The notes under the pieces were generated by a model. It was given only the letters and a program-made list of their open reading frames with translations. It made no database searches and was not told the DNA's origin. This document shows, piece by piece, positions 1 through 64,000 of a stretch of 64,000 nucleotides of DNA. The DNA is from Carboxylicivirga linearis. GTDB lineage: Bacteria > Bacteroidota > Bacteroidia > Bacteroidales > Marinilabiliaceae. The number at the start of each line of letters is the position of its first letter. Position 1 is the stretch's first letter. The DNA lies in the NCBI RefSeq assembly GCF_018271995.1, contig NZ_JAGUCO010000017.1:1-64000 (forward strand), given 5' to 3'. The translations under genes and the position numbers were made by a program.

Positions 1-1
1 G

Positions 2-172
2 ACTGATCTCTTAGCTGAAGGATTTAACCCAAAATATTTCACACATTATTGGAAAGCTAAGAATGGTAATTTATATTTATTCTGCTACGAATATGGATTT
101 ATGGAAACTAGTGTAAACGGATATAAAAAGTATATCTTAATAAAATGGCAAGATTATATGAACCAACATTAA
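2..172 (+). CDS. C-terminal fragment of an unknown protein (cut by window edge)
   Basis: The frame is open from the first bases to a TAA at 170-172 and encodes 56 residues, rich in Tyr, Lys and Asn. The 5' part lies outside the window. I do not recognise a family. Codon use is like the neighbours (AT-rich). It could be the end of a short hypothetical protein; nothing here assigns a function. Confidence 0.5.
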   Translation, partial: TDLLAEGFNPKYFTHYWKAKNGNLYLFCYEYGFMETSVNGYKKYILIKWQDYMNQH

Positions 173-768
173 CAACATAGATTCATATAATTTTTTAATT
201 CAAAAGATAATTATTTTTTTACAATTTGAGACAAAGGTTTCACTCCCTTTAGCAAAACCCAGTATTCCAACACTTACAGGGTTTTTAATGCGCAAATGTG
301 TGCACCCAAAAGCAGAAAAAAGCATGTTTTGAGGTGGATTTCAGGTGGACTTGAAATCCTCAAATTTGGTCCACCAGAGAGGGTATTAAAAATTCTTTCA
401 ACTGCCCTCAATTCCTCATTTTAGAATAGCTTAATAAACTATCACCTATAATTTTAGCATTAAAAGTTTACCATATGCGTTGACTAGAAAACACATAAAC
501 TTAGTCTGACTTAAAAGAAGAAAATACTTATTCCAATTCTGGTTATCAAGTTTAACTAGTTCTCTGTTGAAACTCTAATTCTTCATTAAACTGAATTCAG
601 AAATGTTTGTAAGTAGCATCTTCTCAACAAAATGACTCAATTTTAAATCAACACTTACCAAATAATGTCAAATTATGATACTTAAAACGTGAAAAACTGA
701 CACTATTAAAGATTTGATACCATTAGTTTTGTTTGTCTAAATTCAACATATTATCGAAAAACCCAATT
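173..768. other. Intergenic stretch, no gene seen
   Basis: About 600 bases between the truncated first gene and the rhamnosidase gene. No credible coding frame is seen. It contains a perfect 8-bp inverted repeat, GGATTTCA ... TGAAATCC, around 340-363, and a less regular GC-richer patch at 240-390 unlike the AT-rich flanks. The last 50 bases carry the likely promoter of the rhamnosidase gene. Confidence 0.5.
724..731 (+). promoter_or_regulatory. Putative -7 promoter box for the GH78 gene
   Basis: TAGTTTTG matches the Bacteroidota -7 consensus TAnnTTTG. It lies about 37 bases before the ATG at 769, so transcription would begin near 738. That argues against a TTG start at 733. No clear -33 box is seen at the expected distance, so this is a motif match only. 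Confidence 0.4.
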
Positions 769-3700
769 ATGAAACAACTTTCTATTATCCTGCTTTTATT
801 ACTCGTCCATTTTACTATCTGGGGAGCCGAAGTTCAAATTACCAATTTAAAGGTTGAATACACTCAAACTCCATTAGGTATTGATATTCAAAAACCCAAT
901 TTCAGTTGGCAGATGCAAGTTCCTTCAAAAAAGAGAGGATTTAAACAATCTGCCTATCAAATAGAGGTGATAAATGAATATGGAGAAATAGTTTGGAATA
1001 CGGGAAAAACAAAAACAGATATATCACTTAATATTAAGTATTCAGGAGCACCACTAGCTGCTACAACACGATACAAGTGGAGCGTAAAAGTGTGGGATAA
1101 CCATAATAGGCAACACACTGCCGAATCATGGTTTGAAACCGGACCTATGAATTCAGATCATCAATCCATTGCTTGGAATAACGCCCAATGGATTGGAGGT
1201 AATGATGATGACATGGTGCTTTATTCTCAATACCTTCCTGTTTTCAAAATCGAATACAATATTCAACTGGATGAAAATTCAGAATCTGTAAAAGCTGGAT
1301 TTATTTATGGGGCCAACGACATCCGCTTAATGGATAAAAATAAAAACCTATTTAATATTGAAAGCACTAAAAACGAATCGTATTTAAAAGTTGAACTTGA
1401 TATTTCTCATTTACACTCAGGTAAGCCTGCTACATTAAATATCTACAGAGTTGGATATCATCCTGATGATAAAAAAGACGTACCCTTTAAAACTTTTTCT
1501 ATTCCTGAGCTGATTATCAATAATGATAATAAATATGAGAGTCATCAAATTAACATTTATTCTAACCTGGGAGAAACACAACTATTTATAGATGGAACAA
1601 CTCAAGGAAATAGAGTAGGTAGAATATATGTGAATCCTATTGGTTGGCGTGGCGGTGATTATATTGCATTCCCTGTTGTAGGTGATATTGGATTCGACAT
1701 TCCTGCCAATCAAAAGGCTGCTTTTTCCAACATAACCATTAGCAATTTCAGATCACCATCAAACATTATATTCTCAGAAGATTTAAAAAATCAACCATAT
1801 AATGGAATATTTACAGACCTACCAGTGAATTATAAAGCTTATTTACTTGATGGAGGAATGTCTGGTAATATGATTTTTGCTGATCCAAGTAGAAATTCAA
1901 TGCCATTATTACGTTCAACCTTCTCATCTGAATCAGAAATAGCAAAGGCCCGTTTATATGTAACTGCCCGCGGAATCTATGAGATGTATATCAACGGCCA
2001 AAGAATAGGAAATAGTTACTTCAGTCCCGAAAACACACAGTATAATAAAACGCATTTATATCAAACATACGATGTTGGTGAATATATTCAAACCGGCCAA
2101 AACGCCATCGGAGCCATCCTGGGAGAAGGTTGGTGGAGCGGTGGAATTACTTTCCTTGGGAATTATTGGAATTTCTATGGTGACAGACAATCCTTATTGG
2201 CCAAATTGGTTATAACTTATAAAGATGGAAGCAGTAAGGTGATTACGACCAATCCCGAGACATGGACTTATTATAATAATGGGCCTATCCGATATGGAAG
2301 CATGTTTCAGGGCGAGGTTTATGACGCCCGAAAAGAAAAAGAAATTGAAGGCTGGAGTACTGCAAACTACGATGCTTCAAGCTGGCACCAGACTACAGTC
2401 ATTACAACAGAAGGTACTGTAAGTAATGAAAACACCTCTAATTGGCCTGACTTTGATGATTTCAAAGATGCTAATATGATCGGTCAGATTGATCCTTCTG
2501 TCCAAGCTGTAAAAGAATTAAATGCTGTTGATGTAAAGGAAGTTCGACCAGGTGTTTTTATCTACGATATGGGACAAAATATGGTAGGAATACCCAAAGT
2601 TACGTTAGAAAATATGGATGCCGGGCAAGAAATCATACTACGTTTCTCAGAGGTATTATACCCTACTCTACCAGAATATAAAGCCAACACAGGTATGTTA
2701 ATGATGGAAAATATCAGGGCTGCCATGGCTCAGGAAATTTATATTACTAAAGGTGGTGATACTGAAATTATTCAACCCCGATTTACTTATCATGGTTTTA
2801 GATATTTGGAAATCACAGGCATCGATAAAGCATTAGCTCTGGAGGCTGTAAAAGGAATTGTTTTAAGTTCGGTTCATAAATTAAACTCCGGTTATGAGAC
2901 TTCTAATCCTTTAGTTAATCAATTCTGGAAAAACATAACCTGGTCAACCTACGGTAATTTTGTTTCAATACCAACCGACTGCCCTCAGCGGAATGAAAGG
3001 TTAGGTTGGAGTGGAGATATTTCTGTATTTTCCAGAACGGCTACTTATTTAGCTGATCTTCCTTTGTTCTTTAGAAGACACATGCTTGCCATGCGAGACC
3101 TTCAGAGAAAAGACGGACATTTCCCCAATGTTGCTCCGTTAGATGTCGGTTTTGGTGAAACCTTATGGGGCAGCGCCGGAATTACTGTTGCATGGGAATC
3201 GTATCAACAGTATGGTGATGTTGATTTATTAAAAGAGCATTATGATGCCATGAAGAAATATATTGAATATCTGACTTCCAGAATTAATCCTGATTCAGGT
3301 ATTTTGTGCGAAGACGAACGCAATCAATGGTCATCTTTGGGTGATTGGTTATCTTTGGAGGACAGCCGCAATGAGAAAACACTCTTGTGGGAATCCTATT
3401 TTATTTTTGATCTGGAGATAATGATAAAAGTGGCCTCCGTTCTTGGTAAAAAAGAGGATGAGATAGCATTTAAAGATCTTTATAAAAATCGTAAATCCTT
3501 TTTTAATAAGATCTATATTGATGGAGAAAGTGGAAAAACGGCTTTCCAAGGAAAGATGATTGACACACAAGGATCATATGTTCTTCCACTTGCGTTCAAC
3601 ATCATTGAAGATAGCAAAAAAGCAAAAGTATTAGATCAGTTTATCACCTCCATCAAACGCAAGAATAAAATTGATAATGGACCAGTTTGTGATCCATACT

Positions 3701-4296
3701 CATTAATGACTGGCTTTATATCCACAGCCTGGATAAATAAAGCCTTAAGCGATAATGGATATTCTGAAATTGCCTACAAACTATTGCAACAAACTTCTTA
3801 TCCATCATGGCTATATCCGGTTACTCAAGGAGCCACTACCATTTGGGAACGACTCAACTCATATACCCACACCAATGGTTTTGGTGGGAATAATAGTATG
3901 AACTCTTTTAATCATTATTCATTTGGAGCCGTTGGTTCGTGGATGTATAATTATTCTTTAGGGATTACACGTGATGAGGAATTCCCGGGTTTTAAGCATT
4001 TTATTTTACAACCCGAACCTGATCCAACAAGTGAAATGACATATGCGAAAGGGCATTACGATTCAATGTATGGACGAATAGAAAGCAGCTGGAATATTGA
4101 GAATGGTATTTATCATTATCGTTTTGTGGTACCTGCTAATACTTCTGCTACTGTTTATATACCTGTGGCTGACAATCAAAAGGTGGAATTGAATAAAAAA
4201 CAGTTAAAAGATAAAAACATCAATTTTATAAAAATGGAGAATGGAAAAGCAATTTATAAGATAAATTCAGGAGAATACACTTTTGATGTTTTATAA
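769..4296 (+). CDS. Secreted GH78 alpha-L-rhamnosidase
   Basis: 1,175 residues. It is expected to remove terminal alpha-L-rhamnose from polysaccharides or glycoconjugates in the periplasm or outside. A signal peptide occupies about residues 1-21 (MKQLSIILLLLL...). It is followed by an N-terminal beta domain, an insert at about 140-340 that looks like a concanavalin/LamG-type sandwich, the rhamnosidase N domain, and the (alpha/alpha)6 catalytic domain. The family motif reads DCPQRNERLGW.GD, starting at D737, with E743 and D750 as acidic candidates. The distal TTIWER motif places a second acidic residue at E1027, followed by NSFNHYSFG. There is a C-terminal beta domain but no T9SS tail. The ATG at 769 is preferred over an in-frame TTG at 733 because it begins a proper signal peptide and lies downstream of the -7 box. 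It stands alone, with a terminator behind it. Family certain; substrate (pectin or ulvan side chains) is inference. Confidence 0.93.
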   Translation: MKQLSIILLLLLVHFTIWGAEVQITNLKVEYTQTPLGIDIQKPNFSWQMQVPSKKRGFKQSAYQIEVINEYGEIVWNTGKTKTDISLNIKYSGAPLAATTRYKWSVKVWDNHNRQHTAESWFETGPMNSDHQSIAWNNAQWIGGNDDDMVLYSQYLPVFKIEYNIQLDENSESVKAGFIYGANDIRLMDKNKNLFNIESTKNESYLKVELDISHLHSGKPATLNIYRVGYHPDDKKDVPFKTFSIPELIINNDNKYESHQINIYSNLGETQLFIDGTTQGNRVGRIYVNPIGWRGGDYIAFPVVGDIGFDIPANQKAAFSNITISNFRSPSNIIFSEDLKNQPYNGIFTDLPVNYKAYLLDGGMSGNMIFADPSRNSMPLLRSTFSSESEIAKARLYVTARGIYEMYINGQRIGNSYFSPENTQYNKTHLYQTYDVGEYIQTGQNAIGAILGEGWWSGGITFLGNYWNFYGDRQSLLAKLVITYKDGSSKVITTNPETWTYYNNGPIRYGSMFQGEVYDARKEKEIEGWSTANYDASSWHQTTVITTEGTVSNENTSNWPDFDDFKDANMIGQIDPSVQAVKELNAVDVKEVRPGVFIYDMGQNMVGIPKVTLENMDAGQEIILRFSEVLYPTLPEYKANTGMLMMENIRAAMAQEIYITKGGDTEIIQPRFTYHGFRYLEITGIDKALALEAVKGIVLSSVHKLNSGYETSNPLVNQFWKNITWSTYGNFVSIPTDCPQRNERLGWSGDISVFSRTATYLADLPLFFRRHMLAMRDLQRKDGHFPNVAPLDVGFGETLWGSAGITVAWESYQQYGDVDLLKEHYDAMKKYIEYLTSRINPDSGILCEDERNQWSSLGDWLSLEDSRNEKTLLWESYFIFDLEIMIKVASVLGKKEDEIAFKDLYKNRKSFFNKIYIDGESGKTAFQGKMIDTQGSYVLPLAFNIIEDSKKAKVLDQFITSIKRKNKIDNGPVCDPYSLMTGFISTAWINKALSDNGYSEIAYKLLQQTSYPSWLYPVTQGATTIWERLNSYTHTNGFGGNNSMNSFNHYSFGAVGSWMYNYSLGITRDEEFPGFKHFILQPEPDPTSEMTYAKGHYDSMYGRIESSWNIENGIYHYRFVVPANTSATVYIPVADNQKVELNKKQLKDKNINFIKMENGKAIYKINSGEYTFDVL

Positions 4297-4406
4297 TAAA
4301 TATCTTCCGCTTTTATATTTAATAAAGCTATATCAATGCTCAATTGATGAAGAAAAGCTTAATAAAGATATTCCTAACATCATTAACGAAAACTGAATAA
4401 TAACAA

Positions 4407-4436
4407 AAAGAGCGAGGTGATAGTAACCCGCTCTTT
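4407..4436 (+). terminator. Probable terminator after the GH78 gene
   Basis: Inverted repeat AAAGAGCG / CGCTCTTT with a 14-base loop, 110 bases after the rhamnosidase stop. The following T-run is short (TTTCCATTT), so efficiency is uncertain. Confidence 0.5.
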
Positions 4437-4618
4437 CCATTTATAATATCTAAAGAAATAATCGTTGGCTCTAATATAAATTTCTAAGGCATATGAATGC
4501 TATCAGCAAATCATTTTACTTTTTATCAATACAAAGTAAGTAGCAACAGCATCATTAGCATCCATTAGTCCCAATACTTTACAAGCAAAATTTGCATACA
4601 TCCATGTATACTATCGAA
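4437..4618. other. Intergenic stretch between convergent genes
   Basis: Together with 4297-4406 this gives about 320 bases between the convergent rhamnosidase and ProC-like genes. Apart from the hairpin at 4407-4436, I see no gene or further signal. Confidence 0.4.
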
Positions 4619-5410
4619 CTAATGATTAATTAACTGCTGCGGTTTAATTTTATTGAAAAGAGATTTTAAATTGCTGTTTAAGATATCCTTTATTTCGTCC
4701 TCTGATGCACCAATAGGCTTAATTGGAATCAAATCTACCATCTCCTCATAGTTCATGTCAGACTTATACATGATGTTTAAAGATGCTTGTAATGTTTGAT
4801 AAATAGCCTCTTTACTTTCTTGTTCTGAAAGTCCGATACCAACAGCAATCTTCTCTATTTCTTTCCATTGAAACCAAAAGTAAGTAGGTAACATAGCTGA
4901 AGTTATAGCAAAAGCTTCCAATTTACTTTCTTCTGTTTCGAATGTACTACCTAATACACTTAAGGTATCAATAATTGAAGTTTTCTCTTCACTGCCAATA
5001 AATTCGGAAAAGCAAACCGGATTATAGCCTTGATTTATAAACGATGTAGCATTAGGAATAATTCGAGCAACCTTATTCACCCCTGTGAGTTCATTAATTT
5101 TATCCATTGTGAATTTCGGGGCAAGAGAAATAATAATTGCATCGCTATTTACCTGCCCTTTTAACTGAGTTATATTTTCGGCTATCACAGGAGGGTGAAG
5201 AGCTAAGAAGATGATTTCTTGATTAAAAACATCATCCATTATTGTTGTTGTTTCTATTTCCGGAAATCTCTTTTTTAATCCAGCAAGTACATCAGAGTTA
5301 GTATCGCAAACTTTAACTGAACGAAAATTCAGGTTTTTATTTTGAAACCCTTGCAAAAAAACATTTGTAATTCGTCCACCGCCTATAAAACCTATTGATT
5401 TTGTTTTCAT
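4619..5410 (-). CDS. Pyrroline-5-carboxylate reductase-like NAD(P) oxidoreductase
   Basis: 263 residues. The N-terminus MKTKSIGFIGGGRIT carries the Rossmann dinucleotide-binding motif GxGGGxI typical of ProC and F420-dependent NADP oxidoreductase-like proteins. The later segment ARIIPNATSFINQGYNPV resembles the ProC 'R.MPN.P...G' signature in degenerate form. The C-terminal half is helical and fits the ProC dimerisation domain, but the usual proline-biosynthesis motifs are weak, so the substrate may differ from pyrroline-5-carboxylate. The ATG at 5410 is chosen over an in-frame upstream TTA-rich extension starting at 5452, because the Rossmann strand begins there directly. The gene stands alone and converges with the rhamnosidase gene. 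Fold assignment is firm; reaction assignment is tentative. Confidence 0.75.
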   Translation of the reverse strand: MKTKSIGFIGGGRITNVFLQGFQNKNLNFRSVKVCDTNSDVLAGLKKRFPEIETTTIMDDVFNQEIIFLALHPPVIAENITQLKGQVNSDAIIISLAPKFTMDKINELTGVNKVARIIPNATSFINQGYNPVCFSEFIGSEEKTSIIDTLSVLGSTFETEESKLEAFAITSAMLPTYFWFQWKEIEKIAVGIGLSEQESKEAIYQTLQASLNIMYKSDMNYEEMVDLIPIKPIGASEDEIKDILNSNLKSLFNKIKPQQLINH

Positions 5411-5707
5411 AATAATTGCATTAGATGAGAATTGATAAGTATATGATAACACGCGATTGCATAAGAAGTAATTCTAAACCGGAAATTTATAATCCCATAA
5501 AATTTACCACTTTTTCATATCAAATGCATCTAATTCAACAATTAATATCTTCTATTTTTTTGGGGAACATTATCAGTTATTAGTCCCCTGATTCAAAACT
5601 CCATATTAGTAAGCGTGAAAAAAGTTTCTTTACCTGCAAAACCACTACACACAGACTTATAATAAGTAATTAACAACAATCAGATACACAAAAAAATTGC
5701 TATTTTT

Positions 5708-7300
5708 TTACTTCAAATGTTTTAATGTCTTAAGTGATTTCTGAAGATAATCCTGAGTAAGTTCTTCCGAATCCTTATATTTTTCTCTTAGCTTGATTAA
5801 CCTTTCATGTAAGTCAGCTTTCACGTCAGCATATTTTTCATCATTATAAACATTATTCATTTCATGTGGATCTTCCTTCAAGTCAAATAGCTCCCACTCG
5901 TCAACATCGTAGTAAAAGTGGATTAGTTTGTAACGATCAGTAGTAATACCATAATGACGCTTAACCATGTGCCAGCTTGGGTATTCGTAATAATGATAGT
6001 AGAATTCTTTTCTCCAATCCGCTGGCGTCTCTCCTTTTAAAATAGGAACAAAGCTCTCTCCCTGCATCTGTTGGGGAATATTCAAGCCAGCCATATCTAA
6101 AAATGTTTCTGCAAAATCAAGATTTGAAACAATATCATCACTTTGTGTACCTGGAGATATAACTCCTGGCCATTTCACCAACAAAGGGGTTCGTAACGAT
6201 TCTTCGTACATAAAACGCTTATCAAACCAACCATGTTCACCTAAGTAAAATCCCTGATCGGAAGAATACACAACAATTGTATTTTTATCTAAACCTATTT
6301 CTTTCAGGTAATTCAGAATCTTACCAACACTTTTATCTACCCCGGCAATGCAAGCCAAATAATCTTGCATATAACGCTGATATTTAAATCGAACCAAATC
6401 ATTACCAGAAAGATCAGCCTCCCGATAATATTTAATGATTGGATCATACACTTTATCCCAGGCTTTCTCCTGCTCTTTATTCAAGCGGGCTGTAGTTCCC
6501 AGTTTTTCATTCTCAAACATCTTTAAATCCCTATCCATACGCATGGTTAGATCAATTGTCATATCCTGTTCTTTAGCTGCGCTTCCCCTGCCTTCATAAG
6601 TATCAAACAAAGTTTCAGGTTCAGAGAATGTTACATCCTTATACAAAGACAATTCATTAGGTCCGGGTTCCCATTCTCGATGTGGAGCCTTGTGTTGCAC
6701 CATCAACATAAAAGGCTCATCTGAAGTCCTTACCGAATCAAGATAGGCAATTGCTTTATCGGTAATAATATCAGTCACATAACCTGTTTCTTCATGAATA
6801 CCATCGACTGTTCTGAACTTAGGATTATAATAAAAACCTTGCCCCGGAAGCACTTCCCAATAATCAAAACCAGTTGGTTCTGATCCTAAATGCCATTTAC
6901 CGATAATACCTGTATGATATCCACCTTGCTGAAGTACTTTTGGAAAGGTTAATTGTGAACCATCAAACTGCGTTCCTCCTTCGTTGGACACAAAACCATT
7001 TAAATGACCATATTTTCCGGAGATGATAGTTGCGCGTGAAGGACCACAAATTGAGTTGGTTACTACACAGCGATTAAACAACATACCTTCATCTGCTATT
7101 CGGTCGATATTTGGGGTGGGAGCTTCATCTTTTAATCGTCCTCCATAAGCACTTATAGCCTGATAAGCATGATCATCACTAAAAATAAATACAATATTAG
7201 GTTTAATCGTTTTCGTTTTTTCTTTGGATCCTGAAGTTCTACAACTGCTAAAACAAACTACGAACAGGACTAAGAACAGAATTTGAATTGGTTGTTTCAT
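5708..7300 (-). CDS. Lipoprotein sulfatase of family S1
   Basis: 530 residues. It hydrolyses sulfate esters, probably on a sulfated glycan. A lipoprotein signal ends at Cys20 (VVCFSSC), placing it in the outer or periplasmic membrane leaflet. Metal-binding aspartates sit in IFSDDHAYQ (D42, D43). The formylglycine signature is C-G-P-S-R starting at C85, so it needs an anaerobic or aerobic maturase encoded elsewhere. The later segments [17 protein letters not shown] and [15 protein letters not shown] are typical of the larger glycan sulfatases (N-acetylglucosamine-6-sulfatase/heparan-type subgroup). Subfamily and substrate cannot be fixed by eye. No SusC/SusD or glycosidase neighbour is adjacent; the GH78 gene is the nearest carbohydrate gene. 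Confidence 0.9.
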
Positions 7301-7543
7301 TTTATGCTGATTTAATAATTCTTCAAAACCTTCACCTTGTCTTTATTACTGGACAACTAACCTCCGGCTAAACCTTATGAAAGCTCATACCAACTATTAA
7401 CCATTAAAATACTTCACCCCCAATACAATGAGCCATACTGCCTTTCAATCTTTTAAGATAAGAAAAAGAATTGCACTATCTGGATTTTGAATAAGTTTAA
7501 TGTTAAAATTTGAAGTTTAATAGATAGAAAGAAAACGTTTTTA

Positions 7544-8974
7544 CTAATTCAATTCAAGGTTAACCTGAAGTGGAAAAAAACATGAAAATGTACTTCCTTT
7601 TTCCGGTTCACTTTCAACCTCAATTATTCCTTTATGAAGATCTATAAATTCTTTACAAAGAAGTAGTCCTAATCCGGTACCATCCTCATTTAAGGTACCT
7701 TTTGTTGAAATATCTTTACTAATTGTAAATAGTTTTGCAAGCTTATCATTATCCATACCAATGCCTGAGTCTTGAATACATATCTCAACACCTTCCTGAT
7801 CGTTTCTTACCACCTCTTTTGCATTAATAATAATGCTACTTTCTAAAAAGGAGTATTTAATAGCATTAGATACAAGATTACGAACAATTACCTCTAGCAT
7901 CTGTGAATCAACAAAAATATTCAAATCATCCTTGATAACATTTTTGATTTTTATTGATTTATTCATTGCCATCTGATTCAGCACCTGCAACTCTTTTTCA
8001 ATAATATCATTGACTCTGACCATTGACGGATCAAAAACAATACTTTTATTCTGAGCTCGTGCCCAACTTAAAAGATCCTCCAGTAAGTCATGGGTATGTT
8101 GAACAGATTTATTAATGGTCTCAACAATTTTAAACTGTTCCTCTTCCTCTATTTGTCTATCAACTATAAGTAAATCGGATAAACCCCAAATTGTATTGAT
8201 AGGGTTCTTTAGATCATGGGCTATTATCCCCAGAAATCGATCCTTGGTTGCATTACTCTTGTTCAGTTCTTCATTCTTTTGTTGAATCTCTTCCTTAATT
8301 GCAATTGCTTCTTTTGCTTTTTTCTCCAGCTCAGTATTAAATTGGAGTGTTTCTTTAAAAAGAGCCTTTGTTTTATGCTGTTCTAACTTTAAAAGATGGT
8401 TGCTCTTAAATAACCGAAAGCGAAGCCTGTACTGAATACGATTAATAGCAAAACCAACAAATATGATAGGATAAACATCAGCAAGCACAAAAAACTCTTT
8501 AGCAGATGGCTGCCTGACAAAAAATAATAAGGCAGAAAAAACAACAACTGGTAAAAAGTAAATAATGGATGAAACAGAGGTATTTTCTTTTATATCAAGA
8601 GAGATTAAGAAGATAACTAAGATTGTTCCGGTTACACTGGGAGCCAACGCAGGTTCATGAAGATGAACCAGACATTTACCGTACATCATTAATTGCAAAG
8701 CAATGCAGATTACAATGTATAAAACTCTTTTAAACTTGTAAAATTTACTCTGATATGCTAAATGAATAACTAGTAAAACACTTATTAAAATTAAGGATGG
8801 AATGCGTGTATAAACAGCCCCCATACTGTCTCTGACATTCCAGTCTGAATATAAGTAGTAGGTAAGTATAACAATGCCTGCCAACAATATGTATGTAAGT
8901 TTATTAAGAAAAACCTTACTTAAATAAACATCAAACTCATCTTTTAGATTATTCGATTTAATTGAATCACTCAT
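7544..8974 (-). CDS. Membrane-bound sensor histidine kinase
   Basis: 476 residues. About six hydrophobic helices fill residues 25-185 with almost no periplasmic loop, so the signal is probably sensed in or at the membrane. A coiled coil (about 195-245) leads to the HisKA dimerisation helix with phosphorylated His253 in IIAHDLKNP. The HATPase domain follows with an N box (LVSNAIKYS), a G1 box (DSGIGMD) and a GTGLGLLLCKEF G2 motif. There is no receiver domain and no response regulator next to it, so it is an orphan kinase. The ATG at 8974 is chosen; the upstream in-frame TTG at 9019 would add 15 residues with no hydrophobic or domain content. Signal unknown. Confidence 0.9.
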   Translation of the reverse strand: MSDSIKSNNLKDEFDVYLSKVFLNKLTYILLAGIVILTYYLYSDWNVRDSMGAVYTRIPSLILISVLLVIHLAYQSKFYKFKRVLYIVICIALQLMMYGKCLVHLHEPALAPSVTGTILVIFLISLDIKENTSVSSIIYFLPVVVFSALLFFVRQPSAKEFFVLADVYPIIFVGFAINRIQYRLRFRLFKSNHLLKLEQHKTKALFKETLQFNTELEKKAKEAIAIKEEIQQKNEELNKSNATKDRFLGIIAHDLKNPINTIWGLSDLLIVDRQIEEEEQFKIVETINKSVQHTHDLLEDLLSWARAQNKSIVFDPSMVRVNDIIEKELQVLNQMAMNKSIKIKNVIKDDLNIFVDSQMLEVIVRNLVSNAIKYSFLESSIIINAKEVVRNDQEGVEICIQDSGIGMDNDKLAKLFTISKDISTKGTLNEDGTGLGLLLCKEFIDLHKGIIEVESEPEKGSTFSCFFPLQVNLELN

Positions 8975-9310
8975 TGTTCTTTTGTCGCCTGAAACATTTT
9001 GTATTGCAAAGCATGACAAACAGTAATAGCAGAGAGCATTATTAAATGCATAACTTTACATGAAACAAAATTAGAATTTAAATATTCTAAGCTGTAATCG
9101 TCTAAACGTAAACCTACCTGTATTTTATGCAAGGCCTAAATCAGTAGATAAAATACCTTTTTTTTGATGTAAAACCATATCGAGAAATTCTTCACCTAAC
9201 TAATCTGACATAAAATTAAGAATAACAAAGTCTAAGAATGTTATTAACAAAATGAAACATTGTGATAACAATTATCGTTTAGCAGCTTTATTTACTTAAA
9301 ACACACACAC
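8975..9310. other. Divergent intergenic region, nothing definite
   Basis: About 336 bases between the divergent kinase gene (minus) and a small lipoprotein gene (plus). It must hold promoters for both, but I see no clear TAnnTTTG box or operator. A CA-repeat (acacacacac) sits directly before the ATG at 9311. Confidence 0.4.
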
Positions 9311-9799
9311 ATGAAAAAAGTAACTTTCACCCTGCTAGCACTTTTACCTCTAATCTTATTTAGCTGTAGTAAAGATGACGAATCACCAAGTGGTAATTCA
9401 GTAAAAATGAACGATCAGCAATTTAAAATTATTGGAGCTGGAATGATAGGTATTTCAATAGATGATTCTGGTCATACTGGCATCACATTATTCGATGGAA
9501 GCGAAACACAAGGAACTACCCTAACCATTGATGTTGAATCTTTTACTAAAGAAACCATAGAAGGAAACTATAGTTATCCTCAAACGGAAGGCAGCAAATT
9601 ATTAGACAATTGGCTAACTAATTATATGGAATACAGTGGCTCTGACATGACCTCTTCTAATTTACAAACAGGAAGCGTTAATATTAAACACAATGGAGGT
9701 AATAACTATTCTGTAGAAATGGATTTAACAATGGAAGATGGAGTTGTTTTTGAAGGAACTTATACTGGCGAATTTACAGTAATGTTTAGTAACAATTAA
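9311..9799 (+). CDS. Small hypothetical lipoprotein
   Basis: 162 residues with a lipoprotein signal ending in LILFSC (Cys19), followed by SKDDE, an acidic stretch typical of Bacteroidota surface lipoproteins. The mature part is predicted beta-rich, with alternating hydrophobic and polar residues (GITLFDGSETQGTTLTIDVESF and onward), and ends in strands rich in Glu and Thr. I do not recognise a family. It stands alone and is followed by a strong bidirectional terminator. It could be a surface-exposed binding or adhesion protein, but nothing proves this. Confidence 0.75.
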   Translation: MKKVTFTLLALLPLILFSCSKDDESPSGNSVKMNDQQFKIIGAGMIGISIDDSGHTGITLFDGSETQGTTLTIDVESFTKETIEGNYSYPQTEGSKLLDNWLTNYMEYSGSDMTSSNLQTGSVNIKHNGGNNYSVEMDLTMEDGVVFEGTYTGEFTVMFSNN

Positions 9800-9820
9800 G
9801 CAACAATCACATATAAAAAA

Positions 9821-9842
9821 GAGGAAGTCGAACGGCTTCCTC
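9821..9842. terminator. Bidirectional rho-independent terminator
   Basis: Perfect 7-bp stem GAGGAAG / CTTCCTC, loop TCGAACGG, with A-run before and T-run after. It serves both convergent genes, the small lipoprotein on plus and the receptor-lipoprotein operon on minus. Confidence 0.9.
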
Positions 9843-9869
9843 TTTTTATATTCAATTCAAGTATACTAT

Positions 9870-10565
9870 CTATTGAATTTCAACCTCAAAATACATGGGG
9901 GATTCAACAACCTCCTCACCCTGGCCATAAGTGGCAAATTCCACTTCCCAAATTTGACCTTCTTCCAAATCTAACATAAACTTAGATTTAATAATGGTAT
10001 TGATTTTAGCCATAATTTGTTCGCGAGTATTGTATCGCAAATCAAAGTTTGGATATCCTTCGCCAACCATAGTGTAATCAGAACCAATTAAAGTATATTT
10101 ATTAGTTGCTTTAGTAAGCTCAGTTTCTTCCAAAACAAAGTTAGGAACCACTTTCCAGTAAGATGAATCGGCTGGTGTTTCGCGAACAAAAGTTACAAAA
10201 CAAGTCGAGTCAATAGAAGAACCTGCATAATAAACAAATTCCATTGTTACTAATTCTCCCGGATTTCCGAATAAATGGCTGATACATTCAGGCAAATATT
10301 TTTCAAAAGGTGCCGAATCTGAGAAGTTGCCATATTTAGCAACAGCCTCATTGGAAGACCTTTCATAATCCTCATCAGCTAATACATATGGAGAATTTTC
10401 TCCAAACTCTGCTTCAGTAGCCAATATTCGGTCTGAGATGTAAATAAACCAATCGTCATCTTGCTCTAAGCCATCATCTAAATCATCGCGAAAATCTGCC
10501 AACGGATCACAAGCTACAATGGCAAATGCAAAAAAGATATATAATAGATTCGTAAGTAATTTCAT
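9870..10565 (-). CDS. Hypothetical lipoprotein paired with a TonB-dependent receptor
   Basis: 231 residues. The signal peptide ends in AFAIVAC (Cys19), then a strongly acidic stretch (DPLADFRDDLDDGLEQDDDW). The rest mixes helix and strand; motifs such as YVLADEDYERSSNEAVAKYGNFSD suggest a folded globular domain, but I do not recognise the family. It lies 26 bases downstream of the TonB-dependent receptor gene and shares its terminator, so the two are almost certainly one operon. A role as the surface or periplasmic partner of that receptor is an inference from position. It is not SusD-like (too short, no SusD helices). Confidence 0.75.
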   Translation of the reverse strand: MKLLTNLLYIFFAFAIVACDPLADFRDDLDDGLEQDDDWFIYISDRILATEAEFGENSPYVLADEDYERSSNEAVAKYGNFSDSAPFEKYLPECISHLFGNPGELVTMEFVYYAGSSIDSTCFVTFVRETPADSSYWKVVPNFVLEETELTKATNKYTLIGSDYTMVGEGYPNFDLRYNTREQIMAKINTIIKSKFMLDLEEGQIWEVEFATYGQGEEVVESPMYFEVEIQ

Positions 10566-10591
10566 TTTTCTATTGCTTTAACTGTCTGTTA

Positions 10592-13120
10592 TTAGAAATT
10601 CAATTTTAAACCAAACGACCAGGTGCGACCTAAACCAATGTACATGGTTGATGCATCCCAGGTTGTTCCGTCATTTGCATCGGCAATATACCAGGTATCC
10701 AAAAGGTTACTAATCTGACCAAAAGCAGATGCATTCAACTTGCCCATCTTAAATCGATATACAGCATTTACATCAACCAAACCAAAGTTTGGCATCTGCC
10801 AGGCCTGAACACCTTCCATATCTTCACTCGTTCTATCCTCTGGCGAGAAGTTGGCATAGTTTTTAGCAAAGAAGTTGTAATCTGCTCCTACACTTAAACC
10901 ATCCAACACTTCGTATTTAGCACCTAAGGCAGCAGTAATCTGAGCTGCATTACCTACTTTTAAATCTTTAGTATATAAATCGTATTGACCTAGTACGTTC
11001 TGATCCTGATCAACAAAAGTAGCATTCACATTATCAGCCCATCGCCAATCACCAACAGATCCCATACCTGTAACCGTTAGTTTATTTGTAGGACGCCATT
11101 CGAAATCAACCTCTACGCCCATATGAACAGCATCAAGGCCTAAAATATTTGCATATCCGGCAACCTCTCCATTATCATACATAGTTCGAACCATTGATTT
11201 ATCCATCCAGTAGGTATAATAAGCATTGGCATTGGCAGCAAATGTCTTTGTACGCAATCCATAACCTAACTCTGCACTGAATATTCCTTCATTTTTAGCA
11301 TCATCATTAATAGCGTTGGTATGATTCATAAATACTGCATTCATCATAGGAGGACGTTGGAAATATCCGGTATTAAAGAACACATTGTTCTTCTCATCAA
11401 TATTGAAGTTAACACCTGTTTTCAAGCTAATAGTTTGACTATGAACCCAGGGTGAAATATGATCGCCATAAGCATAGTTACCATAATCGATACGACGATA
11501 CGATACATTAGCTGCAGCCAGATTGGCAAAAGCCGAAAGTCGTCCTTCAGAATATTCTAATTGTCCAAAAACAGATTCCCAAAGTACTTCTCCGTCATTG
11601 TCGTATCCTACCTTATCACCTACACGAGCTACGTGGTTTGTTGAAACACCATGCACATCGCGGGTAACAACCGTATATTCACCTCCAACAAGGTCTGAAA
11701 TTTCCTGGTAATGCTGTCCGAAATAATAGCGTCCATCAACACCTCCAATGAATTTAAGCTTATTGTTGATATCCCAATCTAAAGTAGAAACTCCACCATA
11801 CCAATTATGATGATTAGTTGATGCCACCATATAGGTAGATGACTCTCTGTTAACAGCATTTTCGCGATACAAACGATCAAAATCAATTAAGCTACGGCTA
11901 TCACCAATTCGGTAATCATTGAAGTTACGATCATCACCAAATCCGGCAATACCACCACCCCGTCCGAATGATGCATAAACAACCGTTTTCAGGTTTAAAT
12001 CATCATTGATATTCCAAAAATGATTTAACGACAATTGAGGTTTGCTATAATAGTTAGTTCTTCCATTGTATTCGCTACCATTCAGGTAACCCCAATCTGA
12101 GTTATGCTTACGACCATACTTATTCCACTCATCCATAGTCATCATTGTACGACGTTGACCATGCTCCTGAGTCGCACCAAAAGCATTGAAAGAAACAGTA
12201 TGTTTATCGTTAATTATTTTAGAAACATTGGCAAAATAACTCCAGCCTTCGAATTGAAGACCATCGGCCCATCCATTACCTTCGGTATGTGAACCCGAGA
12301 ATGTAAAAGCCCATCCTTTATCGCTTAATCCAGTTGAAGCGGTAAAGGCCATTTTCTCGTAACCATCGTTACCTATTCCATAATAGATATTCCCACCTGC
12401 TTCGCTATCAGTAGTGGTTGTTAAAATATTAATGGTACCTCCGGCAGATGGAACCGCTAATTTAGAAGCTCCCATACCACGTTGCACCTGCATAGTGCGC
12501 GTTACGTCCGACAAACCTGACCAGTTACTCCAGTATACTTTACCGTTTTCCATATCATTAACCGGTACACCGTTGATCATTACCGCAATATTATCAGTAT
12601 CAAAACCACGTAAAGTGATTCGTGAATCTCCAAAACCACCACCATCATTGGTTGCATACACACCGGGCGTGGCTTTTAATACTTGAGGAAATTCCTGAGC
12701 ACCCAGTTTTTCTTCAATTGTTTTGGGTTGAATGGTTGACACTGCCACAGGTGTTTTTCTATCAACCGCAAAATTGGCAACCACCTTAACCTCATCAAGG
12801 CCAACTTCGTCACTTCCTAACTGAATTATTCCTAAATCCAATTCGACACCAGAAATTTCTACTGTCTTTTCGATGGTATTATAACCGATATAACTAAATA
12901 CCAGCATCTTTTCACCTCCCTGAAGATCAAAGCTAAATGTACCATCAAAGGAAGTTACCGTTCCGTTAGTAGTTCCTTTTTCAATAACCGAAGCACCAAT
13001 CAATTCCTCTCCAGTTGCCTGATCAACCAGTACTCCTTTAACCGAGGTTTGTGCCATAAGAGCCATAGGTAATAGCCCCACACATAAAATCAAAATGAAT
13101 CTGAAAAACCGGATTCTCAT
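10592..13120 (-). CDS. TonB-dependent outer-membrane receptor with CarboxypepD_reg-like domain
   Basis: 842 residues. It imports a large or scarce ligand across the outer membrane using TonB energy. Order: signal peptide to ...LMAQ (about residue 24); a carboxypeptidase-regulatory-like beta sandwich (about 27-110, VKGVLVDQATGEELIGASV); a plug domain with ITLRGFDTDNIAVMINGVPV and a GGTINILT end; then a long beta barrel ending in an aromatic residue (FGLKLNF). The ATG at 13120 is used; a GTG directly before it is less likely. The gene is first in a two-gene operon with the lipoprotein at 9870-10565. Without a SusD partner it is not a standard polysaccharide SusCD system; iron complex, peptide or vitamin uptake is possible but not shown. 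Confidence 0.92.
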   Translation of the reverse strand: MRIRFFRFILILCVGLLPMALMAQTSVKGVLVDQATGEELIGASVIEKGTTNGTVTSFDGTFSFDLQGGEKMLVFSYIGYNTIEKTVEISGVELDLGIIQLGSDEVGLDEVKVVANFAVDRKTPVAVSTIQPKTIEEKLGAQEFPQVLKATPGVYATNDGGGFGDSRITLRGFDTDNIAVMINGVPVNDMENGKVYWSNWSGLSDVTRTMQVQRGMGASKLAVPSAGGTINILTTTTDSEAGGNIYYGIGNDGYEKMAFTASTGLSDKGWAFTFSGSHTEGNGWADGLQFEGWSYFANVSKIINDKHTVSFNAFGATQEHGQRRTMMTMDEWNKYGRKHNSDWGYLNGSEYNGRTNYYSKPQLSLNHFWNINDDLNLKTVVYASFGRGGGIAGFGDDRNFNDYRIGDSRSLIDFDRLYRENAVNRESSTYMVASTNHHNWYGGVSTLDWDINNKLKFIGGVDGRYYFGQHYQEISDLVGGEYTVVTRDVHGVSTNHVARVGDKVGYDNDGEVLWESVFGQLEYSEGRLSAFANLAAANVSYRRIDYGNYAYGDHISPWVHSQTISLKTGVNFNIDEKNNVFFNTGYFQRPPMMNAVFMNHTNAINDDAKNEGIFSAELGYGLRTKTFAANANAYYTYWMDKSMVRTMYDNGEVAGYANILGLDAVHMGVEVDFEWRPTNKLTVTGMGSVGDWRWADNVNATFVDQDQNVLGQYDLYTKDLKVGNAAQITAALGAKYEVLDGLSVGADYNFFAKNYANFSPEDRTSEDMEGVQAWQMPNFGLVDVNAVYRFKMGKLNASAFGQISNLLDTWYIADANDGTTWDASTMYIGLGRTWSFGLKLNF

Positions 13121-13640
13121 CACTTAATAGTTTTTGTATTAATTTAATTGATAAAATTACAGACCTATTGGTCGACCTCGCTCATGCCAAGTTTATGCCA
13201 AGAACACTTCAATTTCTCTAAGGAATGTTAATTGATTTGTTATTGAATTGTTTCCTGTCAGATATATTTACAGTCTTTATAAAAAAATAACGTATTTGTG
13301 CTTACGACTTATTTTCTTGAAGTTAAAATGATTTCCAAATCCTATTGTTCTATTTGCTATCAATAACCAAAACTATATGTTCGAATATCCAATGTTTGAA
13401 TATTAACTTAATGTTAGCTTATCGGCTTAATGAACTAAAATTGGAATACATTTTTACACATAAATACACATCCTTTCATTGATTCTTTTGCCGATAGTGA
13501 ACAACTTGTTTACTTTTTACCTCTACTCTTATGACGTTATATGTAATTATTTCAATATTTAGTATAACAATACCAACAAATACTTGGGCAATTCGTTATT
13601 AGTTTTGAAATTAGTGCGGCCAATTTATACAAAACCATCT
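13121..13640. other. Divergent intergenic region
   Basis: About 520 bases between the TonB receptor (minus) and a sensor kinase (plus). It is AT-rich and must hold both promoters. I see no palindromic operator, small gene or repeat that I can support. Confidence 0.4.
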
Positions 13641-15530
13641 ATGATAAATTTAAAACTGAGACATATCAGGACCAATTTGGCCATTACAATTGGTGCTTTT
13701 GTATTTCTAACCATAATGGTTTTGGGGTGGGTACACTATTTTTCAGTCAGCAGATCTTTAATGAAAGATGCGTACGAAAAGCAATTAATAACAACTTTAC
13801 GTGCCTACCAAAGTTCACTTCAGGCTCTTTTAGAAAGAGCAATAGAAACCTCAGAAATTTTGGCTGATGATCCAATTCTTATTGAATGGTTTGAATCTCC
13901 GGAACCCAATGATCAACTAAAAGAACTTGCATTAGAAAGACTCAATAAACTTAAAGAACAGTTTGGATATACTACGGTTTTTGCTGTTAGTAAAAAAACA
14001 CATGAATACTGGCGTGAAAACTTCAAATTACTGGATATAGTATCTAAAGATGACCCGGATGATTCATGGTTTTTTGATGCTATTATAAGCAAACAAAAAA
14101 GTGCCCTCAATTTCGACTACAATAAAGAATTAAACGAAACTATTTTATTTGTGAATGTTCTTATGGGAGACATTAATAATCCCATAGGCGTTGCTGGCAT
14201 TGGAATAGATCCATCCATCTTGGTAGATAAGTTCAAAAAAAATAAATCATCTGACAATGCAGTTCTATGGCTTATTGATCAGAGTGGTAAAATTATAATG
14301 TCGGAAGATTCCCTTGAAATAAACCAACAACTATCTAACTGTTTAGGTGAAGAAACTGTAAAAAACATTGTAAAAAGTAATAATCATTCCTATGTGCAAC
14401 ATATAATACTGGCCGACACTAAATACGAACTGGCCTCAATGAATGTTGGAACCACCAAATATAAGGTGGTTATGATTATTCCTCAAAAAGATCTGCTTTC
14501 CGTTTTAGATGTGATTCGTTCCAATACCGTTTGGTTGAGTATAATCATACTACTTTTAACTCTGGTTGTAGTTTCTATTGTAGCCAATCGCATTACCCAT
14601 CCAATCATACGTTTAACAGGCATAGCAAACCAGCTTTGGCAAAACCAGCTTCATACTAAAATTGATCAAAACCTGATAAGCAGAACAGATGAGATAGGCC
14701 ATTTGGCTCAAAGTTTTCAGAACATGCAAACACAATTAAGTGATGTAATCGACAAACTGAATCAAGCTAACTTTGACTTAAAATCGGAGAAAAAAGAATT
14801 AAAAAGAACCAATTCAAAACTTGAAATTGCGCTGGAAAAAGCATCCAAAAGCGAGCGCCTGACAAAATCCTTTCTGGCCAATATCAGTCACGAAATAAGA
14901 ACACCTATGAACAGCATTATGGGCTTTGCTCAGCTCATAGAAGTAGAAGATCTTGCTGATCCTGTTTTAAATACCTATTCGAATATTATTGTCAGAAACA
15001 GCCAACAGCTTTTATCTATACTCAATAATCTGATTGAAGTTTCAAAGATGGATTCAGGTATGACCAAACCTAATATTTCAAGCCTATCGGCCATGCAATT
15101 AGTTACTGGTACCTTTGATTTATTTTCGTATGCTTCAGGTGAAAAAATCATCATTTATAACGAAAGTGAAAAGGCAAACTCAGATATTCTATTTGATAGT
15201 GATCCGCTTTTGATTCAACAAGTATTAAATAATCTATTGTCAAATGCCATTAAATATACCCCTTCAGGAATCATTAAGATTGGTTTTAAGAAGGAGGATC
15301 ATCAAGTAATATTTTATGTTTCAGATACAGGCATTGGCGTTAGCGAAAGTGATGCCCAATCAGTATTTGAACCTTTCTGGCAGGTTGATCAAAGTAACAC
15401 AATTAACGATGGTGCCGGGTTGGGACTGGCTATATCCAAACGAATTGCCGATATATTAAACGGCAAATTATGGCTAGAGAGTAAACCCAATGAAGGTTCT
15501 GTATTTTACTTCTCCTTGCCTACTGGTTAA
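13641..15530 (+). CDS. Sensor histidine kinase with extracytoplasmic Cache-like domain and HAMP
   Basis: 629 residues. TM1 at about 14-36, then an extracytoplasmic region (about 37-295) with the feel of a double Cache domain (for example TVFAVSKKTHEYWRENFKLLD and GVAGIGIDPSILVDKFKK). TM2 at about 296-318 is followed by a HAMP linker (NRITHPIIRLTGIANQLW), a coiled coil, HisKA with His417 in NISHEIRTPMNSIMGF, and a HATPase domain with an N box (LLSNAIKYTP), DTGIGV and GAGLGLAISKRI. There is no receiver domain. The ATG at 13641 starts a normal signal-anchor; an upstream in-frame TTG at 13584 is rejected. Its 3' end overlaps the convergent LtaS-like gene by 11 bases. It may sense a small molecule; its partner regulator is not in sight. 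Confidence 0.9.
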   Translation: MINLKLRHIRTNLAITIGAFVFLTIMVLGWVHYFSVSRSLMKDAYEKQLITTLRAYQSSLQALLERAIETSEILADDPILIEWFESPEPNDQLKELALERLNKLKEQFGYTTVFAVSKKTHEYWRENFKLLDIVSKDDPDDSWFFDAIISKQKSALNFDYNKELNETILFVNVLMGDINNPIGVAGIGIDPSILVDKFKKNKSSDNAVLWLIDQSGKIIMSEDSLEINQQLSNCLGEETVKNIVKSNNHSYVQHIILADTKYELASMNVGTTKYKVVMIIPQKDLLSVLDVIRSNTVWLSIIILLLTLVVVSIVANRITHPIIRLTGIANQLWQNQLHTKIDQNLISRTDEIGHLAQSFQNMQTQLSDVIDKLNQANFDLKSEKKELKRTNSKLEIALEKASKSERLTKSFLANISHEIRTPMNSIMGFAQLIEVEDLADPVLNTYSNIIVRNSQQLLSILNNLIEVSKMDSGMTKPNISSLSAMQLVTGTFDLFSYASGEKIIIYNESEKANSDILFDSDPLLIQQVLNNLLSNAIKYTPSGIIKIGFKKEDHQVIFYVSDTGIGVSESDAQSVFEPFWQVDQSNTINDGAGLGLAISKRIADILNGKLWLESKPNEGSVFYFSLPTG

Positions 15531-17472
15531 TACTAAAACCATCATCAATCATTCGGTTGCTATATTGTTGAAGAAAACCTTTACACTCCTGCTCAATAGC
15601 TTTTGGCGTTGCTTCTTTTATCAAATTGTTTTTCATCATTCGGTCTGATGCGATATCATACACCGCAGTTACCTTGTTACCGTTGAAATGAATAATGGTA
15701 TCATTTTTTAGAAACTGATAATTACTATCGCGATAACCAATAACAAAACGCTCATCGTCCTCATTAAAGATGTTGTTACCGAACGAAACAAAAGGTTGAT
15801 CGTAATTTACATAGCTTAAAACTGAAGGCAGAATATCGATTTGTTGAGCCACTCTTTTATCCATTCCTTTTAATGTACTATCACCCGGGGCAAAAAACAA
15901 CATAGGAATTGAATAACAGTCAATATTATTTTTTGATGACTTAAAATAGGTGGCTGTACTATGATCAGCGGTAAGTACAAACAGGGTGTTTTGATACCAA
16001 TCCATTTTTTGGGCCTTTTCAAAGAATTTTCTTAAAGCCATATCGGTATACCCAATACATTGATGTACCTGCAATTTTCCTTTTGGAAAAACACCTTCAT
16101 ATTCTTCAGGAACCTTAAACGGATGATGCGATGATAAAGAAAACAAAGTGGTGAAGAAAGGTTGTTTCATCTGATCCATTTCATCAGCAAAAAACTGAAA
16201 AAACGGTTCATCCCATATCCCCCACATACCATCGTAATCCTCATCGTTTGCATATTCTGTTTTACCTACATATCGATCAAAACCGGCCATCTTTGCAAAA
16301 GCATCAAAACCCATTGATCCATTGGCGGCTCCATGAAAAAAGGCACTGTTATATCCCTCTTTTTTCAACAAAGTTGGTAAACCATTAATGCGATTGGTTG
16401 AATACTCCGAAACAATATAGGGTAACTCTAATGACGGTACTGAAGCAATAATCGATGGTAAAGCATCTATCGACTTAAATCCGTTTGCATAAGCGTGCTC
16501 AATTGTATATGACTCGCTAATTAATGAGTCCAGAAATGGAGTATAGCCTTTATAATTTCCATTATCCAGCTGCTTATTTAAGGCACCAACATATTCGCGA
16601 TTAAAGCTTTCAAGAATAATGATAACTACATTCTTTTTTGTTTTATTCGCTGTGTTAATATCGTATTTATATTCCGGGTTATAAATGTCCAGCAATTCAT
16701 CTTGCCCGAAGTAATTCCTACGTTCAATACCTCTTTTTCCCCAGGTACGAATCACACAAAAAGGTGTATTCAACACCAGGTTCATTTGCTCAGCCTGTTC
16801 CACATATTTACCCGCATTATTCATAGTCATCGGGCGGGTAGAATGACGGTAACCACCACGGATGGCCACCACACTAAAGCCGGTAAATACTACTAAGGAA
16901 ACCACTGCTGTTGGATAAACCAGCCAGCTTCTGCTAAAAGCAATAGGACGAGGTTTAATTCTGGAATACAGCTTTGACAATAACCATACAGAAGCTATAA
17001 ACAATATGGCAATATACCAGTAATCAATAATAAACTGCACCCACAAGCGGCCCATATTATCTTCATTCTTTACTATATCAAAAACATTGTAGGTAGTGCG
17101 TTTTAAAATAAAACGGTAATAGATGATATCTGTACTATTTAAAGCCAATCCCACACTATTGACAATCATATAAACCCATTTTAAAAATGATTGATAAGCC
17201 TTACCAAATTTAAATGGTAGCGGGAGAAGATAAAAAACCACATATATAGCATTCAGGTATAACAAAGCAGCAAGGTCGAATACCAATCCTCCTTTCATTA
17301 TATTAAAAAATCCTTTGACAGAAACCGAAGGAAAAAGATCAATATTTAAGCCCCAAAAGATTAAACGAAATACCGAATAAAAAACAATAAGGTACAGAAA
17401 TCGATATAAGAGCACCAGGTATTCATTACGCTCTAATTTGTTATTAAGGAAAGGTATATTTAATGTTTTCAT
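15520..17472 (-). CDS. LtaS-like membrane phosphoglycerol/phosphoethanolamine transferase
   Basis: 650 residues. Five hydrophobic segments (about 20-40, 65-85, 97-116, 150-170, 185-205) anchor an extracytoplasmic alkaline-phosphatase/sulfatase-fold domain. NVVIIILESFNREY supplies the metal-binding Glu288. The nucleophile position in ANGFKSIDALPSI is Ser334, where staphylococcal LtaS uses Thr. SSHHPF and LTADHSTATY fit the second metal-site motifs. In a Gram-negative bacterium lipoteichoic acid is not expected, so the likely job is transfer of phosphoglycerol or phosphoethanolamine from phospholipid to a periplasmic glycan or lipid (inference). It overlaps the end of the convergent kinase gene by 11 bases. 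Confidence 0.85.
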   Translation of the reverse strand: MKTLNIPFLNNKLERNEYLVLLYRFLYLIVFYSVFRLIFWGLNIDLFPSVSVKGFFNIMKGGLVFDLAALLYLNAIYVVFYLLPLPFKFGKAYQSFLKWVYMIVNSVGLALNSTDIIYYRFILKRTTYNVFDIVKNEDNMGRLWVQFIIDYWYIAILFIASVWLLSKLYSRIKPRPIAFSRSWLVYPTAVVSLVVFTGFSVVAIRGGYRHSTRPMTMNNAGKYVEQAEQMNLVLNTPFCVIRTWGKRGIERRNYFGQDELLDIYNPEYKYDINTANKTKKNVVIIILESFNREYVGALNKQLDNGNYKGYTPFLDSLISESYTIEHAYANGFKSIDALPSIIASVPSLELPYIVSEYSTNRINGLPTLLKKEGYNSAFFHGAANGSMGFDAFAKMAGFDRYVGKTEYANDEDYDGMWGIWDEPFFQFFADEMDQMKQPFFTTLFSLSSHHPFKVPEEYEGVFPKGKLQVHQCIGYTDMALRKFFEKAQKMDWYQNTLFVLTADHSTATYFKSSKNNIDCYSIPMLFFAPGDSTLKGMDKRVAQQIDILPSVLSYVNYDQPFVSFGNNIFNEDDERFVIGYRDSNYQFLKNDTIIHFNGNKVTAVYDIASDRMMKNNLIKEATPKAIEQECKGFLQQYSNRMIDDGFSINQ

Positions 17473-17688
17473 AAAGCTATTCTATCACACTGCCAATTGA
17501 TTCTTCGTATCAGAACAACATGGCGTAAAATCAACTGACAAAGCTACAAACTTTACAATTAATTAAATCTTAAATAAGAATAAATAGTCGTTTTTTATGT
17601 ACGAAACGATTTTTAGTTGAACCAAAATTAATCCTTCAACATTAAAACAACTTAGCAGACATGGTGGTTTTACTCAAAACAAAACCTC

Positions 17689-18210
17689 ATGAAAATTCAA
17701 TTAACACTATTGGCAATAGCCCTTTTAACAGTTGCATGTAACTCAAACAAAGAACTACCTACCGTTAAAGAAGTAGATTTGAACCGGTACCAGGGAACCT
17801 GGTATGAAATAGCCCGTTTACCCAACCGATTTGAAAAAGACCTTGAATGTGTTACTGCCACCTATACATTAAATAACAACGGAACGATTAAAGTTCTGAA
17901 TCAAGGAATAAACCTGACAGATGGAATGCAAAAGGAAACGGCAACAGGTAAAGCTAAAGTGCCCGACACTCAACACCCGGGAAGGTTAAAGGTTAGTTTC
18001 TTTGGTCCGTTTTATGGTGACTATTACATAATTGATTTAGATAACAACTATCAGTATGCGTTGGTTGGTGATCCATCCAGAAAATATTTATGGATATTGT
18101 CACGCACCTCCAGCTTACCTGAGAGCGTATTCAACAAATTAGTTTCAAAGGCAAATGAACTGGAGTTTGCCACCGATCAACTACACATCACCCGGCACAA
18201 TTGCAATTAA
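17689..18210 (+). CDS. blc: Bacterial lipocalin (Blc-type outer-membrane lipoprotein)
   Basis: 173 residues. Lipoprotein signal ends at Cys17 (LLTVAC). The lipocalin signature is clear: YQGTWYEIARLPNRFEKDL (the GxW motif), then ECVTATYTL, and a second conserved region near YALVGDPSRKYLWILSRT. This is the Blc/apolipoprotein D subgroup, which binds lysophospholipids or fatty acids and is linked to envelope stress. It is single, and its end lies four bases from the stop of the convergent permease gene. Family assignment is certain; ligand is from family knowledge. Confidence 0.93.
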   Translation: MKIQLTLLAIALLTVACNSNKELPTVKEVDLNRYQGTWYEIARLPNRFEKDLECVTATYTLNNNGTIKVLNQGINLTDGMQKETATGKAKVPDTQHPGRLKVSFFGPFYGDYYIIDLDNNYQYALVGDPSRKYLWILSRTSSLPESVFNKLVSKANELEFATDQLHITRHNCN

Positions 18211-18214
18211 CCAT

Positions 18215-19264
18215 TTACAAATCTTTATCTCGCTGAAGCAATCGCTTGGAATCCTGACCACTACCAATAAGCACTGACAACCAACGTGTTTTTTCGCTTT
18301 GCTCAAGAAATATCTTTAAAGTAATTGTAAGAGGTACAGACAGGAACATTCCAACCGGTCCAAATACAAAACCCCATATAATTAACGACATAAACACAAC
18401 CAGGGTTGATAGCCCTAAGCCCTTACCCATCACACGCGGCTCAACAACATTACCCATAACAGTATTCACTATCAGGTAACCTACCGCTGTCCAAATCATA
18501 GCTCCTACACCCTGTTGCACCAAGGCTAATAAAATGGTAGGTACAGCAGCAATGATAGAACCAATACTTGGAATATAGTTCAGCAGGAAAGCGATTACTC
18601 CCCAAAGAATAGCATAATCAATTCCGAATAGCCACAACCAAAACCAAATAAAAAGACCTGTTAAAATACTAATGATAGTTTTGATAGACAGATAATGACG
18701 TATGCTATTTCCTATCTGATTGAAGTGACTCAATGATGTTCCGTAGTGCTTTTGTACAACAATTGCTTTATTAATAAAAGACTTAGCTTCCAATAAGACA
18801 AATACCGTAATCAATAGTATAATGAACGAATCAGACATTAAACGACCAATCTCGCCCAAAGCACCTGTAGTAAAACTAATTAACTTACCCGGATCAATCA
18901 AATCAATTAACTGAGTAGAATCAATATCTGCACCAATGGCATTTAGGCTATCAATAATCGAAGTAAACATACTTCTTAGATTTTCTTCATACTTAGGTAC
19001 ATCTTTCATGAAGTTATTAAGCGAACGCCCAATTATGCCACCCAATAAAATCAATATCATAGCCACCACCATGAGAACAATAAAAACAGCCAATCCGAAA
19101 GGAACTTTTCGCTTCTCAAGCCAACTTATTGGCTGCATGCAAATAACACTAATAAAAACAGCCAATACAAAAGGTAGAATAACTGATTTGGCTGCCATTA
19201 CTCCGGCTATGATTACAATAATAGATGCGATTATTACAGACAGGGAGGTTTTGCTTGTACTCAT
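18215..19264 (-). CDS. AI-2E family transporter (PerM/TqsA-type membrane permease)
   Basis: 349 residues. It starts with two close hydrophobic helices (ASIIVIIAGVMAAKSVILPFVLAVF split by a short turn), then a soluble amphipathic region (about 75-150), followed by five or more membrane helices. The segment LNYIPSIGSIIAAVPTILLAL matches the conserved NYIPxxGxxxxxxP motif of the family, and VVEPRVMGKGLGLSTLVVFMSL the VxPxxxGxxxxLxP-like motif. Members export autoinducer-2 or other small compounds, or exchange sodium and protons; which one cannot be told from sequence. It lies 62 bases downstream of the oxidoreductase and could be the last gene of a three-gene set (channel, oxidoreductase, permease). 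Confidence 0.88.
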   Translation of the reverse strand: MSTSKTSLSVIIASIIVIIAGVMAAKSVILPFVLAVFISVICMQPISWLEKRKVPFGLAVFIVLMVVAMILILLGGIIGRSLNNFMKDVPKYEENLRSMFTSIIDSLNAIGADIDSTQLIDLIDPGKLISFTTGALGEIGRLMSDSFIILLITVFVLLEAKSFINKAIVVQKHYGTSLSHFNQIGNSIRHYLSIKTIISILTGLFIWFWLWLFGIDYAILWGVIAFLLNYIPSIGSIIAAVPTILLALVQQGVGAMIWTAVGYLIVNTVMGNVVEPRVMGKGLGLSTLVVFMSLIIWGFVFGPVGMFLSVPLTITLKIFLEQSEKTRWLSVLIGSGQDSKRLLQRDKDL

Positions 19265-19326
19265 TTCTTATAATTATTTACAAAGCACAAGATAGGTAAT
19301 TATTGAAATAAATCTCAATAAGAGTG

Positions 19327-20301
19327 TTAGGATTGAACTTTAAGTACAATTTTACCAACAAATGAACCTCTATTAAAATAATCCATTGCTGATGATGCGT
19401 CTTGTAAAGCAAAGACTTTATCAATTATGGGTTTCATAATCTTAGCTGTGTACAATTCATTAATTGTTTTCAGGTGATTAGCATTTAATTCGTAAGCTAA
19501 TAAGCTGTACTTCTTCCTTTGTGATTTTGGCAATAATGCTGCCCAAAACATTAAAGATAAAATCTTAGTTACACTGCCACCAACAACTATATAAACACCA
19601 TTCGGATTTAACTTTTTCCTAATCTGAAAGAAAGTGCGAGTAGCCACAAAATCAAGAATAAGGTCATACTTTCCTTCCTTTTGTGCAAAATCAATCTGCT
19701 GATAATTCAATACCTCATCAGCACCTAAACGACGAATTGCACTCACCTTTATTTCAGAATCTACAGCAGTTACCAGTGCCCCCATTCCTTTAGCCATTTG
19801 AACAGCATAAGTTCCTGCTCCTCCTCCTGCCCCATTAATCAACACTTTGTCTCCTGGTAGAATCTTCCGTTTCAAATACAAAGCCTGATACGCCAGCAGT
19901 CCGGCTTCGGGGATTGCAGCGGCCTCCTCCATTGTCATTTCATTCGGCTTTCGAACAATTTTATTCGAAGGCAACGATATAAATTCAGCAAAAGCTCCAT
20001 AACCACCATCAGGATTGGCTCCGTATACAACATCTCCAGGTTTCCAATCCGACACTTCGTCACCTGTCTCTTCAATTATTCCGGAAATATCTGTTCCTAT
20101 AATTCTATACCTGGGTTTGAAAAGTCCGAATAACAGGCGATAAACATAGGGGTGCCCGATTAACATATCCCAATCGCGCGAATTAACAGACGCAGCCTGC
20201 ACCTTTATTAATACTTCATTAGGTTTTAGTTTTGGTTTGGCAATTTCGCTGTATTCCAAAACTTCCGGATTTCCATATTTTAAGTAGGTGATGGCTTTCA
20301 T
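19327..20301 (-). CDS. NAD(P)-dependent medium-chain dehydrogenase (quinone oxidoreductase-like)
   Basis: 324 residues. Zinc-independent MDR fold: GroES-like N-terminal half with GTDISGIIEETGDEV and PGDVVYGA, and a Rossmann half with VLINGAGGGAGTYAVQMAKGMGA. It lacks the catalytic Cys/His zinc ligands of true alcohol dehydrogenases, so NADPH-dependent reduction of quinones or enones is the likely reaction. The start is one base after the stop of the channel gene, so they share a transcript. A paralogue with the same architecture lies at 42242-43213. Confidence 0.88.
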   Translation of the reverse strand: MKAITYLKYGNPEVLEYSEIAKPKLKPNEVLIKVQAASVNSRDWDMLIGHPYVYRLLFGLFKPRYRIIGTDISGIIEETGDEVSDWKPGDVVYGANPDGGYGAFAEFISLPSNKIVRKPNEMTMEEAAAIPEAGLLAYQALYLKRKILPGDKVLINGAGGGAGTYAVQMAKGMGALVTAVDSEIKVSAIRRLGADEVLNYQQIDFAQKEGKYDLILDFVATRTFFQIRKKLNPNGVYIVVGGSVTKILSLMFWAALLPKSQRKKYSLLAYELNANHLKTINELYTAKIMKPIIDKVFALQDASSAMDYFNRGSFVGKIVLKVQS

Positions 20302-20302
20302 T

Positions 20303-21088
20303 CTACTTTTTTAATGTTCGAATTTCATCGAGTAAAACATCAATCTTCGATTCCAGGTTAACCACTTTCTGTTCCAAAGCATCGTTATTATCACTCACCA
20401 TCGAATCAACAAAAATAGATGTGATCAGCGACAAACCTAAAATACCTCCTAACAGAACAATAACTATAAAATACAGATAAGTAAAGAAAGATTCAACAGC
20501 TCCGTAATGTTCTATAATTTCTTCCGGTATTTCAAACCAGCCTTCAATGGTAAATACCTTAAAAGTTGAATACAATGATTTCATGGGACTTGAAAACATA
20601 TCGGAGCCACTTGGTCCAAAAATATAATGCGATAATATACCGGTTACAATAATAAAGATGATAAAGCCCAACAACACAAAAACAGATGCTTTCATAGCCC
20701 GTTTAACATCACTCATTAAGGTGTTTACATTGGGAATAAACTGAAAGAAACGGAATGATTTAAAAACCCTTAAGATACGAAAAACCAGCAGGTAACTCAC
20801 ATCAAAAGACTCAACCTTAAACAGGTAAGTAATAAGTGCCGGCAACGACAATAACACCAGCGTAAAATCAAAACGGTTCCATTTACTTTTAAAGTAATAT
20901 TTGCTTCCCCAGGTCGAAATCTTCACCCCTGCTTCTGCAATAAACAGAATGGTAATAAGATTATCCAAAAAAGTAAGATACCATATTCCATGATTGTGAT
21001 CCTGATAACCTTCAGCAAAAAGAAAGAAGACATTGATAATTATAAGGGTAAGAATAAAGCGATCGTTCAGGAATAGTCTTTTTAGCAT
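20303..21088 (-). CDS. Voltage-gated cation channel subunit (NaChBac-like)
   Basis: 261 residues, the size of single-domain bacterial sodium channels. Six membrane segments are visible. S4 carries regularly spaced positive residues R104, R107, K110 and R113 (VFRILRVFKSFRFF). The pore loop reads FTIEGWFEI (residues 179-187), close to the TLESW filter of NaChBac with a glycine for serine, and Glu182 is the filter acid. S6 is followed by a C-terminal coiled coil (ALEQKVVNLESKIDVLLDEIRTL split by heptads) that would assemble the tetramer. It is first in a run with the MDR dehydrogenase. Ion preference (Na+ or Ca2+) is not settled by sequence alone. Confidence 0.9.
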   Translation of the reverse strand: MLKRLFLNDRFILTLIIINVFFLFAEGYQDHNHGIWYLTFLDNLITILFIAEAGVKISTWGSKYYFKSKWNRFDFTLVLLSLPALITYLFKVESFDVSYLLVFRILRVFKSFRFFQFIPNVNTLMSDVKRAMKASVFVLLGFIIFIIVTGILSHYIFGPSGSDMFSSPMKSLYSTFKVFTIEGWFEIPEEIIEHYGAVESFFTYLYFIVIVLLGGILGLSLITSIFVDSMVSDNNDALEQKVVNLESKIDVLLDEIRTLKK

Positions 21089-21377
21089 TGTCGAGTATAT
21101 TTTTATGCGGAATTTAACAAAATCAATGCCTAAATATATTAATTACCTGAATTGGATTTAAATTTTGAGATTCAGATTACAATAAAATTTTGATTCACAA
21201 ATTAAGATTTTTGAAGTAGCGGTTGCTGATTCAAGCATAGCCAGCTTGGCGAAGTTTGAAGCTTTGTTGAATGTAAATAATAGCCTACAACTACTTTTTG
21301 ATTCCCATCGCTCGGTTAAGTTTGCAACTTCGTCGAATATAAATGATAGTACGCAACAACTTACTACAAAACAAAAA
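21089..21377. other. Intergenic stretch with imperfect direct repeat
   Basis: Lies between the channel gene and PEP carboxylase (both minus strand). It contains a degenerate 66-base-period repeat (listed separately) and ends in the ppc terminator. No gene seen. Confidence 0.5.
21244..21362. repeat. Imperfect direct repeat, two 53-bp copies, 66-bp period
   Basis: Copy 1 is 21244-21296 and copy 2 is 21310-21362. Aligning them by hand gives 14 differences in 53 positions. Shared cores are AAGTTTG, GAAT.TAAAT.ATAG and CAAC. Non-coding in both strands as far as can be seen. Confidence 0.6.
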
Positions 21378-21401
21378 CAGCCCCGATAAAAACCGGGGCT
21401 G
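21378..21401 (-). terminator. Rho-independent terminator of ppc
   Basis: Perfect 8-bp stem CAGCCCCG / CGGGGCTG with an eight-base loop. Read on the minus strand it is followed by TTTTTGTTTTG. It lies 26 bases after the ppc stop. Confidence 0.9.
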
Positions 21402-21426
21402 CATTGTATGATTAGTTAAAATATGA

Positions 21427-23988
21427 TCAAACCGAATTACGGCTGGCATTAATATTACCAAACAATGAGCGGATCACCATTTTTTCATATTTATCCTTAA
21501 ATTTATCATCACCTTCCTGACTCTTCTTGTCCACCTGAATTAAGGCATGCTGCTGAATAGTCAATAATGGTAGTACAATACGCTCGCGCAAACTAATACT
21601 CATGCGGCTACGGGCACTGTCTTCCAAAAATTCGTTGTATCCCGAAATCTTCAACACCATTTTTTTAGTCAGTTCGAACTCATCGTGAATTAGTTTCCAG
21701 AACTCACCAAACTTAGGGTCTTCAGACATATACTGAGTTAATGCAAAGTTTGACTTACTCATACTCTGCATACTATTTGCAACCAATGCTTTAAAGAACA
21801 CCGATGTGTTATATAAATCTACACAAGCATCCCAGTTACCGGCATCTTGTTGTGCTTTTAGCGCTGTTCCTAAACCATAGAAACCAGGTACATTCAGCTT
21901 CAACTGACTCCAGGCTCCCACAAACGGAATGGCTCTTAAATCATCGAAATTTAACTTCGAGTCTTTTCCGCGCTTAGAAGGACGACTACCTATGTTAGCC
22001 AAGCCATAATACTTAAGTGTACTGCGCTCTTCGAGGAAAGGCATAAACAAATCGTTTTGCTTCAACGACTCGTACTTATTGTAACTATCCGACGATAATT
22101 GCTCAAATAAAGCACGCTGCTTATCATCCAGTTCAGCGGCCTGATGATTGAACAGATTATTCTCCATACCTGCCGACAATAAGTGTCCCAGGTTATTGAT
22201 AGCCGCCTGCTTAATACCGTAGTGCGAGCTGATGGTTTGCCCCTGAACGGTCATTTGAATTTGCTTATTCTCCACTTTTTTACCCATGGCTGAATAGAAA
22301 AGATGAGAATTACCTCCACCGCGAGCCGGAGGTCCTCCACGACCATCAAAAAACATTACCTCAACATCGGCATTACGCGAAACTTCGGTAATATCTTCTT
22401 TGGCACGATAAATAGACCAGTTGGCAGTTAAGTAACCACCATCTTTGGTTCCATCAGAGAAACCAAGCATTACGGTTTGAAGTTTCTTCCGGCGCTGCAG
22501 ATGCGCTTTATATATTGGATGATTATAGATGGTAGTCATGGAAGTACCTGCTCCTTCTAAATCATCAATAGTTTCGAAAAGTGGCACGATATCAACCGAT
22601 ACCTCATCGCTCTTCCAGCCACACATTTTAGCCATTGCCATAACACGAGCCATATCCAATGGACCACGGCAGTTAGAAATAATATATCGATGAGCACCTG
22701 TTTCTCCGTTTTGTTCCTGAATGGTCTTCATCACTCCAAACGAACGAAGCGTATCCTGAACCACCGGATCTTCCATACCCTCTATTTCCACATCAGCATT
22801 TAACGAAAGCAAAACATCGAGTTTTTGTTGCGCATCCATACTATCGAAATCAGCAGGAAGCAACCCTGGATTTTTCTCCACCAAAGCATCAAATGCCTTG
22901 TGAATAATACGGCTATCCTGACGAATATCGATACTGGCAAAGTAAAAACCGAATAGGTTTATTTTTCTGCGGAACGATTGTAATTGATCAAGAAAGAGAC
23001 CTTCGTAACTATCTGTTAACATAGTCTCAATCTCTTCGAGTTTGGCAATTAAAGTATTTAAATCGATATTTTTTTCACCGCTTGAGTTCGACAACTCATC
23101 AGTGAACATTACATCCAGCTCATTCATCAGCTCATAAATACCCGGAAAGCTTAAGCGGCGCTTCAGCAGTTTTAAATCTTCGTAGTAACACGAAGTAACA
23201 GCGGCTCTTAAGCGCTTGGCAACTTTGATAGTGGTATCAACCGTTACAAATGGATTACCATCGCGGTCGCCACCAGGCCAGAATCCCATGGCAATTAATT
23301 TGCCCATCTGATGATGATCGGCCAGTGTTTTGGAGATATTGTCCATAATCTCACCAATGGCCGGATAAAAGATATTGCTCAGGTACCATATCAAGGCATG
23401 AGCCTCGTCGTAAGCAGTTGGTTTTTGTTTACGGAAGAAAGGTGTTTGTCCAAGCTGCTGCAACAAATCGCGCACATAAGCCACATCACCTTTTCTAATG
23501 GCATCCATTAAATCGGTTGAGATAGCCAGCACCTTACCCGGATAGAACTGTGTTGGGTGAGCCGTTAGCACTACCCGTATAGCAAACGATTCCAATACTT
23601 TTTCCAGCTGATCTTCTAAACTCTTACGCTGTACTTTGTCTTTAATACGTTGCCAGTGTTTACCAATACGGTGAATTTTTTTGTAGGCTGCTTCTTCCAA
23701 GGCGTCAATCAATACAATCTGACGTTCGACATATTGTATCACCTTAAATAAAAACTTCACCTGATCTTCTTCGGTAAAACCGGGTTTATGTTCTGCAAAG
23801 AAATTTCTGATAATGGTTGCGGGTGACAAACCCTCTGCCAAACCTTTTTGGCAAGCATCATTCAACAATGGCAACAACAGGCCGGTTTGCTGAACGGCAT
23901 CTAAAGGAAGAGTCAGAAACAAACTATTATAAAGCTCATATTTCAGCTCTACTTCCTCTCTGAAAGCCCTTTCGATCTGATCACTCAT
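21427..23988 (-). CDS. ppc: Phosphoenolpyruvate carboxylase
   Basis: 853 residues. Makes oxaloacetate from PEP and bicarbonate in the cytoplasm, refilling the TCA cycle and the succinate branch. Key motifs: VVLTAHPTQFYPGKV (catalytic His region), GFWPGGDRDGNPFVT, DGTKDGGYLTANW, and MFFDGRGGPPARGGG (the FHGRGG-type PEP/bicarbonate loop with Phe-Asp for the usual Phe-His). The C-terminus ends NINASRNSV, close to the universal QNTG-type carboxyl end but different. It is shorter than the 880-930 residues usual in enterobacteria, as is common in Bacteroidota. Single gene with its own terminator. Confidence 0.95.
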   Translation of the reverse strand: MSDQIERAFREEVELKYELYNSLFLTLPLDAVQQTGLLLPLLNDACQKGLAEGLSPATIIRNFFAEHKPGFTEEDQVKFLFKVIQYVERQIVLIDALEEAAYKKIHRIGKHWQRIKDKVQRKSLEDQLEKVLESFAIRVVLTAHPTQFYPGKVLAISTDLMDAIRKGDVAYVRDLLQQLGQTPFFRKQKPTAYDEAHALIWYLSNIFYPAIGEIMDNISKTLADHHQMGKLIAMGFWPGGDRDGNPFVTVDTTIKVAKRLRAAVTSCYYEDLKLLKRRLSFPGIYELMNELDVMFTDELSNSSGEKNIDLNTLIAKLEEIETMLTDSYEGLFLDQLQSFRRKINLFGFYFASIDIRQDSRIIHKAFDALVEKNPGLLPADFDSMDAQQKLDVLLSLNADVEIEGMEDPVVQDTLRSFGVMKTIQEQNGETGAHRYIISNCRGPLDMARVMAMAKMCGWKSDEVSVDIVPLFETIDDLEGAGTSMTTIYNHPIYKAHLQRRKKLQTVMLGFSDGTKDGGYLTANWSIYRAKEDITEVSRNADVEVMFFDGRGGPPARGGGNSHLFYSAMGKKVENKQIQMTVQGQTISSHYGIKQAAINNLGHLLSAGMENNLFNHQAAELDDKQRALFEQLSSDSYNKYESLKQNDLFMPFLEERSTLKYYGLANIGSRPSKRGKDSKLNFDDLRAIPFVGAWSQLKLNVPGFYGLGTALKAQQDAGNWDACVDLYNTSVFFKALVANSMQSMSKSNFALTQYMSEDPKFGEFWKLIHDEFELTKKMVLKISGYNEFLEDSARSRMSISLRERIVLPLLTIQQHALIQVDKKSQEGDDKFKDKYEKMVIRSLFGNINASRNSV

Positions 23989-24313
23989 AATTTTATATTT
24001 TCTCTTTAAAAAATCGTCGCAAAATATAAGATGTAGACGACATAATTAAATAATTAAACGAATTATTTGTCCTTTTTTTTACAATTTAATGATTATTGAT
24101 ATCAATGGCCAGTCATTCCAAAGCATACCACCACTGTTACTTAATAACTTATTCAATTATGTATTATTGAAGTCAGACAATTGAGCTTAAATAAATGAAT
24201 AATGGCTAACACCTCCAACACTGCCGCAGATAAAGCAGCGAATCAAACCAGTTTTGTGAGTGCGGCAGGCTTTTTTTCATCAAATCCCCGGGTTCATTCG
24301 CTCCTTCGACACA

Positions 24314-24491
24314 CTTCGACAGGCTCAGTGCTGCTCAGGAAGCTCAATCACCCGGGGCTATTCATATTGAACTCCTCCGGAGTTTTTCTAACGTCTACCA
24401 ATACAAAAGTTCCAAAAAAGCTATTGGTTTCTGTAGGTTTCATAGCATAGATATTAGAAACCAGAAGCAATGCCGCCTGAGCCTGTCGAAG
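24314..24491. repeat. 15-bp inverted repeat of the CTTCGACAGGCTCAG type
   Basis: CTTCGACAGGCTCAG at 24314-24328 and its exact reverse complement at 24477-24491 enclose 148 bases. I recall this word as a common extragenic repeat in Bacteroidota genomes (from memory, not checked). Inside lies a further imperfect palindrome starting with GGTTTCATAGCATAG at 24436. Confidence 0.7.
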
Positions 24492-24604
24492 GCGCACTAT
24501 GCACTTATAACTATGCACTCCCTTCGGACTTCGGACTGACATAGTCAGTAGTCAGTAGATAGTAGTGATTACAGAGTATCGAGACAACTTATGTCATGTT
24601 AATG

Positions 24605-24620
24605 GCTAACAGCTGTTAGC
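24605..24620. repeat. 16-bp perfect palindrome
   Basis: GCTAACAGCTGTTAGC is self-complementary over its whole length and is bracketed by AATG and TAATGG, giving a longer quasi-symmetric block. It is in the same repeat-rich gap. Confidence 0.6.
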
Positions 24621-24889
24621 TAATGGCTTTTAAACATTATGCACTCGTTTCGTTTCGGTCTTCAGTCTTCGGTCTCTTTTACCCCCCTTGCACACCTGTG
24701 CAACAGCAACTTTTTTTGTTGGCAAGGCTTGCACGCTTGCGCAAGGCTCCAAAAAACTCCAAAAAACGACGTGCACAAACCTTCAAGCCTCCCAACTAAC
24801 TCAGGGAAGGCTTGCACATACCTTCAAGGCTTCCCCGGAACTAAAAGAAACGCTTGCAGCTTTGTTCAACCCACTTTTTTAACCTTAGA

Positions 24890-24940
24890 CAAGGCTTACC
24901 CAAGCGTGCAAGGCATTTTTTTGCCTTTGGGTAAGCCTTG
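24890..24940. repeat. Long hairpin with 14-bp arms inside the repeat cluster
   Basis: CAAGGCTTACCCAA at 24890-24903 pairs exactly with TTGGGTAAGCCTTG at 24927-24940. The loop contains a second stem, AAGGCA (24910-24915) with TGCCTT (24922-24927, sharing one base with the outer arm). No T-run follows, so it is not an ordinary terminator. Related AAGGCTTGCAC words repeat at 24720-24840. Confidence 0.65.
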
Positions 24941-25260
24941 CACCCACCTGCATGAGTTCAACCCTTAATATGGTAGCTTACCGACACCTGCAAACAGTGG
25001 TATTATTTCATTTCTTATAGCATACAACAGATATTACGCCAACATTAAATTATATGATAAAATATTATAACGTTTAATATGTAACATCTACTTAATTCCA
25101 CCTATAACACTATCTACCAATATATTTACAAACAATCAAATAAAGATTTGTTAACTATTTAAAACTATTATTATTATCATTATATTAAAATTAAATTAGT
25201 ATATTAGTGAACATATTGAATAACTTTTAGAACTAAATTATTTTTTAAAACCCTTGTACA

Positions 25261-25980
25261 ATGGAAAAAATCAACAGCAGCACCCGCACAACCGACACCG
25301 ACAATGTTTGAAGCGGTATTATTGATTTGTATCAGAAAAATCCAAAATTAAGTGAACATCCGCACATGGTAACAATTATCAAAAACCTCATTAATGTTTC
25401 AATAAATCTGAACGAAGCCATTAAGAGAAGTAAGTCTAAATCGCTATTAGAAGAAAAAGACAACGATAGAGACACTCAATATCGTAATTTTTACCACCTT
25501 ATTTCGGGCAACACACATCACCCCGATCCGGCTATCAGCGAACCGGCCTTGCAAATACAAGCTATTCTGGATAAATACGGACTGGAAGTTATCCATGTAA
25601 GTTATGCCTCGGAGTCATCCATGTTTAACTCTTTTATCAACGATATGAAATCGGATAAAATGCAGCAGGCTCTTCAAGCCATTTCGGGAGGAGTGGCCAG
25701 TTTCGAAGCCTTTGAACAATCGCAAAATAATTTCAATACTACCTTTATCGAGCATAAAGAAGACAAAGCGAATGAAGGTACTTACGAAAATGCTTCTACC
25801 TTAAAACGCCAGGTTATTAAAATCATTAACGATCAATTAATTGGTTACTTACATACCCTGCAACAGATTGATGAAGAAAATTTTGGTGACTTTGCCCGAA
25901 AAGTGGATCAGATTATAACGGATAGTAACAGTAAGGTTAAGCGAAGAATAAGCATTAAAAAAGACGATATCGTAGAATAA
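25261..25980 (+). CDS. DUF6261-like protein, frame interrupted by TGA at codon 17
   Basis: From the ATG at 25261 the frame reads 16 codons, meets TGA at 25309-25311, and then stays open to 25980. Counting through the TGA gives 239 codons, close to the usual length of DUF6261 proteins (from memory). Starting after the stop, the first candidates are TTG 25327 or ATG 25366 (204 residues). The body is helical, with DTQYRNFYHLISG, ALQIQAILDKYGLEV and a C-terminal run of conserved helices, matching my recollection of this Bacteroidales family of unknown function. It ends in a good terminator. It may be a recent nonsense mutant, a sequencing error, or simply start at 25366. Confidence 0.7.
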
Positions 25981-26010
25981 TTTCTTTTTCATTATTTGAA
26001 ATAATAAATC

Positions 26011-26048
26011 AAGCCTCACCCGTGCATATCAACACACAGGTGAGGCTT
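26011..26048 (+). terminator. Rho-independent terminator after the DUF6261-like gene
   Basis: Perfect 10-bp stem AAGCCTCACC / GGTGAGGCTT with an 18-base loop and a short T-run, 30 bases after the stop. Confidence 0.85.
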
Positions 26049-26085
26049 TTAATTTGTAAAAAGGATTTTTCTATTTTATAGCTTA

Positions 26086-26240
26086 TTCAATAATGCTGTA
26101 ATCAGCTGTATTGACTTCCTATTCATCAGAATCAATTAATATCAAATACCACTTTATGTAATTGCCCTTCGGTAAACTTAAATTTGCCAAGATGCTCATA
26201 TTCTTCGTTCACCGGCAGACCTTCATCACGACCAATGTCG
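26086..26240 (-). pseudogene. Duplicated sulfatase 3' end (37-codon stub plus downstream DNA)
   Basis: This stretch aligns with 27246-27400, the end of the arylsulfatase gene, at a constant offset of 1,160 bases. The last 35 residues of the intact enzyme are repeated here with one change (Leu for Met in DEG-L-PVNE), ending at TGA 26132-26134. The stub is in the same frame as, and directly after, the TAG stop of the foreign-looking gene at 26246-27037. The first 45 bases (downstream of the stop) have diverged more than the coding part. It has no start of its own, so it is a remnant. Confidence 0.85.
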
Positions 26241-26245
26241 GATGA

Positions 26246-27037
26246 CTAGGGTTTGTAGTTGGTCATACCTGGTCCGGTCTTGTCATAAACATTGAAGAAC
26301 TCGTCCTTCATGATGGTGGCAACTCCACCTTCCGGCTTCTCAATCAGATCCTTCTCCAGCGTCTTTACCCGAACCTTCCATCCCTCCGGAAGCTTCTTGT
26401 AAATTCCTGGCAAGGCGGCCAGGAATTCATCATACGTATATTCCGGTTCGAGGCCCAACTCGAACCCTTTCATAACCCAGGTGTTGCCTTCAGCATCGTC
26501 CAGGAGTATCACGGTCGTGCCCTTGTTCCAACCCAAGCCACTGTTTCGGGCAATCGTCACGGGCTTATAGGTCGCGATATCTCCCACGCTGGTGTTTTTG
26601 CCCATGTTCAGTTGGGCGCACCACACGGCTGCAAGACCATCGAAATCCCTTTCGGCCCCGACATCGATTTCCACCCAATCGGGCAGGCAGAGTTTCGGGC
26701 CGTTTAAAGACGCACCGAGTACACCGTATTGCTTCTGAATCTGGTCGAAATTGATGCCCTCGAGCAGCGCTTGCGGGGAAGTGTCCTTCGACTTCGGTAT
26801 GCCCTGAGTGGTGTACATGGTGTTGTAGACGGCAGCAACTACGTCCCCTGTGTCTGCCTTACGGCCGATAAGGAAGATTTCGACGAATCGTACCTGGTGC
26901 ACATTGTCAACACGATCGTACCTGGCATCGGCGCCGTCGCTAAACACTGCGGGTAGCTCAGCGTCTTGTCCTGCGCAGGGCAATAACAAGCCCCATGTTA
27001 GGAAGATACTTAGTAAGGCCACATTCATCGTTCTCAT
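26246..27037 (-). CDS. Unknown secreted protein, GC-rich and probably acquired
   Basis: 263 residues with a signal peptide (MRTMNVALLSIFLTWGLLL then PCAGQD). I do not recognise the family. The mature part has TYKPVTIARNSGLGWNKGT, VILLDDAEGNTWVMKGF and TYDEFLAALPGIYKKLPEGW, suggesting a compact alpha/beta or beta-rich domain. Composition is unlike the neighbours: 36 of 60 bases are G or C at 26641-26700 against 21 of 60 at 27301-27360 in the sulfatase. The ATG at 27037 has a strong Shine-Dalgarno (AAGGAG, rare in Bacteroidota), chosen over ATG 27064, which belongs to a 27-bp duplication. The gene lies between two copies of the sulfatase tail and reads in frame through its TAG into the stub. 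Transfer from a GC-rich donor is inferred. Confidence 0.75.
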   Translation of the reverse strand: MRTMNVALLSIFLTWGLLLPCAGQDAELPAVFSDGADARYDRVDNVHQVRFVEIFLIGRKADTGDVVAAVYNTMYTTQGIPKSKDTSPQALLEGINFDQIQKQYGVLGASLNGPKLCLPDWVEIDVGAERDFDGLAAVWCAQLNMGKNTSVGDIATYKPVTIARNSGLGWNKGTTVILLDDAEGNTWVMKGFELGLEPEYTYDEFLAALPGIYKKLPEGWKVRVKTLEKDLIEKPEGGVATIMKDEFFNVYDKTGPGMTNYKP

Positions 27038-27083
27038 AATTTGTCTCCTTTGAATTGTTCTCATAATTTATCTTCTTTGAATT
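27030..27083. repeat. 27-bp tandem duplication over the start of the foreign gene
   Basis: 27030-27056 and 27057-27083 are adjacent copies differing at two of 27 positions. Each copy contains, on the minus strand, a purine-rich ribosome-binding word (AAGGAGA or AAGAAGA) and an in-frame ATGAGAAC start. The gene therefore has two stacked initiation regions; the inner copy has the better Shine-Dalgarno. Confidence 0.85.
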
Positions 27084-27245
27084 CGTTGAAGCTTGCTCTG
27101 CCACCAATGATCACAGGCGTATCAACGTCAATCAAGTACTAAAAAATAGGATGGGTCACACCAACTCGATGCTCTTATCCAAGCGTGCATCGAATATGAG
27201 TTTTATGAGTGGTTTTAAGTTCATTTGTGACCCAACCTGCTACTA

Positions 27246-27400
27246 GTCAATACCGCTGTACTCAGCTGCATTTACGTTCTGATCATCAGGATCAATTAAT
27301 ATCAAATACCACTTTATGCAATTGCCCTTCGGTAAACTTAAATTTGCCAAGATGCTCATATTCTTCGTTCACCGGCATGCCTTCATCACGTCCAATATCA
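27246..27400. repeat. Direct-repeat copy shared with 26086-26240
   Basis: This is the intact copy, covering the last 36 codons of the arylsulfatase and about 46 bases beyond. The other copy lies 1,160 bases away. In the coding part only a handful of bases differ, in the non-coding part about ten in 45. The pair brackets the GC-rich gene. Confidence 0.85.
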
Positions 27401-29685
27401 AAAGTTTCATGAGCAGTATAAGAACCATATACTGTCGCCTTAATATCCATTTCACCTACTTTTTCATCGTTAATGAAGAGCTCAACGGTTGATGGGCCAT
27501 TCAGTTTTGGCTCTTTCATGGTATGTTTCAGTGTGATTTTTATATCGCCGTAAGGGATTTTTACGTTGCCTTTAAAATCGTGCCAGTATAAACCGAGCGT
27601 TGAATAGCTGTAGCGTAGTTTACCATCTTTAATAAATAAAGCCTGACCGCCAATGTGCTCACCCACGGCATAAATTACCCCTTGAGTAGTTTTATCGGCA
27701 GTTATATAGGCATTAATTTTATAGTTGGTAGATTTAATCTCAGGTCCGGCCAGTTCCGGCACTCGATAAACATTAGGTGTTAATTCCCAGTGTTTCTTAG
27801 CTTCCCTTTGTGGATTCGATTCAGGCTGCAACGGTCTGCCTAATGAACCACCCACAGGATAAACATCATATTTTTCGGCCTCTTCCCAGAAAAGTTTTTC
27901 CAGTTCTTTGACTTTTTCAGGATACTGATCGGCTACGTTTACTTGCTGTATGGGGTCTTCATCGATATTATACAATTCCCATTCGGTTTTCAGAGGGTCG
28001 AAATTAGCCATCGCTGCCGGATCAACCGACCAGGGAATTCGATAAGGTTTTCCGCAAAGTGTCCAACCTTCGTGATACAAGCCTACAAATCCGAGCATTT
28101 CAAAATACTGAGTGGGATGATTGGTTTTAGCATCGGCATTGTTCCAGGCATAGGTCAGTGATCTACCGGGATACTCAATGCGTTTTTGCCCATTTACATA
28201 GTCAGGTGCAGGTACACCGGTAACTTCAAGTATGGTGGGTACCAGGTCGGTTATATTCTGAAACTGACGGCGCCACTCGCCTTTGGCCTTGATTGCTTTG
28301 GGATAACGTATGGCTGTAGCCGACATGGTTCCTCCAAAGTGCGATGCCATTTGTTTGGTCCACTGGAACGGAGTTGATGACGCATAGGCCCATGCTACAG
28401 AATAGTGGTTGGCCATATGTGGGCCTCCCCAAGCTTCCAGTCCTCCGAATTCTTCCAATTTTTCTAGCTGCTGATCCATAGTAAGTGGTGGAAATCCGTT
28501 CTGCATTAAAAGCTCTGAGAAGGTTCCAGTTGGGCTACCTTCAGCCGTACATCCATTATCGGCAGTTAAATAAACAACAAGCGTGTTATCCAGTTCGCCC
28601 ATTTCTTCCAGGTGGCTAATAACCCTTCCTACATGAAAATCGACATGCTCTAAAAAGGCCGCATTTACTTCCATTTGACGGGCAAGATATTTTTTGCCTT
28701 CTTCGCTAAAAGAATCCCATTCCGGAATACTTTCCGGCCAATCAACCATCTCAGCATCTTCGGGCACCAGGCCCATTTTTTTCTGACGTTCAAATTGCTG
28801 CGCTCTATAAGCATGCCAGCCCTCATCAAATTGCCCTTTGTACTTATCACGCCATTCTTCAGGAACCTGTATAGGTGCATGAACGGCACCCGGTGTATAG
28901 TACATAAAGAACGGATCATCGCGCAAGCCTTTCCAGTTATCTAACCATTTAATGGCCTGATCGGCCATGCCATGTGACAGGTGGAATTGAGATCCATCGG
29001 CATTGGTTTTTGGGGTTTCAATAGCCGTAGTATTTTCATACAACAAAGGATGAAACTGGTTGGTTTCACCGCCTAAAAAGCCCCAGAAATATTCAAAACC
29101 CCATACACCTGTTGGCCAACTTTCAAAGGGACCAGCCGGAGAAGCTTCTTCCATAGGCGTATTGTGCCATTTACCAAAGGCTGCAGTGGCATATCCATTT
29201 TCAGTTAAAATTTTGGCTATAGAAGGGGTGGTGTAATCAATTTGTGAATTGTAGCCCGGATAACCGGTGGCAAACTCGGAAATGATCCCTGTTCCAATCT
29301 GGTGGATATTATAACCGGTAAGCAGAGAACCTCGGGTTGGGGAACAAACTGCTGCTACCGACATATGGGTGTAGCGTATTCCCTCATCACCTATACGGTC
29401 GAAAGTAGGGGTCTTCATAACGCCACCATACGATGATGCATTGGAATAACCGGCATCATCGAGCATAACAACCAGTACATTAGGAGCATCCTCGGGCGCA
29501 CTGGGTTGCCCAATAAAATAGGGCTTTGAATCGGTAAGGGTTTTCCCCTGTACGCCTTTCCATTCCTTGTTTGGATAGGGAATAGCATTGCCGGCATCTT
29601 GCATGGCGCTCTTTTGAACCTGTGTGCATGATACAATGGCGAGCATCAGTATGAATCCTGTGCCTACTAAAAATTTGTTTTTCAT
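27292..29685 (-). CDS. Large lipoprotein arylsulfatase (S1 family, CSPTR type)
   Basis: 797 residues. Lipoprotein signal ends at Cys20 (MLAIVSC). Metal aspartates D76 and D77 lie in LVVMLDDAGYSN; the formylglycine motif is C-S-P-T-R from C114 followed by GSLLTGYNIHQIG. Other sites are AAFGKWHN and VYLTADNG. After the sulfatase domain (to about residue 640) comes a beta-sandwich of LamG/concanavalin type (about 660-797, KINAYITADKTTQGVIYAVG and onward). This 780-800-residue build resembles the long arylsulfatases of proteobacteria and mycobacteria. ATG 29685 replaces an upstream in-frame extension (29727) because the lipoprotein signal starts there. A TetR gene lies just upstream on the same strand, probably its regulator. 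Substrate unknown. Confidence 0.92.
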   Translation of the reverse strand: MKNKFLVGTGFILMLAIVSCTQVQKSAMQDAGNAIPYPNKEWKGVQGKTLTDSKPYFIGQPSAPEDAPNVLVVMLDDAGYSNASSYGGVMKTPTFDRIGDEGIRYTHMSVAAVCSPTRGSLLTGYNIHQIGTGIISEFATGYPGYNSQIDYTTPSIAKILTENGYATAAFGKWHNTPMEEASPAGPFESWPTGVWGFEYFWGFLGGETNQFHPLLYENTTAIETPKTNADGSQFHLSHGMADQAIKWLDNWKGLRDDPFFMYYTPGAVHAPIQVPEEWRDKYKGQFDEGWHAYRAQQFERQKKMGLVPEDAEMVDWPESIPEWDSFSEEGKKYLARQMEVNAAFLEHVDFHVGRVISHLEEMGELDNTLVVYLTADNGCTAEGSPTGTFSELLMQNGFPPLTMDQQLEKLEEFGGLEAWGGPHMANHYSVAWAYASSTPFQWTKQMASHFGGTMSATAIRYPKAIKAKGEWRRQFQNITDLVPTILEVTGVPAPDYVNGQKRIEYPGRSLTYAWNNADAKTNHPTQYFEMLGFVGLYHEGWTLCGKPYRIPWSVDPAAMANFDPLKTEWELYNIDEDPIQQVNVADQYPEKVKELEKLFWEEAEKYDVYPVGGSLGRPLQPESNPQREAKKHWELTPNVYRVPELAGPEIKSTNYKINAYITADKTTQGVIYAVGEHIGGQALFIKDGKLRYSYSTLGLYWHDFKGNVKIPYGDIKITLKHTMKEPKLNGPSTVELFINDEKVGEMDIKATVYGSYTAHETFDIGRDEGMPVNEEYEHLGKFKFTEGQLHKVVFDIN

Positions 29686-29917
29686 GTTAGTTAAATTGGT
29701 TAATCTGATTTTTTCAAAGGTTAGCACTGCTAATTAAACTATAGCCAAAATCACTCAATACATACATATTAATGGACTTTATGCCTGCCAACTTGTACGA
29801 TTCATTCAAATTTAACCAATACAAACCACTAAAACATGAACAACACTGTCAGGATTTACACCTACATAGCTCTCTATATAAGGGATACAGAAATATTTAG
29901 GAAATTTTCAACTACCT

Positions 29918-30487
29918 TTAATTACACAGCACTTTATTACCTTGATATAATCCCAGGGTACTTTCCAGAATCTCCATTGCTAAAGCTACCATTGATTCAA
30001 CCGAAAGATTATTAACATCAAGGCGTGTATACCATGTGTCGGTTAGCGTGTGGTAAAACTGTATTATCTCTCTGTCTGATTTATCAGAATAAAACTGCTC
30101 TTTAATTAATGGAAGTAGAATAATCAATGATCGCTCATTACTACCCCTGTACAGTTCACAAAACTGCTTTATGTGGCAATTCTTCAATAGCTGATAATGA
30201 AACAACAATGCATCTTTATATTTAAACATCACTTTGTACAAATCAGGAATGAGCACCTTTACATTGTTACTGATGTCGTTATGGTATACTTCAATGATAC
30301 TCTTATGATGCTTAACAAGCTCCGCTAACAGATGCTCTTTATCGTCGAAATGATAATAAAGGGTTGCCCGGGGTAACTTTGCTTTAGCAGCTAATGCATT
30401 TAAACTAAAATCAGGACCGTTACAGGCAAATTCTTTATAGGCAGTAGTAAGCCATTTTTGATATTTCTTACTTTTTGTTTTCATCAT
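29918..30487 (-). CDS. TetR-family transcriptional regulator
   Basis: 189 residues. The N-terminal helix-turn-helix is clear: AYKEFACNGPDFSLNALAAK then AKLPRATLYYHFDDKEHLL. The C-terminal ligand domain is not a known subgroup. It is transcribed in the same direction as the arylsulfatase 232 bases downstream. It is a paralogue of the TetR at 33033-33599: they share EFAC.GPDFSL.AL..KA.LPRAT.YYHF, SDKS and an LG-LY ending. The duplicated pair suggests related ligands controlling the sulfatase and the DUF1254 gene. Confidence 0.88.
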   Translation of the reverse strand: MMKTKSKKYQKWLTTAYKEFACNGPDFSLNALAAKAKLPRATLYYHFDDKEHLLAELVKHHKSIIEVYHNDISNNVKVLIPDLYKVMFKYKDALLFHYQLLKNCHIKQFCELYRGSNERSLIILLPLIKEQFYSDKSDREIIQFYHTLTDTWYTRLDVNNLSVESMVALAMEILESTLGLYQGNKVLCN

Positions 30488-30920
30488 TTAGGGGATAGAT
30501 GATTAATAACGTTGGTAATAAAGTCTAAAATACACAGATTATAGTTTAAAATCATTATTTATAAGATGCATCAAACAATTAGTTTTTATCACATCTGTCC
30601 TAGATAATAAAATAGAGTCCTACTGTAAGATGCATTTTAGATAGGCCTCAGCCAGTGAACCAAAAAACAAGGTTAGTTTGATGATTAAAAATCGTTTTTG
30701 TTTGAACGTAGTGAGTTTAAACGATTTCAATCAAATAGCCGTAGTTTTTTGAGAGAAGTGGGTGCAGCCTTGATTTTCTTTGCTTCGTTTCTTGTATCAA
30801 GATAAGAAATGAAGTCGGGTTTGGGCGAAGCGCCAATAAACTCAAAATGTTTAGGACAGCTCTGAGTTTTTATATAACCATCCAGGCATAAAAGCTCCTG
30901 ATATTAATATTAGTTCATAA
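30488..30920. other. Intergenic stretch with extragenic inverted repeat
   Basis: About 430 bases between the TetR gene and the next terminator; no gene seen. It contains an inverted repeat, CTTCGTTTCTT (30783-30793) with AAGAAATGAAG (30804-30814), one mismatch. The surrounding text (about 30660-30860, GC-richer, with the word GTGGGTGCAGCCTTGATTTT) looks like a dispersed extragenic element of Bacteroidota, judged from memory only. Confidence 0.5.
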
Positions 30921-30967
30921 AAAAACAGATTCGCTCCACCTGATATTTTAGGAGCAAATCTGTTTTT
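30921..30967 (-). terminator. Terminator of the DUF1254 / Spy-like operon
   Basis: Long inverted repeat: AAAAACAGATTCGCTCC (30921-30937) pairs with GGAGCAAATCTGTTTTT (30951-30967) with one mismatch. On the minus strand it ends in a T-run, 25 bases after the stop of the small gene. Confidence 0.85.
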
Positions 30968-30991
30968 AGAGTTTAGTCTTAATGTATAAGT

Positions 30992-31459
30992 TTATCTTTT
31001 CACTTCAGGAAAAGGCAAGCCACTGGCCAATGAAACTCTTAGCTCACTTAGCACATACATCTCCACCTGATGAAACTGTAGTGCCACCACCGGACCTACC
31101 GACTTACTCACCTTTTTTACATAGCTTGCCAACAACTTATCGTTTTGCTTTATTAATGTTGCCATTTCTTTCAATAATGAGGCAGCTTTTTCATCGGTAA
31201 GATTGCTGATATCATCACCATAAGATTCAAGTAACTCAAAACGCTTTTGCCCCAATTCTTTTCTTTTTCCTTCATATTCGTCATAAATAGTCCAGAAGGC
31301 GGTTTGTTTGGCTTCGTCGGGTTTTACCACTTCGGCTATCAGGGCTTTTTTCTCCATTCCAAAAATAGACTGGATATAATCTACTTCTGCTTTACTTGTT
31401 TGCGCTTTCAGGCCCGAAACAGCCAATGTCAACACTAATAAAATTAATAGCTTTTTCAT
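30992..31459 (-). CDS. Small secreted helical protein, Spy/CpxP-like in shape
   Basis: 155 residues with a signal peptide ending near LKAQ. The mature protein is almost wholly charged helix (DEAKQTAFWTIYDEYEGKRK, GQKRFELLESYGDDISNLTD), with repeated Lys/Glu heptads, resembling periplasmic Spy/CpxP or heavy-metal-resistor-type helical chaperones; motif LTxxQ is absent, so membership is not proven. It lies 40 bases downstream of the DUF1254/DUF1214 gene on the same strand and shares its terminator, so they form an operon. Possibly it assists that lipoprotein in the periplasm. Confidence 0.75.
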   Translation of the reverse strand: MKKLLILLVLTLAVSGLKAQTSKAEVDYIQSIFGMEKKALIAEVVKPDEAKQTAFWTIYDEYEGKRKELGQKRFELLESYGDDISNLTDEKAASLLKEMATLIKQNDKLLASYVKKVSKSVGPVVALQFHQVEMYVLSELRVSLASGLPFPEVKR

Positions 31460-31499
31460 TTTTCTATTGTTTAAGGTATATAATATAGACTACTGTAAT

Positions 31500-32897
31500 T
31501 TATTTTTTCTGAATTGCAGGCATAGCATACAAAGGATTCAGAGCATTGGGTTCCGGCCAGTATATTCTAGTCTGCAATGAAAACAATCCATCGTTGGCAG
31601 GTAACCAGTTTGATATTTTATCCTCCCCCGGATTCTCTTTTTGAATATAAATATCCAACGACCCATCGGAATTGTATTGCAAGCCTTTGGTAGCACTGCC
31701 AATTATATAGCGGTTAATTTCATTTTCAATCAACAATTGCTCAGGCAGTTTATACATGGTTAACGACCAAAAAGATTTTGCCGGCGGAAGTTCATCTTCG
31801 TCAAAATGCAGGATATAATTATGCTTTGAACCATCCAGTTCATCACCATCAGCATCAAAAGTCGATTCGGGATAAAAAGCCTCTTCCAAATCATTGCCCC
31901 ACAAACCAAAGTAAGCAGCAGAGGCTCTGGTCAGGTATTTACCTTCCATGGCTTTTCGAGTTCCAAAAGCTCCGGCCACCAATTGCCATTGATTTTTTCG
32001 TTCTCCCAAACTTGCTGATGCTTCCATAAACTTTTTTCTTCCTGACTCAATTCCCTCTTGCACCGCCTTAATAATCTCCGGATCGTAGTCTTCCGGATTA
32101 TATGGTTTTCCGGGCTTAACACCAATTTTAGCAAAACGTTCAAACATATCCTTTTCTGATGGATGAATCTTACCCATTGCCATTAAGGCATTGAAGTATC
32201 CTATAAAATTTTCGTCATTAGCCTTCTGCGGATTGTAGGGTGGAAGATTCAATAACGGTGATGCCATTATCTGCATATCCTGCCCTATATATTGCCCCAA
32301 TGATTCAACCTGATAACCATTCATCACCGCCTGCGCCTGCTCTATATCATCAGGACCAAACACCTGCGTACGTCCTAAAGCTAGCAGGTAATTTCCTTCC
32401 GATGGTACGACCTTATCAATACCCTCAGGCACCTCTCCTTCCCAATCCGGACCGGTAAACATATATTTGCCGGCACCATTGCCCGTTTTACGCGAACCCA
32501 CATAATCGATATTGTAAGTATACATATCAATTATCTGAAAGGAATAATATCTTCCATCGGTAATCTCGGGGACTGATAATATCTGTGGCTGCACAGACAG
32601 ATCGAACCAAACAGCCGAGTAAAATGTATCGTTATTGGGCCTGACTATAATAGTATCCTGCGGACCATTTAATGTACTGTTATTAACTAAAATATTAAAC
32701 GCAGCGTTATAAGCACCTGACTCGGGATACATAGCCATGGCAAACATCATTTTATAATGCTCCAGCATGGGGTATGCATAAATATAGGCTTCTTTGGCAA
32801 TTTGTTTAGCTTCTTCGGGGGTTAATGAATCATTGCTAAACTTACACCCTGTCAACAATACTGATACCATTAAGGTAAGTAGGAAAAGGTTTTTCAT
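31500..32897 (-). CDS. DUF1254/DUF1214 domain lipoprotein
   Basis: 465 residues. The lipoprotein signal ends at Cys18 (SVLLTGC). The N-terminal DUF1254 part has AKEAYIYAYPMLEHYKMMF, VVRPNNDTFYSAVWFDLS-like text (IIVRPNNDTFYSAVWF) and YYSFQIIDMYTYN. The C-terminal DUF1214 part has YILHFDEDELPPAKSFWSLT, MYKLPEQLLIENEINRYIIG and YIQKENPG. The biochemical function of this two-domain family is not established. ATG 32897 is chosen for its signal peptide over an in-frame extension to 32930. It is followed by the Spy-like gene and preceded by a TetR gene, forming a unit parallel to the TetR/sulfatase unit at 27-30 kb. A link to handling of sulfated or lipid-like compounds is inference from that neighbourhood. 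Confidence 0.9.
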   Translation of the reverse strand: MKNLFLLTLMVSVLLTGCKFSNDSLTPEEAKQIAKEAYIYAYPMLEHYKMMFAMAMYPESGAYNAAFNILVNNSTLNGPQDTIIVRPNNDTFYSAVWFDLSVQPQILSVPEITDGRYYSFQIIDMYTYNIDYVGSRKTGNGAGKYMFTGPDWEGEVPEGIDKVVPSEGNYLLALGRTQVFGPDDIEQAQAVMNGYQVESLGQYIGQDMQIMASPLLNLPPYNPQKANDENFIGYFNALMAMGKIHPSEKDMFERFAKIGVKPGKPYNPEDYDPEIIKAVQEGIESGRKKFMEASASLGERKNQWQLVAGAFGTRKAMEGKYLTRASAAYFGLWGNDLEEAFYPESTFDADGDELDGSKHNYILHFDEDELPPAKSFWSLTMYKLPEQLLIENEINRYIIGSATKGLQYNSDGSLDIYIQKENPGEDKISNWLPANDGLFSLQTRIYWPEPNALNPLYAMPAIQKK

Positions 32898-33032
32898 TTT
32901 ATAAGATTTGAATTTGATTATTGCTATCAATCACAGCTTAAGCATGTACTAATCAAAAGTACTGATAACGAAAAGAAGAAACTTAGACAGGGGTGTCAGG
33001 TTTTACTGTGAATACAGTATAATTTGGCTAAA

Positions 33033-33599
33033 TCAAAGACTCTTAACTTTGGGATGATTGTATAAACCCAAGGTATGCTCCATAATCTCAATGGCCAGAT
33101 TACACATATACTCAACAGTGCAATTCTTAAAGTTGATCCTTGCATACCAGGCACCTGTTAGCGTATTAAAAAATTCAATAAGATCCACATTTGACTTATC
33201 CGAATTAAAATATTTACGAATAAAAGGAAGTAAAATCTCGATTGAACAGGTATTTATTCTCGTATAAACATTCTGAAAAGCTTCAACATGATTGTTTCGA
33301 AGCAATTGCTGGTGAAACCTGACATTTAATTTATAACGAAACATAACTTCATACAAATCAGGGATTAATTCAGATACTTCTCTTTTTAGTTCATTACTAA
33401 ATTGCTCAGCCACTTTGCAATGATAAACCAATAACTCTTCTGTAAGGTGCTCTTTATTATTAAAATGATAATAAAAAGTGGCACGCGGGAGACCAGCTTT
33501 ACCGGAAAGAGCTTTTAGGCTAAAGTCTGGTCCATAACAGGCAAATTCTTTGTAGGCAGCCTCCAGCCATTTTTGAAATGTCAGGGGTTTGGTATTCAT
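33033..33599 (-). CDS. TetR-family transcriptional regulator (paralogue)
   Basis: 188 residues. HTH region AYKEFACYGPDFSLKALSGK, then AGLPRATFYYHFNNKEHLTE, nearly the same as the TetR at 29918-30487; the C-terminal domain is more diverged but still collinear (ELIPDLYEVMFRYK, FNSDKSNVDLIEFFNTLTGAWYAR). It lies 135 bases upstream of the DUF1254 gene, same strand, and probably controls that operon and itself. No clear palindromic operator is visible in the short gap. Confidence 0.88.
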   Translation of the reverse strand: MNTKPLTFQKWLEAAYKEFACYGPDFSLKALSGKAGLPRATFYYHFNNKEHLTEELLVYHCKVAEQFSNELKREVSELIPDLYEVMFRYKLNVRFHQQLLRNNHVEAFQNVYTRINTCSIEILLPFIRKYFNSDKSNVDLIEFFNTLTGAWYARINFKNCTVEYMCNLAIEIMEHTLGLYNHPKVKSL

Positions 33600-33934
33600 G
33601 AAATATTATCAAGTCTTTAAAATCCTTTATGTCTCTCTAAATTAAAAATAAAATATGGCAATGTCAGCACTTTAGCAGCTTTCTACAAAAAATTGCTTTT
33701 TAAGTGCAAACGAAGAAAAGTACAAATATCATATTCCATTTACTCAACTCATATCTCAACATACAACCAAATTATTGGTACAACTAACAGTTATTTTTAC
33801 TCAATACGTATTTATTCGCATTTCGTAATCATAATCATTAACTATCTTAGTTGGTTTTTCATAATATTTTCTCATCTTTAGTATTATTTATATTCTTAAA
33901 TAAATTCAAATACAAACCTTACAGTTGAAATAAG
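33600..33934. other. Divergent intergenic region
   Basis: About 335 bases, very AT-rich, between the second TetR gene (minus) and a chemoreceptor-like gene (plus). Promoters are expected, but I see no motif worth naming. Confidence 0.4.
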
Positions 33935-35071
33935 ATGCCAAACCTACTATCGTTTTACAATTCATTGAATAAGTATGAAATTTATTTAATTCTTTTATCA
34001 ATAAGTGCTGTTGGATATATTGTGGTTACCCACCGAATCGGAAAAGGTTCTGTAATCTGGAAGATTGCATTAACCTTTATGCCCAGCCTACTAATTATGG
34101 CATATAGTGCTTTTGCCTTTGCACTATCTTTCAATTACTTATTATTTATTCCGGCATTAGGTGGCTTATTCGCATCTTTCCTATTTTTGGTAAAACTTAT
34201 TAAGAAGCCATTTGGTGAAGTAGAACAAATAATACATAACTTCTCTCAGGGAGATTTGAATATTGTTATTGATGACAAACTATTAAAGGATAACACTGAA
34301 TTAGGCAAAATATCACGAAGCATACAGGAAGTTTCTGAATCGCTTAATAATATTATACAGGAAGTAAAAAACGTTTCGCAGGAGGTGGTTAGTCATAGTT
34401 CACAGCTTAGTCACACATCTCAACTATTGGCAAACGGAACCAATACTCAGGCTGCCGCAACAGAGGAAATAGGCAGTTCGCTGGAAGAAGCACATGCAAT
34501 AATTAAACTAAGCAGCGACCATGCAGGTAAGGCAAAGCAGATTTCTACTGATGCTGCTAAAAAGATTAACGACAACATAAAGAAATCGGAGGAGACCAAA
34601 ATTTCAATCAATAATATCTTAAGTAATATCAACAAGATTAACGACCTGAGCGAACAAACCAAAATACTTTCATTAAATGCGGCTGTAGAAGCTGCCAGGG
34701 CTGGAGATCATGGAAGAGGTTTTGCCGTAGTAGCCCATGAAGTGCGCAACCTGGCTCAAAACAGCAATCATTTTTCGGGTATCATTCATACCCTCTCATC
34801 ATCAGCTTTACAAATGGGTACTGAAGCTTCAGACTCACTAAATAACATGGCTCCTGAAATACTAAATACTGCCACCTTGGTTGATGAAATTAATACTGGT
34901 GCTTTAGAACAGAAACATTCTATGGATCAGATTTCAAGCGCTCTTGCTGAGTTAAATAACATAACACAAGAAACAAGTGCCAATAGTCAGGAGATGTCAG
35001 CCAGCGCAGAACAACTAATGCATCAGTCTAAGAAACTGAATGAATTAATTTCGTTTTTTAAAACAAACTAA
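33935..35071 (+). CDS. Methyl-accepting chemotaxis-type receptor without a periplasmic sensor
   Basis: 378 residues. Three hydrophobic helices (about 14-30, 42-62, 66-86) with hardly any loop replace the usual ligand domain. A HAMP-like linker ([19 protein letters not shown]) leads to the signalling coiled coil. The hairpin tip is typical: [20 protein letters not shown], followed by [18 protein letters not shown]. The methylation helices are short, placing it in a short MCP class. No cheA, cheW or cheY gene lies nearby, so its kinase partner is elsewhere; it may serve a non-motility pathway. It probably senses a membrane or intracellular signal. Confidence 0.9.
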
Positions 35072-35107
35072 AGCGCATGGATTCTTCGCTATATCATTTT
35101 TCTATGA

Positions 35108-36307
35108 TCAGATCTTTTTGTTAGACAATCTGAAATTAAAGTAGGTTAAGGCACGCCATAACCATTCAAGCGGACCATACTTATATTTCTTAAACCATAC
35201 CTGACAAAACCACATCTGAAACACCCAAAACAAGGCTGCATACAAAAAACTCAACGTATTACCCAGGTATTGATAAAGAGCAAGTCCATAACCATAAAAC
35301 AAGGGGACTCCAATTAATGGCTGCATAACATAACTGGTTAAACTCATTCGTCCGTATTGAGATAGTGCAGTGAATATTCCTGCCTTTTCAAACCGGTAAT
35401 ACAAAAGCATAAAACCACTGATCCAGATTGTTAATATCGATAAATTGGTAAAAATACCCGCCAGCTCAATAATTAATGACTTTTGAGTGTCATTCGTTTC
35501 AATAATTACAGGTAAAAAGCGACTGATTAACAGAAAAACAATCATTACTATTACACCCCCACTCAACATTGTCCAAAGCGGCCTTTTATTTTTAGTAGAT
35601 TTCTCAAAAAAACCGATTCGTCCCAGTATCATACCTACCACAAATAAACCAAACAACTGGTAAACTCGTGCCGATGCCACCGTCCACTTTACAACAGTTA
35701 TAAAACCGGATGCTGAATTATGCTTCAATACATCAAAGAATGATCCATTACAAAACGTTTGAAATGCCGTACCCCAATCACCCCAATCGCGCTGAATTAC
35801 AAAATCAGGATTAATAAAGCTATAAACCAGCTCATAAATACGGGTAATGTGTAATAGCAGTATTGCAGCCACCGTAATTAAATATTTGGTTGGTACTTTA
35901 TAAAAGAATATTAAAGGCAGCCCCATAATAGCATAAATCATCAGAATATCGCCCGTATAAACTAAGCGATGCAAATAACCTAATACTAAAAGAATTACCA
36001 GGCGCCAAACAAACCTCCCTCTAAAATCAATACCTCTTCTCTCCTGCCCTTGCATTTGAATAAAAAAGCTGAATCCAAATAATACAGAGAATATGGCATA
36101 TGATTTACCGGCAAATAAAAAGAATATTACATCATGAATCACTTTATCTGCTCCAGTCAAAATGATAGGATTATACTGTGCAGGCCAATAAAAGTCGAAA
36201 TGCTCAAGTGCATGAAGCAAAAGTATTCCGGTAAGTGCCAGACCTCGCAATGCGTCAACCACCACAATGCGTGGCTTTGAAACAGGATTAGTTAGATTTT
36301 TATTCAT
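35108..36307 (-). CDS. DUF418 (YeiB-like) multi-pass membrane protein
   Basis: 399 residues with about ten membrane helices. The start RIVVVDALRGLALTGILLLH is the family signature (VDxLRGxAxxGIxxxN). The C-terminal DUF418 region includes ALSQYGRMSLTSYVMQPLIG, then GPLEWLWRALTYF, the conserved 'GPxExLWR' end. The family resembles acyltransferase-3 proteins; its substrate is unknown. Single gene on the minus strand, with a spacing of over 300 bases to the galactose operon. Confidence 0.9.
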   Translation of the reverse strand: MNKNLTNPVSKPRIVVVDALRGLALTGILLLHALEHFDFYWPAQYNPIILTGADKVIHDVIFFLFAGKSYAIFSVLFGFSFFIQMQGQERRGIDFRGRFVWRLVILLVLGYLHRLVYTGDILMIYAIMGLPLIFFYKVPTKYLITVAAILLLHITRIYELVYSFINPDFVIQRDWGDWGTAFQTFCNGSFFDVLKHNSASGFITVVKWTVASARVYQLFGLFVVGMILGRIGFFEKSTKNKRPLWTMLSGGVIVMIVFLLISRFLPVIIETNDTQKSLIIELAGIFTNLSILTIWISGFMLLYYRFEKAGIFTALSQYGRMSLTSYVMQPLIGVPLFYGYGLALYQYLGNTLSFLYAALFWVFQMWFCQVWFKKYKYGPLEWLWRALTYFNFRLSNKKI

Positions 36308-36583
36308 TTTGTAAGGATTATCTTTTTCAAAAATAAATAAAAATCAATATCATAGGTAGTTAAAATCTTTATTAGATATGGTTGATTTGTTTACTCTCTT
36401 AATAGTATTTTGAAGATGCAAAAAATTCCAAAATACGGGTTAATACTAAATTATCTTCCATATTACTCCCCTGTTTTAGCTGTAGACAAAAGGTTTAAGT
36501 TAATAAGTGGTTGATATTTTTGGCGAGGTATCAACCGTTTTCTCTTTTTTGGAAACCAAACTTATAATATATTCAAATAAAAA
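36308..36583. other. Intergenic stretch
   Basis: Together with the next terminator this is a 325-base gap between the DUF418 gene and the galactose operon, both on minus. It is AT-rich, and no gene or repeat is seen. It should hold the promoter of the DUF418 gene. Confidence 0.4.
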
Positions 36584-36607
36584 GAGGGCTGCCAAACGAC
36601 AGCCCTC
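36584..36607 (-). terminator. Terminator of the galactose operon
   Basis: Perfect 8-bp stem GAGGGCTG / CAGCCCTC, loop CCAAACGA; on the minus strand followed by TTTTTATTTG. It lies 26 bases after the transporter stop. Confidence 0.92.
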
Positions 36608-36632
36608 CTTAAAATATAATCAGTTGTGTTGA

Positions 36633-37838
36633 TTATCTGATTTTTGATCCTTTGGTTGCAAAGAATACAAGATATAAATAGTAAACAAACAAGGCACTAA
36701 CAGCAGCAATAACGCCAGCCATAGTTTGAATACCACCCATAATAGGCATTAAAATAGCAGCACCAATTACTGAAGTAGCAATTATACCAGAAGCTACATC
36801 GGCATGAGGTCCTAAATCTTCTAAAGCCAAACTATAAATTACAGGCCACATAATTGAGTGAAATAAACCAGTACCCAGGAACAACCACATTGCGATATTT
36901 CCATCCATTACAATGGCTCCACCTAACATTGCAGCTCCACCTATAGCACAGGCTGTAAGAATGGTACTTGCTTTAAATTTCTGTAGAATGAAGATACCTA
37001 AAACACGGCCAACCATAAGACCACCCCAGTAATACTTCAACATATCAACTGAGTTAATACCTGTAATTCCTTTCTCTGAAGCAAAATCTTCGAAGAAACT
37101 AGGAATACCAATTTCAATACCCATATATACAAAGATGGCCAATGAACCTAACCATACGTGAGTGTATTTAAAGGCACTTGATTTATGCTTAACAACTCCT
37201 TCAGCCTCAGCTTTTTCTTGTTCATCTTTAATATTAGGTAATTTCAGGAAGAACATAATAACAAGAATAGCGGCTGTAATCAAACCAATACTGATATATG
37301 GCCATTTTACAATACCTTGTATTACTGTATTCTCAAGAGTTTCGCCTTCCCCAAGTTCAGGCACCACTAATAATAAAGAAACAAAAATAGGTGCAATTAC
37401 TGTAGCTACTGAGTTTAACGCATTGGTTAGTGTTAAACGACTTGCCGAGCTTTCTTTGGGGCCTAAAGCAACCACATATGGCGCTGCGGCAACCTGAAGA
37501 ATTACAACTCCTACCGCAAAAATAGATACCGCACTAAGGAATCCGTAGTATCCAAAAGCAACCCCTGGAATACTGGCAAAGAAACCTAAAGCAATTAATC
37601 CTAAACCGGTAAAAATTGAAAAACGATAACCGATTTTATTGATTAAAAAACCAACAGGAATAGAAAGTGCATAAGTTCCGTAAAAGAATGTATTAAGAAA
37701 CTGTTTTTGCACATCATTCAAACCAAATGCATCTTTAAAAAAGGCAATGGTTGAATTGTTCATTGTAGTAATAAAGCCAAACATAAAAAATAATGTGGCC
37801 ATTACTATCAATGGAAATAAATACTTGTTCTTGCTCAT
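36633..37838 (-). CDS. Sugar MFS transporter (FucP/GluP-like, probably galactose)
   Basis: 401 residues with twelve hydrophobic segments. The start MATLFFMFGFITTMNNSTIA matches the fucose/glucose-galactose permease group, and VILQVAAAPYVVALGPKESS matches its TM4-5 region. It imports hexose with a cation through the inner membrane. It is the last gene of the galactose operon, 22 bases after galM, which makes galactose or glucose the likely substrate. Confidence 0.9.
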   Translation of the reverse strand: MSKNKYLFPLIVMATLFFMFGFITTMNNSTIAFFKDAFGLNDVQKQFLNTFFYGTYALSIPVGFLINKIGYRFSIFTGLGLIALGFFASIPGVAFGYYGFLSAVSIFAVGVVILQVAAAPYVVALGPKESSASRLTLTNALNSVATVIAPIFVSLLLVVPELGEGETLENTVIQGIVKWPYISIGLITAAILVIMFFLKLPNIKDEQEKAEAEGVVKHKSSAFKYTHVWLGSLAIFVYMGIEIGIPSFFEDFASEKGITGINSVDMLKYYWGGLMVGRVLGIFILQKFKASTILTACAIGGAAMLGGAIVMDGNIAMWLFLGTGLFHSIMWPVIYSLALEDLGPHADVASGIIATSVIGAAILMPIMGGIQTMAGVIAAVSALFVYYLYLVFFATKGSKIR

Positions 37839-37860
37839 GATTATGATTTAAGGATTTTAT

Positions 37861-38889
37861 TTATTGGATTGAAAATTTATAAACACAAGTATGTTTGTAA
37901 ACCTCACCCGGTTTTAATACAGCATTTGGAAAATGATCCTGATTTGGTGAATCTGGGAAAATTTGTGTTTCCATAGCTACACCAGCCCATTTCTCAATTG
38001 GGTTGCCCAACTTACCAGTCTCAGAACTATCAAAGTGTCCACCTGTGTAAATCTGAATTCCCGGTTGATCGGTAAATACTTCCATGCAACGACCGGTTTC
38101 TTCATCAGATAAACGAGCTGCTAAACGCAACATTCCATCATAACCGTCAATTACGAAGTTATGATCGATACCATTTACCATTTTCACTTGCTCATCATCA
38201 GTATTAACCGTTTCGCCAATAGCCTTTGTGTCAACAAAATCCATTGGAGTACCTTTCACCTCTGCAATTTCTCCGGTAACAGTACCTAATTCAGCAGATA
38301 GCGGAGTATATTTTGAAGCATTTAGCTCTAACTGATGATCTTCAACAGTACCTTTTCCTGCTCCTTTTAAGTTAAAATAAGCATGGCTGGTTAAATTAAT
38401 AATAGTTGCTTTAGATGTTTCAGCAACATATTCAATCACCATTTCATTTTCGTCAGTCAGGCCATAAATAACCTCAACCTTAACTTCACCCGGATATCCC
38501 TGATCTCCATCAGGACTTACTAAAGTTAATTTATATGCTTGTGCAAAACGTGATTCTTCATATGGAGTCACATCCCATACACGGTTATTAAAACCATCAG
38601 ATCCACCATGTAAATGGTTAGGAGTATTGTTACACTCCAACTGATAATCAACACCATCAAGGCTGAACTGACCTTTTACGATGCGGTTTGAGAAACGTCC
38701 ACAAAGTGCTCCGAAATATCCGTCGCCGGCCAATGCTTCTTCTACACTTTGATATCCAATAACCACATCATCCATATTACCGTCCTTATCGGGTACGGTA
38801 ATACCTGTAATTTGTCCACCACGTCCAATAAATGTAACTTCTACATTATTGGCATTTTTCAATTTAAAAACATCAGATGCTTTAGTCAT
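37861..38889 (-). CDS. galM: Aldose 1-epimerase (galactose mutarotase)
   Basis: 342 residues. Converts beta- to alpha-galactose in the Leloir pathway. Motifs: FGALCGRFSNRIVKGQF, NHLHGGSDGFNNRVWD, the catalytic His in LTSHAYFNLKG, and the catalytic Glu in AMETQIFPDSPNQDHFPN. No signal peptide, so cytoplasmic. Fourth gene of the operon, 22 bases after galK. Confidence 0.95.
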   Translation of the reverse strand: MTKASDVFKLKNANNVEVTFIGRGGQITGITVPDKDGNMDDVVIGYQSVEEALAGDGYFGALCGRFSNRIVKGQFSLDGVDYQLECNNTPNHLHGGSDGFNNRVWDVTPYEESRFAQAYKLTLVSPDGDQGYPGEVKVEVIYGLTDENEMVIEYVAETSKATIINLTSHAYFNLKGAGKGTVEDHQLELNASKYTPLSAELGTVTGEIAEVKGTPMDFVDTKAIGETVNTDDEQVKMVNGIDHNFVIDGYDGMLRLAARLSDEETGRCMEVFTDQPGIQIYTGGHFDSSETGKLGNPIEKWAGVAMETQIFPDSPNQDHFPNAVLKPGEVYKHTCVYKFSIQ

Positions 38890-38911
38890 AATTCGATTTT
38901 TTTAGTTCTGA

Positions 38912-40201
38912 TTACAATTCAACTCTAACCGAACCTTTCGAACGGATGAATAATTTATGACATTTACCTTCGCCGTAAACGTGCTCTAATGTTTTCACAT
39001 ATGTATCAACCAAGTCTTGAGGAACGAAAGCCTGGATAGTACCCCCGAATCCACCTCCGTGAACGCGCCATGCACCTTTACCTTTCAATACCATTTCACT
39101 CAAGGCTAAACCTAAAGAAACAACCTGCTCATCTTTGTGAACGATATCATAGATATTTTGATTGTACATGTATGAGCTATATCCTGACTCAACTACCATT
39201 TTAAGGAAAGCATCAAAATCGTTGTTTTCCAAAGCAGCCACCTGGTCAACTACACGTTGGTTATCTCCCTGGAAGTGATAAGCACGTAAAATAGCACGGT
39301 CACCTGTTTTGGTGCGTATTTCAGGAATTTTCTCAACAATTTCTTCCAAAGTTGTTTGACGAAGAACTTCTTTACCTAATTCTTTTGCTACCGACTTCAT
39401 TTCAGTTGGTAACGAAGCGTATTCTTCTTGTGAAGCAGGATCATCATGACCACCACCCACATCAGTAATTACTAATGCATAGTTAGTTGATACAAAATCA
39501 AAATCCAATGCTTTTACAATTGGTTTAGCCGGATCTTCAAAGTCGATGGTAATCAATCCACCAACCGAACAAGCTGTTTGATCCATCAATCCACATGGCT
39601 TACCAAAGAAATTATTTTCAGCCCACTGTCCTACAATTGCATTCTCGACAGCGTCTAATTTACCGTCGTTGAATAAGTGACTGATAATAGCACCAATTAA
39701 CACTTCAAAAGAAGCTGATGAACTTAAACCAGAACCTGCTGGCACACGACCTTCAATACAAGCGTCGAAACCGCCAATTGTGTATCCCAGCTCTTTTAAA
39801 CGAGCACTGATACCTTTTACAATAGATCCTGAAGTATAGAATTGTGATTCGTCGATAGATAGATCAGAAAGATCAACCTGGAACTCCGGATAACCTGCTG
39901 ATTTAATTTTAATGATATCGGTACCATTGGCGGCTGCCACTGCGATGTTATCAAGGTTAACAGCACCTGCTAATACACGACCATAGTTATGATCGGTGTG
40001 ATTACCACCAATTTCGGTACGTCCTGGTGATGAAAATAACATAACATCATCCTTACCAAATGTGTCTTTAAATGTTCCCATTAAAGACTCGTATCTTTCA
40101 GCCTGTGATTTTAAAACATCACTTTCAGCTCCGTATAACTCTTTAAAAGCAGCATTATCGCCACCATTAATCTTACCGATTAATTCACTAATTGTTGACA
40201 T
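38912..40201 (-). CDS. galK: Galactokinase
   Basis: 429 residues. Phosphorylates galactose at C1 with ATP. GHMP motifs are complete: FSSPGRTEIGGNHTDHNYGR (galactokinase signature), EGRVPAGSGLSSSASFEVLI (ATP loop), and WRVHGGGFGGTIQAFVP. It is somewhat longer than the 380-400 residues usual for bacterial GalK, with an N-terminal helical extension of about 40 residues. Third gene of the operon, 27 bases after galT. Confidence 0.95.
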   Translation of the reverse strand: MSTISELIGKINGGDNAAFKELYGAESDVLKSQAERYESLMGTFKDTFGKDDVMLFSSPGRTEIGGNHTDHNYGRVLAGAVNLDNIAVAAANGTDIIKIKSAGYPEFQVDLSDLSIDESQFYTSGSIVKGISARLKELGYTIGGFDACIEGRVPAGSGLSSSASFEVLIGAIISHLFNDGKLDAVENAIVGQWAENNFFGKPCGLMDQTACSVGGLITIDFEDPAKPIVKALDFDFVSTNYALVITDVGGGHDDPASQEEYASLPTEMKSVAKELGKEVLRQTTLEEIVEKIPEIRTKTGDRAILRAYHFQGDNQRVVDQVAALENNDFDAFLKMVVESGYSSYMYNQNIYDIVHKDEQVVSLGLALSEMVLKGKGAWRVHGGGFGGTIQAFVPQDLVDTYVKTLEHVYGEGKCHKLFIRSKGSVRVEL

Positions 40202-40228
40202 AATTTATTATTTGAATTTAGTATGTGA

Positions 40229-41275
40229 TTATTTTGATTTATAATGAGTTGTTGGCAAAGCTCGCAAACGTTCTGCAGCTTGCTCTGCTGTAATATCGCG
40301 TTGTGCGTTAGCCATCATTTCGTATCCAACCATAAATTTCTTCACAGTAGCAGAACGTAACAATGGAGGATAAAAATGCATATGAAGATGCCACTCAGGG
40401 TGATCTTCGCCATCGGTTGGCGCCTGATGTATACCAGCCGAATATGGGAATGATACTTCAAACAGATTATCGTACATTACCGTTAGCTTTTTATAGGCAT
40501 CGGCCAAAGCCATTTTTTCATCTTCTGTGAGATCTGTCAATTTAGAAACGGCTCTTTTACTTACGATCATAGCTTCAAAAGGCCAGGTTGCCCAGAAAGG
40601 AACTAAGGCCACAAAGTGATCGTTTTCAACCAAAACACGCTCTTTGTCTTTTAATTCTTCTTCTACATAGTCGCCCAGAAGTGTTTTACCATTGGCATCA
40701 AAATACTCTTTTTGCATTTTTTGCTCTTTAGCTGGCTCAACAGGCACTGAATACTGTCCCCAAATCTGACCATGAGGGTGAGGATTACTACATCCCATTA
40801 TATCACCTTTGTTCTCAAAAATCTGAACATAGTTGATATAATCCAACTTACCTATTTCCTCGTATTCTTTTGTCCACAAATCAACCACCTTTTTAATTCC
40901 TTCCACTTCCATTTCAGGAATGGTAAGATCGTGGCGTGGCGAGAAACAGATTACTTTACAAAAACCTCTCTCACTTACCGCTTTAAATAAGCCTTTCTTT
41001 TCAAACTCGCCTTGAGGAATATCCGGCACCAAAGCGCTAAAATCGTTCTGAAAAACGAAAGTATCTTTGTATTCAGGATTTTTAAATCCCCCGGCTCTTT
41101 CATTACCCGGACATAAGTAACATTTTTCATCGTATTGAGGGCGCTCATCAACAGCTGGTTTTTCAACCTTACCTTGCCAAGGCCTCTTTGTGCGATGTGG
41201 TGATACCAACACCCAGTCACCGTTTAAAGGATTATAACGGCGATGCGAGTGTTCTGTAAATTGAAAAGTATCCAT
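40229..41275 (-). CDS. galT: Galactose-1-phosphate uridylyltransferase
   Basis: 348 residues. Exchanges UMP between UDP-glucose and galactose-1-phosphate. HIT-like fold with the zinc Cys pair in [13 protein letters not shown], the active site [15 protein letters not shown], and the C-terminal [20 protein letters not shown]. Second gene of the operon, 24 bases after the NUDIX regulator. No galE is present in the window. Confidence 0.95.
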
Positions 41276-41299
41276 TTTTATGAGTTTAATATTTATATT

Positions 41300-42010
41300 T
41301 TAAAGTTTTATTGCATTTCTAAATATGGGTTCATACAAGTTACTGTCTTCTATATCTTTAAACCTGAAGTAAAAAGCTCCTTTTTTCGATTCCGACATAT
41401 CTTTTTCTTCCAGTTGTTCCAGCATTTTTAACGATAACACTTTTTTTCTGAAATTGCCTGGATCAAATTGTTTTTGAAAGATAGCATTATACAAATTTCG
41501 AAGTTGCGTAATAGTAAACTTCTCAGGTAATAACTGACGACCAATTAAATTATAAGTGCCCTTTAATCGAAGTTTGTCAAAGGCTATTTTAAACATCTCG
41601 TCATGATCGAAAATTAATGGCGGAACCTCATCTATTGCGAACCATTTAGCACCAAATTTTTCAATCAACTGGTTAGAGTGTTTTTCAACCCTGATTAAAG
41701 CATTAAATACAACAGTAAGCACACTTCCGCCCGGATCACGATCAGGCTTCGAAAACACATGTACTTGCTCCAGGTAAATATCTGTCAATCCGGTAATATA
41801 TTGTAGAACTCTCATGGCTGCGGTCTCTGCCGATTCATCTTCCTGCAACCATCCCCCAATTAGCGACCATTCGCCTTGAGCCGGCGGAATAATACGCTTA
41901 AACAACAATAACTTTAACTGATCTTGTTCATAACCAAAGATAACGCAATCCACAGACACAAAGCGCTTAATCTTTTGATATTGGTTATATAGTTGTTGCT
42001 GATTTTCCAT
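41300..42010 (-). CDS. NUDIX-HTH transcriptional regulator (NrtR/AraR-type) of the galactose operon
   Basis: 236 residues. The N-terminal half is a NUDIX fold (SVDCVIFGYEQDQLKLLLFK, GEWSLIGGWLQEDESAETAA), but the hydrolase box GxxxxxExxxxxREUxEExGU is degenerate: at the site there is AAMRVLQYITGL, so catalysis is probably lost. The C-terminal half is a winged helix (FTITQLRNLYNAIFQKQFDP and GNFRKKVLSLKMLEQLEE). This is the architecture of Bacteroidota sugar regulators such as AraR, which bind a pathway sugar or intermediate (family knowledge). It opens the galactose operon and its start codon abuts a strong palindrome, suggesting autoregulation. Confidence 0.9.
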   Translation of the reverse strand: MENQQQLYNQYQKIKRFVSVDCVIFGYEQDQLKLLLFKRIIPPAQGEWSLIGGWLQEDESAETAAMRVLQYITGLTDIYLEQVHVFSKPDRDPGGSVLTVVFNALIRVEKHSNQLIEKFGAKWFAIDEVPPLIFDHDEMFKIAFDKLRLKGTYNLIGRQLLPEKFTITQLRNLYNAIFQKQFDPGNFRKKVLSLKMLEQLEEKDMSESKKGAFYFRFKDIEDSNLYEPIFRNAIKL

Positions 42011-42014
42011 GCGT

Positions 42015-42041
42015 CAAATATAAAAGTAAAAATTACTTTTA
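42015..42041 (-). promoter_or_regulatory. Palindromic operator and -7 box of the galactose operon
   Basis: 42021-42041 is a perfect inverted repeat, TAAAAGTAA-aaa-TTACTTTTA. It overlaps a minus-strand -7 box, TATATTTG (42022-42015), only four bases before the regulator's ATG, so the transcript would be leaderless or almost so. A further half site, TTACTTTT, lies at 42063-42070. The placement fits repression or activation by the NUDIX-HTH protein; binding is inferred. Confidence 0.6.
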
Positions 42042-42063
42042 AAAATTTTTTAAACGTATTTTT

Positions 42064-42071
42064 TACTTTTG
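42064..42071 (+). promoter_or_regulatory. Putative plus-strand -7 box overlapping an operator half site
   Basis: TACTTTTG fits TAnnTTTG and overlaps the half site TTACTTTT. It would read towards the oxidoreductase at 42242, with a leader of about 160 bases. The same regulator could therefore control both directions, but this rests on motif matching alone. Confidence 0.35.
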
Positions 42072-42241
42072 TAACACTTAAATTTCATCAAACCACACTT
42101 ACTAGTTAAGACAGAAATATTCATCAGACTTGACTACCTAAATTCGATATTTGAAACAGAGCGAAAGATTTAAATAATCAGACTTTTACAAACAAGGAGT
42201 ATTTTGTATATTCATATACTATTACCAACCACCCCATATAA

Positions 42242-43213
42242 ATGAAAGCTAGTTATTATACAAAATACGGCTCATCTGATGTTCTTGAAATAAAAGAAAT
42301 TCCAAAACCTCAACCAGGGGACAAAGAAATATTGGTGCAAGTTTATGCGGCTACAGTTAACAGAACCGACTGCGCCATGCTAACCGCGGAGTTATGGATT
42401 ATGCGCTTATTAACAGGACTTAACTCTCCAAAAAATCCTGTTTTAGGAACTGATTTTGCCGGAATAGTTGTTGATATTGGTAAAAAAGTTACCCGCTTTA
42501 AACCAGGTGACAGAATCTTTGGGTTTGATGATATGGGTTTGAGTTCGCATGCTGAGTATTTATGCCTTTCTGAGAACAAAGCCATCGGACACATTCACGA
42601 ATCTATGTCGTTTGAAACAGCAGCTGCCTTATCCGAAGGCGCCCATTATGCTTATAACTTCATTAATAAGATTGACATCAAAGAAGGTGATCATATATTG
42701 GTTAATGGTGGAACTGGAGCCATAGGATCAGCTGCAATTCAACTACTGGTTCATTATGGAGCTGTTATTACTGCAACCTGCCGAAAAGAACACTCTGATT
42801 TAGTATTACAATTAGGAGCCACCCAAACCATTAACTATGAAGAAGAAGACTTTACACAAAAAGAATTTCAATATAACTATATTTTTGATATGGTTGGTAA
42901 AAGTACTTTTTACAAGTGTAAGAAAATTTTAAAACCTAGGGGTATATACCTTTCATCAGAACTGGGACCTTATGCTCAAAATGCTTTTCTGGCTTTTTGG
43001 GATCTCTTCTCTAATGGAAAAAATGTCAAGTTCCCTTTCCCTTCAAATCCGCAGGCCAGCATTAATCTCATAAACCAATTAGCTAAACAGGAGGCTTTTA
43101 AGCCAGTTATCGATAAAACTTATCCTTTTAATCAAATAAAACAGGCTTTTGAGTATGTTTTATCTGCCAACAAGGTTGGAAATGTAGTTATTAGAATAAA
43201 TACTGACGAGTAG
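42242..43213 (+). CDS. NAD(P)-dependent medium-chain dehydrogenase (quinone oxidoreductase-like), paralogue
   Basis: 323 residues with the same build as 19327-20301: GTDFAGIVVDIGKKVTRFKP, then PGDRIFGFDDMG and the Rossmann motif HILVNGGTGAIGSAAIQLLV. No zinc ligands, so probably an NADPH-dependent quinone or enone reductase. It diverges from the galactose operon and is followed after 99 bases by the TonB receptor gene; whether it belongs with either is unclear. Confidence 0.88.
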   Translation: MKASYYTKYGSSDVLEIKEIPKPQPGDKEILVQVYAATVNRTDCAMLTAELWIMRLLTGLNSPKNPVLGTDFAGIVVDIGKKVTRFKPGDRIFGFDDMGLSSHAEYLCLSENKAIGHIHESMSFETAAALSEGAHYAYNFINKIDIKEGDHILVNGGTGAIGSAAIQLLVHYGAVITATCRKEHSDLVLQLGATQTINYEEEDFTQKEFQYNYIFDMVGKSTFYKCKKILKPRGIYLSSELGPYAQNAFLAFWDLFSNGKNVKFPFPSNPQASINLINQLAKQEAFKPVIDKTYPFNQIKQAFEYVLSANKVGNVVIRINTDE

Positions 43214-43312
43214 TCATACGCCCTTCACTTAACTACTTTGTTTATCAAATAAATAATAATTATTTTTGATAATCCCTGATCGTTGATCAATTACACCTTT
43301 ACAACCAAACCT

Positions 43313-45541
43313 ATGAACAGAACATTATTCTTATATTGTTTTTCTATACTTATTTTCACCCACTACTCTTACGGCCAAAATCAAAATAATCAAGATTTTA
43401 CATATAATTATTCATTAAAAGAACTTGCTGAACTTAAAATTACAACAGGATCGATAAAAGAAGAAAATCGCCGATCTGCGCCATCCAACCTTACTGTTAT
43501 CACACCTCAAATGATTGAGGAACGAGGGTATAAAACGCTGGTTGATATTTGCCAGGATATTCCGGGATTTGACTTTATGATGTATAACGATGGCGGAGGC
43601 GAATATCCTACCTTCAACATGAACAGAGGAATGGGAGAAGTGGGAAATTCAGAAATTTTGGTGATGGTTGATGGCATCATTCAAAACCACATTAGTTTTA
43701 ACTGGTCAATGTTGTGGACATATGAGAATATTTTAATTGATATCGACCGCATTGAGATTATTCAAGGTCCGGGTTCGGTAATGTATGGTGCTCAGGCATT
43801 TTCAGGAATAATACATATTGTTACCAAAAAGAATTTTAAGGGAATACATGCCAATGCCTTTTATGGATCACATTCAACCAGGGGTTTGGAAGTATTTGCC
43901 GGAACTACAATTGGTAAAGAAACTAACCTTTCTCTTGCTCTTCATCAATATCACTCATTGGGCGATAATGGGCATGATAGATACGATCCGGGTAGTTATT
44001 TCAAAAATATCAGATATCCCTCCTCACTTATCTATAACTATAACGCAGCAGGCGAATTTGTTACCAACACTTCAAATCCCAGAGGTGGCACATACTTAAA
44101 TGATGGATTCAACACACAGCAAGATAATGTTGCCATTCGGTCTAAACTATCATATAAAAACATAGAAGTAGGATTTTTCCTATCTGATTATACGCGAGCT
44201 TACGGCTCTGCTGTTGTGGCTTACGAGTATGACTTAAACGACAAGGAAAACACAACTCATTACCAAAACTATCATATTTACGCCAGTTACACTGCTCAAA
44301 TCAATGCCAAGCTATCTTTAAAATCTGACTTGGTATATCGAGCAACCAATGTTATACCAGATGGAGGTTTCAAATATTTATATCAGTTTCCGGATTTACG
44401 AAAAAATTATGCTGGTTATAGCAATCAAACTTATTTTGAAGAGCGTTTACTTTACGATTTGAATGCCAACAACGACCTTTCATTTGGATTAAAATTCAGC
44501 CTCAGCAATGCCAATAATAGAATTGTTTCATTGGGCAATTACCCCAATGAAAGATATTCAACTGACTGGTCGTGGGATATCGCAGCTGATGGCGGAGGAC
44601 TTAACCAAACAAAAGATTATCCCAACTTTTGGGTAAAGGAAGTTGCTCTCTTTGCCCTTTGGGATTATACTTTCAACAATAAATTATCCAGTTCTGCCGG
44701 TATTCGTTACGATTACAATTCCGACTTTGGTAGTATTGTTAATCCACGACTGGCACTTAATTATAATCCATCTGCTTATTTAAGTACTAAATTGATGTAC
44801 GGAAGAGCTTTCAGGCAGCCTTCTATTTTTGAGCTATTTAGCGAATTCAGAGGAAACCCAAATCTGGTTCCGCAAAACATTCAAACAATTGAATTACAAA
44901 TGGCAAGTCTTTTTAATGATGATAAACTGGCCATTAAAATGAATGTATATTACTCGCTTATAAATGATTTAATTGGCCAGGTAGAAGATCCTGCAATGCC
45001 GTCCGGCGAACGTTACGAAAATATTGGTAAGCAAAAAATAGGAGGTATTTCAGCCACAGCCGATTATCAGATAAGCAAATCTATCCGTTTATATTCTAAT
45101 TACAATTTAATAAATGGCATTAATAACAAAGGAGCCTTTTACGCTATTGATAGAACAGCCACACACAAAGTTAATGCTGGGCTAAATATCAAGCTTTTCG
45201 ATGGCCTATTAACCAGTGACCTTAGAATGAATTATGTAGGCAAAAGAAAAGCTCCGGAATCAAATAGTTGGCTGCAGACCTACGAGAATGGTTATGCCCC
45301 TTCCTACACCAAAGCCAATTGGGTACTTTCGTACCAGTTATCACCTCAACTACTGGGACAAATAATTATAAATAATGCGTTTAACACACAGTATTATGGT
45401 GTTGGTCACGAGTCAGGTTCTGGTTTTATCGACGACTATAACTACCTAAGCAATGTCAATCCTGATGGAGTCATTCCGGCTTATCATCCCCAACCTGGAA
45501 GAACTGTTTTTGTGAATCTTATCTACAAGTTTAACCCTTAA
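43313..45541 (+). CDS. TonB-dependent receptor opening a signalling cluster
   Basis: 742 residues. Signal peptide (MNRTLFLYCFSILIFTHYSY then GQ); no CarboxypepD_reg domain. It has a short N-terminal extension, a plug (SNLTVITPQMIEERGYKTLV, VMVDGIIQNH, IDRIEIIQGPGSVMYGAQAF) and a beta barrel ending FVNLIYKFNP. ATG 43313 is chosen over an upstream TTG at 43283. The plug style resembles siderophore or cobalamin receptors rather than SusC. The next gene begins 14 bases after its stop and encodes a YfiR-domain kinase, so receptor and sensor are probably made together. Confidence 0.92.
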   Translation: MNRTLFLYCFSILIFTHYSYGQNQNNQDFTYNYSLKELAELKITTGSIKEENRRSAPSNLTVITPQMIEERGYKTLVDICQDIPGFDFMMYNDGGGEYPTFNMNRGMGEVGNSEILVMVDGIIQNHISFNWSMLWTYENILIDIDRIEIIQGPGSVMYGAQAFSGIIHIVTKKNFKGIHANAFYGSHSTRGLEVFAGTTIGKETNLSLALHQYHSLGDNGHDRYDPGSYFKNIRYPSSLIYNYNAAGEFVTNTSNPRGGTYLNDGFNTQQDNVAIRSKLSYKNIEVGFFLSDYTRAYGSAVVAYEYDLNDKENTTHYQNYHIYASYTAQINAKLSLKSDLVYRATNVIPDGGFKYLYQFPDLRKNYAGYSNQTYFEERLLYDLNANNDLSFGLKFSLSNANNRIVSLGNYPNERYSTDWSWDIAADGGGLNQTKDYPNFWVKEVALFALWDYTFNNKLSSSAGIRYDYNSDFGSIVNPRLALNYNPSAYLSTKLMYGRAFRQPSIFELFSEFRGNPNLVPQNIQTIELQMASLFNDDKLAIKMNVYYSLINDLIGQVEDPAMPSGERYENIGKQKIGGISATADYQISKSIRLYSNYNLINGINNKGAFYAIDRTATHKVNAGLNIKLFDGLLTSDLRMNYVGKRKAPESNSWLQTYENGYAPSYTKANWVLSYQLSPQLLGQIIINNAFNTQYYGVGHESGSGFIDDYNYLSNVNPDGVIPAYHPQPGRTVFVNLIYKFNP

Positions 45542-45555
45542 TAAAAACTTCCGCT

Positions 45556-47526
45556 ATGAGAAATCTACTTGCCATCCTTATAATTATCTTTTCATCCACT
45601 TTAGTACAAGCACAAATAAATAAAGCAAATGCCACTGGGGCATACATTTATAATTTTGCAAAACTCTCTTCATCACCTAAACAAAATCAATTTTCAACCT
45701 ATCCCATTGTGGTTGTTTCAAATAACCAATTATTGATTGAGGAGTTTAAAAAGATGGCGCAAAACAATAAAGTTAATGGTAAACCTATTCAACTTACAAT
45801 CGACAACAATGCTACAAGTAATTTTGAAGAAGCCTGCCTTGTCTTTATCAGTTCTGACATGAATGATCATTACAGATCTATTTTTAATCAAACCAAAAAT
45901 AGCGAAGTACTTCTTGTAAGTGAAAATTACAAAGACAAAACAAGCATTATGCTCAACCTTTATGAGTCTTCGGATCAAACAATGAAATTTGAAATGAACA
46001 AGGGTAACATTTACGATAGAAACATAACTATTAGCGATGAAATTTTATTGATGGGTGGTAACATTGTTGATTTAACAGAATTATACATTGAGACTCAAAA
46101 AGAATTACAAAGTTCGGATAGTAAAATAGAAGAAATTGAAGATAGCTTATCAACCTTAAGTTCCGAAATTGGGAAGAATCAGCAACAAATAGCTAAGCAG
46201 GATCAAGCTCTTGAACAACAGAAAGAAATAATTAGCAAACAGAAACAAGAGCAACAAAAGCTAACCTCCAACATTTCGGAACAAAAACAACAATTAATAT
46301 CTGTTCAGGATGCTTTTACGCAAAATGAGGCAAAAATGCGCTTGTATAACGACAGCCTGATTCATTCTCGCGAAATTCTTCAATCGTTCCAGAATCAGAT
46401 AGCTGAAAACAACCAAATTCTGCTCGATCAACAAGATGAAATAAAAAACAATAAAGAGGTACTATCGCAAAAAAATACAGTGATTAGAAAACAACGTATT
46501 GTGGTAGCTTTTTTTGTGGTTGGAATTACCGTTAACCTCTTACTACTTATTTTATTACTAAAGAGTTTAAAAGATAAAAAAAGAAAAAACAAACAACTAA
46601 GAAAGCAAAAGGCAGAACTGGCAAAACAAAATGAAGTTTTGGAAAAGAACAGCAATTTAATTGAATCAATGATGGATGAATTGAGCGACAACAATGAAGA
46701 GCTCACCACCATGCTGGAAGAAAACAAGCGCATGCAAAACAAATTGGTTCAATCCGAAAAAATGGCTTCTTTGGGTGTATTGTCTGCAGGTATAGCCCAC
46801 GAAATAAATAATCCAATTAACTTCGTTTACGCTGGAATCAACAGTCTTTTGCGCGATTTTGAAGACATTAAACCGGTAATTGACGAGGTAAGTAAACTAA
46901 ATGTCGACAACAATAATCTCAATGAAAAAATTGAGCTGATAAAAAAACTGAAAGAAGAAAATTACTTTGATGAAGCCATGGAAGCAATTCCAGAAATTAT
47001 CAGCGACATAAAATTAGGTGCCGACCGAACAGCAGAAATAGTGAAAGGACTTCGCAACTTCACACATATGGACTCTGACAATCAGGAAAAGCTAAATATT
47101 AACGAAGGACTCGATACTTCGCTCTTGCTACTAAAAAACAAATACAAAAATCACATTGAAATAGTAAAAGACTACAGCCAAAACATTCCTGATCTTTTAT
47201 GCTTTCCCGGTAAAATAAATCAGGCTTTGCTGAATATTCTGGCCAATGCAGTAGATGCTATTAAAGACAGAGGAACAATTTGGATAACCACAAATCATAC
47301 CGATGCTTTTATAGAAATTATAATCAGAGATAATGGTTACGGTATTCCGGAAGAAATCCAAAGTAAGATATTTGATCCCTTTTTCACAACCAAATCGGTT
47401 GGTGAAGGTACGGGTTTAGGATTAGCCATAACTTTTGGCATAATTGGCGAACACAATGGTACTATAGAAGTTAATTCTAAAGATGGTGAAGGAACTGAAT
47501 TCATCATTCAACTACCCATTCAATAA
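45556..47526 (+). CDS. Histidine kinase with N-terminal YfiR (DUF4154)-like periplasmic domain
   Basis: 656 residues. Signal peptide to VQAQ; then a periplasmic domain (about 22-172) whose opening, KANATGAYIYNFAKLSSSP, and continuation (YPIVVVSNNQ, ACLVFISSDMN, GNIYDRNITISDEILLMGGNI) fit the YfiR/DUF4154 fold. Then a long coiled coil (about 175-310), one membrane helix (about 313-336), another coiled coil, HisKA with His415 in GIAHEINNPINF, and a HATPase domain (ANAVDAI, DNGYGIPEEI, GEGTGLGLAITFGI). YfiR in Pseudomonas is a separate periplasmic repressor of a diguanylate cyclase; here it is fused to a kinase. Ten bases separate its stop from the receiver ATG, so it is in an operon. Confidence 0.85.
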   Translation: MRNLLAILIIIFSSTLVQAQINKANATGAYIYNFAKLSSSPKQNQFSTYPIVVVSNNQLLIEEFKKMAQNNKVNGKPIQLTIDNNATSNFEEACLVFISSDMNDHYRSIFNQTKNSEVLLVSENYKDKTSIMLNLYESSDQTMKFEMNKGNIYDRNITISDEILLMGGNIVDLTELYIETQKELQSSDSKIEEIEDSLSTLSSEIGKNQQQIAKQDQALEQQKEIISKQKQEQQKLTSNISEQKQQLISVQDAFTQNEAKMRLYNDSLIHSREILQSFQNQIAENNQILLDQQDEIKNNKEVLSQKNTVIRKQRIVVAFFVVGITVNLLLLILLLKSLKDKKRKNKQLRKQKAELAKQNEVLEKNSNLIESMMDELSDNNEELTTMLEENKRMQNKLVQSEKMASLGVLSAGIAHEINNPINFVYAGINSLLRDFEDIKPVIDEVSKLNVDNNNLNEKIELIKKLKEENYFDEAMEAIPEIISDIKLGADRTAEIVKGLRNFTHMDSDNQEKLNINEGLDTSLLLLKNKYKNHIEIVKDYSQNIPDLLCFPGKINQALLNILANAVDAIKDRGTIWITTNHTDAFIEIIIRDNGYGIPEEIQSKIFDPFFTTKSVGEGTGLGLAITFGIIGEHNGTIEVNSKDGEGTEFIIQLPIQ

Positions 47527-47535
47527 TTGCGAAAT

Positions 47536-47907
47536 ATGAGATACAAAGTACTATATGTTGATGACGAACAAAGTAACCTGAGAATTTTCAAAGATACTTT
47601 CAGGCGCGATTTTGAGGTTTTTATTGTTGATTCAGGAGCTAAGGCTATTGAGCTAATTAGTAAAACAACTATTGATCTGGTAATAACCGACCAACGAATG
47701 CCCGAAATGACCGGCGTTGAATTATTAAGAGAAATAACCCATCGTTTTAATGATATACCTCATAACCGTCTTATTTTATCGGGATATGCTGAGGACTCTG
47801 AAATTCAAGAAGCGTTTAACAATTATCATCTTTCAAAATTCATAAGCAAACCCTGGGATTACGAAGATCTTAAAAAAGTTATAATTCAATCTATGGAAGA
47901 AAATTAA
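47536..47907 (+). CDS. Single-domain response regulator (receiver only)
   Basis: 123 residues, CheY-like. VLYVDDEQSN supplies the acid pocket, Asp52 in VITDQRMPEM is the phosphorylation site, Ser/Thr position at LILSGYAED, Lys in FISKPWDYE. No output domain. ATG 47536 is preferred to TTG 47527. It sits right after the YfiR-kinase and is the likely acceptor of its phosphate; the next gene starts with a closely similar receiver, indicating duplication. Confidence 0.92.
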   Translation: MRYKVLYVDDEQSNLRIFKDTFRRDFEVFIVDSGAKAIELISKTTIDLVITDQRMPEMTGVELLREITHRFNDIPHNRLILSGYAEDSEIQEAFNNYHLSKFISKPWDYEDLKKVIIQSMEEN

Positions 47908-47960
47908 TGCTATCACTCCATTAACTCCTTATTTAATTATTATCTTTAAACAACCAAACT

Positions 47961-49097
47961 ATGACTCTAACTGCAACTATGGAAAAGTACAACATTTTAT
48001 ACGTTGACGACGAACCCAGCAACTTAAGAATATTCAAAGATACTTTCCGCAGAAGCTTTAATATTCATATAGCTACCTCGGCTAAAGAAGGTATTCAAAT
48101 TCTGGACAACCACAATATTGATTTAATTATTAGCGACCAGCGCATGCCGGAAATGACAGGCGTTGAATTATTAAAATACTCTTTTCAAAAATACCCTAAA
48201 ACAAACCGTATTTTATTAACTGGCTATTCCGACATCAAAGCAATTGAAGAGGCCATCAACCAGGCTCGGGTTTTTCAGTACGTTCAAAAACCCTGGAGCG
48301 AAAAAAGTCTACTCGAGATTATTGGCGATGCTCTGCGTGTGCAGGAGCTGGAAGAAGAGAATGAACGCCAAAAGGAAGCCCTGAAGATAGCCAAGGAAAA
48401 AGCCGAAAAGAGCGACCAGTTGAAAACCGAGTTTATTTACAACTTAACCCACGAAATACGAACTCCAATGAATGGAATCATTGGGTTTGCTTCTTTGCTT
48501 GAAAACGATGACATTGACAAATCAGATAGAAAGCATTATTTAAAAATAATACAAAACAGTACCTCTCAATTACTCCGTATTATTGATGACATACTTGAAA
48601 TTTCACAACTAGTAACCAAGCAAGTTAATGTTCAAAAATCAGAGTTTAACCTAAACGATCTATTAAAAGAATTACATTCATTATTTAACCTCAAAATTAA
48701 AGATAGCAAACTACAGCTTTTTTTGAACTGTGATAGTTTTAATACGGATGAAGTAATAACTACAGACCGCGCCAGACTTTATACTATTTTGAGCAATTTA
48801 CTTGATAATGCCATTAAATTTACCAACGAAGGACATATCGAGCTTAGTTGTATAAAAGAAAATGATACCATTAAAATTTTTGTAAGAGATACAGGCATTG
48901 GTATTCCGGAAAATAGTATTCAAACCATTTTCCAACGCTTTTCACAAGCCGAAAAAGATGCTGTTAATAAATCCGGAGGATTAGGACTGGGATTATCTAT
49001 AGCACAAGAAAACGCGAAGCTCATCAACGGAGAGTTATCTGTGGAATCAAAAATTGGTGAAGGATCTACTTTTTGCCTTACTCTGCTTCAGAAATAA
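47961..49097 (+). CDS. Receiver-histidine kinase hybrid (REC-HisKA-HATPase)
   Basis: 378 residues. An N-terminal receiver with Asp59 in LIISDQRMPEM, followed by a coiled coil, HisKA with His164 in YNLTHEIRTPMNGIIGFASL, and a HATPase domain (LLDNAIKFTNEG, DTGIGIPENS, GLGLGLSIAQENAKL). No membrane segment, so cytoplasmic. The order is opposite to usual hybrids, which suggests that phosphorylation of the receiver controls the kinase. It shares SNLRIFKDTFRR and DQRMPEMTGVELL with the lone receiver upstream. A second start at 47979 is possible. Last gene of the signalling cluster, ending in a terminator. Confidence 0.92.
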   Translation: MTLTATMEKYNILYVDDEPSNLRIFKDTFRRSFNIHIATSAKEGIQILDNHNIDLIISDQRMPEMTGVELLKYSFQKYPKTNRILLTGYSDIKAIEEAINQARVFQYVQKPWSEKSLLEIIGDALRVQELEEENERQKEALKIAKEKAEKSDQLKTEFIYNLTHEIRTPMNGIIGFASLLENDDIDKSDRKHYLKIIQNSTSQLLRIIDDILEISQLVTKQVNVQKSEFNLNDLLKELHSLFNLKIKDSKLQLFLNCDSFNTDEVITTDRARLYTILSNLLDNAIKFTNEGHIELSCIKENDTIKIFVRDTGIGIPENSIQTIFQRFSQAEKDAVNKSGGLGLGLSIAQENAKLINGELSVESKIGEGSTFCLTLLQK

Positions 49098-49130
49098 AAA
49101 AAGGCAAATCGTAACTGATTCGCCTTTTTT
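49098..49130. terminator. Bidirectional terminator
   Basis: AAAAAGGCAAATC pairs with GATTCGCCTTTTTT with one mismatch, loop GTAACT. It serves the plus-strand signalling cluster and, read the other way, the GH43 gene on minus. Confidence 0.85.
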
Positions 49131-49149
49131 TGGTGTTGCCTTTTGACAA

Positions 49150-51207
49150 TTATTTTTTGATTACTTTCCTAAATGCAAAGCCCTCTTTTCCTATTACCTT
49201 AACAAGGTATATGCCGGAATTATATCCACTTAGATCGCAGTTAAACTCAATTTTTTGTTCTTTATAACTGTTAACTTTCATGCCCGCACTGTTATATATA
49301 TCAACACTAATTAATTGATCAGCCTTTACGGTTAAATTACTGTTGGTAGGATTAGGAAACACCTGAAGATCAATCCAGTCTTCAGTGTTTATACCGGTAG
49401 ATGTAGAGAAGGATTGAGTAATTTTAATAGTTTCCCTCTGTCCGCTTTTTGATGTAATAGTAATTCTGTTCGTTCTTTCCTCTGATAAAGTATTTGCGGT
49501 TGCGGTAATAGTTAATGCACTACTCCCCGTCCCTTCGAGAGGCGAAACACTCAACCAAGAATCATCTGTTACCCTTATGCTCCACGATCCATTACTCTCA
49601 AGCTCAACAGAAGTACAAATGGTATCCTGGTGCGTAAAGTCCAAATCGGAAACTGAACTTATCAACGTTTCATCAAACGATTCTACATACCAACGCTGGC
49701 AGTCATGATTGGTATTAGGCCATAACTTAACCTGATAATCCGAAGTATACGCATAAGGAATCTCCAGTAAATTATCCTGAGCTGAGGGATAAACTAATGT
49801 TTTCCCGTTGGGTGATTGTGCTACTCTAAATTTCTGATTGATGGATCCCGTATAAGAATCTGTTAATCTCAATATATCACCATTATTATCCCCGGCTGCT
49901 TCTATATAAAGTGTTTTATCATCATAACTCCTGATGGTATATTCACCTGTTCCTAATGAGGAAAACAACCATTTTTGGGTATCATACAGATCATTTTCAG
50001 CATACTGATACAACACTCTGCCATCAGCAGAAGAATGACCTTGTACATCCAGCATTTTATTACTATTCGCGTTCTTCAAAGTATAATAACCAGGATCAAG
50101 ATAATTCATCGATATTGAAGGCCATCCGTCAGCACCCCATTTTAGGAATCCCATACCTAAAGTAGGTCCACCTTTATAATCGGCAGCCTCACTTGGATAA
50201 TATCCATTAGGTGAATAATAATGAAAACTCACATGATCAACACCATTCTCTCGATACACCCCAATGTGACCAGGTCCAAAATACCGATCCTCTTCTCCCC
50301 TTGAATCATTATGCCTTAACACCACTGTTCCTCCACTGCTGGTACCGTAAGCAACCATGTTCCTTCCAATTTTATCAACAAAGGGTCCCTTAGGACTTGT
50401 TGATCGTCCCATAACCACATAATAGGTACTGGCTATACCATTGCAACAACCACCTTTATTATAAAAAAGGTAATAGTAACCGTCTCTATATATCATACAA
50501 GCTCCCTCACCTTCGGCATAGCTATTACTATTAGGACCTGTCCAAGAATTAGCGATTGTAGTCCCGGGCAAGTTACCTTCATAACTTTTAGGCTTACCCG
50601 AAACAGAATCAATTTCTGTAACAACCATTCCTCGCGAATTAAACGAACCATATACCATCCATATTTTGTTATCATGTCCTCGTGATAATGCGGGATCGAT
50701 TGCGTTTAAGGCTAAACCAGGTTGATATGACCAAATCCCAAGAAATCCAACATCAGTCCAACCGTAATCAGCATCCTCAGGATTAAGACTCTTAGTGGTT
50801 ACACAACCAATGGTTGATGTCATAGTACCCCATTCCGAACAAGAATAATACAAATAGTACTGATCATTCATATAGATTATATCAGGCGCCCAGAAACCAC
50901 CATGAAATACAGGATTTCCATCACCATCGGTTGCACCGTTTACATAATCGTTTATCCAATCTGGAAATTCGGTCTTCGTAAATGGAGATGGTCCTTGTTG
51001 CCAGGTCACCAAATCATATGAATACATGGCATGAATTCCGTCGCCGGTGCCAAATACCCAGTATTTATCACCACACTTCACAATACTGGAAGGGTCATGT
51101 ATACCTGCTGGCCAGGATTGGGCTCCAACCTTTGAAACACCCATTAAACCGACAAATAACAGGATCGTAATCAGTATTTTTTTAGATGTAAAAGTTAATT
51201 CTTTCAT
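49150..51207 (-). CDS. GH43 arabinanase-like enzyme with ricin-type, BACON and T9SS domains
   Basis: 685 residues. Signal peptide to VGAQ. The five-bladed propeller of GH43 holds the catalytic set: base Asp38 in GIHDPSS, pKa-tuning Asp171 in ALNAIDPAL, acid Glu234 in AEGEGACMIY; GPGH binds the usual metal. The likely reaction is cleavage of alpha-1,5-arabinan or arabinosyl side chains of pectin. A ricin-type carbohydrate-binding module follows (about 370-505, YYTLKNANSNKMLDVQG), then a BACON-like domain (about 515-605, WSIRVTDDSWLSVSPLEGTG), and a T9SS sorting tail (LQVFPNPTNSNLTV ... FRKVIKK). Secreted by T9SS to the surface. It lies 187 bases downstream of the PL11 gene, same strand. Confidence 0.92.
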   Translation of the reverse strand: MKELTFTSKKILITILLFVGLMGVSKVGAQSWPAGIHDPSSIVKCGDKYWVFGTGDGIHAMYSYDLVTWQQGPSPFTKTEFPDWINDYVNGATDGDGNPVFHGGFWAPDIIYMNDQYYLYYSCSEWGTMTSTIGCVTTKSLNPEDADYGWTDVGFLGIWSYQPGLALNAIDPALSRGHDNKIWMVYGSFNSRGMVVTEIDSVSGKPKSYEGNLPGTTIANSWTGPNSNSYAEGEGACMIYRDGYYYLFYNKGGCCNGIASTYYVVMGRSTSPKGPFVDKIGRNMVAYGTSSGGTVVLRHNDSRGEEDRYFGPGHIGVYRENGVDHVSFHYYSPNGYYPSEAADYKGGPTLGMGFLKWGADGWPSISMNYLDPGYYTLKNANSNKMLDVQGHSSADGRVLYQYAENDLYDTQKWLFSSLGTGEYTIRSYDDKTLYIEAAGDNNGDILRLTDSYTGSINQKFRVAQSPNGKTLVYPSAQDNLLEIPYAYTSDYQVKLWPNTNHDCQRWYVESFDETLISSVSDLDFTHQDTICTSVELESNGSWSIRVTDDSWLSVSPLEGTGSSALTITATANTLSEERTNRITITSKSGQRETIKITQSFSTSTGINTEDWIDLQVFPNPTNSNLTVKADQLISVDIYNSAGMKVNSYKEQKIEFNCDLSGYNSGIYLVKVIGKEGFAFRKVIKK

Positions 51208-51335
51208 ATATGAATTTTAGTTACAAAATAACAGCTCAGCAAAAAAACAAAATGTATTGATTAAAAAAAATGACAGTTAAATAATTACAAAATTATCCTC
51301 CTTAAATATCAATTTTGAATCAAATAGGATTAAAA

Positions 51336-51377
51336 AAAACGCCGTAACTAAATGTAAAATTAAAGTTACGGCGTTTT
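51336..51377 (-). terminator. Terminator after the PL11 gene
   Basis: Perfect 14-bp stem AAAACGCCGTAACT (51336-51349) / AGTTACGGCGTTTT (51364-51377) in T-rich surroundings. It separates the PL11 and GH43 genes, so they are probably transcribed separately or with attenuation. Confidence 0.9.
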
Positions 51378-51394
51378 TCTTATGTATTATTGAG

Positions 51395-54300
51395 TTATTC
51401 TGTTATTAATATTTTTTGCTTACTCATACCCTTACTGGTATAGATACAAACAAAGTGTAATCCTGCAGATAGCTCTGAAGCATCAATATGGATTCGTGAT
51501 GCTCCTACATCCTTCATTTTATATACAACTTCTCCTTTCAGATCCACAATCTCAACACGATCAATAATAGTATTATCTGTTTGTTCAATATTCAAAATTC
51601 CACTTGTTGGATTTGGGTATAACTTTACAGCACTAACACTCAAATCATCAATTGCCGTTGTACCTGTAACAGAAATTATACCTTCAGAATTCAACTTCGA
51701 TAAATCCCACTCTAATCCTTCACCCGGACTAGCAGGTGAGATACCAGCGAAACTACCTTCAATGGTAGAGGCATCAAACAATTTAAAACTATCACCAGCT
51801 TCTAATGCTGCGCCGTTTAATTCTGAAATATTTAATGTACCGGCAAGCGTTAAAGTATTACCAGATACGAATTGATCATTATCGCTTCCATTCTTGTCCA
51901 ACTCAAAATAAAGAACTGATCCGGCATGGAAGGTAACTGATCTTTGACAGGTTAATGTACCAACGCCGTCGTTACCCGGTGCAACTATTGAACCATCATA
52001 AAAAGTTATGTTCCCATTTAAATTCCCTTCACCAGACAGAGTACCATTACCATACACTCTTAAAGATCCGGATAAGGTATTGGATCCTTTACGCACTCCA
52101 CCTGATAAGACAGAAACAGTTCCGCTTACACTTCCTGATCCATCTAATGTAGCTCCGTTTCTGATCATTAAAGAACTGGTTCCTGTGGCACTTCCACCAT
52201 TATTTGCCACTACAAGTGTTCCACCGTAAACATTTGTGCTTCCACTGTAATCATTAGCATTGGTTAACGTCCAGCTTCCTTCACCATATTTATTGATAGT
52301 TGACGATCCGGTAAATAATCCCCGGAATATAGCATCGTTATTATTATATCCAACGTTATAGGTGGCTCCCGACATTGTGGCACCTGCCTCACCGCTTAAG
52401 GCTCCGAATGCCATTGTCCCTCCTGCAATATTATAAACATAAAGGTCAGAACTTACATGTACAGAAGCCTTTCCAAAGCCGTAGTTGTTATTAATACGGA
52501 AGTCTCCTCCATCACCATCAGTTGTAACATTAATGGTGCCTTCAAAATTAGACCAGTCACCATTTAAATCATTTCTAATCCAGGGTGAATACAAATTCAA
52601 GGTTCCTTTTCCGAACAACTTACCGGTTAATGAACTTCTACTGTCTAAACGCAATGTTCCTCTTTCTCCTTCCGGAACTACAATATGCCATCTACAACCA
52701 TCGGTGTATGAATAACTATTATCTAACATTGCCAGAGTTCCACCCTTTAAAGTAAGCGTATCTCCTAAACCATTAATATTAGCAACATCTTCCAATAGTT
52801 GTATAGTACCGGCCTCAATTACTGTACCTGCATGATTATTGACTGTCTCAAGACACAATGTACCACTACCTTTTTTAATCAAGCGACCAGAGCCGGTTAG
52901 GCTACCTTTTACAATTATACTACCTCCATTAACATTAATGGTTCCATCATTCTCACCTAATGTAATACTACGGTCTGTAGTTACTTCAGAGAAAGCTGCA
53001 TATTGTAATTCACCTCCGTTAATGACTAAATTGGAAGCATCAGCTGACGATGAACCGATAGGCGAATTATATCCTCCATTGGCCAATGAACTTACACGAA
53101 GTATACCACCCTCAATAATGGTTGCGCCTGTATAACTATTTGAATTTAAAATAGCGAACATACCGTCTCCTCTCTTTGTAAAATTGGCATCTCCGGCAAT
53201 TTTACCCGATCCTGAAAGTATCATTGTATTATCCGACTCACAAAGAAAATCGCTTACTGCATATTCCCCTTTAATTTCTATACTTCTCTGAATAGCCGTA
53301 TTATCAAACACCACGGAATCTTCTCCTAAGAAATAATCCTGTACTCCCTGGTTATCCCAGTTAAGCGTATTAAATAAATCCCAGGTTTTATTTACACTAC
53401 CTTTCCATACTACTGTTCCTGGCAATCGGGTATCCGCAACTTCTAACTTAATTTCTCCCGATTCAATAATAAGTTCAAACGGTAATCCAGGTAATCCTTC
53501 AATCTTAATATCTTCTATACTTCCGTTAAAGGCACCTGTAAACTTGGCCAATATATATGTACCTGCAGTTAATTTCCCATCTAAACGATTAATATTAATA
53601 GTAACGTTACCGTTTACATTAATATCTCCGTCAACTACAATAATATCATTAAGCTTATCTACCGCTTCAATGTCGTCTGACAAATCCATGTAAACAGTAG
53701 TTTTATCACCCAGACTTAAATGCTGATTTATAAAGATACTATCCGCATCCTCTTTTGCATTACTCACAATCAACTCTCCATAAGTCTCAACATCAATTCC
53801 TTTTTTAAACAAACCTGAACCAGCCACAGTAGCAAACCTTTTAGCATAAACCGGTCCATTCAGCTCTCCTGACAATGTAAGTTGTCCATCCCAAACTCTG
53901 GTAATTCCGGTGAAGGTATTAGCTGTTTCGATGGTTAAATTACCTTGACCTGCTTTGGTTAAATCAGTCTCCCCAGAAATAAAACCTTCTCCTGTAAATG
54001 TAAAATCATTTGGACTAATAACCCGAATATCTTCAGGAACCAATTCTCCAGCCAGTTCCACCAAAGATTGACTACTTGAAATATCAAACAACAGGCTATC
54101 TCCGTTTGAGAATAATATTTCACTACCATCCTTCTTCCATGAAGCTGAACTTAAATCCCAAACTCCACTAGTAAACACCAGCTGTCCGGGAATTAATATT
54201 GGTGATGGAGGAATTGAATCCATATCATGTCCAATAAAAAAAGATGGATGAGGTGGTTGGTTATATGAATTAGGCTGCCATGCAATTGCAGCTCTGTATT

Positions 54301-56005
54301 GAGGATCGTGCATTAAAGTATAGATCTTTTCTGTTGTTGTATAAGGAGTAGAATAAATACGCAACGCACTATTATCTGATGTTCTCCAGATGGCTTCTTC
54401 ACGCCAGTCACCTAAAATATCAGCACTTAACGCAGGATTACCTTTGGTCCAGTTATCAGATAAAGTTCCTTCGGCATATAACAACTGATTATTGGCTCCA
54501 TTATTATATTTTGTAATTGTTCCAACACCATGATCATCATACCATGCATGATCTAACATTTCACGTGTTACATCACCATCCCACCAGATAAAAAAGTTCA
54601 TTGATCCGGGAGCTGCTAAATCTGTTATTTCTTTTCCTGTTGAACTTAAGAAAGGAAAGCCTGATGGTCCCCACATTTCCATTCCTGGATAATCAGGTGT
54701 GATATCAGCTGCACCACAGCGTCCCATATCTCTTCCTATATTTTTGTAAAACAGAATCTCGCCGGTACCTGCATCGCGGTAATTACCACCAGCATAATTC
54801 TCCAAACATCCAAAAAATTCCAGCCCTTTTCTATTAGGATTAATATCGGCTAAGTGCTGAGCATCGCCATGTCCCAATCCTGTAGAATACAATCCGGTAC
54901 CATCATTATTAATACACATTGAACCATACATGATTTCATCACAACCATCTCCGTCAACATCACCTTGGGTAAGGTTATGATAACCTTGCTGTGCATAGTC
55001 CGGATTATTATTGGAGTCAAAGTTCCATTTTTTTGTCAGCGCATTATTTTCAAATGAGAAGGCCTCTAAAACAATACGCTCGTATATACCACGGCTAATA
55101 ACAATATCAGGATTAACCCCATCGAGATAGGCAACTGTGAACATACATTTAGTTGAACGGTGACCACCATCATCGCGTCCCCAATCGGTAATATTACCCC
55201 TGGGAATATAATTGGTACGTGCCATTTCCTCTCCTGTTTCACCATTTAAAACAGATAGATAATCGGGTCCTGCGGTCCGATATCCCACACTTGAAATTGA
55301 ATATCTGTAATTGATTACACCATCACCATCAGCATCACCAATATCATTACCAACACCATCAACAAAACCGTCAGACGTTCGCAATGCTACTTCAGCTTTA
55401 CCATCTCCGTCAAAATCGTATACCAAAAAGTTAAATTCAACATTGTTATAAATATTAGGCCCCATATTAACGGCCCAGAGTAAAGTACCATCAAGCTTAT
55501 AAGCCTCTAAATAATGATAATTACTAATGCTTGCATCACCCTTGGCCAATCGCTTTACAATAATTTCATATTGCCCGTCTCCTGTTAAATCACCAACCGA
55601 AGCATCATTCAATTCATAGGTATCAAATCCTCCGTCAATTTCTCTAACAGGCACATCTAAGTATGTTTGCGCCCACACTTCACATGTTTCACTCTCGGTT
55701 TGTTCTTCTCCTTTAATAACCAACTTTAACTCATAGTTTGAGCTAGTTGCTCCAGAAGCATCAAGATAATTAGTGGCTCCATCAATAGGAGTGCTATTTA
55801 TCTTTGCACCATTGCGATACAAATTATAACTAACATCTTTTTGTTCCCATCCAAGTACTCTCCAACTTACTAAGACTCCTCCACTAGTTTTTACGGCTAA
55901 TAAACCGTGATTCAACTTCTCCATTTTCCGCTGGGAAAAACCCTGAGAAGAAAACACAAATAACACTAATAGAATAGTCCAAATCTGGTAAAAATGTCTT
56001 TTCAT
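51395..56005 (-). CDS. PL11 rhamnogalacturonan lyase-like protein with autotransporter-type repeats and T9SS tail
   Basis: 1,536 residues. Signal peptide to GFSQ. A fibronectin-like beta domain (about 25-115) precedes an eight-bladed propeller (about 116-625) of the PL11 YesW/YesX type, rich in calcium loops (VYDFDGDGKAEVALRTSDG, GDVDGDGCDEIMYGS) and ending QPNSYNQPPHPSFFIG. It would cleave rhamnogalacturonan-I by beta-elimination. From about 640 to 1430 come many short beta-helix-like repeats: GNLTIETANTFTGITRVWDG, GMFAILNSNSYTGATIIEGG, GSWTLTNANDYSGSTNVYGG, the autotransporter-associated beta-strand motif. The C-terminus is a T9SS tail (VKLYPNPTSGILNIEQ ... KQKILITE). The repeats may act as a stalk. 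Own terminator downstream. Confidence 0.9.
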   Translation of the reverse strand: MKRHFYQIWTILLVLFVFSSQGFSQRKMEKLNHGLLAVKTSGGVLVSWRVLGWEQKDVSYNLYRNGAKINSTPIDGATNYLDASGATSSNYELKLVIKGEEQTESETCEVWAQTYLDVPVREIDGGFDTYELNDASVGDLTGDGQYEIIVKRLAKGDASISNYHYLEAYKLDGTLLWAVNMGPNIYNNVEFNFLVYDFDGDGKAEVALRTSDGFVDGVGNDIGDADGDGVINYRYSISSVGYRTAGPDYLSVLNGETGEEMARTNYIPRGNITDWGRDDGGHRSTKCMFTVAYLDGVNPDIVISRGIYERIVLEAFSFENNALTKKWNFDSNNNPDYAQQGYHNLTQGDVDGDGCDEIMYGSMCINNDGTGLYSTGLGHGDAQHLADINPNRKGLEFFGCLENYAGGNYRDAGTGEILFYKNIGRDMGRCGAADITPDYPGMEMWGPSGFPFLSSTGKEITDLAAPGSMNFFIWWDGDVTREMLDHAWYDDHGVGTITKYNNGANNQLLYAEGTLSDNWTKGNPALSADILGDWREEAIWRTSDNSALRIYSTPYTTTEKIYTLMHDPQYRAAIAWQPNSYNQPPHPSFFIGHDMDSIPPSPILIPGQLVFTSGVWDLSSASWKKDGSEILFSNGDSLLFDISSSQSLVELAGELVPEDIRVISPNDFTFTGEGFISGETDLTKAGQGNLTIETANTFTGITRVWDGQLTLSGELNGPVYAKRFATVAGSGLFKKGIDVETYGELIVSNAKEDADSIFINQHLSLGDKTTVYMDLSDDIEAVDKLNDIIVVDGDINVNGNVTININRLDGKLTAGTYILAKFTGAFNGSIEDIKIEGLPGLPFELIIESGEIKLEVADTRLPGTVVWKGSVNKTWDLFNTLNWDNQGVQDYFLGEDSVVFDNTAIQRSIEIKGEYAVSDFLCESDNTMILSGSGKIAGDANFTKRGDGMFAILNSNSYTGATIIEGGILRVSSLANGGYNSPIGSSSADASNLVINGGELQYAAFSEVTTDRSITLGENDGTINVNGGSIIVKGSLTGSGRLIKKGSGTLCLETVNNHAGTVIEAGTIQLLEDVANINGLGDTLTLKGGTLAMLDNSYSYTDGCRWHIVVPEGERGTLRLDSRSSLTGKLFGKGTLNLYSPWIRNDLNGDWSNFEGTINVTTDGDGGDFRINNNYGFGKASVHVSSDLYVYNIAGGTMAFGALSGEAGATMSGATYNVGYNNNDAIFRGLFTGSSTINKYGEGSWTLTNANDYSGSTNVYGGTLVVANNGGSATGTSSLMIRNGATLDGSGSVSGTVSVLSGGVRKGSNTLSGSLRVYGNGTLSGEGNLNGNITFYDGSIVAPGNDGVGTLTCQRSVTFHAGSVLYFELDKNGSDNDQFVSGNTLTLAGTLNISELNGAALEAGDSFKLFDASTIEGSFAGISPASPGEGLEWDLSKLNSEGIISVTGTTAIDDLSVSAVKLYPNPTSGILNIEQTDNTIIDRVEIVDLKGEVVYKMKDVGASRIHIDASELSAGLHFVCIYTSKGMSKQKILITE

Positions 56006-56501
56006 AAAAATAATTTTGGCTGTCTTAATGTATCTATCAAAGCATGTGTAAAAAAGGGATTTTAATGCTAATAAATGATACTAAAAAGTTAACCCCCAAA
56101 TATAGAGTCTTCCACTTAACTCTCCTTATTAGAAATTGAGGTATTAATTACATTTTTTCAACTTTTTTAATGTTTAAAAAGTAGCAGTAGCACTTTTAAG
56201 ATGAGTACAATTATACATATGGGAGTTAAACACAATTCACACCAACACTCCAACACTCCCCCTATCACCTCTATTTCATAACATTATAACACACCACCTC
56301 AAACAATATCGGTGATACAAAACATGGAAAATAATCCGTAAACCCAATACTAATAACAGATCTTTAAGTCCCATTTGAATCCTAATTTTTCCTAATTACT
56401 CTAACTATACTTCTAACTTTATTATAAATAATAAGCAGTATTATATTCTTTCTTTTCTTATTTTCTGAATACATTTGTAAGAAACCTCAATATATAATTC
56501 A
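56006..56501. other. Divergent intergenic region
   Basis: About 496 bases between the PL11 gene (minus) and hflK (plus). It contains C-rich, T-poor text at 56230-56300 with repeated ACACTCCAACACTCC-like words, no coding frame of note, and the probable hflK promoter at its end. Confidence 0.45.
56470..56477 (+). promoter_or_regulatory. Putative -7 box of hflKC
   Basis: TACATTTG fits TAnnTTTG and lies 25 bases before the hflK ATG. No -33 box is seen. Confidence 0.4.
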
Positions 56502-57500
56502 ATGAGTTCAAATCAATTTTCTAATCTTAATTCTTCCAACCCCTGGCTGGAAAAATTATTCAAAAACATCAAAGCCGTTATTGCAATAGCTTTCATTGCC
56601 ATTGTGCTAACGACAGCTTTCTTTCAGGTTGGTCCTGAAGAAGTTGGTGTAATTGTTCGTTTTGGCAAATACCAACGAACTGTAGACCCCGGACTTAATT
56701 ATAAAATTCCGTTTATGGAAACGGTTTATAAGGTACCTATCGAACGTCAGCAGAAACTGGAGTTTGGATTTAGAACCACTAAACCCGGTGTTAGAACTGA
56801 GTATACCCGCCGAGGCACCATGGACGAATCGCTGATGTTAACAGGTGATCTCAACCTTGCTGATGTGGAATGGGTAGTGCAATATAGAATTGACAACGCT
56901 TACAATTACCTATTTAAAGTTCGCAACCCCGAAATCACACTGCGTGATATCTCAGAGGCTGCCATGCGCCAAATTGTTGGTGACAGAACAGTTAATGAAG
57001 TACTAACCGTTGGTCGTACCGAGATAAGTAGCAAGCTGCAAGAGCTGATGCAACAAGTTTGTAGAGAATATTCTCTTGGTGTAAAGATAGAGCAGGTTGT
57101 ACTGCAAGATGTAAATCCACCAGAGCCAGTGAAAGCAGCCTTTAATGCGGTTAACGAAGCGCAGCAGGAGAAAGAAACACTTATTAATCAAGCCAAAGCA
57201 GAATACAACAAGGTAATTCCAAAAGCCGCGGGACAAGCCAAAGAAACGATTCAAATGGCCGAAGGATATGCTTCGGAGAGGGTTAATAATGCAAAAGGTG
57301 ATGTGGCTCGTTTTAATGCTTTGTATAAAGAGTACGTTAAAGCGCCTGAGGTGACTAAAAAACGTATCTACCTTGAAACAATGGAAGATGTTATTCCTCG
57401 TTTAGGAGAAAAAATTATAACTGACCAAAAAGGAAACAATGTTTTACCATTGCTACAAATGCAACTAACACAACAAAACAAATCAACCAATGGACAATAA
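56502..57500 (+). CDS. hflK: FtsH protease modulator HflK
   Basis: 332 residues. One N-terminal membrane helix (AVIAIAFIAIVLTTAFF), then an SPFH/prohibitin domain (VGPEEVGVIVRFGKYQRTVD, PGLNYKIPFMETVYKVPIER) and a coiled coil rich in Ala, Glu and Lys (NAVNEAQQEKETLINQAKAE). With HflC it forms a ring complex around FtsH in the inner membrane and limits degradation of membrane proteins. Its stop overlaps the start of hflC by 11 bases, indicating coupled translation. Confidence 0.94.
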   Translation: MSSNQFSNLNSSNPWLEKLFKNIKAVIAIAFIAIVLTTAFFQVGPEEVGVIVRFGKYQRTVDPGLNYKIPFMETVYKVPIERQQKLEFGFRTTKPGVRTEYTRRGTMDESLMLTGDLNLADVEWVVQYRIDNAYNYLFKVRNPEITLRDISEAAMRQIVGDRTVNEVLTVGRTEISSKLQELMQQVCREYSLGVKIEQVVLQDVNPPEPVKAAFNAVNEAQQEKETLINQAKAEYNKVIPKAAGQAKETIQMAEGYASERVNNAKGDVARFNALYKEYVKAPEVTKKRIYLETMEDVIPRLGEKIITDQKGNNVLPLLQMQLTQQNKSTNGQ

Positions 57501-58434
57501 AAAATTCATCATATTGATCGTATTAGGGGCGGTTGTAGTTTTTCTTCTATCAACGGCCACTTACGTAGTTAATGAAGCCGAACAGGTGGTAGTTACTCAA
57601 TTTGGTAAGCCCGTTGGGCAACCAATAGTTACCCCCGGAATTAAATTTAAAATACCATTTATTCAAACAACACATTTCTTTGATAAGAGGTATTTAGAAT
57701 GGGATGGTGATCCTAACCAGGTTCCAACAAAAGACAAGAAGTTTATTTTTGTTGATACTTATGCCCGCTGGCAAATTATTGATCCTCTTCAGTTTTTTAA
57801 ACGATTAACTAACGAAAGAGGTGCCATCTCTCGTATTGACGATATATTAGATGGTGAAACCCGTAACTACATTGCCAAACACAATATTGAAGAGGCTGTT
57901 CGATCAACCAATCGCACACCTGTATCTTCTGGTGTTATTGGCGAATTAATTGGCGATAGCTTAACTACCATTAAGGTGGGTAGAGATCAAATACAGGAAA
58001 TGATTCAGACTTCAGCCAATGAACAAGCTAAAGACCTTGGTATTGAAATTCTGGATTTCCGTTTTAAGCGAATTAACTACGTTGAGGAAGTACAAACTCA
58101 GGTTTACGAAAGAATGAAAAGTGAGCGTAATCGTATTGCCGATAAATTCAAATCAGAAGGTCAGGGAGAAGCCTCCAACATAAACGGTGAGAAAGAACGT
58201 GAACTGCGTCGTATTGTTTCTGAAGCCTACAAAACAGCCGAAGAGATTAAAGGTAGAGCCGATGGAGAAGCCGCTCGCATTTATGCAGAGGCTTACGACA
58301 AAACAGCTTCATCAAGAGAATTATACGGTTTTATGAAATCTATGGAAGCCTACCAAAAAACATTTGATAGCAAAACACACATTATTCTATCAACCGACAG
58401 TGAGTTCTTTAAGTATTTAAAGTCGATGCGATAG
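57490..58434 (+). CDS. hflC: FtsH protease modulator HflC
   Basis: 314 residues. N-terminal helix (FIILIVLGAVVVFLLSTATY), SPFH domain (VNEAEQVVVTQFGKPVGQPI, TPGIKFKIPFIQTTHFFDKR) and the helical part with RMKSERNRIADKFKSEGQGE. Partner of HflK, encoded with an overlapping start. Followed by a terminator. Confidence 0.94.
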   Translation: MDNKKFIILIVLGAVVVFLLSTATYVVNEAEQVVVTQFGKPVGQPIVTPGIKFKIPFIQTTHFFDKRYLEWDGDPNQVPTKDKKFIFVDTYARWQIIDPLQFFKRLTNERGAISRIDDILDGETRNYIAKHNIEEAVRSTNRTPVSSGVIGELIGDSLTTIKVGRDQIQEMIQTSANEQAKDLGIEILDFRFKRINYVEEVQTQVYERMKSERNRIADKFKSEGQGEASNINGEKERELRRIVSEAYKTAEEIKGRADGEAARIYAEAYDKTASSRELYGFMKSMEAYQKTFDSKTHIILSTDSEFFKYLKSMR

Positions 58435-58457
58435 GTATTAATAACATAAAACGTAAG

Positions 58458-58486
58458 AAAAGCAGAATCAGTTTGGTTCTGCTTTT
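58458..58486 (+). terminator. Terminator of hflKC
   Basis: Perfect 10-bp stem AAAAGCAGAA / TTCTGCTTTT, loop of nine bases, followed by more T. 23 bases after the hflC stop. Confidence 0.92.
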
Positions 58487-58918
58487 TTAATTTATTTTTT
58501 ATTCCGGATCACTTTAAAAGGTTGAGGAGAATCTGAAAGTTGATGTTAAACTCTATTTATATTCGAATAACTTAAGAACCAGAATCACTCCACTCGAAAC
58601 ATAGTTTCGAACTTCGGATTGTTAGTGATAGTTGCGAACATGGCGGAATGGTGGCGTCGAGGAACGAGAAGTTGTACCTGAAGCCATAAGTTCGTCAACG
58701 TTGCGCAGCAATCGCCTCAATCCGAAAGATTTTTGATTCTCTGGCTGACGACAGGCAGGTTTTTCTAAAAAAGGAATAATAGAATTCTTCGCTCAAGCCG
58801 CGGGGCTCTTACTTTTTTCAGCAGTCAAAAAAGTAAGCAAAAAGTCCGCCGACAACAGCACTCACTTACCCACTTGAGCAACGCTTCGGGAAAAATTTAA
58901 AGATTTACAGTATGTATC
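58487..58918. other. Intergenic stretch with extragenic hairpin
   Basis: About 430 bases between convergent hflC and the antiporter gene. No gene is seen. It is GC-richer than the flanks at 58610-58880 and contains a perfect 11-bp inverted repeat, CTTACTTTTTT (58808-58818) with AAAAAAGTAAG (58827-58837). From memory this word pair recurs between genes in many Bacteroidota; not checked. Confidence 0.5.
58808..58837. repeat. 11-bp inverted repeat (extragenic hairpin)
   Basis: CTTACTTTTTT and AAAAAAGTAAG are exact complements with an eight-base loop, CAGCAGTC, followed by CAAAAAGTCCGCC. It is 80-110 bases beyond the antiporter stop and is too far, with the wrong tail, for a simple terminator. 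Confidence 0.65.
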
Positions 58919-60262
58919 TCAAATTTTTCTATCCTCCTCTTTTGCTAGTGGGTCCCAAGCTGCGTTGTTGAGGTCGGAGTGACGAGATAACAATATAGTC
59001 GCCAACACCGACACTCCCATCAAATAAGGATAAAACAAATACTGCATTATTTCAAAAGGAGTTACCGTCATCGAAGCCAAACCAACGGCTGCCAGTATCT
59101 GGGCTCCATAAGGCAGAGCACCTTGCACAAAGCACGACGCTGTATCCATTAAACTGGCCGAACGCTTGGGTTCAATCGTAAATTTGGTAGCAATATTTTT
59201 AACAATTGGGCCACCCATTAGAATTGCAATGGTATTGTTTGCTGTAAAAACATTTACAATGGAAGTAACGGCAACAATAGTTATTTCAGCCCCTCGCTTC
59301 CCTTTGGCTCTTTTTTCAATAGTATGAAGTAAATAGTCTATACCACCGTTTGCCTTTACAATCTCAACCAATCCGCCGACCAAGAGCGATATAACTACAA
59401 TCTCAGCCATCCCCAACATTCCATTACTGGTAGCTGACATTATTTGCCATCCATCCATTACCGCATCATTAACAGGCAATACTAAACCTACAATTGCCGA
59501 CAAAATAGTTCCGCCCAGCAACACTACAAAAACATTCACACCTGCTAAAGCAAATACTAAAACTGCCAAATAAGGAATGATACGAAGCCAATCTCCTGAC
59601 AGCAATTCCACATCTTGCTGATCACCCGATCCACCCAACAATAAATAAAGAATTATTGAAATAACTGCCGCCGGCAAAACCAGCTTAATATTCATATTAA
59701 ACTTATCGCGCATAGAACTGCCTTGTGTTCTTGCTGCTGCAATAGTAGTATCTGATATCATCGATAAATTATCGCCAAACATAGCACCACCAATTACCGC
59801 TCCCAATGCCAGTGCAGACGAAAACTGTGCTGTTTCGGCCAGCTCTAAAGCAACCGGCGAGAGCGCTACTACAGTTCCTACCGAAGTACCCACCGACAAA
59901 GCAATAAAACTGCCAATCACAAATAATCCAACCAACAGTACCTCACCCGGCAGAATACTTAAACCTATCCGCACAGTAGCATCAACAGCACCCACTTCGC
60001 GGGCCAATCCGGCAAAACCACCTGCCATCAAAAAAATCAGACACATCATCATTATTCCTGAGTGTCCCATTCCCTTGGTGAAAAGCTCCATTTTTTTCGA
60101 AATGGTTTTACCGGGTGCCATAGCCACAGCAACAATGGCTGCCACAAAAAACGAAATTAAAATAGGCATTCGATAGAAATCGCCTCCAATAATTCCGGGT
60201 ACCAAATAAATAACAAGAAATATACCGACCGGCAACAAGGCCTTTAAACCATTCATCTTCAT
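58919..60262 (-). CDS. Na+/H+ antiporter of the NhaC type
   Basis: 447 residues with about eleven membrane helices. Motifs: VGTSVGTVVALSPVALELAE, GGAMFGDNLSMISDTTIAAA, and FTANNTIAILMGGPIVKNIA, characteristic of NhaC antiporters. It exchanges sodium for protons at the inner membrane, which suits a marine setting. ATG 60262 is chosen (60256 is the next ATG); the longer frame begins at a TTG, 60283. Upstream, 124 bases away, lies a 21-bp tandem repeat that may separate it from the tRNA operon. Confidence 0.9.
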   Translation of the reverse strand: MKMNGLKALLPVGIFLVIYLVPGIIGGDFYRMPILISFFVAAIVAVAMAPGKTISKKMELFTKGMGHSGIMMMCLIFLMAGGFAGLAREVGAVDATVRIGLSILPGEVLLVGLFVIGSFIALSVGTSVGTVVALSPVALELAETAQFSSALALGAVIGGAMFGDNLSMISDTTIAAARTQGSSMRDKFNMNIKLVLPAAVISIILYLLLGGSGDQQDVELLSGDWLRIIPYLAVLVFALAGVNVFVVLLGGTILSAIVGLVLPVNDAVMDGWQIMSATSNGMLGMAEIVVISLLVGGLVEIVKANGGIDYLLHTIEKRAKGKRGAEITIVAVTSIVNVFTANNTIAILMGGPIVKNIATKFTIEPKRSASLMDTASCFVQGALPYGAQILAAVGLASMTVTPFEIMQYLFYPYLMGVSVLATILLSRHSDLNNAAWDPLAKEEDRKI

Positions 60263-60385
60263 GCTAAAAACTTTAAGTCGCAAAAAAACAAAAAATTAAA
60301 GAGAACAGCTAAACTCAAACAACTCACTTAGTTTTTTTTAGCGTTTTTTAGACTTATACCTGCTTTCGACATTATTAACAATAAT

Positions 60386-60606
60386 ATTGCTTTACCCAAA
60401 GTACTCATTGCTTTACTGTAAGTGCTTAATTTGCCATCCCTAGATAGCAATGCTTTAATCTAAGTGCTTAAATTGTAATCTAGAGATGACATTGCTTTAC
60501 CTAAAGTACTCAATGCTTTACTCTAAATGCTTAATTTGTAATCCCGAGATAGCAATGTTTTCATCTAAGAGCTTAAATTGCAATCCAGAGATGACAATGC
60601 TTGTAA
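60386..60606. repeat. 21-bp tandem repeat arranged as a 105-bp higher-order repeat
   Basis: Two 105-base copies begin at 60386 and 60491 and a partial third at 60596, spacing exact. Each copy divides into five blocks of exactly 21 bases, beginning ATTGCTTTACC, ATTGCTTTACT, AATTTGCCATC, AATGCTTTAAT, AAATTGTAATC. The two copies differ at 12 of 105 positions by hand count. Stop codons interrupt most frames, so it is unlikely to code. It lies between nhaC (5' side) and the tRNA genes. Confidence 0.9.
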
Positions 60607-60702
60607 TTCGTCCTAAAGAATTGTTGATAGATATTAATTAACCTGATAACAGAAGAATATAAAGGAAACAAAAAAGGGCAGGAAATAATCCTACCCTTCG
60701 TG

Positions 60703-60774
60703 AGCCAATGACGAGAATTGAACTCGTGACCTCTTCCTTACCAAGGAAGCGCTCTACCCCTGAGCTACATCGGC
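60703..60774 (-). tRNA. tRNA-Thr (anticodon GGT)
   Basis: On the minus strand the gene reads GCCGATG...CATTGGC for the acceptor stem (one G-T pair), AGCTCAGGGG D arm, anticodon stem CTTCC/GGAAG around TTGGTAA, and a T arm with GTTCAAT. The middle of the loop is GGT, decoding ACC/ACU. CCA is not encoded. It follows tRNA-Gly by eight bases, one transcript. Confidence 0.93.
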
Positions 60775-60782
60775 AAAATGTG

Positions 60783-60855
<73 letters not shown>

Positions 60856-61052
60856 AATAAACACTGTTTCTTTTAACAGCGGTGCAAAAGTAGAACTTTT
60901 TTAATTTTCCGCAAATACTTTTTATTTTTTTTCATCCTATATAGCGCTTCATATGTTGTATTCCCACACAAAACTCATTTGATTCTAATGCATTAATCGG
61001 TTAACTTTAATAAAAGATTTTAACGCTTAAGTTTATTTTAATCCGTTCAATT

Positions 61053-61709
61053 ATGATTATTAACAAGCCTACTATTATTTTATTTATTAGCATCAGCTTG
61101 TTTTCCTCCATAGTTGCTCAAGAAAAAAGAAGTTGGTCATTTGAGTTTTTACCCGGTATTGCTGTTGTACCACCTATGCCGCTTAAAATAGAACAAGATG
61201 GTTTTAACGACCTTACAATAACAGCTCATTACAAAACCGAGTCATTACGATTACCTATTTACTATTCCTATCGTTTAGGAAGCTACAAGAATAACAAAGG
61301 CTGGAGTCTTGAAATGAATCATCTTAAAATATTTCTAAAAAACACCAACGATGAGATTCAACAAATAAGTGTTTCTCACGGATATAATCAGGTATTTCTT
61401 AATCATCATATACTAAAAGAAAAATATACCTGGATAATGGGTGCAGGTGCCGTTATCGGACATCCTGAAAGCACCATTCGAAATCAAACATATACAGAGA
61501 AAGGAGGACTTTTTAATGATGGTTACTACCTTGCCGGAATAACCCTACAGGGAGCCATTTACTACCCACTCATTAACACTAAGCATTTTTGTTTACCTCT
61601 GGAAGCAAAGGTAAGTGCAGGATATGGAACCGTTCCTATTGTAGATGGTATGGCTCACATACCGGTTATTGCCTTTCACTTGTTAATGGGCCCATGCTTT
61701 AAATGGTGA
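61053..61709 (+). CDS. Hypothetical secreted protein, outer-membrane beta-barrel-like
   Basis: 218 residues with a signal peptide (IILFISISLFSSIVAQ). The mature part alternates polar and hydrophobic residues in short strands (SLRLPIYYSYRLGSYKNNKG, YTWIMGAGAVIGHPES, YYLAGITLQGAIYYPL) and ends in an aromatic Trp, features of small outer-membrane barrels. No family recognised. It diverges from the tRNA operon and precedes serB by 100 bases; no functional link is evident. Confidence 0.75.
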   Translation: MIINKPTIILFISISLFSSIVAQEKRSWSFEFLPGIAVVPPMPLKIEQDGFNDLTITAHYKTESLRLPIYYSYRLGSYKNNKGWSLEMNHLKIFLKNTNDEIQQISVSHGYNQVFLNHHILKEKYTWIMGAGAVIGHPESTIRNQTYTEKGGLFNDGYYLAGITLQGAIYYPLINTKHFCLPLEAKVSAGYGTVPIVDGMAHIPVIAFHLLMGPCFKW

Positions 61710-61780
61710 CGAATTATTAAAGAAAGTAAAAACTATATTAAAGTTTAAAGTTACATCTACGGTTTTTTATTGCGATTTAT

Positions 61781-61788
61781 TACTTTTG
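61781..61788 (+). promoter_or_regulatory. Putative -7 box of serB
   Basis: TACTTTTG fits TAnnTTTG and ends 21 bases before the serB ATG. No -33 box seen at the expected spacing. Confidence 0.45.
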
Positions 61789-61809
61789 CATCACTAACAA
61801 AACATTATC

Positions 61810-63033
61810 ATGAATAAGAATAAGGAGATAATTCTTTTAAATATATCGGGAGAAGACAAACCGGGATTAACGGCTGCATTAACTAATATTCTATCTAATT
61901 ACGATGTTAATATTCTGGATATTGGTCAGGCTGTTATACACGAAGATTTAGGTTTAGGTATTTTATTTGAAGTGCCCGCCACTAACGAATCCTCTCCTAT
62001 TTTAAAAGATCTTCTTTTTAAATCATACGAGCTGGGTGTGAATATCAAATTCACTCCTATTACCGAAAAGAAATACAACGAGTGGGTAGGTCACCAAGGG
62101 AAAGAACGCTTTATTATTACATTATTATCCCGTAAGCTGCAAGCTTCTCAGCTTTCGAAAGTAACCGATGTAATATCTACTCAAGGATTAAATATTGATT
62201 ATATCACGCGTTTGAGTGGTCGTGTCATGTTAAACGATGATCAAAAAAATTCCAAATCAGTTGTGGAATTTTCGGTACGCGGAACACCAAAGAACTCTGA
62301 AGGTATGAAGCAGGAATTTATGTCAATATCAAAAGAATTTGGCATAGATATCGCTTTCCAGGCCGACAACATATTCCGCCGTAACCGCCGATTGGTTTGT
62401 TTTGATATGGACTCAACACTTATTCAAACAGAAGTTATTGACGAGTTAGCCATTAAAGCCGGTGTAGGTGATAAGGTAATTGCCATTACCGAAGCTGCCA
62501 TGCGCGGCGAGATCGACTTTAATGAAAGTTTTAAGCAACGGGTGGCTCTTTTAAAAGGATTGGATGAATCGGTAATGAAAGAAATTGCCGAAAATCTGCC
62601 TATTACCGAAGGAGCTGAGCGTTTATTTAAAACACTTAAGAAATACGGTTACCGAACAGCCATTTTATCGGGTGGATTCAACTATTTTGGTAATTATCTA
62701 AAAAGCAAACTGGATATCGACTACGTTTTTGCCAACGAACTGGAAATACTAGATGGTAAGTTAACAGGTCGTCATACAGGCGAAATTGTGAATGGTGAGA
62801 AAAAAGCAGAACTTCTTAAACTTCTTGCTTTCAAAGAAGATATCCACCTCGATCAGGTGATTGCTGTGGGTGATGGATCAAACGATTTACCAATGTTGAA
62901 ACAAGCTGGTTTAGGTATTGCTTTTCATGCTAAGCCTAAAGTAAAAGCATCGGCTAAAAACCATATATCAACCATTGGACTGGATGCGATTTTGTATTTA
63001 TTAGGCTTCAGAGACAGAGAAATAAATATCTAA
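61810..63033 (+). CDS. serB: Phosphoserine phosphatase with two ACT-type domains
   Basis: 407 residues. Final step of serine synthesis, in the cytoplasm. Two N-terminal ACT-like regulatory domains (about 5-85, LNISGEDKPGLTAALTNILS, and 95-180) precede the HAD phosphatase domain: nucleophile Asp199 and Asp201 in FDMDSTLIQTEVIDELA, TAILSGGFNYFG, and VGDGSNDLPMLKQAGLGIAF. The ACT domains suggest feedback by serine (family knowledge). Longer than the enteric SerB, as usual in this group. Confidence 0.95.
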   Translation: MNKNKEIILLNISGEDKPGLTAALTNILSNYDVNILDIGQAVIHEDLGLGILFEVPATNESSPILKDLLFKSYELGVNIKFTPITEKKYNEWVGHQGKERFIITLLSRKLQASQLSKVTDVISTQGLNIDYITRLSGRVMLNDDQKNSKSVVEFSVRGTPKNSEGMKQEFMSISKEFGIDIAFQADNIFRRNRRLVCFDMDSTLIQTEVIDELAIKAGVGDKVIAITEAAMRGEIDFNESFKQRVALLKGLDESVMKEIAENLPITEGAERLFKTLKKYGYRTAILSGGFNYFGNYLKSKLDIDYVFANELEILDGKLTGRHTGEIVNGEKKAELLKLLAFKEDIHLDQVIAVGDGSNDLPMLKQAGLGIAFHAKPKVKASAKNHISTIGLDAILYLLGFRDREINI

Positions 63034-63179
63034 TCTCTGATAGAAAACTCCAGTTTTTCAGCATTGCAAGCCGTAAATACGAAGCTTTCTTTGACAGAGA
63101 TTGTGTTTTATTACAAACACCTTCCAAACATATCAACACCATTTAACAATTGATGACTACTTTATAAGTCAGATATTAC

Positions 63180-63187
63180 TACTTTTG
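63180..63187 (+). promoter_or_regulatory. Putative -7 box of tcdA
   Basis: TACTTTTG, 24 bases before the ATG at 63212. A TTG occurs at 63150-63152, but 27 bases away it is too far for a standard -33 box. Confidence 0.4.
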
Positions 63188-63211
63188 CGCCCAAATTTTA
63201 GTATGTAAGGA

Positions 63212-64000
63212 ATGAGCAAAGGTATTTTTCACAGAGCCGAGTTGATACTGGGAACCGATAAGATGCAAAACATTGCATCTAAAAAAGTGATTTTATTTGG
63301 CATTGGAGGTGTTGGCAGTTGGTGTGCCGAAAGTCTTATCCGTACAGGAGTGATGGATTTAACCATTGTTGATAGCGATAGAGTGACAGCCAGTAACATC
63401 AATCGTCAGTTAATGGCAACCTCCAAAACGGTTGGCGAAGTTAAAACCGAAGCACTGAAAAATCGTTTGCTCGACATCAACCCCAATGCTAATATTACTT
63501 CGCTTCAGAAGATATACAGTCGTGAAACATCGCAAGATTTCGACCTAAATAAATACGATGTAATTATTGATGCCATCGATAGCCTGGGCAGTAAGGTTCA
63601 CCTTATCAGGGCGGCCACCGAAACTGATGCTCTTTTTGTTTCATCAATGGGAGCAGCTTTAAAAGTAGATCCTACCCGAGTTCGGGTTGATGAATTTTGG
63701 AAAGTTCAGGGCTGCCCTCTGGCCCGTAAAATCCGCAAACTGGTTCGTAAAGTGGGTAAACCTGGTAAACCATTTATGTGCGTTTACAGCGATGAAGTGA
63801 TGGAAAACATCGTTTTGGATGAACCTACAAACACAGAGCATCAACCCGAAGAAAAAGAAACAACCGGCCCCGGTGATCCTGAACTGGTTAATCATGATTG
63901 GTCCGATAAAAAAGCAGTTATCAACGGATCATTAGCCCATATTACAGCCATCTTTGGTTTTACTTTGGCCGGTTTAATCATTCAGGAACTTACTAAATAA
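63212..64000 (+). CDS. tcdA: tRNA threonylcarbamoyladenosine dehydratase
   Basis: 262 residues, complete; its TAA is the last codon of the window. Converts t6A to the cyclic form at position 37 of ANN-decoding tRNAs. E1-like ThiF fold: VILFGIGGVGSWCAESLIRT (nucleotide-binding), DSDRVTASNINRQLMATSKT, and VIIDAIDSLGSKVHLIRAAT. An internal GC-rich insert (EHQPEEKETTGPGDPE) is a flexible loop. Single gene with its own promoter. Confidence 0.94.
   Translation: MSKGIFHRAELILGTDKMQNIASKKVILFGIGGVGSWCAESLIRTGVMDLTIVDSDRVTASNINRQLMATSKTVGEVKTEALKNRLLDINPNANITSLQKIYSRETSQDFDLNKYDVIIDAIDSLGSKVHLIRAATETDALFVSSMGAALKVDPTRVRVDEFWKVQGCPLARKIRKLVRKVGKPGKPFMCVYSDEVMENIVLDEPTNTEHQPEEKETTGPGDPELVNHDWSDKKAVINGSLAHITAIFGFTLAGLIIQELTK

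Follow-up and report, generated by a model that had tools for sequence, protein, structure and literature searches.

The window analysed here is a stretch of 64,000 nt from Carboxylicivirga linearis (assembly GCF_018271995.1, contig NZ_JAGUCO010000017.1, positions 1-64,000, forward strand). At positions 43313-49097, its plus strand carries an operon of four genes, which encode a TonB-dependent receptor (TBDR), a histidine kinase headed by a YfiR domain, a lone receiver and a receiver-kinase, followed by a terminator (Table 1). The four open reading frames lie where the original prediction had placed them, separated by gaps of 14, 9 and 53 bases, and the terminator that it had proposed was recovered as a stem-loop with a T-run (-16.2 kcal/mol over a 56-base stretch, z -3.06). 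Bacteroidota-type promoters follow the consensus TTTG-N20-TATTTTTG. A site of this form precedes the first gene; the window holds four such matches against 2.26 expected, a count that is not above chance and is no evidence by itself.

Table 1 Features of the YfiR-kinase operon and its flanks (window positions)
Feature	Positions	Strand	Basis
Promoter-like site TTTG-N20-TATTTTTG	43237..43268	+	Bacteroidota consensus; 44 bases before first start codon
TBDR, 742 aa	43313..45541	+	ORF, Pfam, model
Pre-plug motif SLKEL, residues 34-38	43412..43426	+	TBDR alignments, model
TBDR plug domain	43469..43810	+	Pfam
YfiR-headed histidine kinase, 656 aa	45556..47526	+	ORF, Pfam, model
Periplasmic YfiR (DUF4154) head, kinase residues 27-165	45634..46050	+	Pfam, YfiR profile
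Periplasmic coiled-coil stalk, about residues 166-318	46051..46509	+	Proline-free, period 3.5, model helix
Single transmembrane helix, about residues 319-335	46510..46560	+	Hydrophobicity only
His415 codon, likely phospho-acceptor	46798..46800	+	Invariant in kinase alignments
HATPase_c domain of YfiR-headed kinase	47212..47520	+	Pfam
Lone receiver, 123 aa, Asp52	47536..47907	+	ORF, Pfam
Receiver-HisKA-HATPase protein, 378 aa, Asp59	47961..49097	+	ORF, Pfam
Intrinsic terminator	49095..49132	+	Stem-loop with T-run

The first protein is a TBDR, with a signal peptide and Pfam matches to the plug (2.7e-16) and the TonB_dep_Rec barrel (5.8e-29). Its structural model (mean pLDDT 70.3, pTM 0.76) gave FepA, BtuB and Cir as the best PDB matches. 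Plug and barrel were the sole Pfam matches at E 0.01 or better, and an STN domain was not among them. The stretch before the plug reads SLKELAELKITTGS, in which a classical TonB box is not obvious by eye. The pre-plug motif SLKEL forms a short helix in the model, and its Leu38 was invariant in alignments of 11 and of 30 TBDRs.

The kinase had been predicted to carry a YfiR-like periplasmic sensor, and the DUF4154 profile (PF13689) indeed matched residues 27-165 (1.3e-15; 58.2 bits, cut-off 24.9). Furthermore, a profile built from 15 YfiR domains matched six chain sequences of Pseudomonas aeruginosa YfiR (best 4zhu, 1.1e-15) and no non-YfiR chain below E 0.2, and Phe145, Glu146 and Ile152 of the kinase aligned with Phe162, Glu163 and Ile169 of P. 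aeruginosa YfiR. The identity of the head is drawn from these sequence profiles. A fold search with the whole kinase model listed no more than kinases and related ATPases, did not cover the head region and so has no bearing on it. Neither CHASE8 nor GGDEF was matched by Pfam in this kinase.

Between the head and the membrane helix lies a proline-free stalk of ~153 residues (~23 nm), which appears as part of a continuous helix (residues 173-336) in a kinase model of pTM 0.35. Among 79 such stalks, only 3 prolines occurred in 12,240 residues, and the hydrophobic period was 3.5. The first 59 fused proteins had a median stalk length of 154 residues (IQR 151-158, range 137-180), a set in which 45, the window protein included, had been found with a stalk-containing query and others via a second query of that kind. 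The seven that were found with DUF4154 alone (L135-L140, L178) had stalks of 146-157 residues. When the search was repeated with a head-only query, taking all long-frame matches listed and not yet measured (20 stretches; L313 held no fused protein and L315 held two), the 20 new fused proteins had a median of 153.5 residues, a range of 109-194 and 11 members within 142-157. The idea that the stalk is a fixed ruler was withdrawn because of this spread; what stands is a long, nearly proline-free coiled coil. For fused genes of the first set with a same-strand adjacent TBDR, 18 of 19 stalks measured 146-158 residues (the exception, 180), and that of L314 measured 151; two gamma fusions near a TBDR had stalks of 180 and 194.

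The remaining domains are those of a two-component relay: HATPase_c in the YfiR-headed kinase, Response_reg in the lone receiver, and Response_reg-HisKA-HATPase_c in the last protein, in which no hydrophobic stretch indicating a membrane segment was found. His415 was invariant in two kinase alignments, of 11 and 9 sequences, and Asp52 and Asp59 sit in DQRMP motifs. By these sequence features, namely a conserved His with HATPase_c in the kinase and an Asp in each receiver, the proteins classify as two-component components. The two receivers share 46% identity, which agrees with the proposal that they are duplicates, and a Pfam scan of the operon proteins bore out the predicted lack of DNA-binding and GGDEF domains.

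We then asked how widely this gene arrangement occurs. The four-gene order was found in the window and in ten other loci (L036, L037, L038, L041, L135, L136, L139, L140, L189 and L314), so that the neighbourhood is conserved and, like the DUF4154 match, did not refute the original prediction; an unfused version, with YfiR as a separate gene, was present in L114, L116, L123 and L125. An immediate same-strand TBDR neighbour was seen for 38/56 Bacteroidota YfiR genes (an even sample, with all over-cut-off matches outside the window's own genome taken) versus 2/68 control genes (Fisher 9e-16), and for 18/30 gamma YfiR genes (30 of 50 over-cut-off matches, with centre genome G539 left out) versus the same controls (Fisher 6e-10), these being non-TBDR genes at least 4 ORFs from any YfiR in the sampled loci. 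Such a neighbour was missing for 18 and 12 YfiR genes of the two samples, respectively, and 36 of the 59 fused genes had no adjacent TBDR on either strand, five of them lying at the end of a contig or stretch. A directly following or fused kinase or GGDEF gene was seen in 32/56 Bacteroidota and 23/30 gamma cases but in only 1/68 controls. Cyclases and phosphatases are among the outputs that adjoin YfiR or are fused to it. Within the window's genus, strong matches to the sensor (E<1e-50) occurred in 3 of 13 other genomes, two of which had a different kinase core and no receivers. A tree was built from a hand-thinned selection of 29 of the 59 fused heads, together with standalone heads whose domain match spanned 110 residues or more; in it, the fused heads fell on one side of one branch. 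Tandem YfiR-TBDR pairs without an adjacent kinase also exist, and some YfiR genes lie near carboxyl transferase and M42 peptidase genes (L120 by Pfam; L118 and L122 by similar sizes).

Twelve genes directly following a standalone YfiR, chosen by hand, were scanned for CHASE8, the periplasmic domain of YfiN; 11 matched at E<1e-4, including 9 above the cut-off, and Escherichia coli DgcN/YfiN matched at 1.3e-33. The gene after the standalone YfiR of L126 encodes a GAF-PAS protein without CHASE8, and no CHASE8 match was listed for the 12 fused proteins scanned. Since 11 of the 12 scanned genes carry this domain, the standalone-YfiR loci are, judged by domain content, the YfiR-YfiN core already described, in which a TBDR takes the place of YfiB.

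The receptors in these loci also share a sequence feature, as the pre-plug motif SLxEL is common to most YfiR-linked TBDRs. With a motif model trained on 36 Bacteroidota YfiR-linked TBDRs, every gamma linked TBDR that had a plug match (13 of 13) scored 11.4 bits or more, whereas in the window's own genome (70 plug matches, 30 of which came with loci) not one of the 29 unlinked TBDRs tested reached 5 bits (maximum 3.9); part of this difference reflects subfamily, because the pre-plug sequence marks most of the control TBDRs as SusC-like. Among relatives, 2/12 TBDRs linked to a fused YfiR and 2/23 linked to a single YfiR fell below 5 bits, and TBDRs that lie in YfiR loci without being immediate YfiR neighbours scored at least 5 bits in 6/8, 8/8 and 4/5 cases in three groups. 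Over 119 matches listed (four from the own genome and all those after G317 left out), DUF4154 lay within 6 kb for 29/58 motif-covering matches versus 2/48 plug-only matches (Fisher 8e-8), with 9/13 for matches of intermediate coverage. SLxEL as an exclusive mark of YfiR linkage was rejected, as the other 29 of the 58 motif-covering matches had no DUF4154 within that distance. When 20 loci with a receptor match but no nearby DUF4154 were inspected with our own YfiR profile, three (L234, L239 and L240) had an adjacent YfiR and none was seen in the rest.

FecA/FecR/FecI is a system in which a TBDR reports to the cytoplasm via its periplasmic N-terminus. The window system resembles it in this respect but differs in that its TBDR has no STN match, and neither FecR nor a sigma factor was present in the three neighbours scanned. 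In the hybrid two-component systems of Bacteroidota, a DNA-binding domain is fused to the kinase; in contrast, none was matched in the window kinase or receiver-kinase. A close likeness is to YfiBNR of P. aeruginosa (YfiR-DgcN-YfiB in E. coli), which shares the YfiR domain with its conserved C-terminal Phe-Glu patch, an inner-membrane transducer, a proposed outer-membrane partner and, in the unfused relatives, the CHASE8 domain of DgcN. The window system, however, has a TBDR instead of the OmpA-like lipoprotein YfiB (no OmpA domain was found in seven window proteins scanned), a kinase instead of GGDEF, and YfiR fused to a transducer in which CHASE8 was not matched. YfiR-YfiN systems with histidine kinase outputs were described by Malone et al. 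in 2012 (PMC3375315), whose account of YfiR-YfiN[PAS] cores, the module family that includes the window system, notes that most are without yfiB and that outputs include kinases and GGDEF-EAL proteins. The earlier suggestion that YfiR here feeds a kinase thus holds as to the fusion of a DUF4154 head to a kinase, but the action of a YfiR on a kinase had already been reported. The relevant section of that paper names no outer-membrane input for the YfiB-less systems, and the words 'TonB' and 'fused' are absent from its main text. Among the open-licence matches listed, no title or abstract start linked a TonB receptor to YfiR or DUF4154. Relative to the 2012 work, the present analysis adds a receptor as partner, its pre-plug motif, the direct fusion of YfiR and a long stalk. 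Direct activation of a histidine kinase across the periplasm by an outer-membrane protein has a precedent in QseG-QseE, where QseG is a lipoprotein and not a TBDR; YfiR was not found in the parts of that paper covered (PMC12691602).

From the gene content and motifs described above, we lean towards the view that the operon is a phosphorelay reading an outer-membrane receptor, in which the TBDR would contact the YfiR head and switch the kinase; the reader of the receptor is probably the stalked, YfiR-headed kinase. As a dimer, this kinase would use the coiled coil to keep its head close to the inner face of the outer membrane. Ligand binding or TonB-driven movement may alter the SLKEL segment at the N-terminus of the TBDR; this segment would dock on the conserved patch of YfiR, in the way that YfiB docks in P. 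aeruginosa. Docking would alter the stalk, the kinase would autophosphorylate on His415, and the phosphate would pass to Asp52 and Asp59, with the output presumably located outside the operon. In unfused relatives, a free YfiR may shuttle between an inner-membrane CHASE8 transducer and the TBDR, and the fusion would be a tether that replaces shuttling.

An alternative that is unlikely but deserves weight is that the TBDR is the target and not the input: the YfiR head would sense a periplasmic ligand, redox state or envelope stress, and the relay would merely control expression of the uptake gene. Two-component genes frequently adjoin transporters under their control. P. aeruginosa YfiR has been reported to be redox-responsive and to bind small molecules weakly (PMC4887326). 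The lack of a DNA-binding domain in the operon is neutral here. Three observations speak against this reading: the YfiR-TBDR pairing persists in tandem pairs without an adjacent kinase, most linked TBDRs bear a special periplasmic motif, and the YfiR outputs extend to cyclases and phosphatases. It is less probable still that the stalk, acting as YfiB or RcsF do, gauges the intermembrane gap or outer-membrane integrity and that the TBDR is no more than a docking site. The stalk is about one periplasm long. YfiB has been proposed to read the spacing between outer membrane and peptidoglycan (PMC3375315), and Rcs signalling is dependent on periplasm size (PMC5736177); stalk length differs among fused proteins, however, and the YfiR-TBDR link is also present without any stalk. 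Co-inheritance as a cassette whose products make no functional contact would suit the patchy distribution within the genus, but is very improbable given that, in the two samples, which come from different phyla, the partners are the same for the fused and the unfused form, and that the sampled fused heads share one side of one branch.

Beyond this operon, a receptor read through YfiR could, tentatively and at slightly short of even confidence, be a general route of TBDR signalling, in which SLxEL receptors would hand their state to a YfiR that controls kinases, cyclases or phosphatases, and in one old clade the acquisition of a coiled-coil stalk of roughly periplasmic length would let a single protein of the inner membrane read the receptor at the outer one. 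The stalked fusion makes this idea easy to test because there is just a single protein with a single partner, and only one motif and one length to alter. Overall, YfiB-less YfiR-YfiN systems have been known since 2012, and a TBDR with a recognisable motif is now a candidate for their input in samples from two phyla. An outer-membrane receptor would then signal to the cell interior in a manner that has been little studied, and TBDR signalling might have a route other than that through FecR and a sigma factor.

The operon consists of four plus-strand genes with spacers of 14, 9 and 53 bases, and 3' of the fourth ORF come a stem-loop and T-run, in agreement with the original prediction of a closely spaced set closed by a terminator. 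The YfiR-like (DUF4154) character proposed for the kinase sensor held as well, as Pfam matched this domain over residues 27-165. A profile built from 15 YfiR domains matched crystal structures of YfiR from P. aeruginosa at 1e-15. In that alignment the window kinase has Phe145, Glu146 and Ile152 in the columns of YfiR residues Phe162, Glu163 and Ile169, which excerpts of two papers describe as part of a patch implicated in binding YfiN and YfiB (PMC3375315, PMC4887326).

Features of the operon, its flanks and the standalone YfiR pairs of the same genome
Feature	Position	Strand	Content
TonB-dependent receptor (TBDR) ORF	43313-45541	+	Pfam Plug 2.7e-16, barrel 5.8e-29
YfiR-headed kinase ORF	45556-47526	+	Pfam DUF4154 and HATPase_c
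Lone receiver ORF	47536-47907	+	Pfam Response_reg
Receiver-kinase ORF	47961-49097	+	Pfam Response_reg-HisKA-HATPase_c
Upstream genes	38912-43213		galactokinase-like and galactose-1-phosphate uridylyltransferase-like (identified by eye); NUDIX/NrtR-type regulator, zinc dehydrogenase (Pfam)
Downstream genes, tail to tail with the operon	49150-56005	-	GH43-ricin-BACON protein with Por secretion sorting domain (Pfam); 1536-aa ORF
YfiR-TBDR pairing, contig 93	L076:5566-11683		standalone YfiR, without adjacent kinase
YfiR-TBDR pairing, contig 148	L078:5701-8558		standalone YfiR, without adjacent kinase

The predicted conservation of a TBDR followed by a YfiR-kinase was then borne out among 195 locally annotated stretches that each surround a YfiR or receptor match (some overlap, and many were picked because they matched): order and strand of all four genes were kept in 11 of them, namely the window, L036 (same genus), L037, L038 and L041 (same family), and L135, L136, L139, L140, L189 and L314. 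In several of these loci the fourth protein carries an additional C-terminal receiver. Four stretches (L114, L116, L123 and L125) hold the same operon, but in them YfiR has its own gene, placed after that of the TBDR and before that of the kinase, and two of the same genus (L039 and L040) hold the TBDR and YfiR-kinase pair with another kinase core and without receivers. Searches of 13 further genomes of the genus gave a strong sensor match (E<1e-50) in only 3, so the locus is patchy within it. In L036, the operon is preceded by ORFs (348, 236 and 321 aa) close in size to those upstream of it in the window.

The link between YfiR and TBDRs was counted in two samples and compared by Fisher test with control genes of the same loci at least 4 ORFs away. 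An even sample of 392 Bacteroidota genomes contained DUF4154 in 41, the genome under study included. Among all 56 over-cut-off matches outside that genome, a TBDR was the immediate same-strand neighbour in 38 (upstream in 33 of these), a kinase or GGDEF gene was fused to or directly after YfiR in 32, and both were present in 26. In the gamma sample, drawn from the class to which an uncultured Pseudomonadales genome belongs (184 genomes, DUF4154 in 30), 30 of the 50 over-cut-off matches were analysed, giving 18, 23 and 13, respectively. The corresponding control counts were 2, 1 and 0 of 68. In the main rival explanation, the TBDR does not supply the input but is itself what the system regulates. 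Counting against the TBDR as input, an immediately adjacent same-strand TBDR is missing for 18/56 and 12/30 YfiR genes, part of the genes without a counted neighbour lying at contig ends with the neighbour out of sight. Arrays of two or three standalone YfiR-TBDR pairs occur in relatives (L079, L080, L082, L084 and L087), and an SxEEL motif again precedes the plug in the TBDRs of such tandem pairs.

Most YfiR-linked TBDRs carry the stretch LSLEEL-x4-VTSASK just before the plug; the window receptor has SLKELAELKITTGS there, with a Leu38 that does not vary in alignments of 11 and of 30 receptors. A motif profile was built from 36 linked TBDRs of Bacteroidota. Each of the 13 gamma linked TBDRs that have a plug match scored at least 11.4 bits with it, while all 29 unlinked TBDRs taken from the window's own genome stayed below 5 bits (maximum 3.9); this contrast is partly one of subfamily, since, judged by eye, most of the unlinked receptors are SusC-like. 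In nearer relatives, the 5-bit mark was reached by 10 of 12 TBDRs adjoining a fused gene and by 21 of 23 adjoining a single YfiR. When the motif and plug start were used as the query against the 392 Bacteroidota genomes, DUF4154 lay within 6 kb of 29/58 motif-covering matches, 9/13 of intermediate coverage and 2/48 covering the plug only. Judged from these searches, the motif is a mark of a YfiR-associated TBDR group, though not an exclusive one; its occurrence without YfiR nearby also speaks against the TBDR as input. In a moderate model of the window TBDR (mean pLDDT 70.3, pTM 0.76), whose fold matches FepA, BtuB and Cir, the motif forms a short helix (residues 35-39). The motif search also led to YfiR genes beside motif-bearing TBDRs in L234, L239 and L240, missing from the list of the DUF4154 genome search, and a 169-aa ORF after the TBDR in L237 may be another YfiR.

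In the window kinase model (mean pLDDT 75.8, pTM 0.35), the confident YfiR head continues into one helix (173-336) ending in the membrane segment. Across a first set of 59 fused proteins (head, stalk and output in one chain), the stretch from head to membrane helix has a median of 154 residues (IQR 151-158), with hydrophobic residues at a period of 3.5. Because most of this set came from queries containing the stalk, the search was repeated with the head only, yielding 20 further fused proteins (median 153.5, range 109-194). All 79 stalks together contain 3 prolines in 12,240 residues, and 56 fall within 142-158. At a helix rise of 1.5 Angstrom per residue, a 153-residue stalk would span about 23 nm, which approximates the commonly quoted periplasmic width; its length is therefore compatible with the head reaching the outer membrane, and is not fixed in every group. 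Two gamma fusions near a TBDR, with stalks of 180 and 194 residues, argue against a TBDR-reading stalk, and the 36 of 59 fused genes without an adjoining TBDR (19 adjoin one on the same strand, 4 a divergent one) likewise count against the TBDR as input. A tree of heads, built on a short alignment with many forks open, placed 29 fused heads on one side of one branch and 76 standalone heads on the other (SH-aLRT 99), a split that points to a single fusion. A domain scan of ten fused proteins showed that the output is a SpoIIE phosphatase domain in eight (L042, L044, L045, L049, L051, L058, L059 and L068), a guanylate cyclase domain in one (L070) and a hybrid kinase in one; among the nine SpoIIE and cyclase loci, only L051 has an adjacent TBDR (divergent).

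Twelve genes directly after standalone YfiR, chosen by hand, were scanned for domains. CHASE8 was found at E<1e-4 in 11 (seven Bacteroidota kinases and four gamma transducers; 9 of the 11 over the Pfam cut-off); in most of the 11, HAMP comes next, ahead of an output of kinase, GGDEF or GGDEF-EAL type. The remaining gene, in L126, codes for a GAF-PAS protein and gave no CHASE8 match. E. coli DgcN/YfiN likewise matches CHASE8 (1.3e-33) and E. coli YfiR matches DUF4154. The unfused operons are therefore YfiR-YfiN cores, with a TBDR gene in place of yfiB, whose E. coli product belongs to the OmpA family. Excerpts of Malone et al. 2012 (PMC3375315) already describe this core, report kinases among its outputs and note that yfiB is often absent; "TonB" and "fused" are absent from the main text of that paper.

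Starting from the gene order, domains, motif and stalk demonstrated here, we consider a relay reading the TBDR through the stalked YfiR head most likely, its dimerisation, contact, direction of effect, phosphotransfer and output being what we infer. The stalk would place a YfiR dimer close to the outer membrane. There, a loaded TBDR would dock through its pre-plug segment on the patch that YfiB occupies in P. aeruginosa, and the signal would run along the coiled coil into the kinase and on to the two receivers. The component families are all known; a general input through paired TBDR and YfiR, the motif and the stalked fusion were not found in the open-licence literature, among the matches listed. 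We rate the window system as a variant of the YfiR-YfiN kind in which these three features are apparently new.
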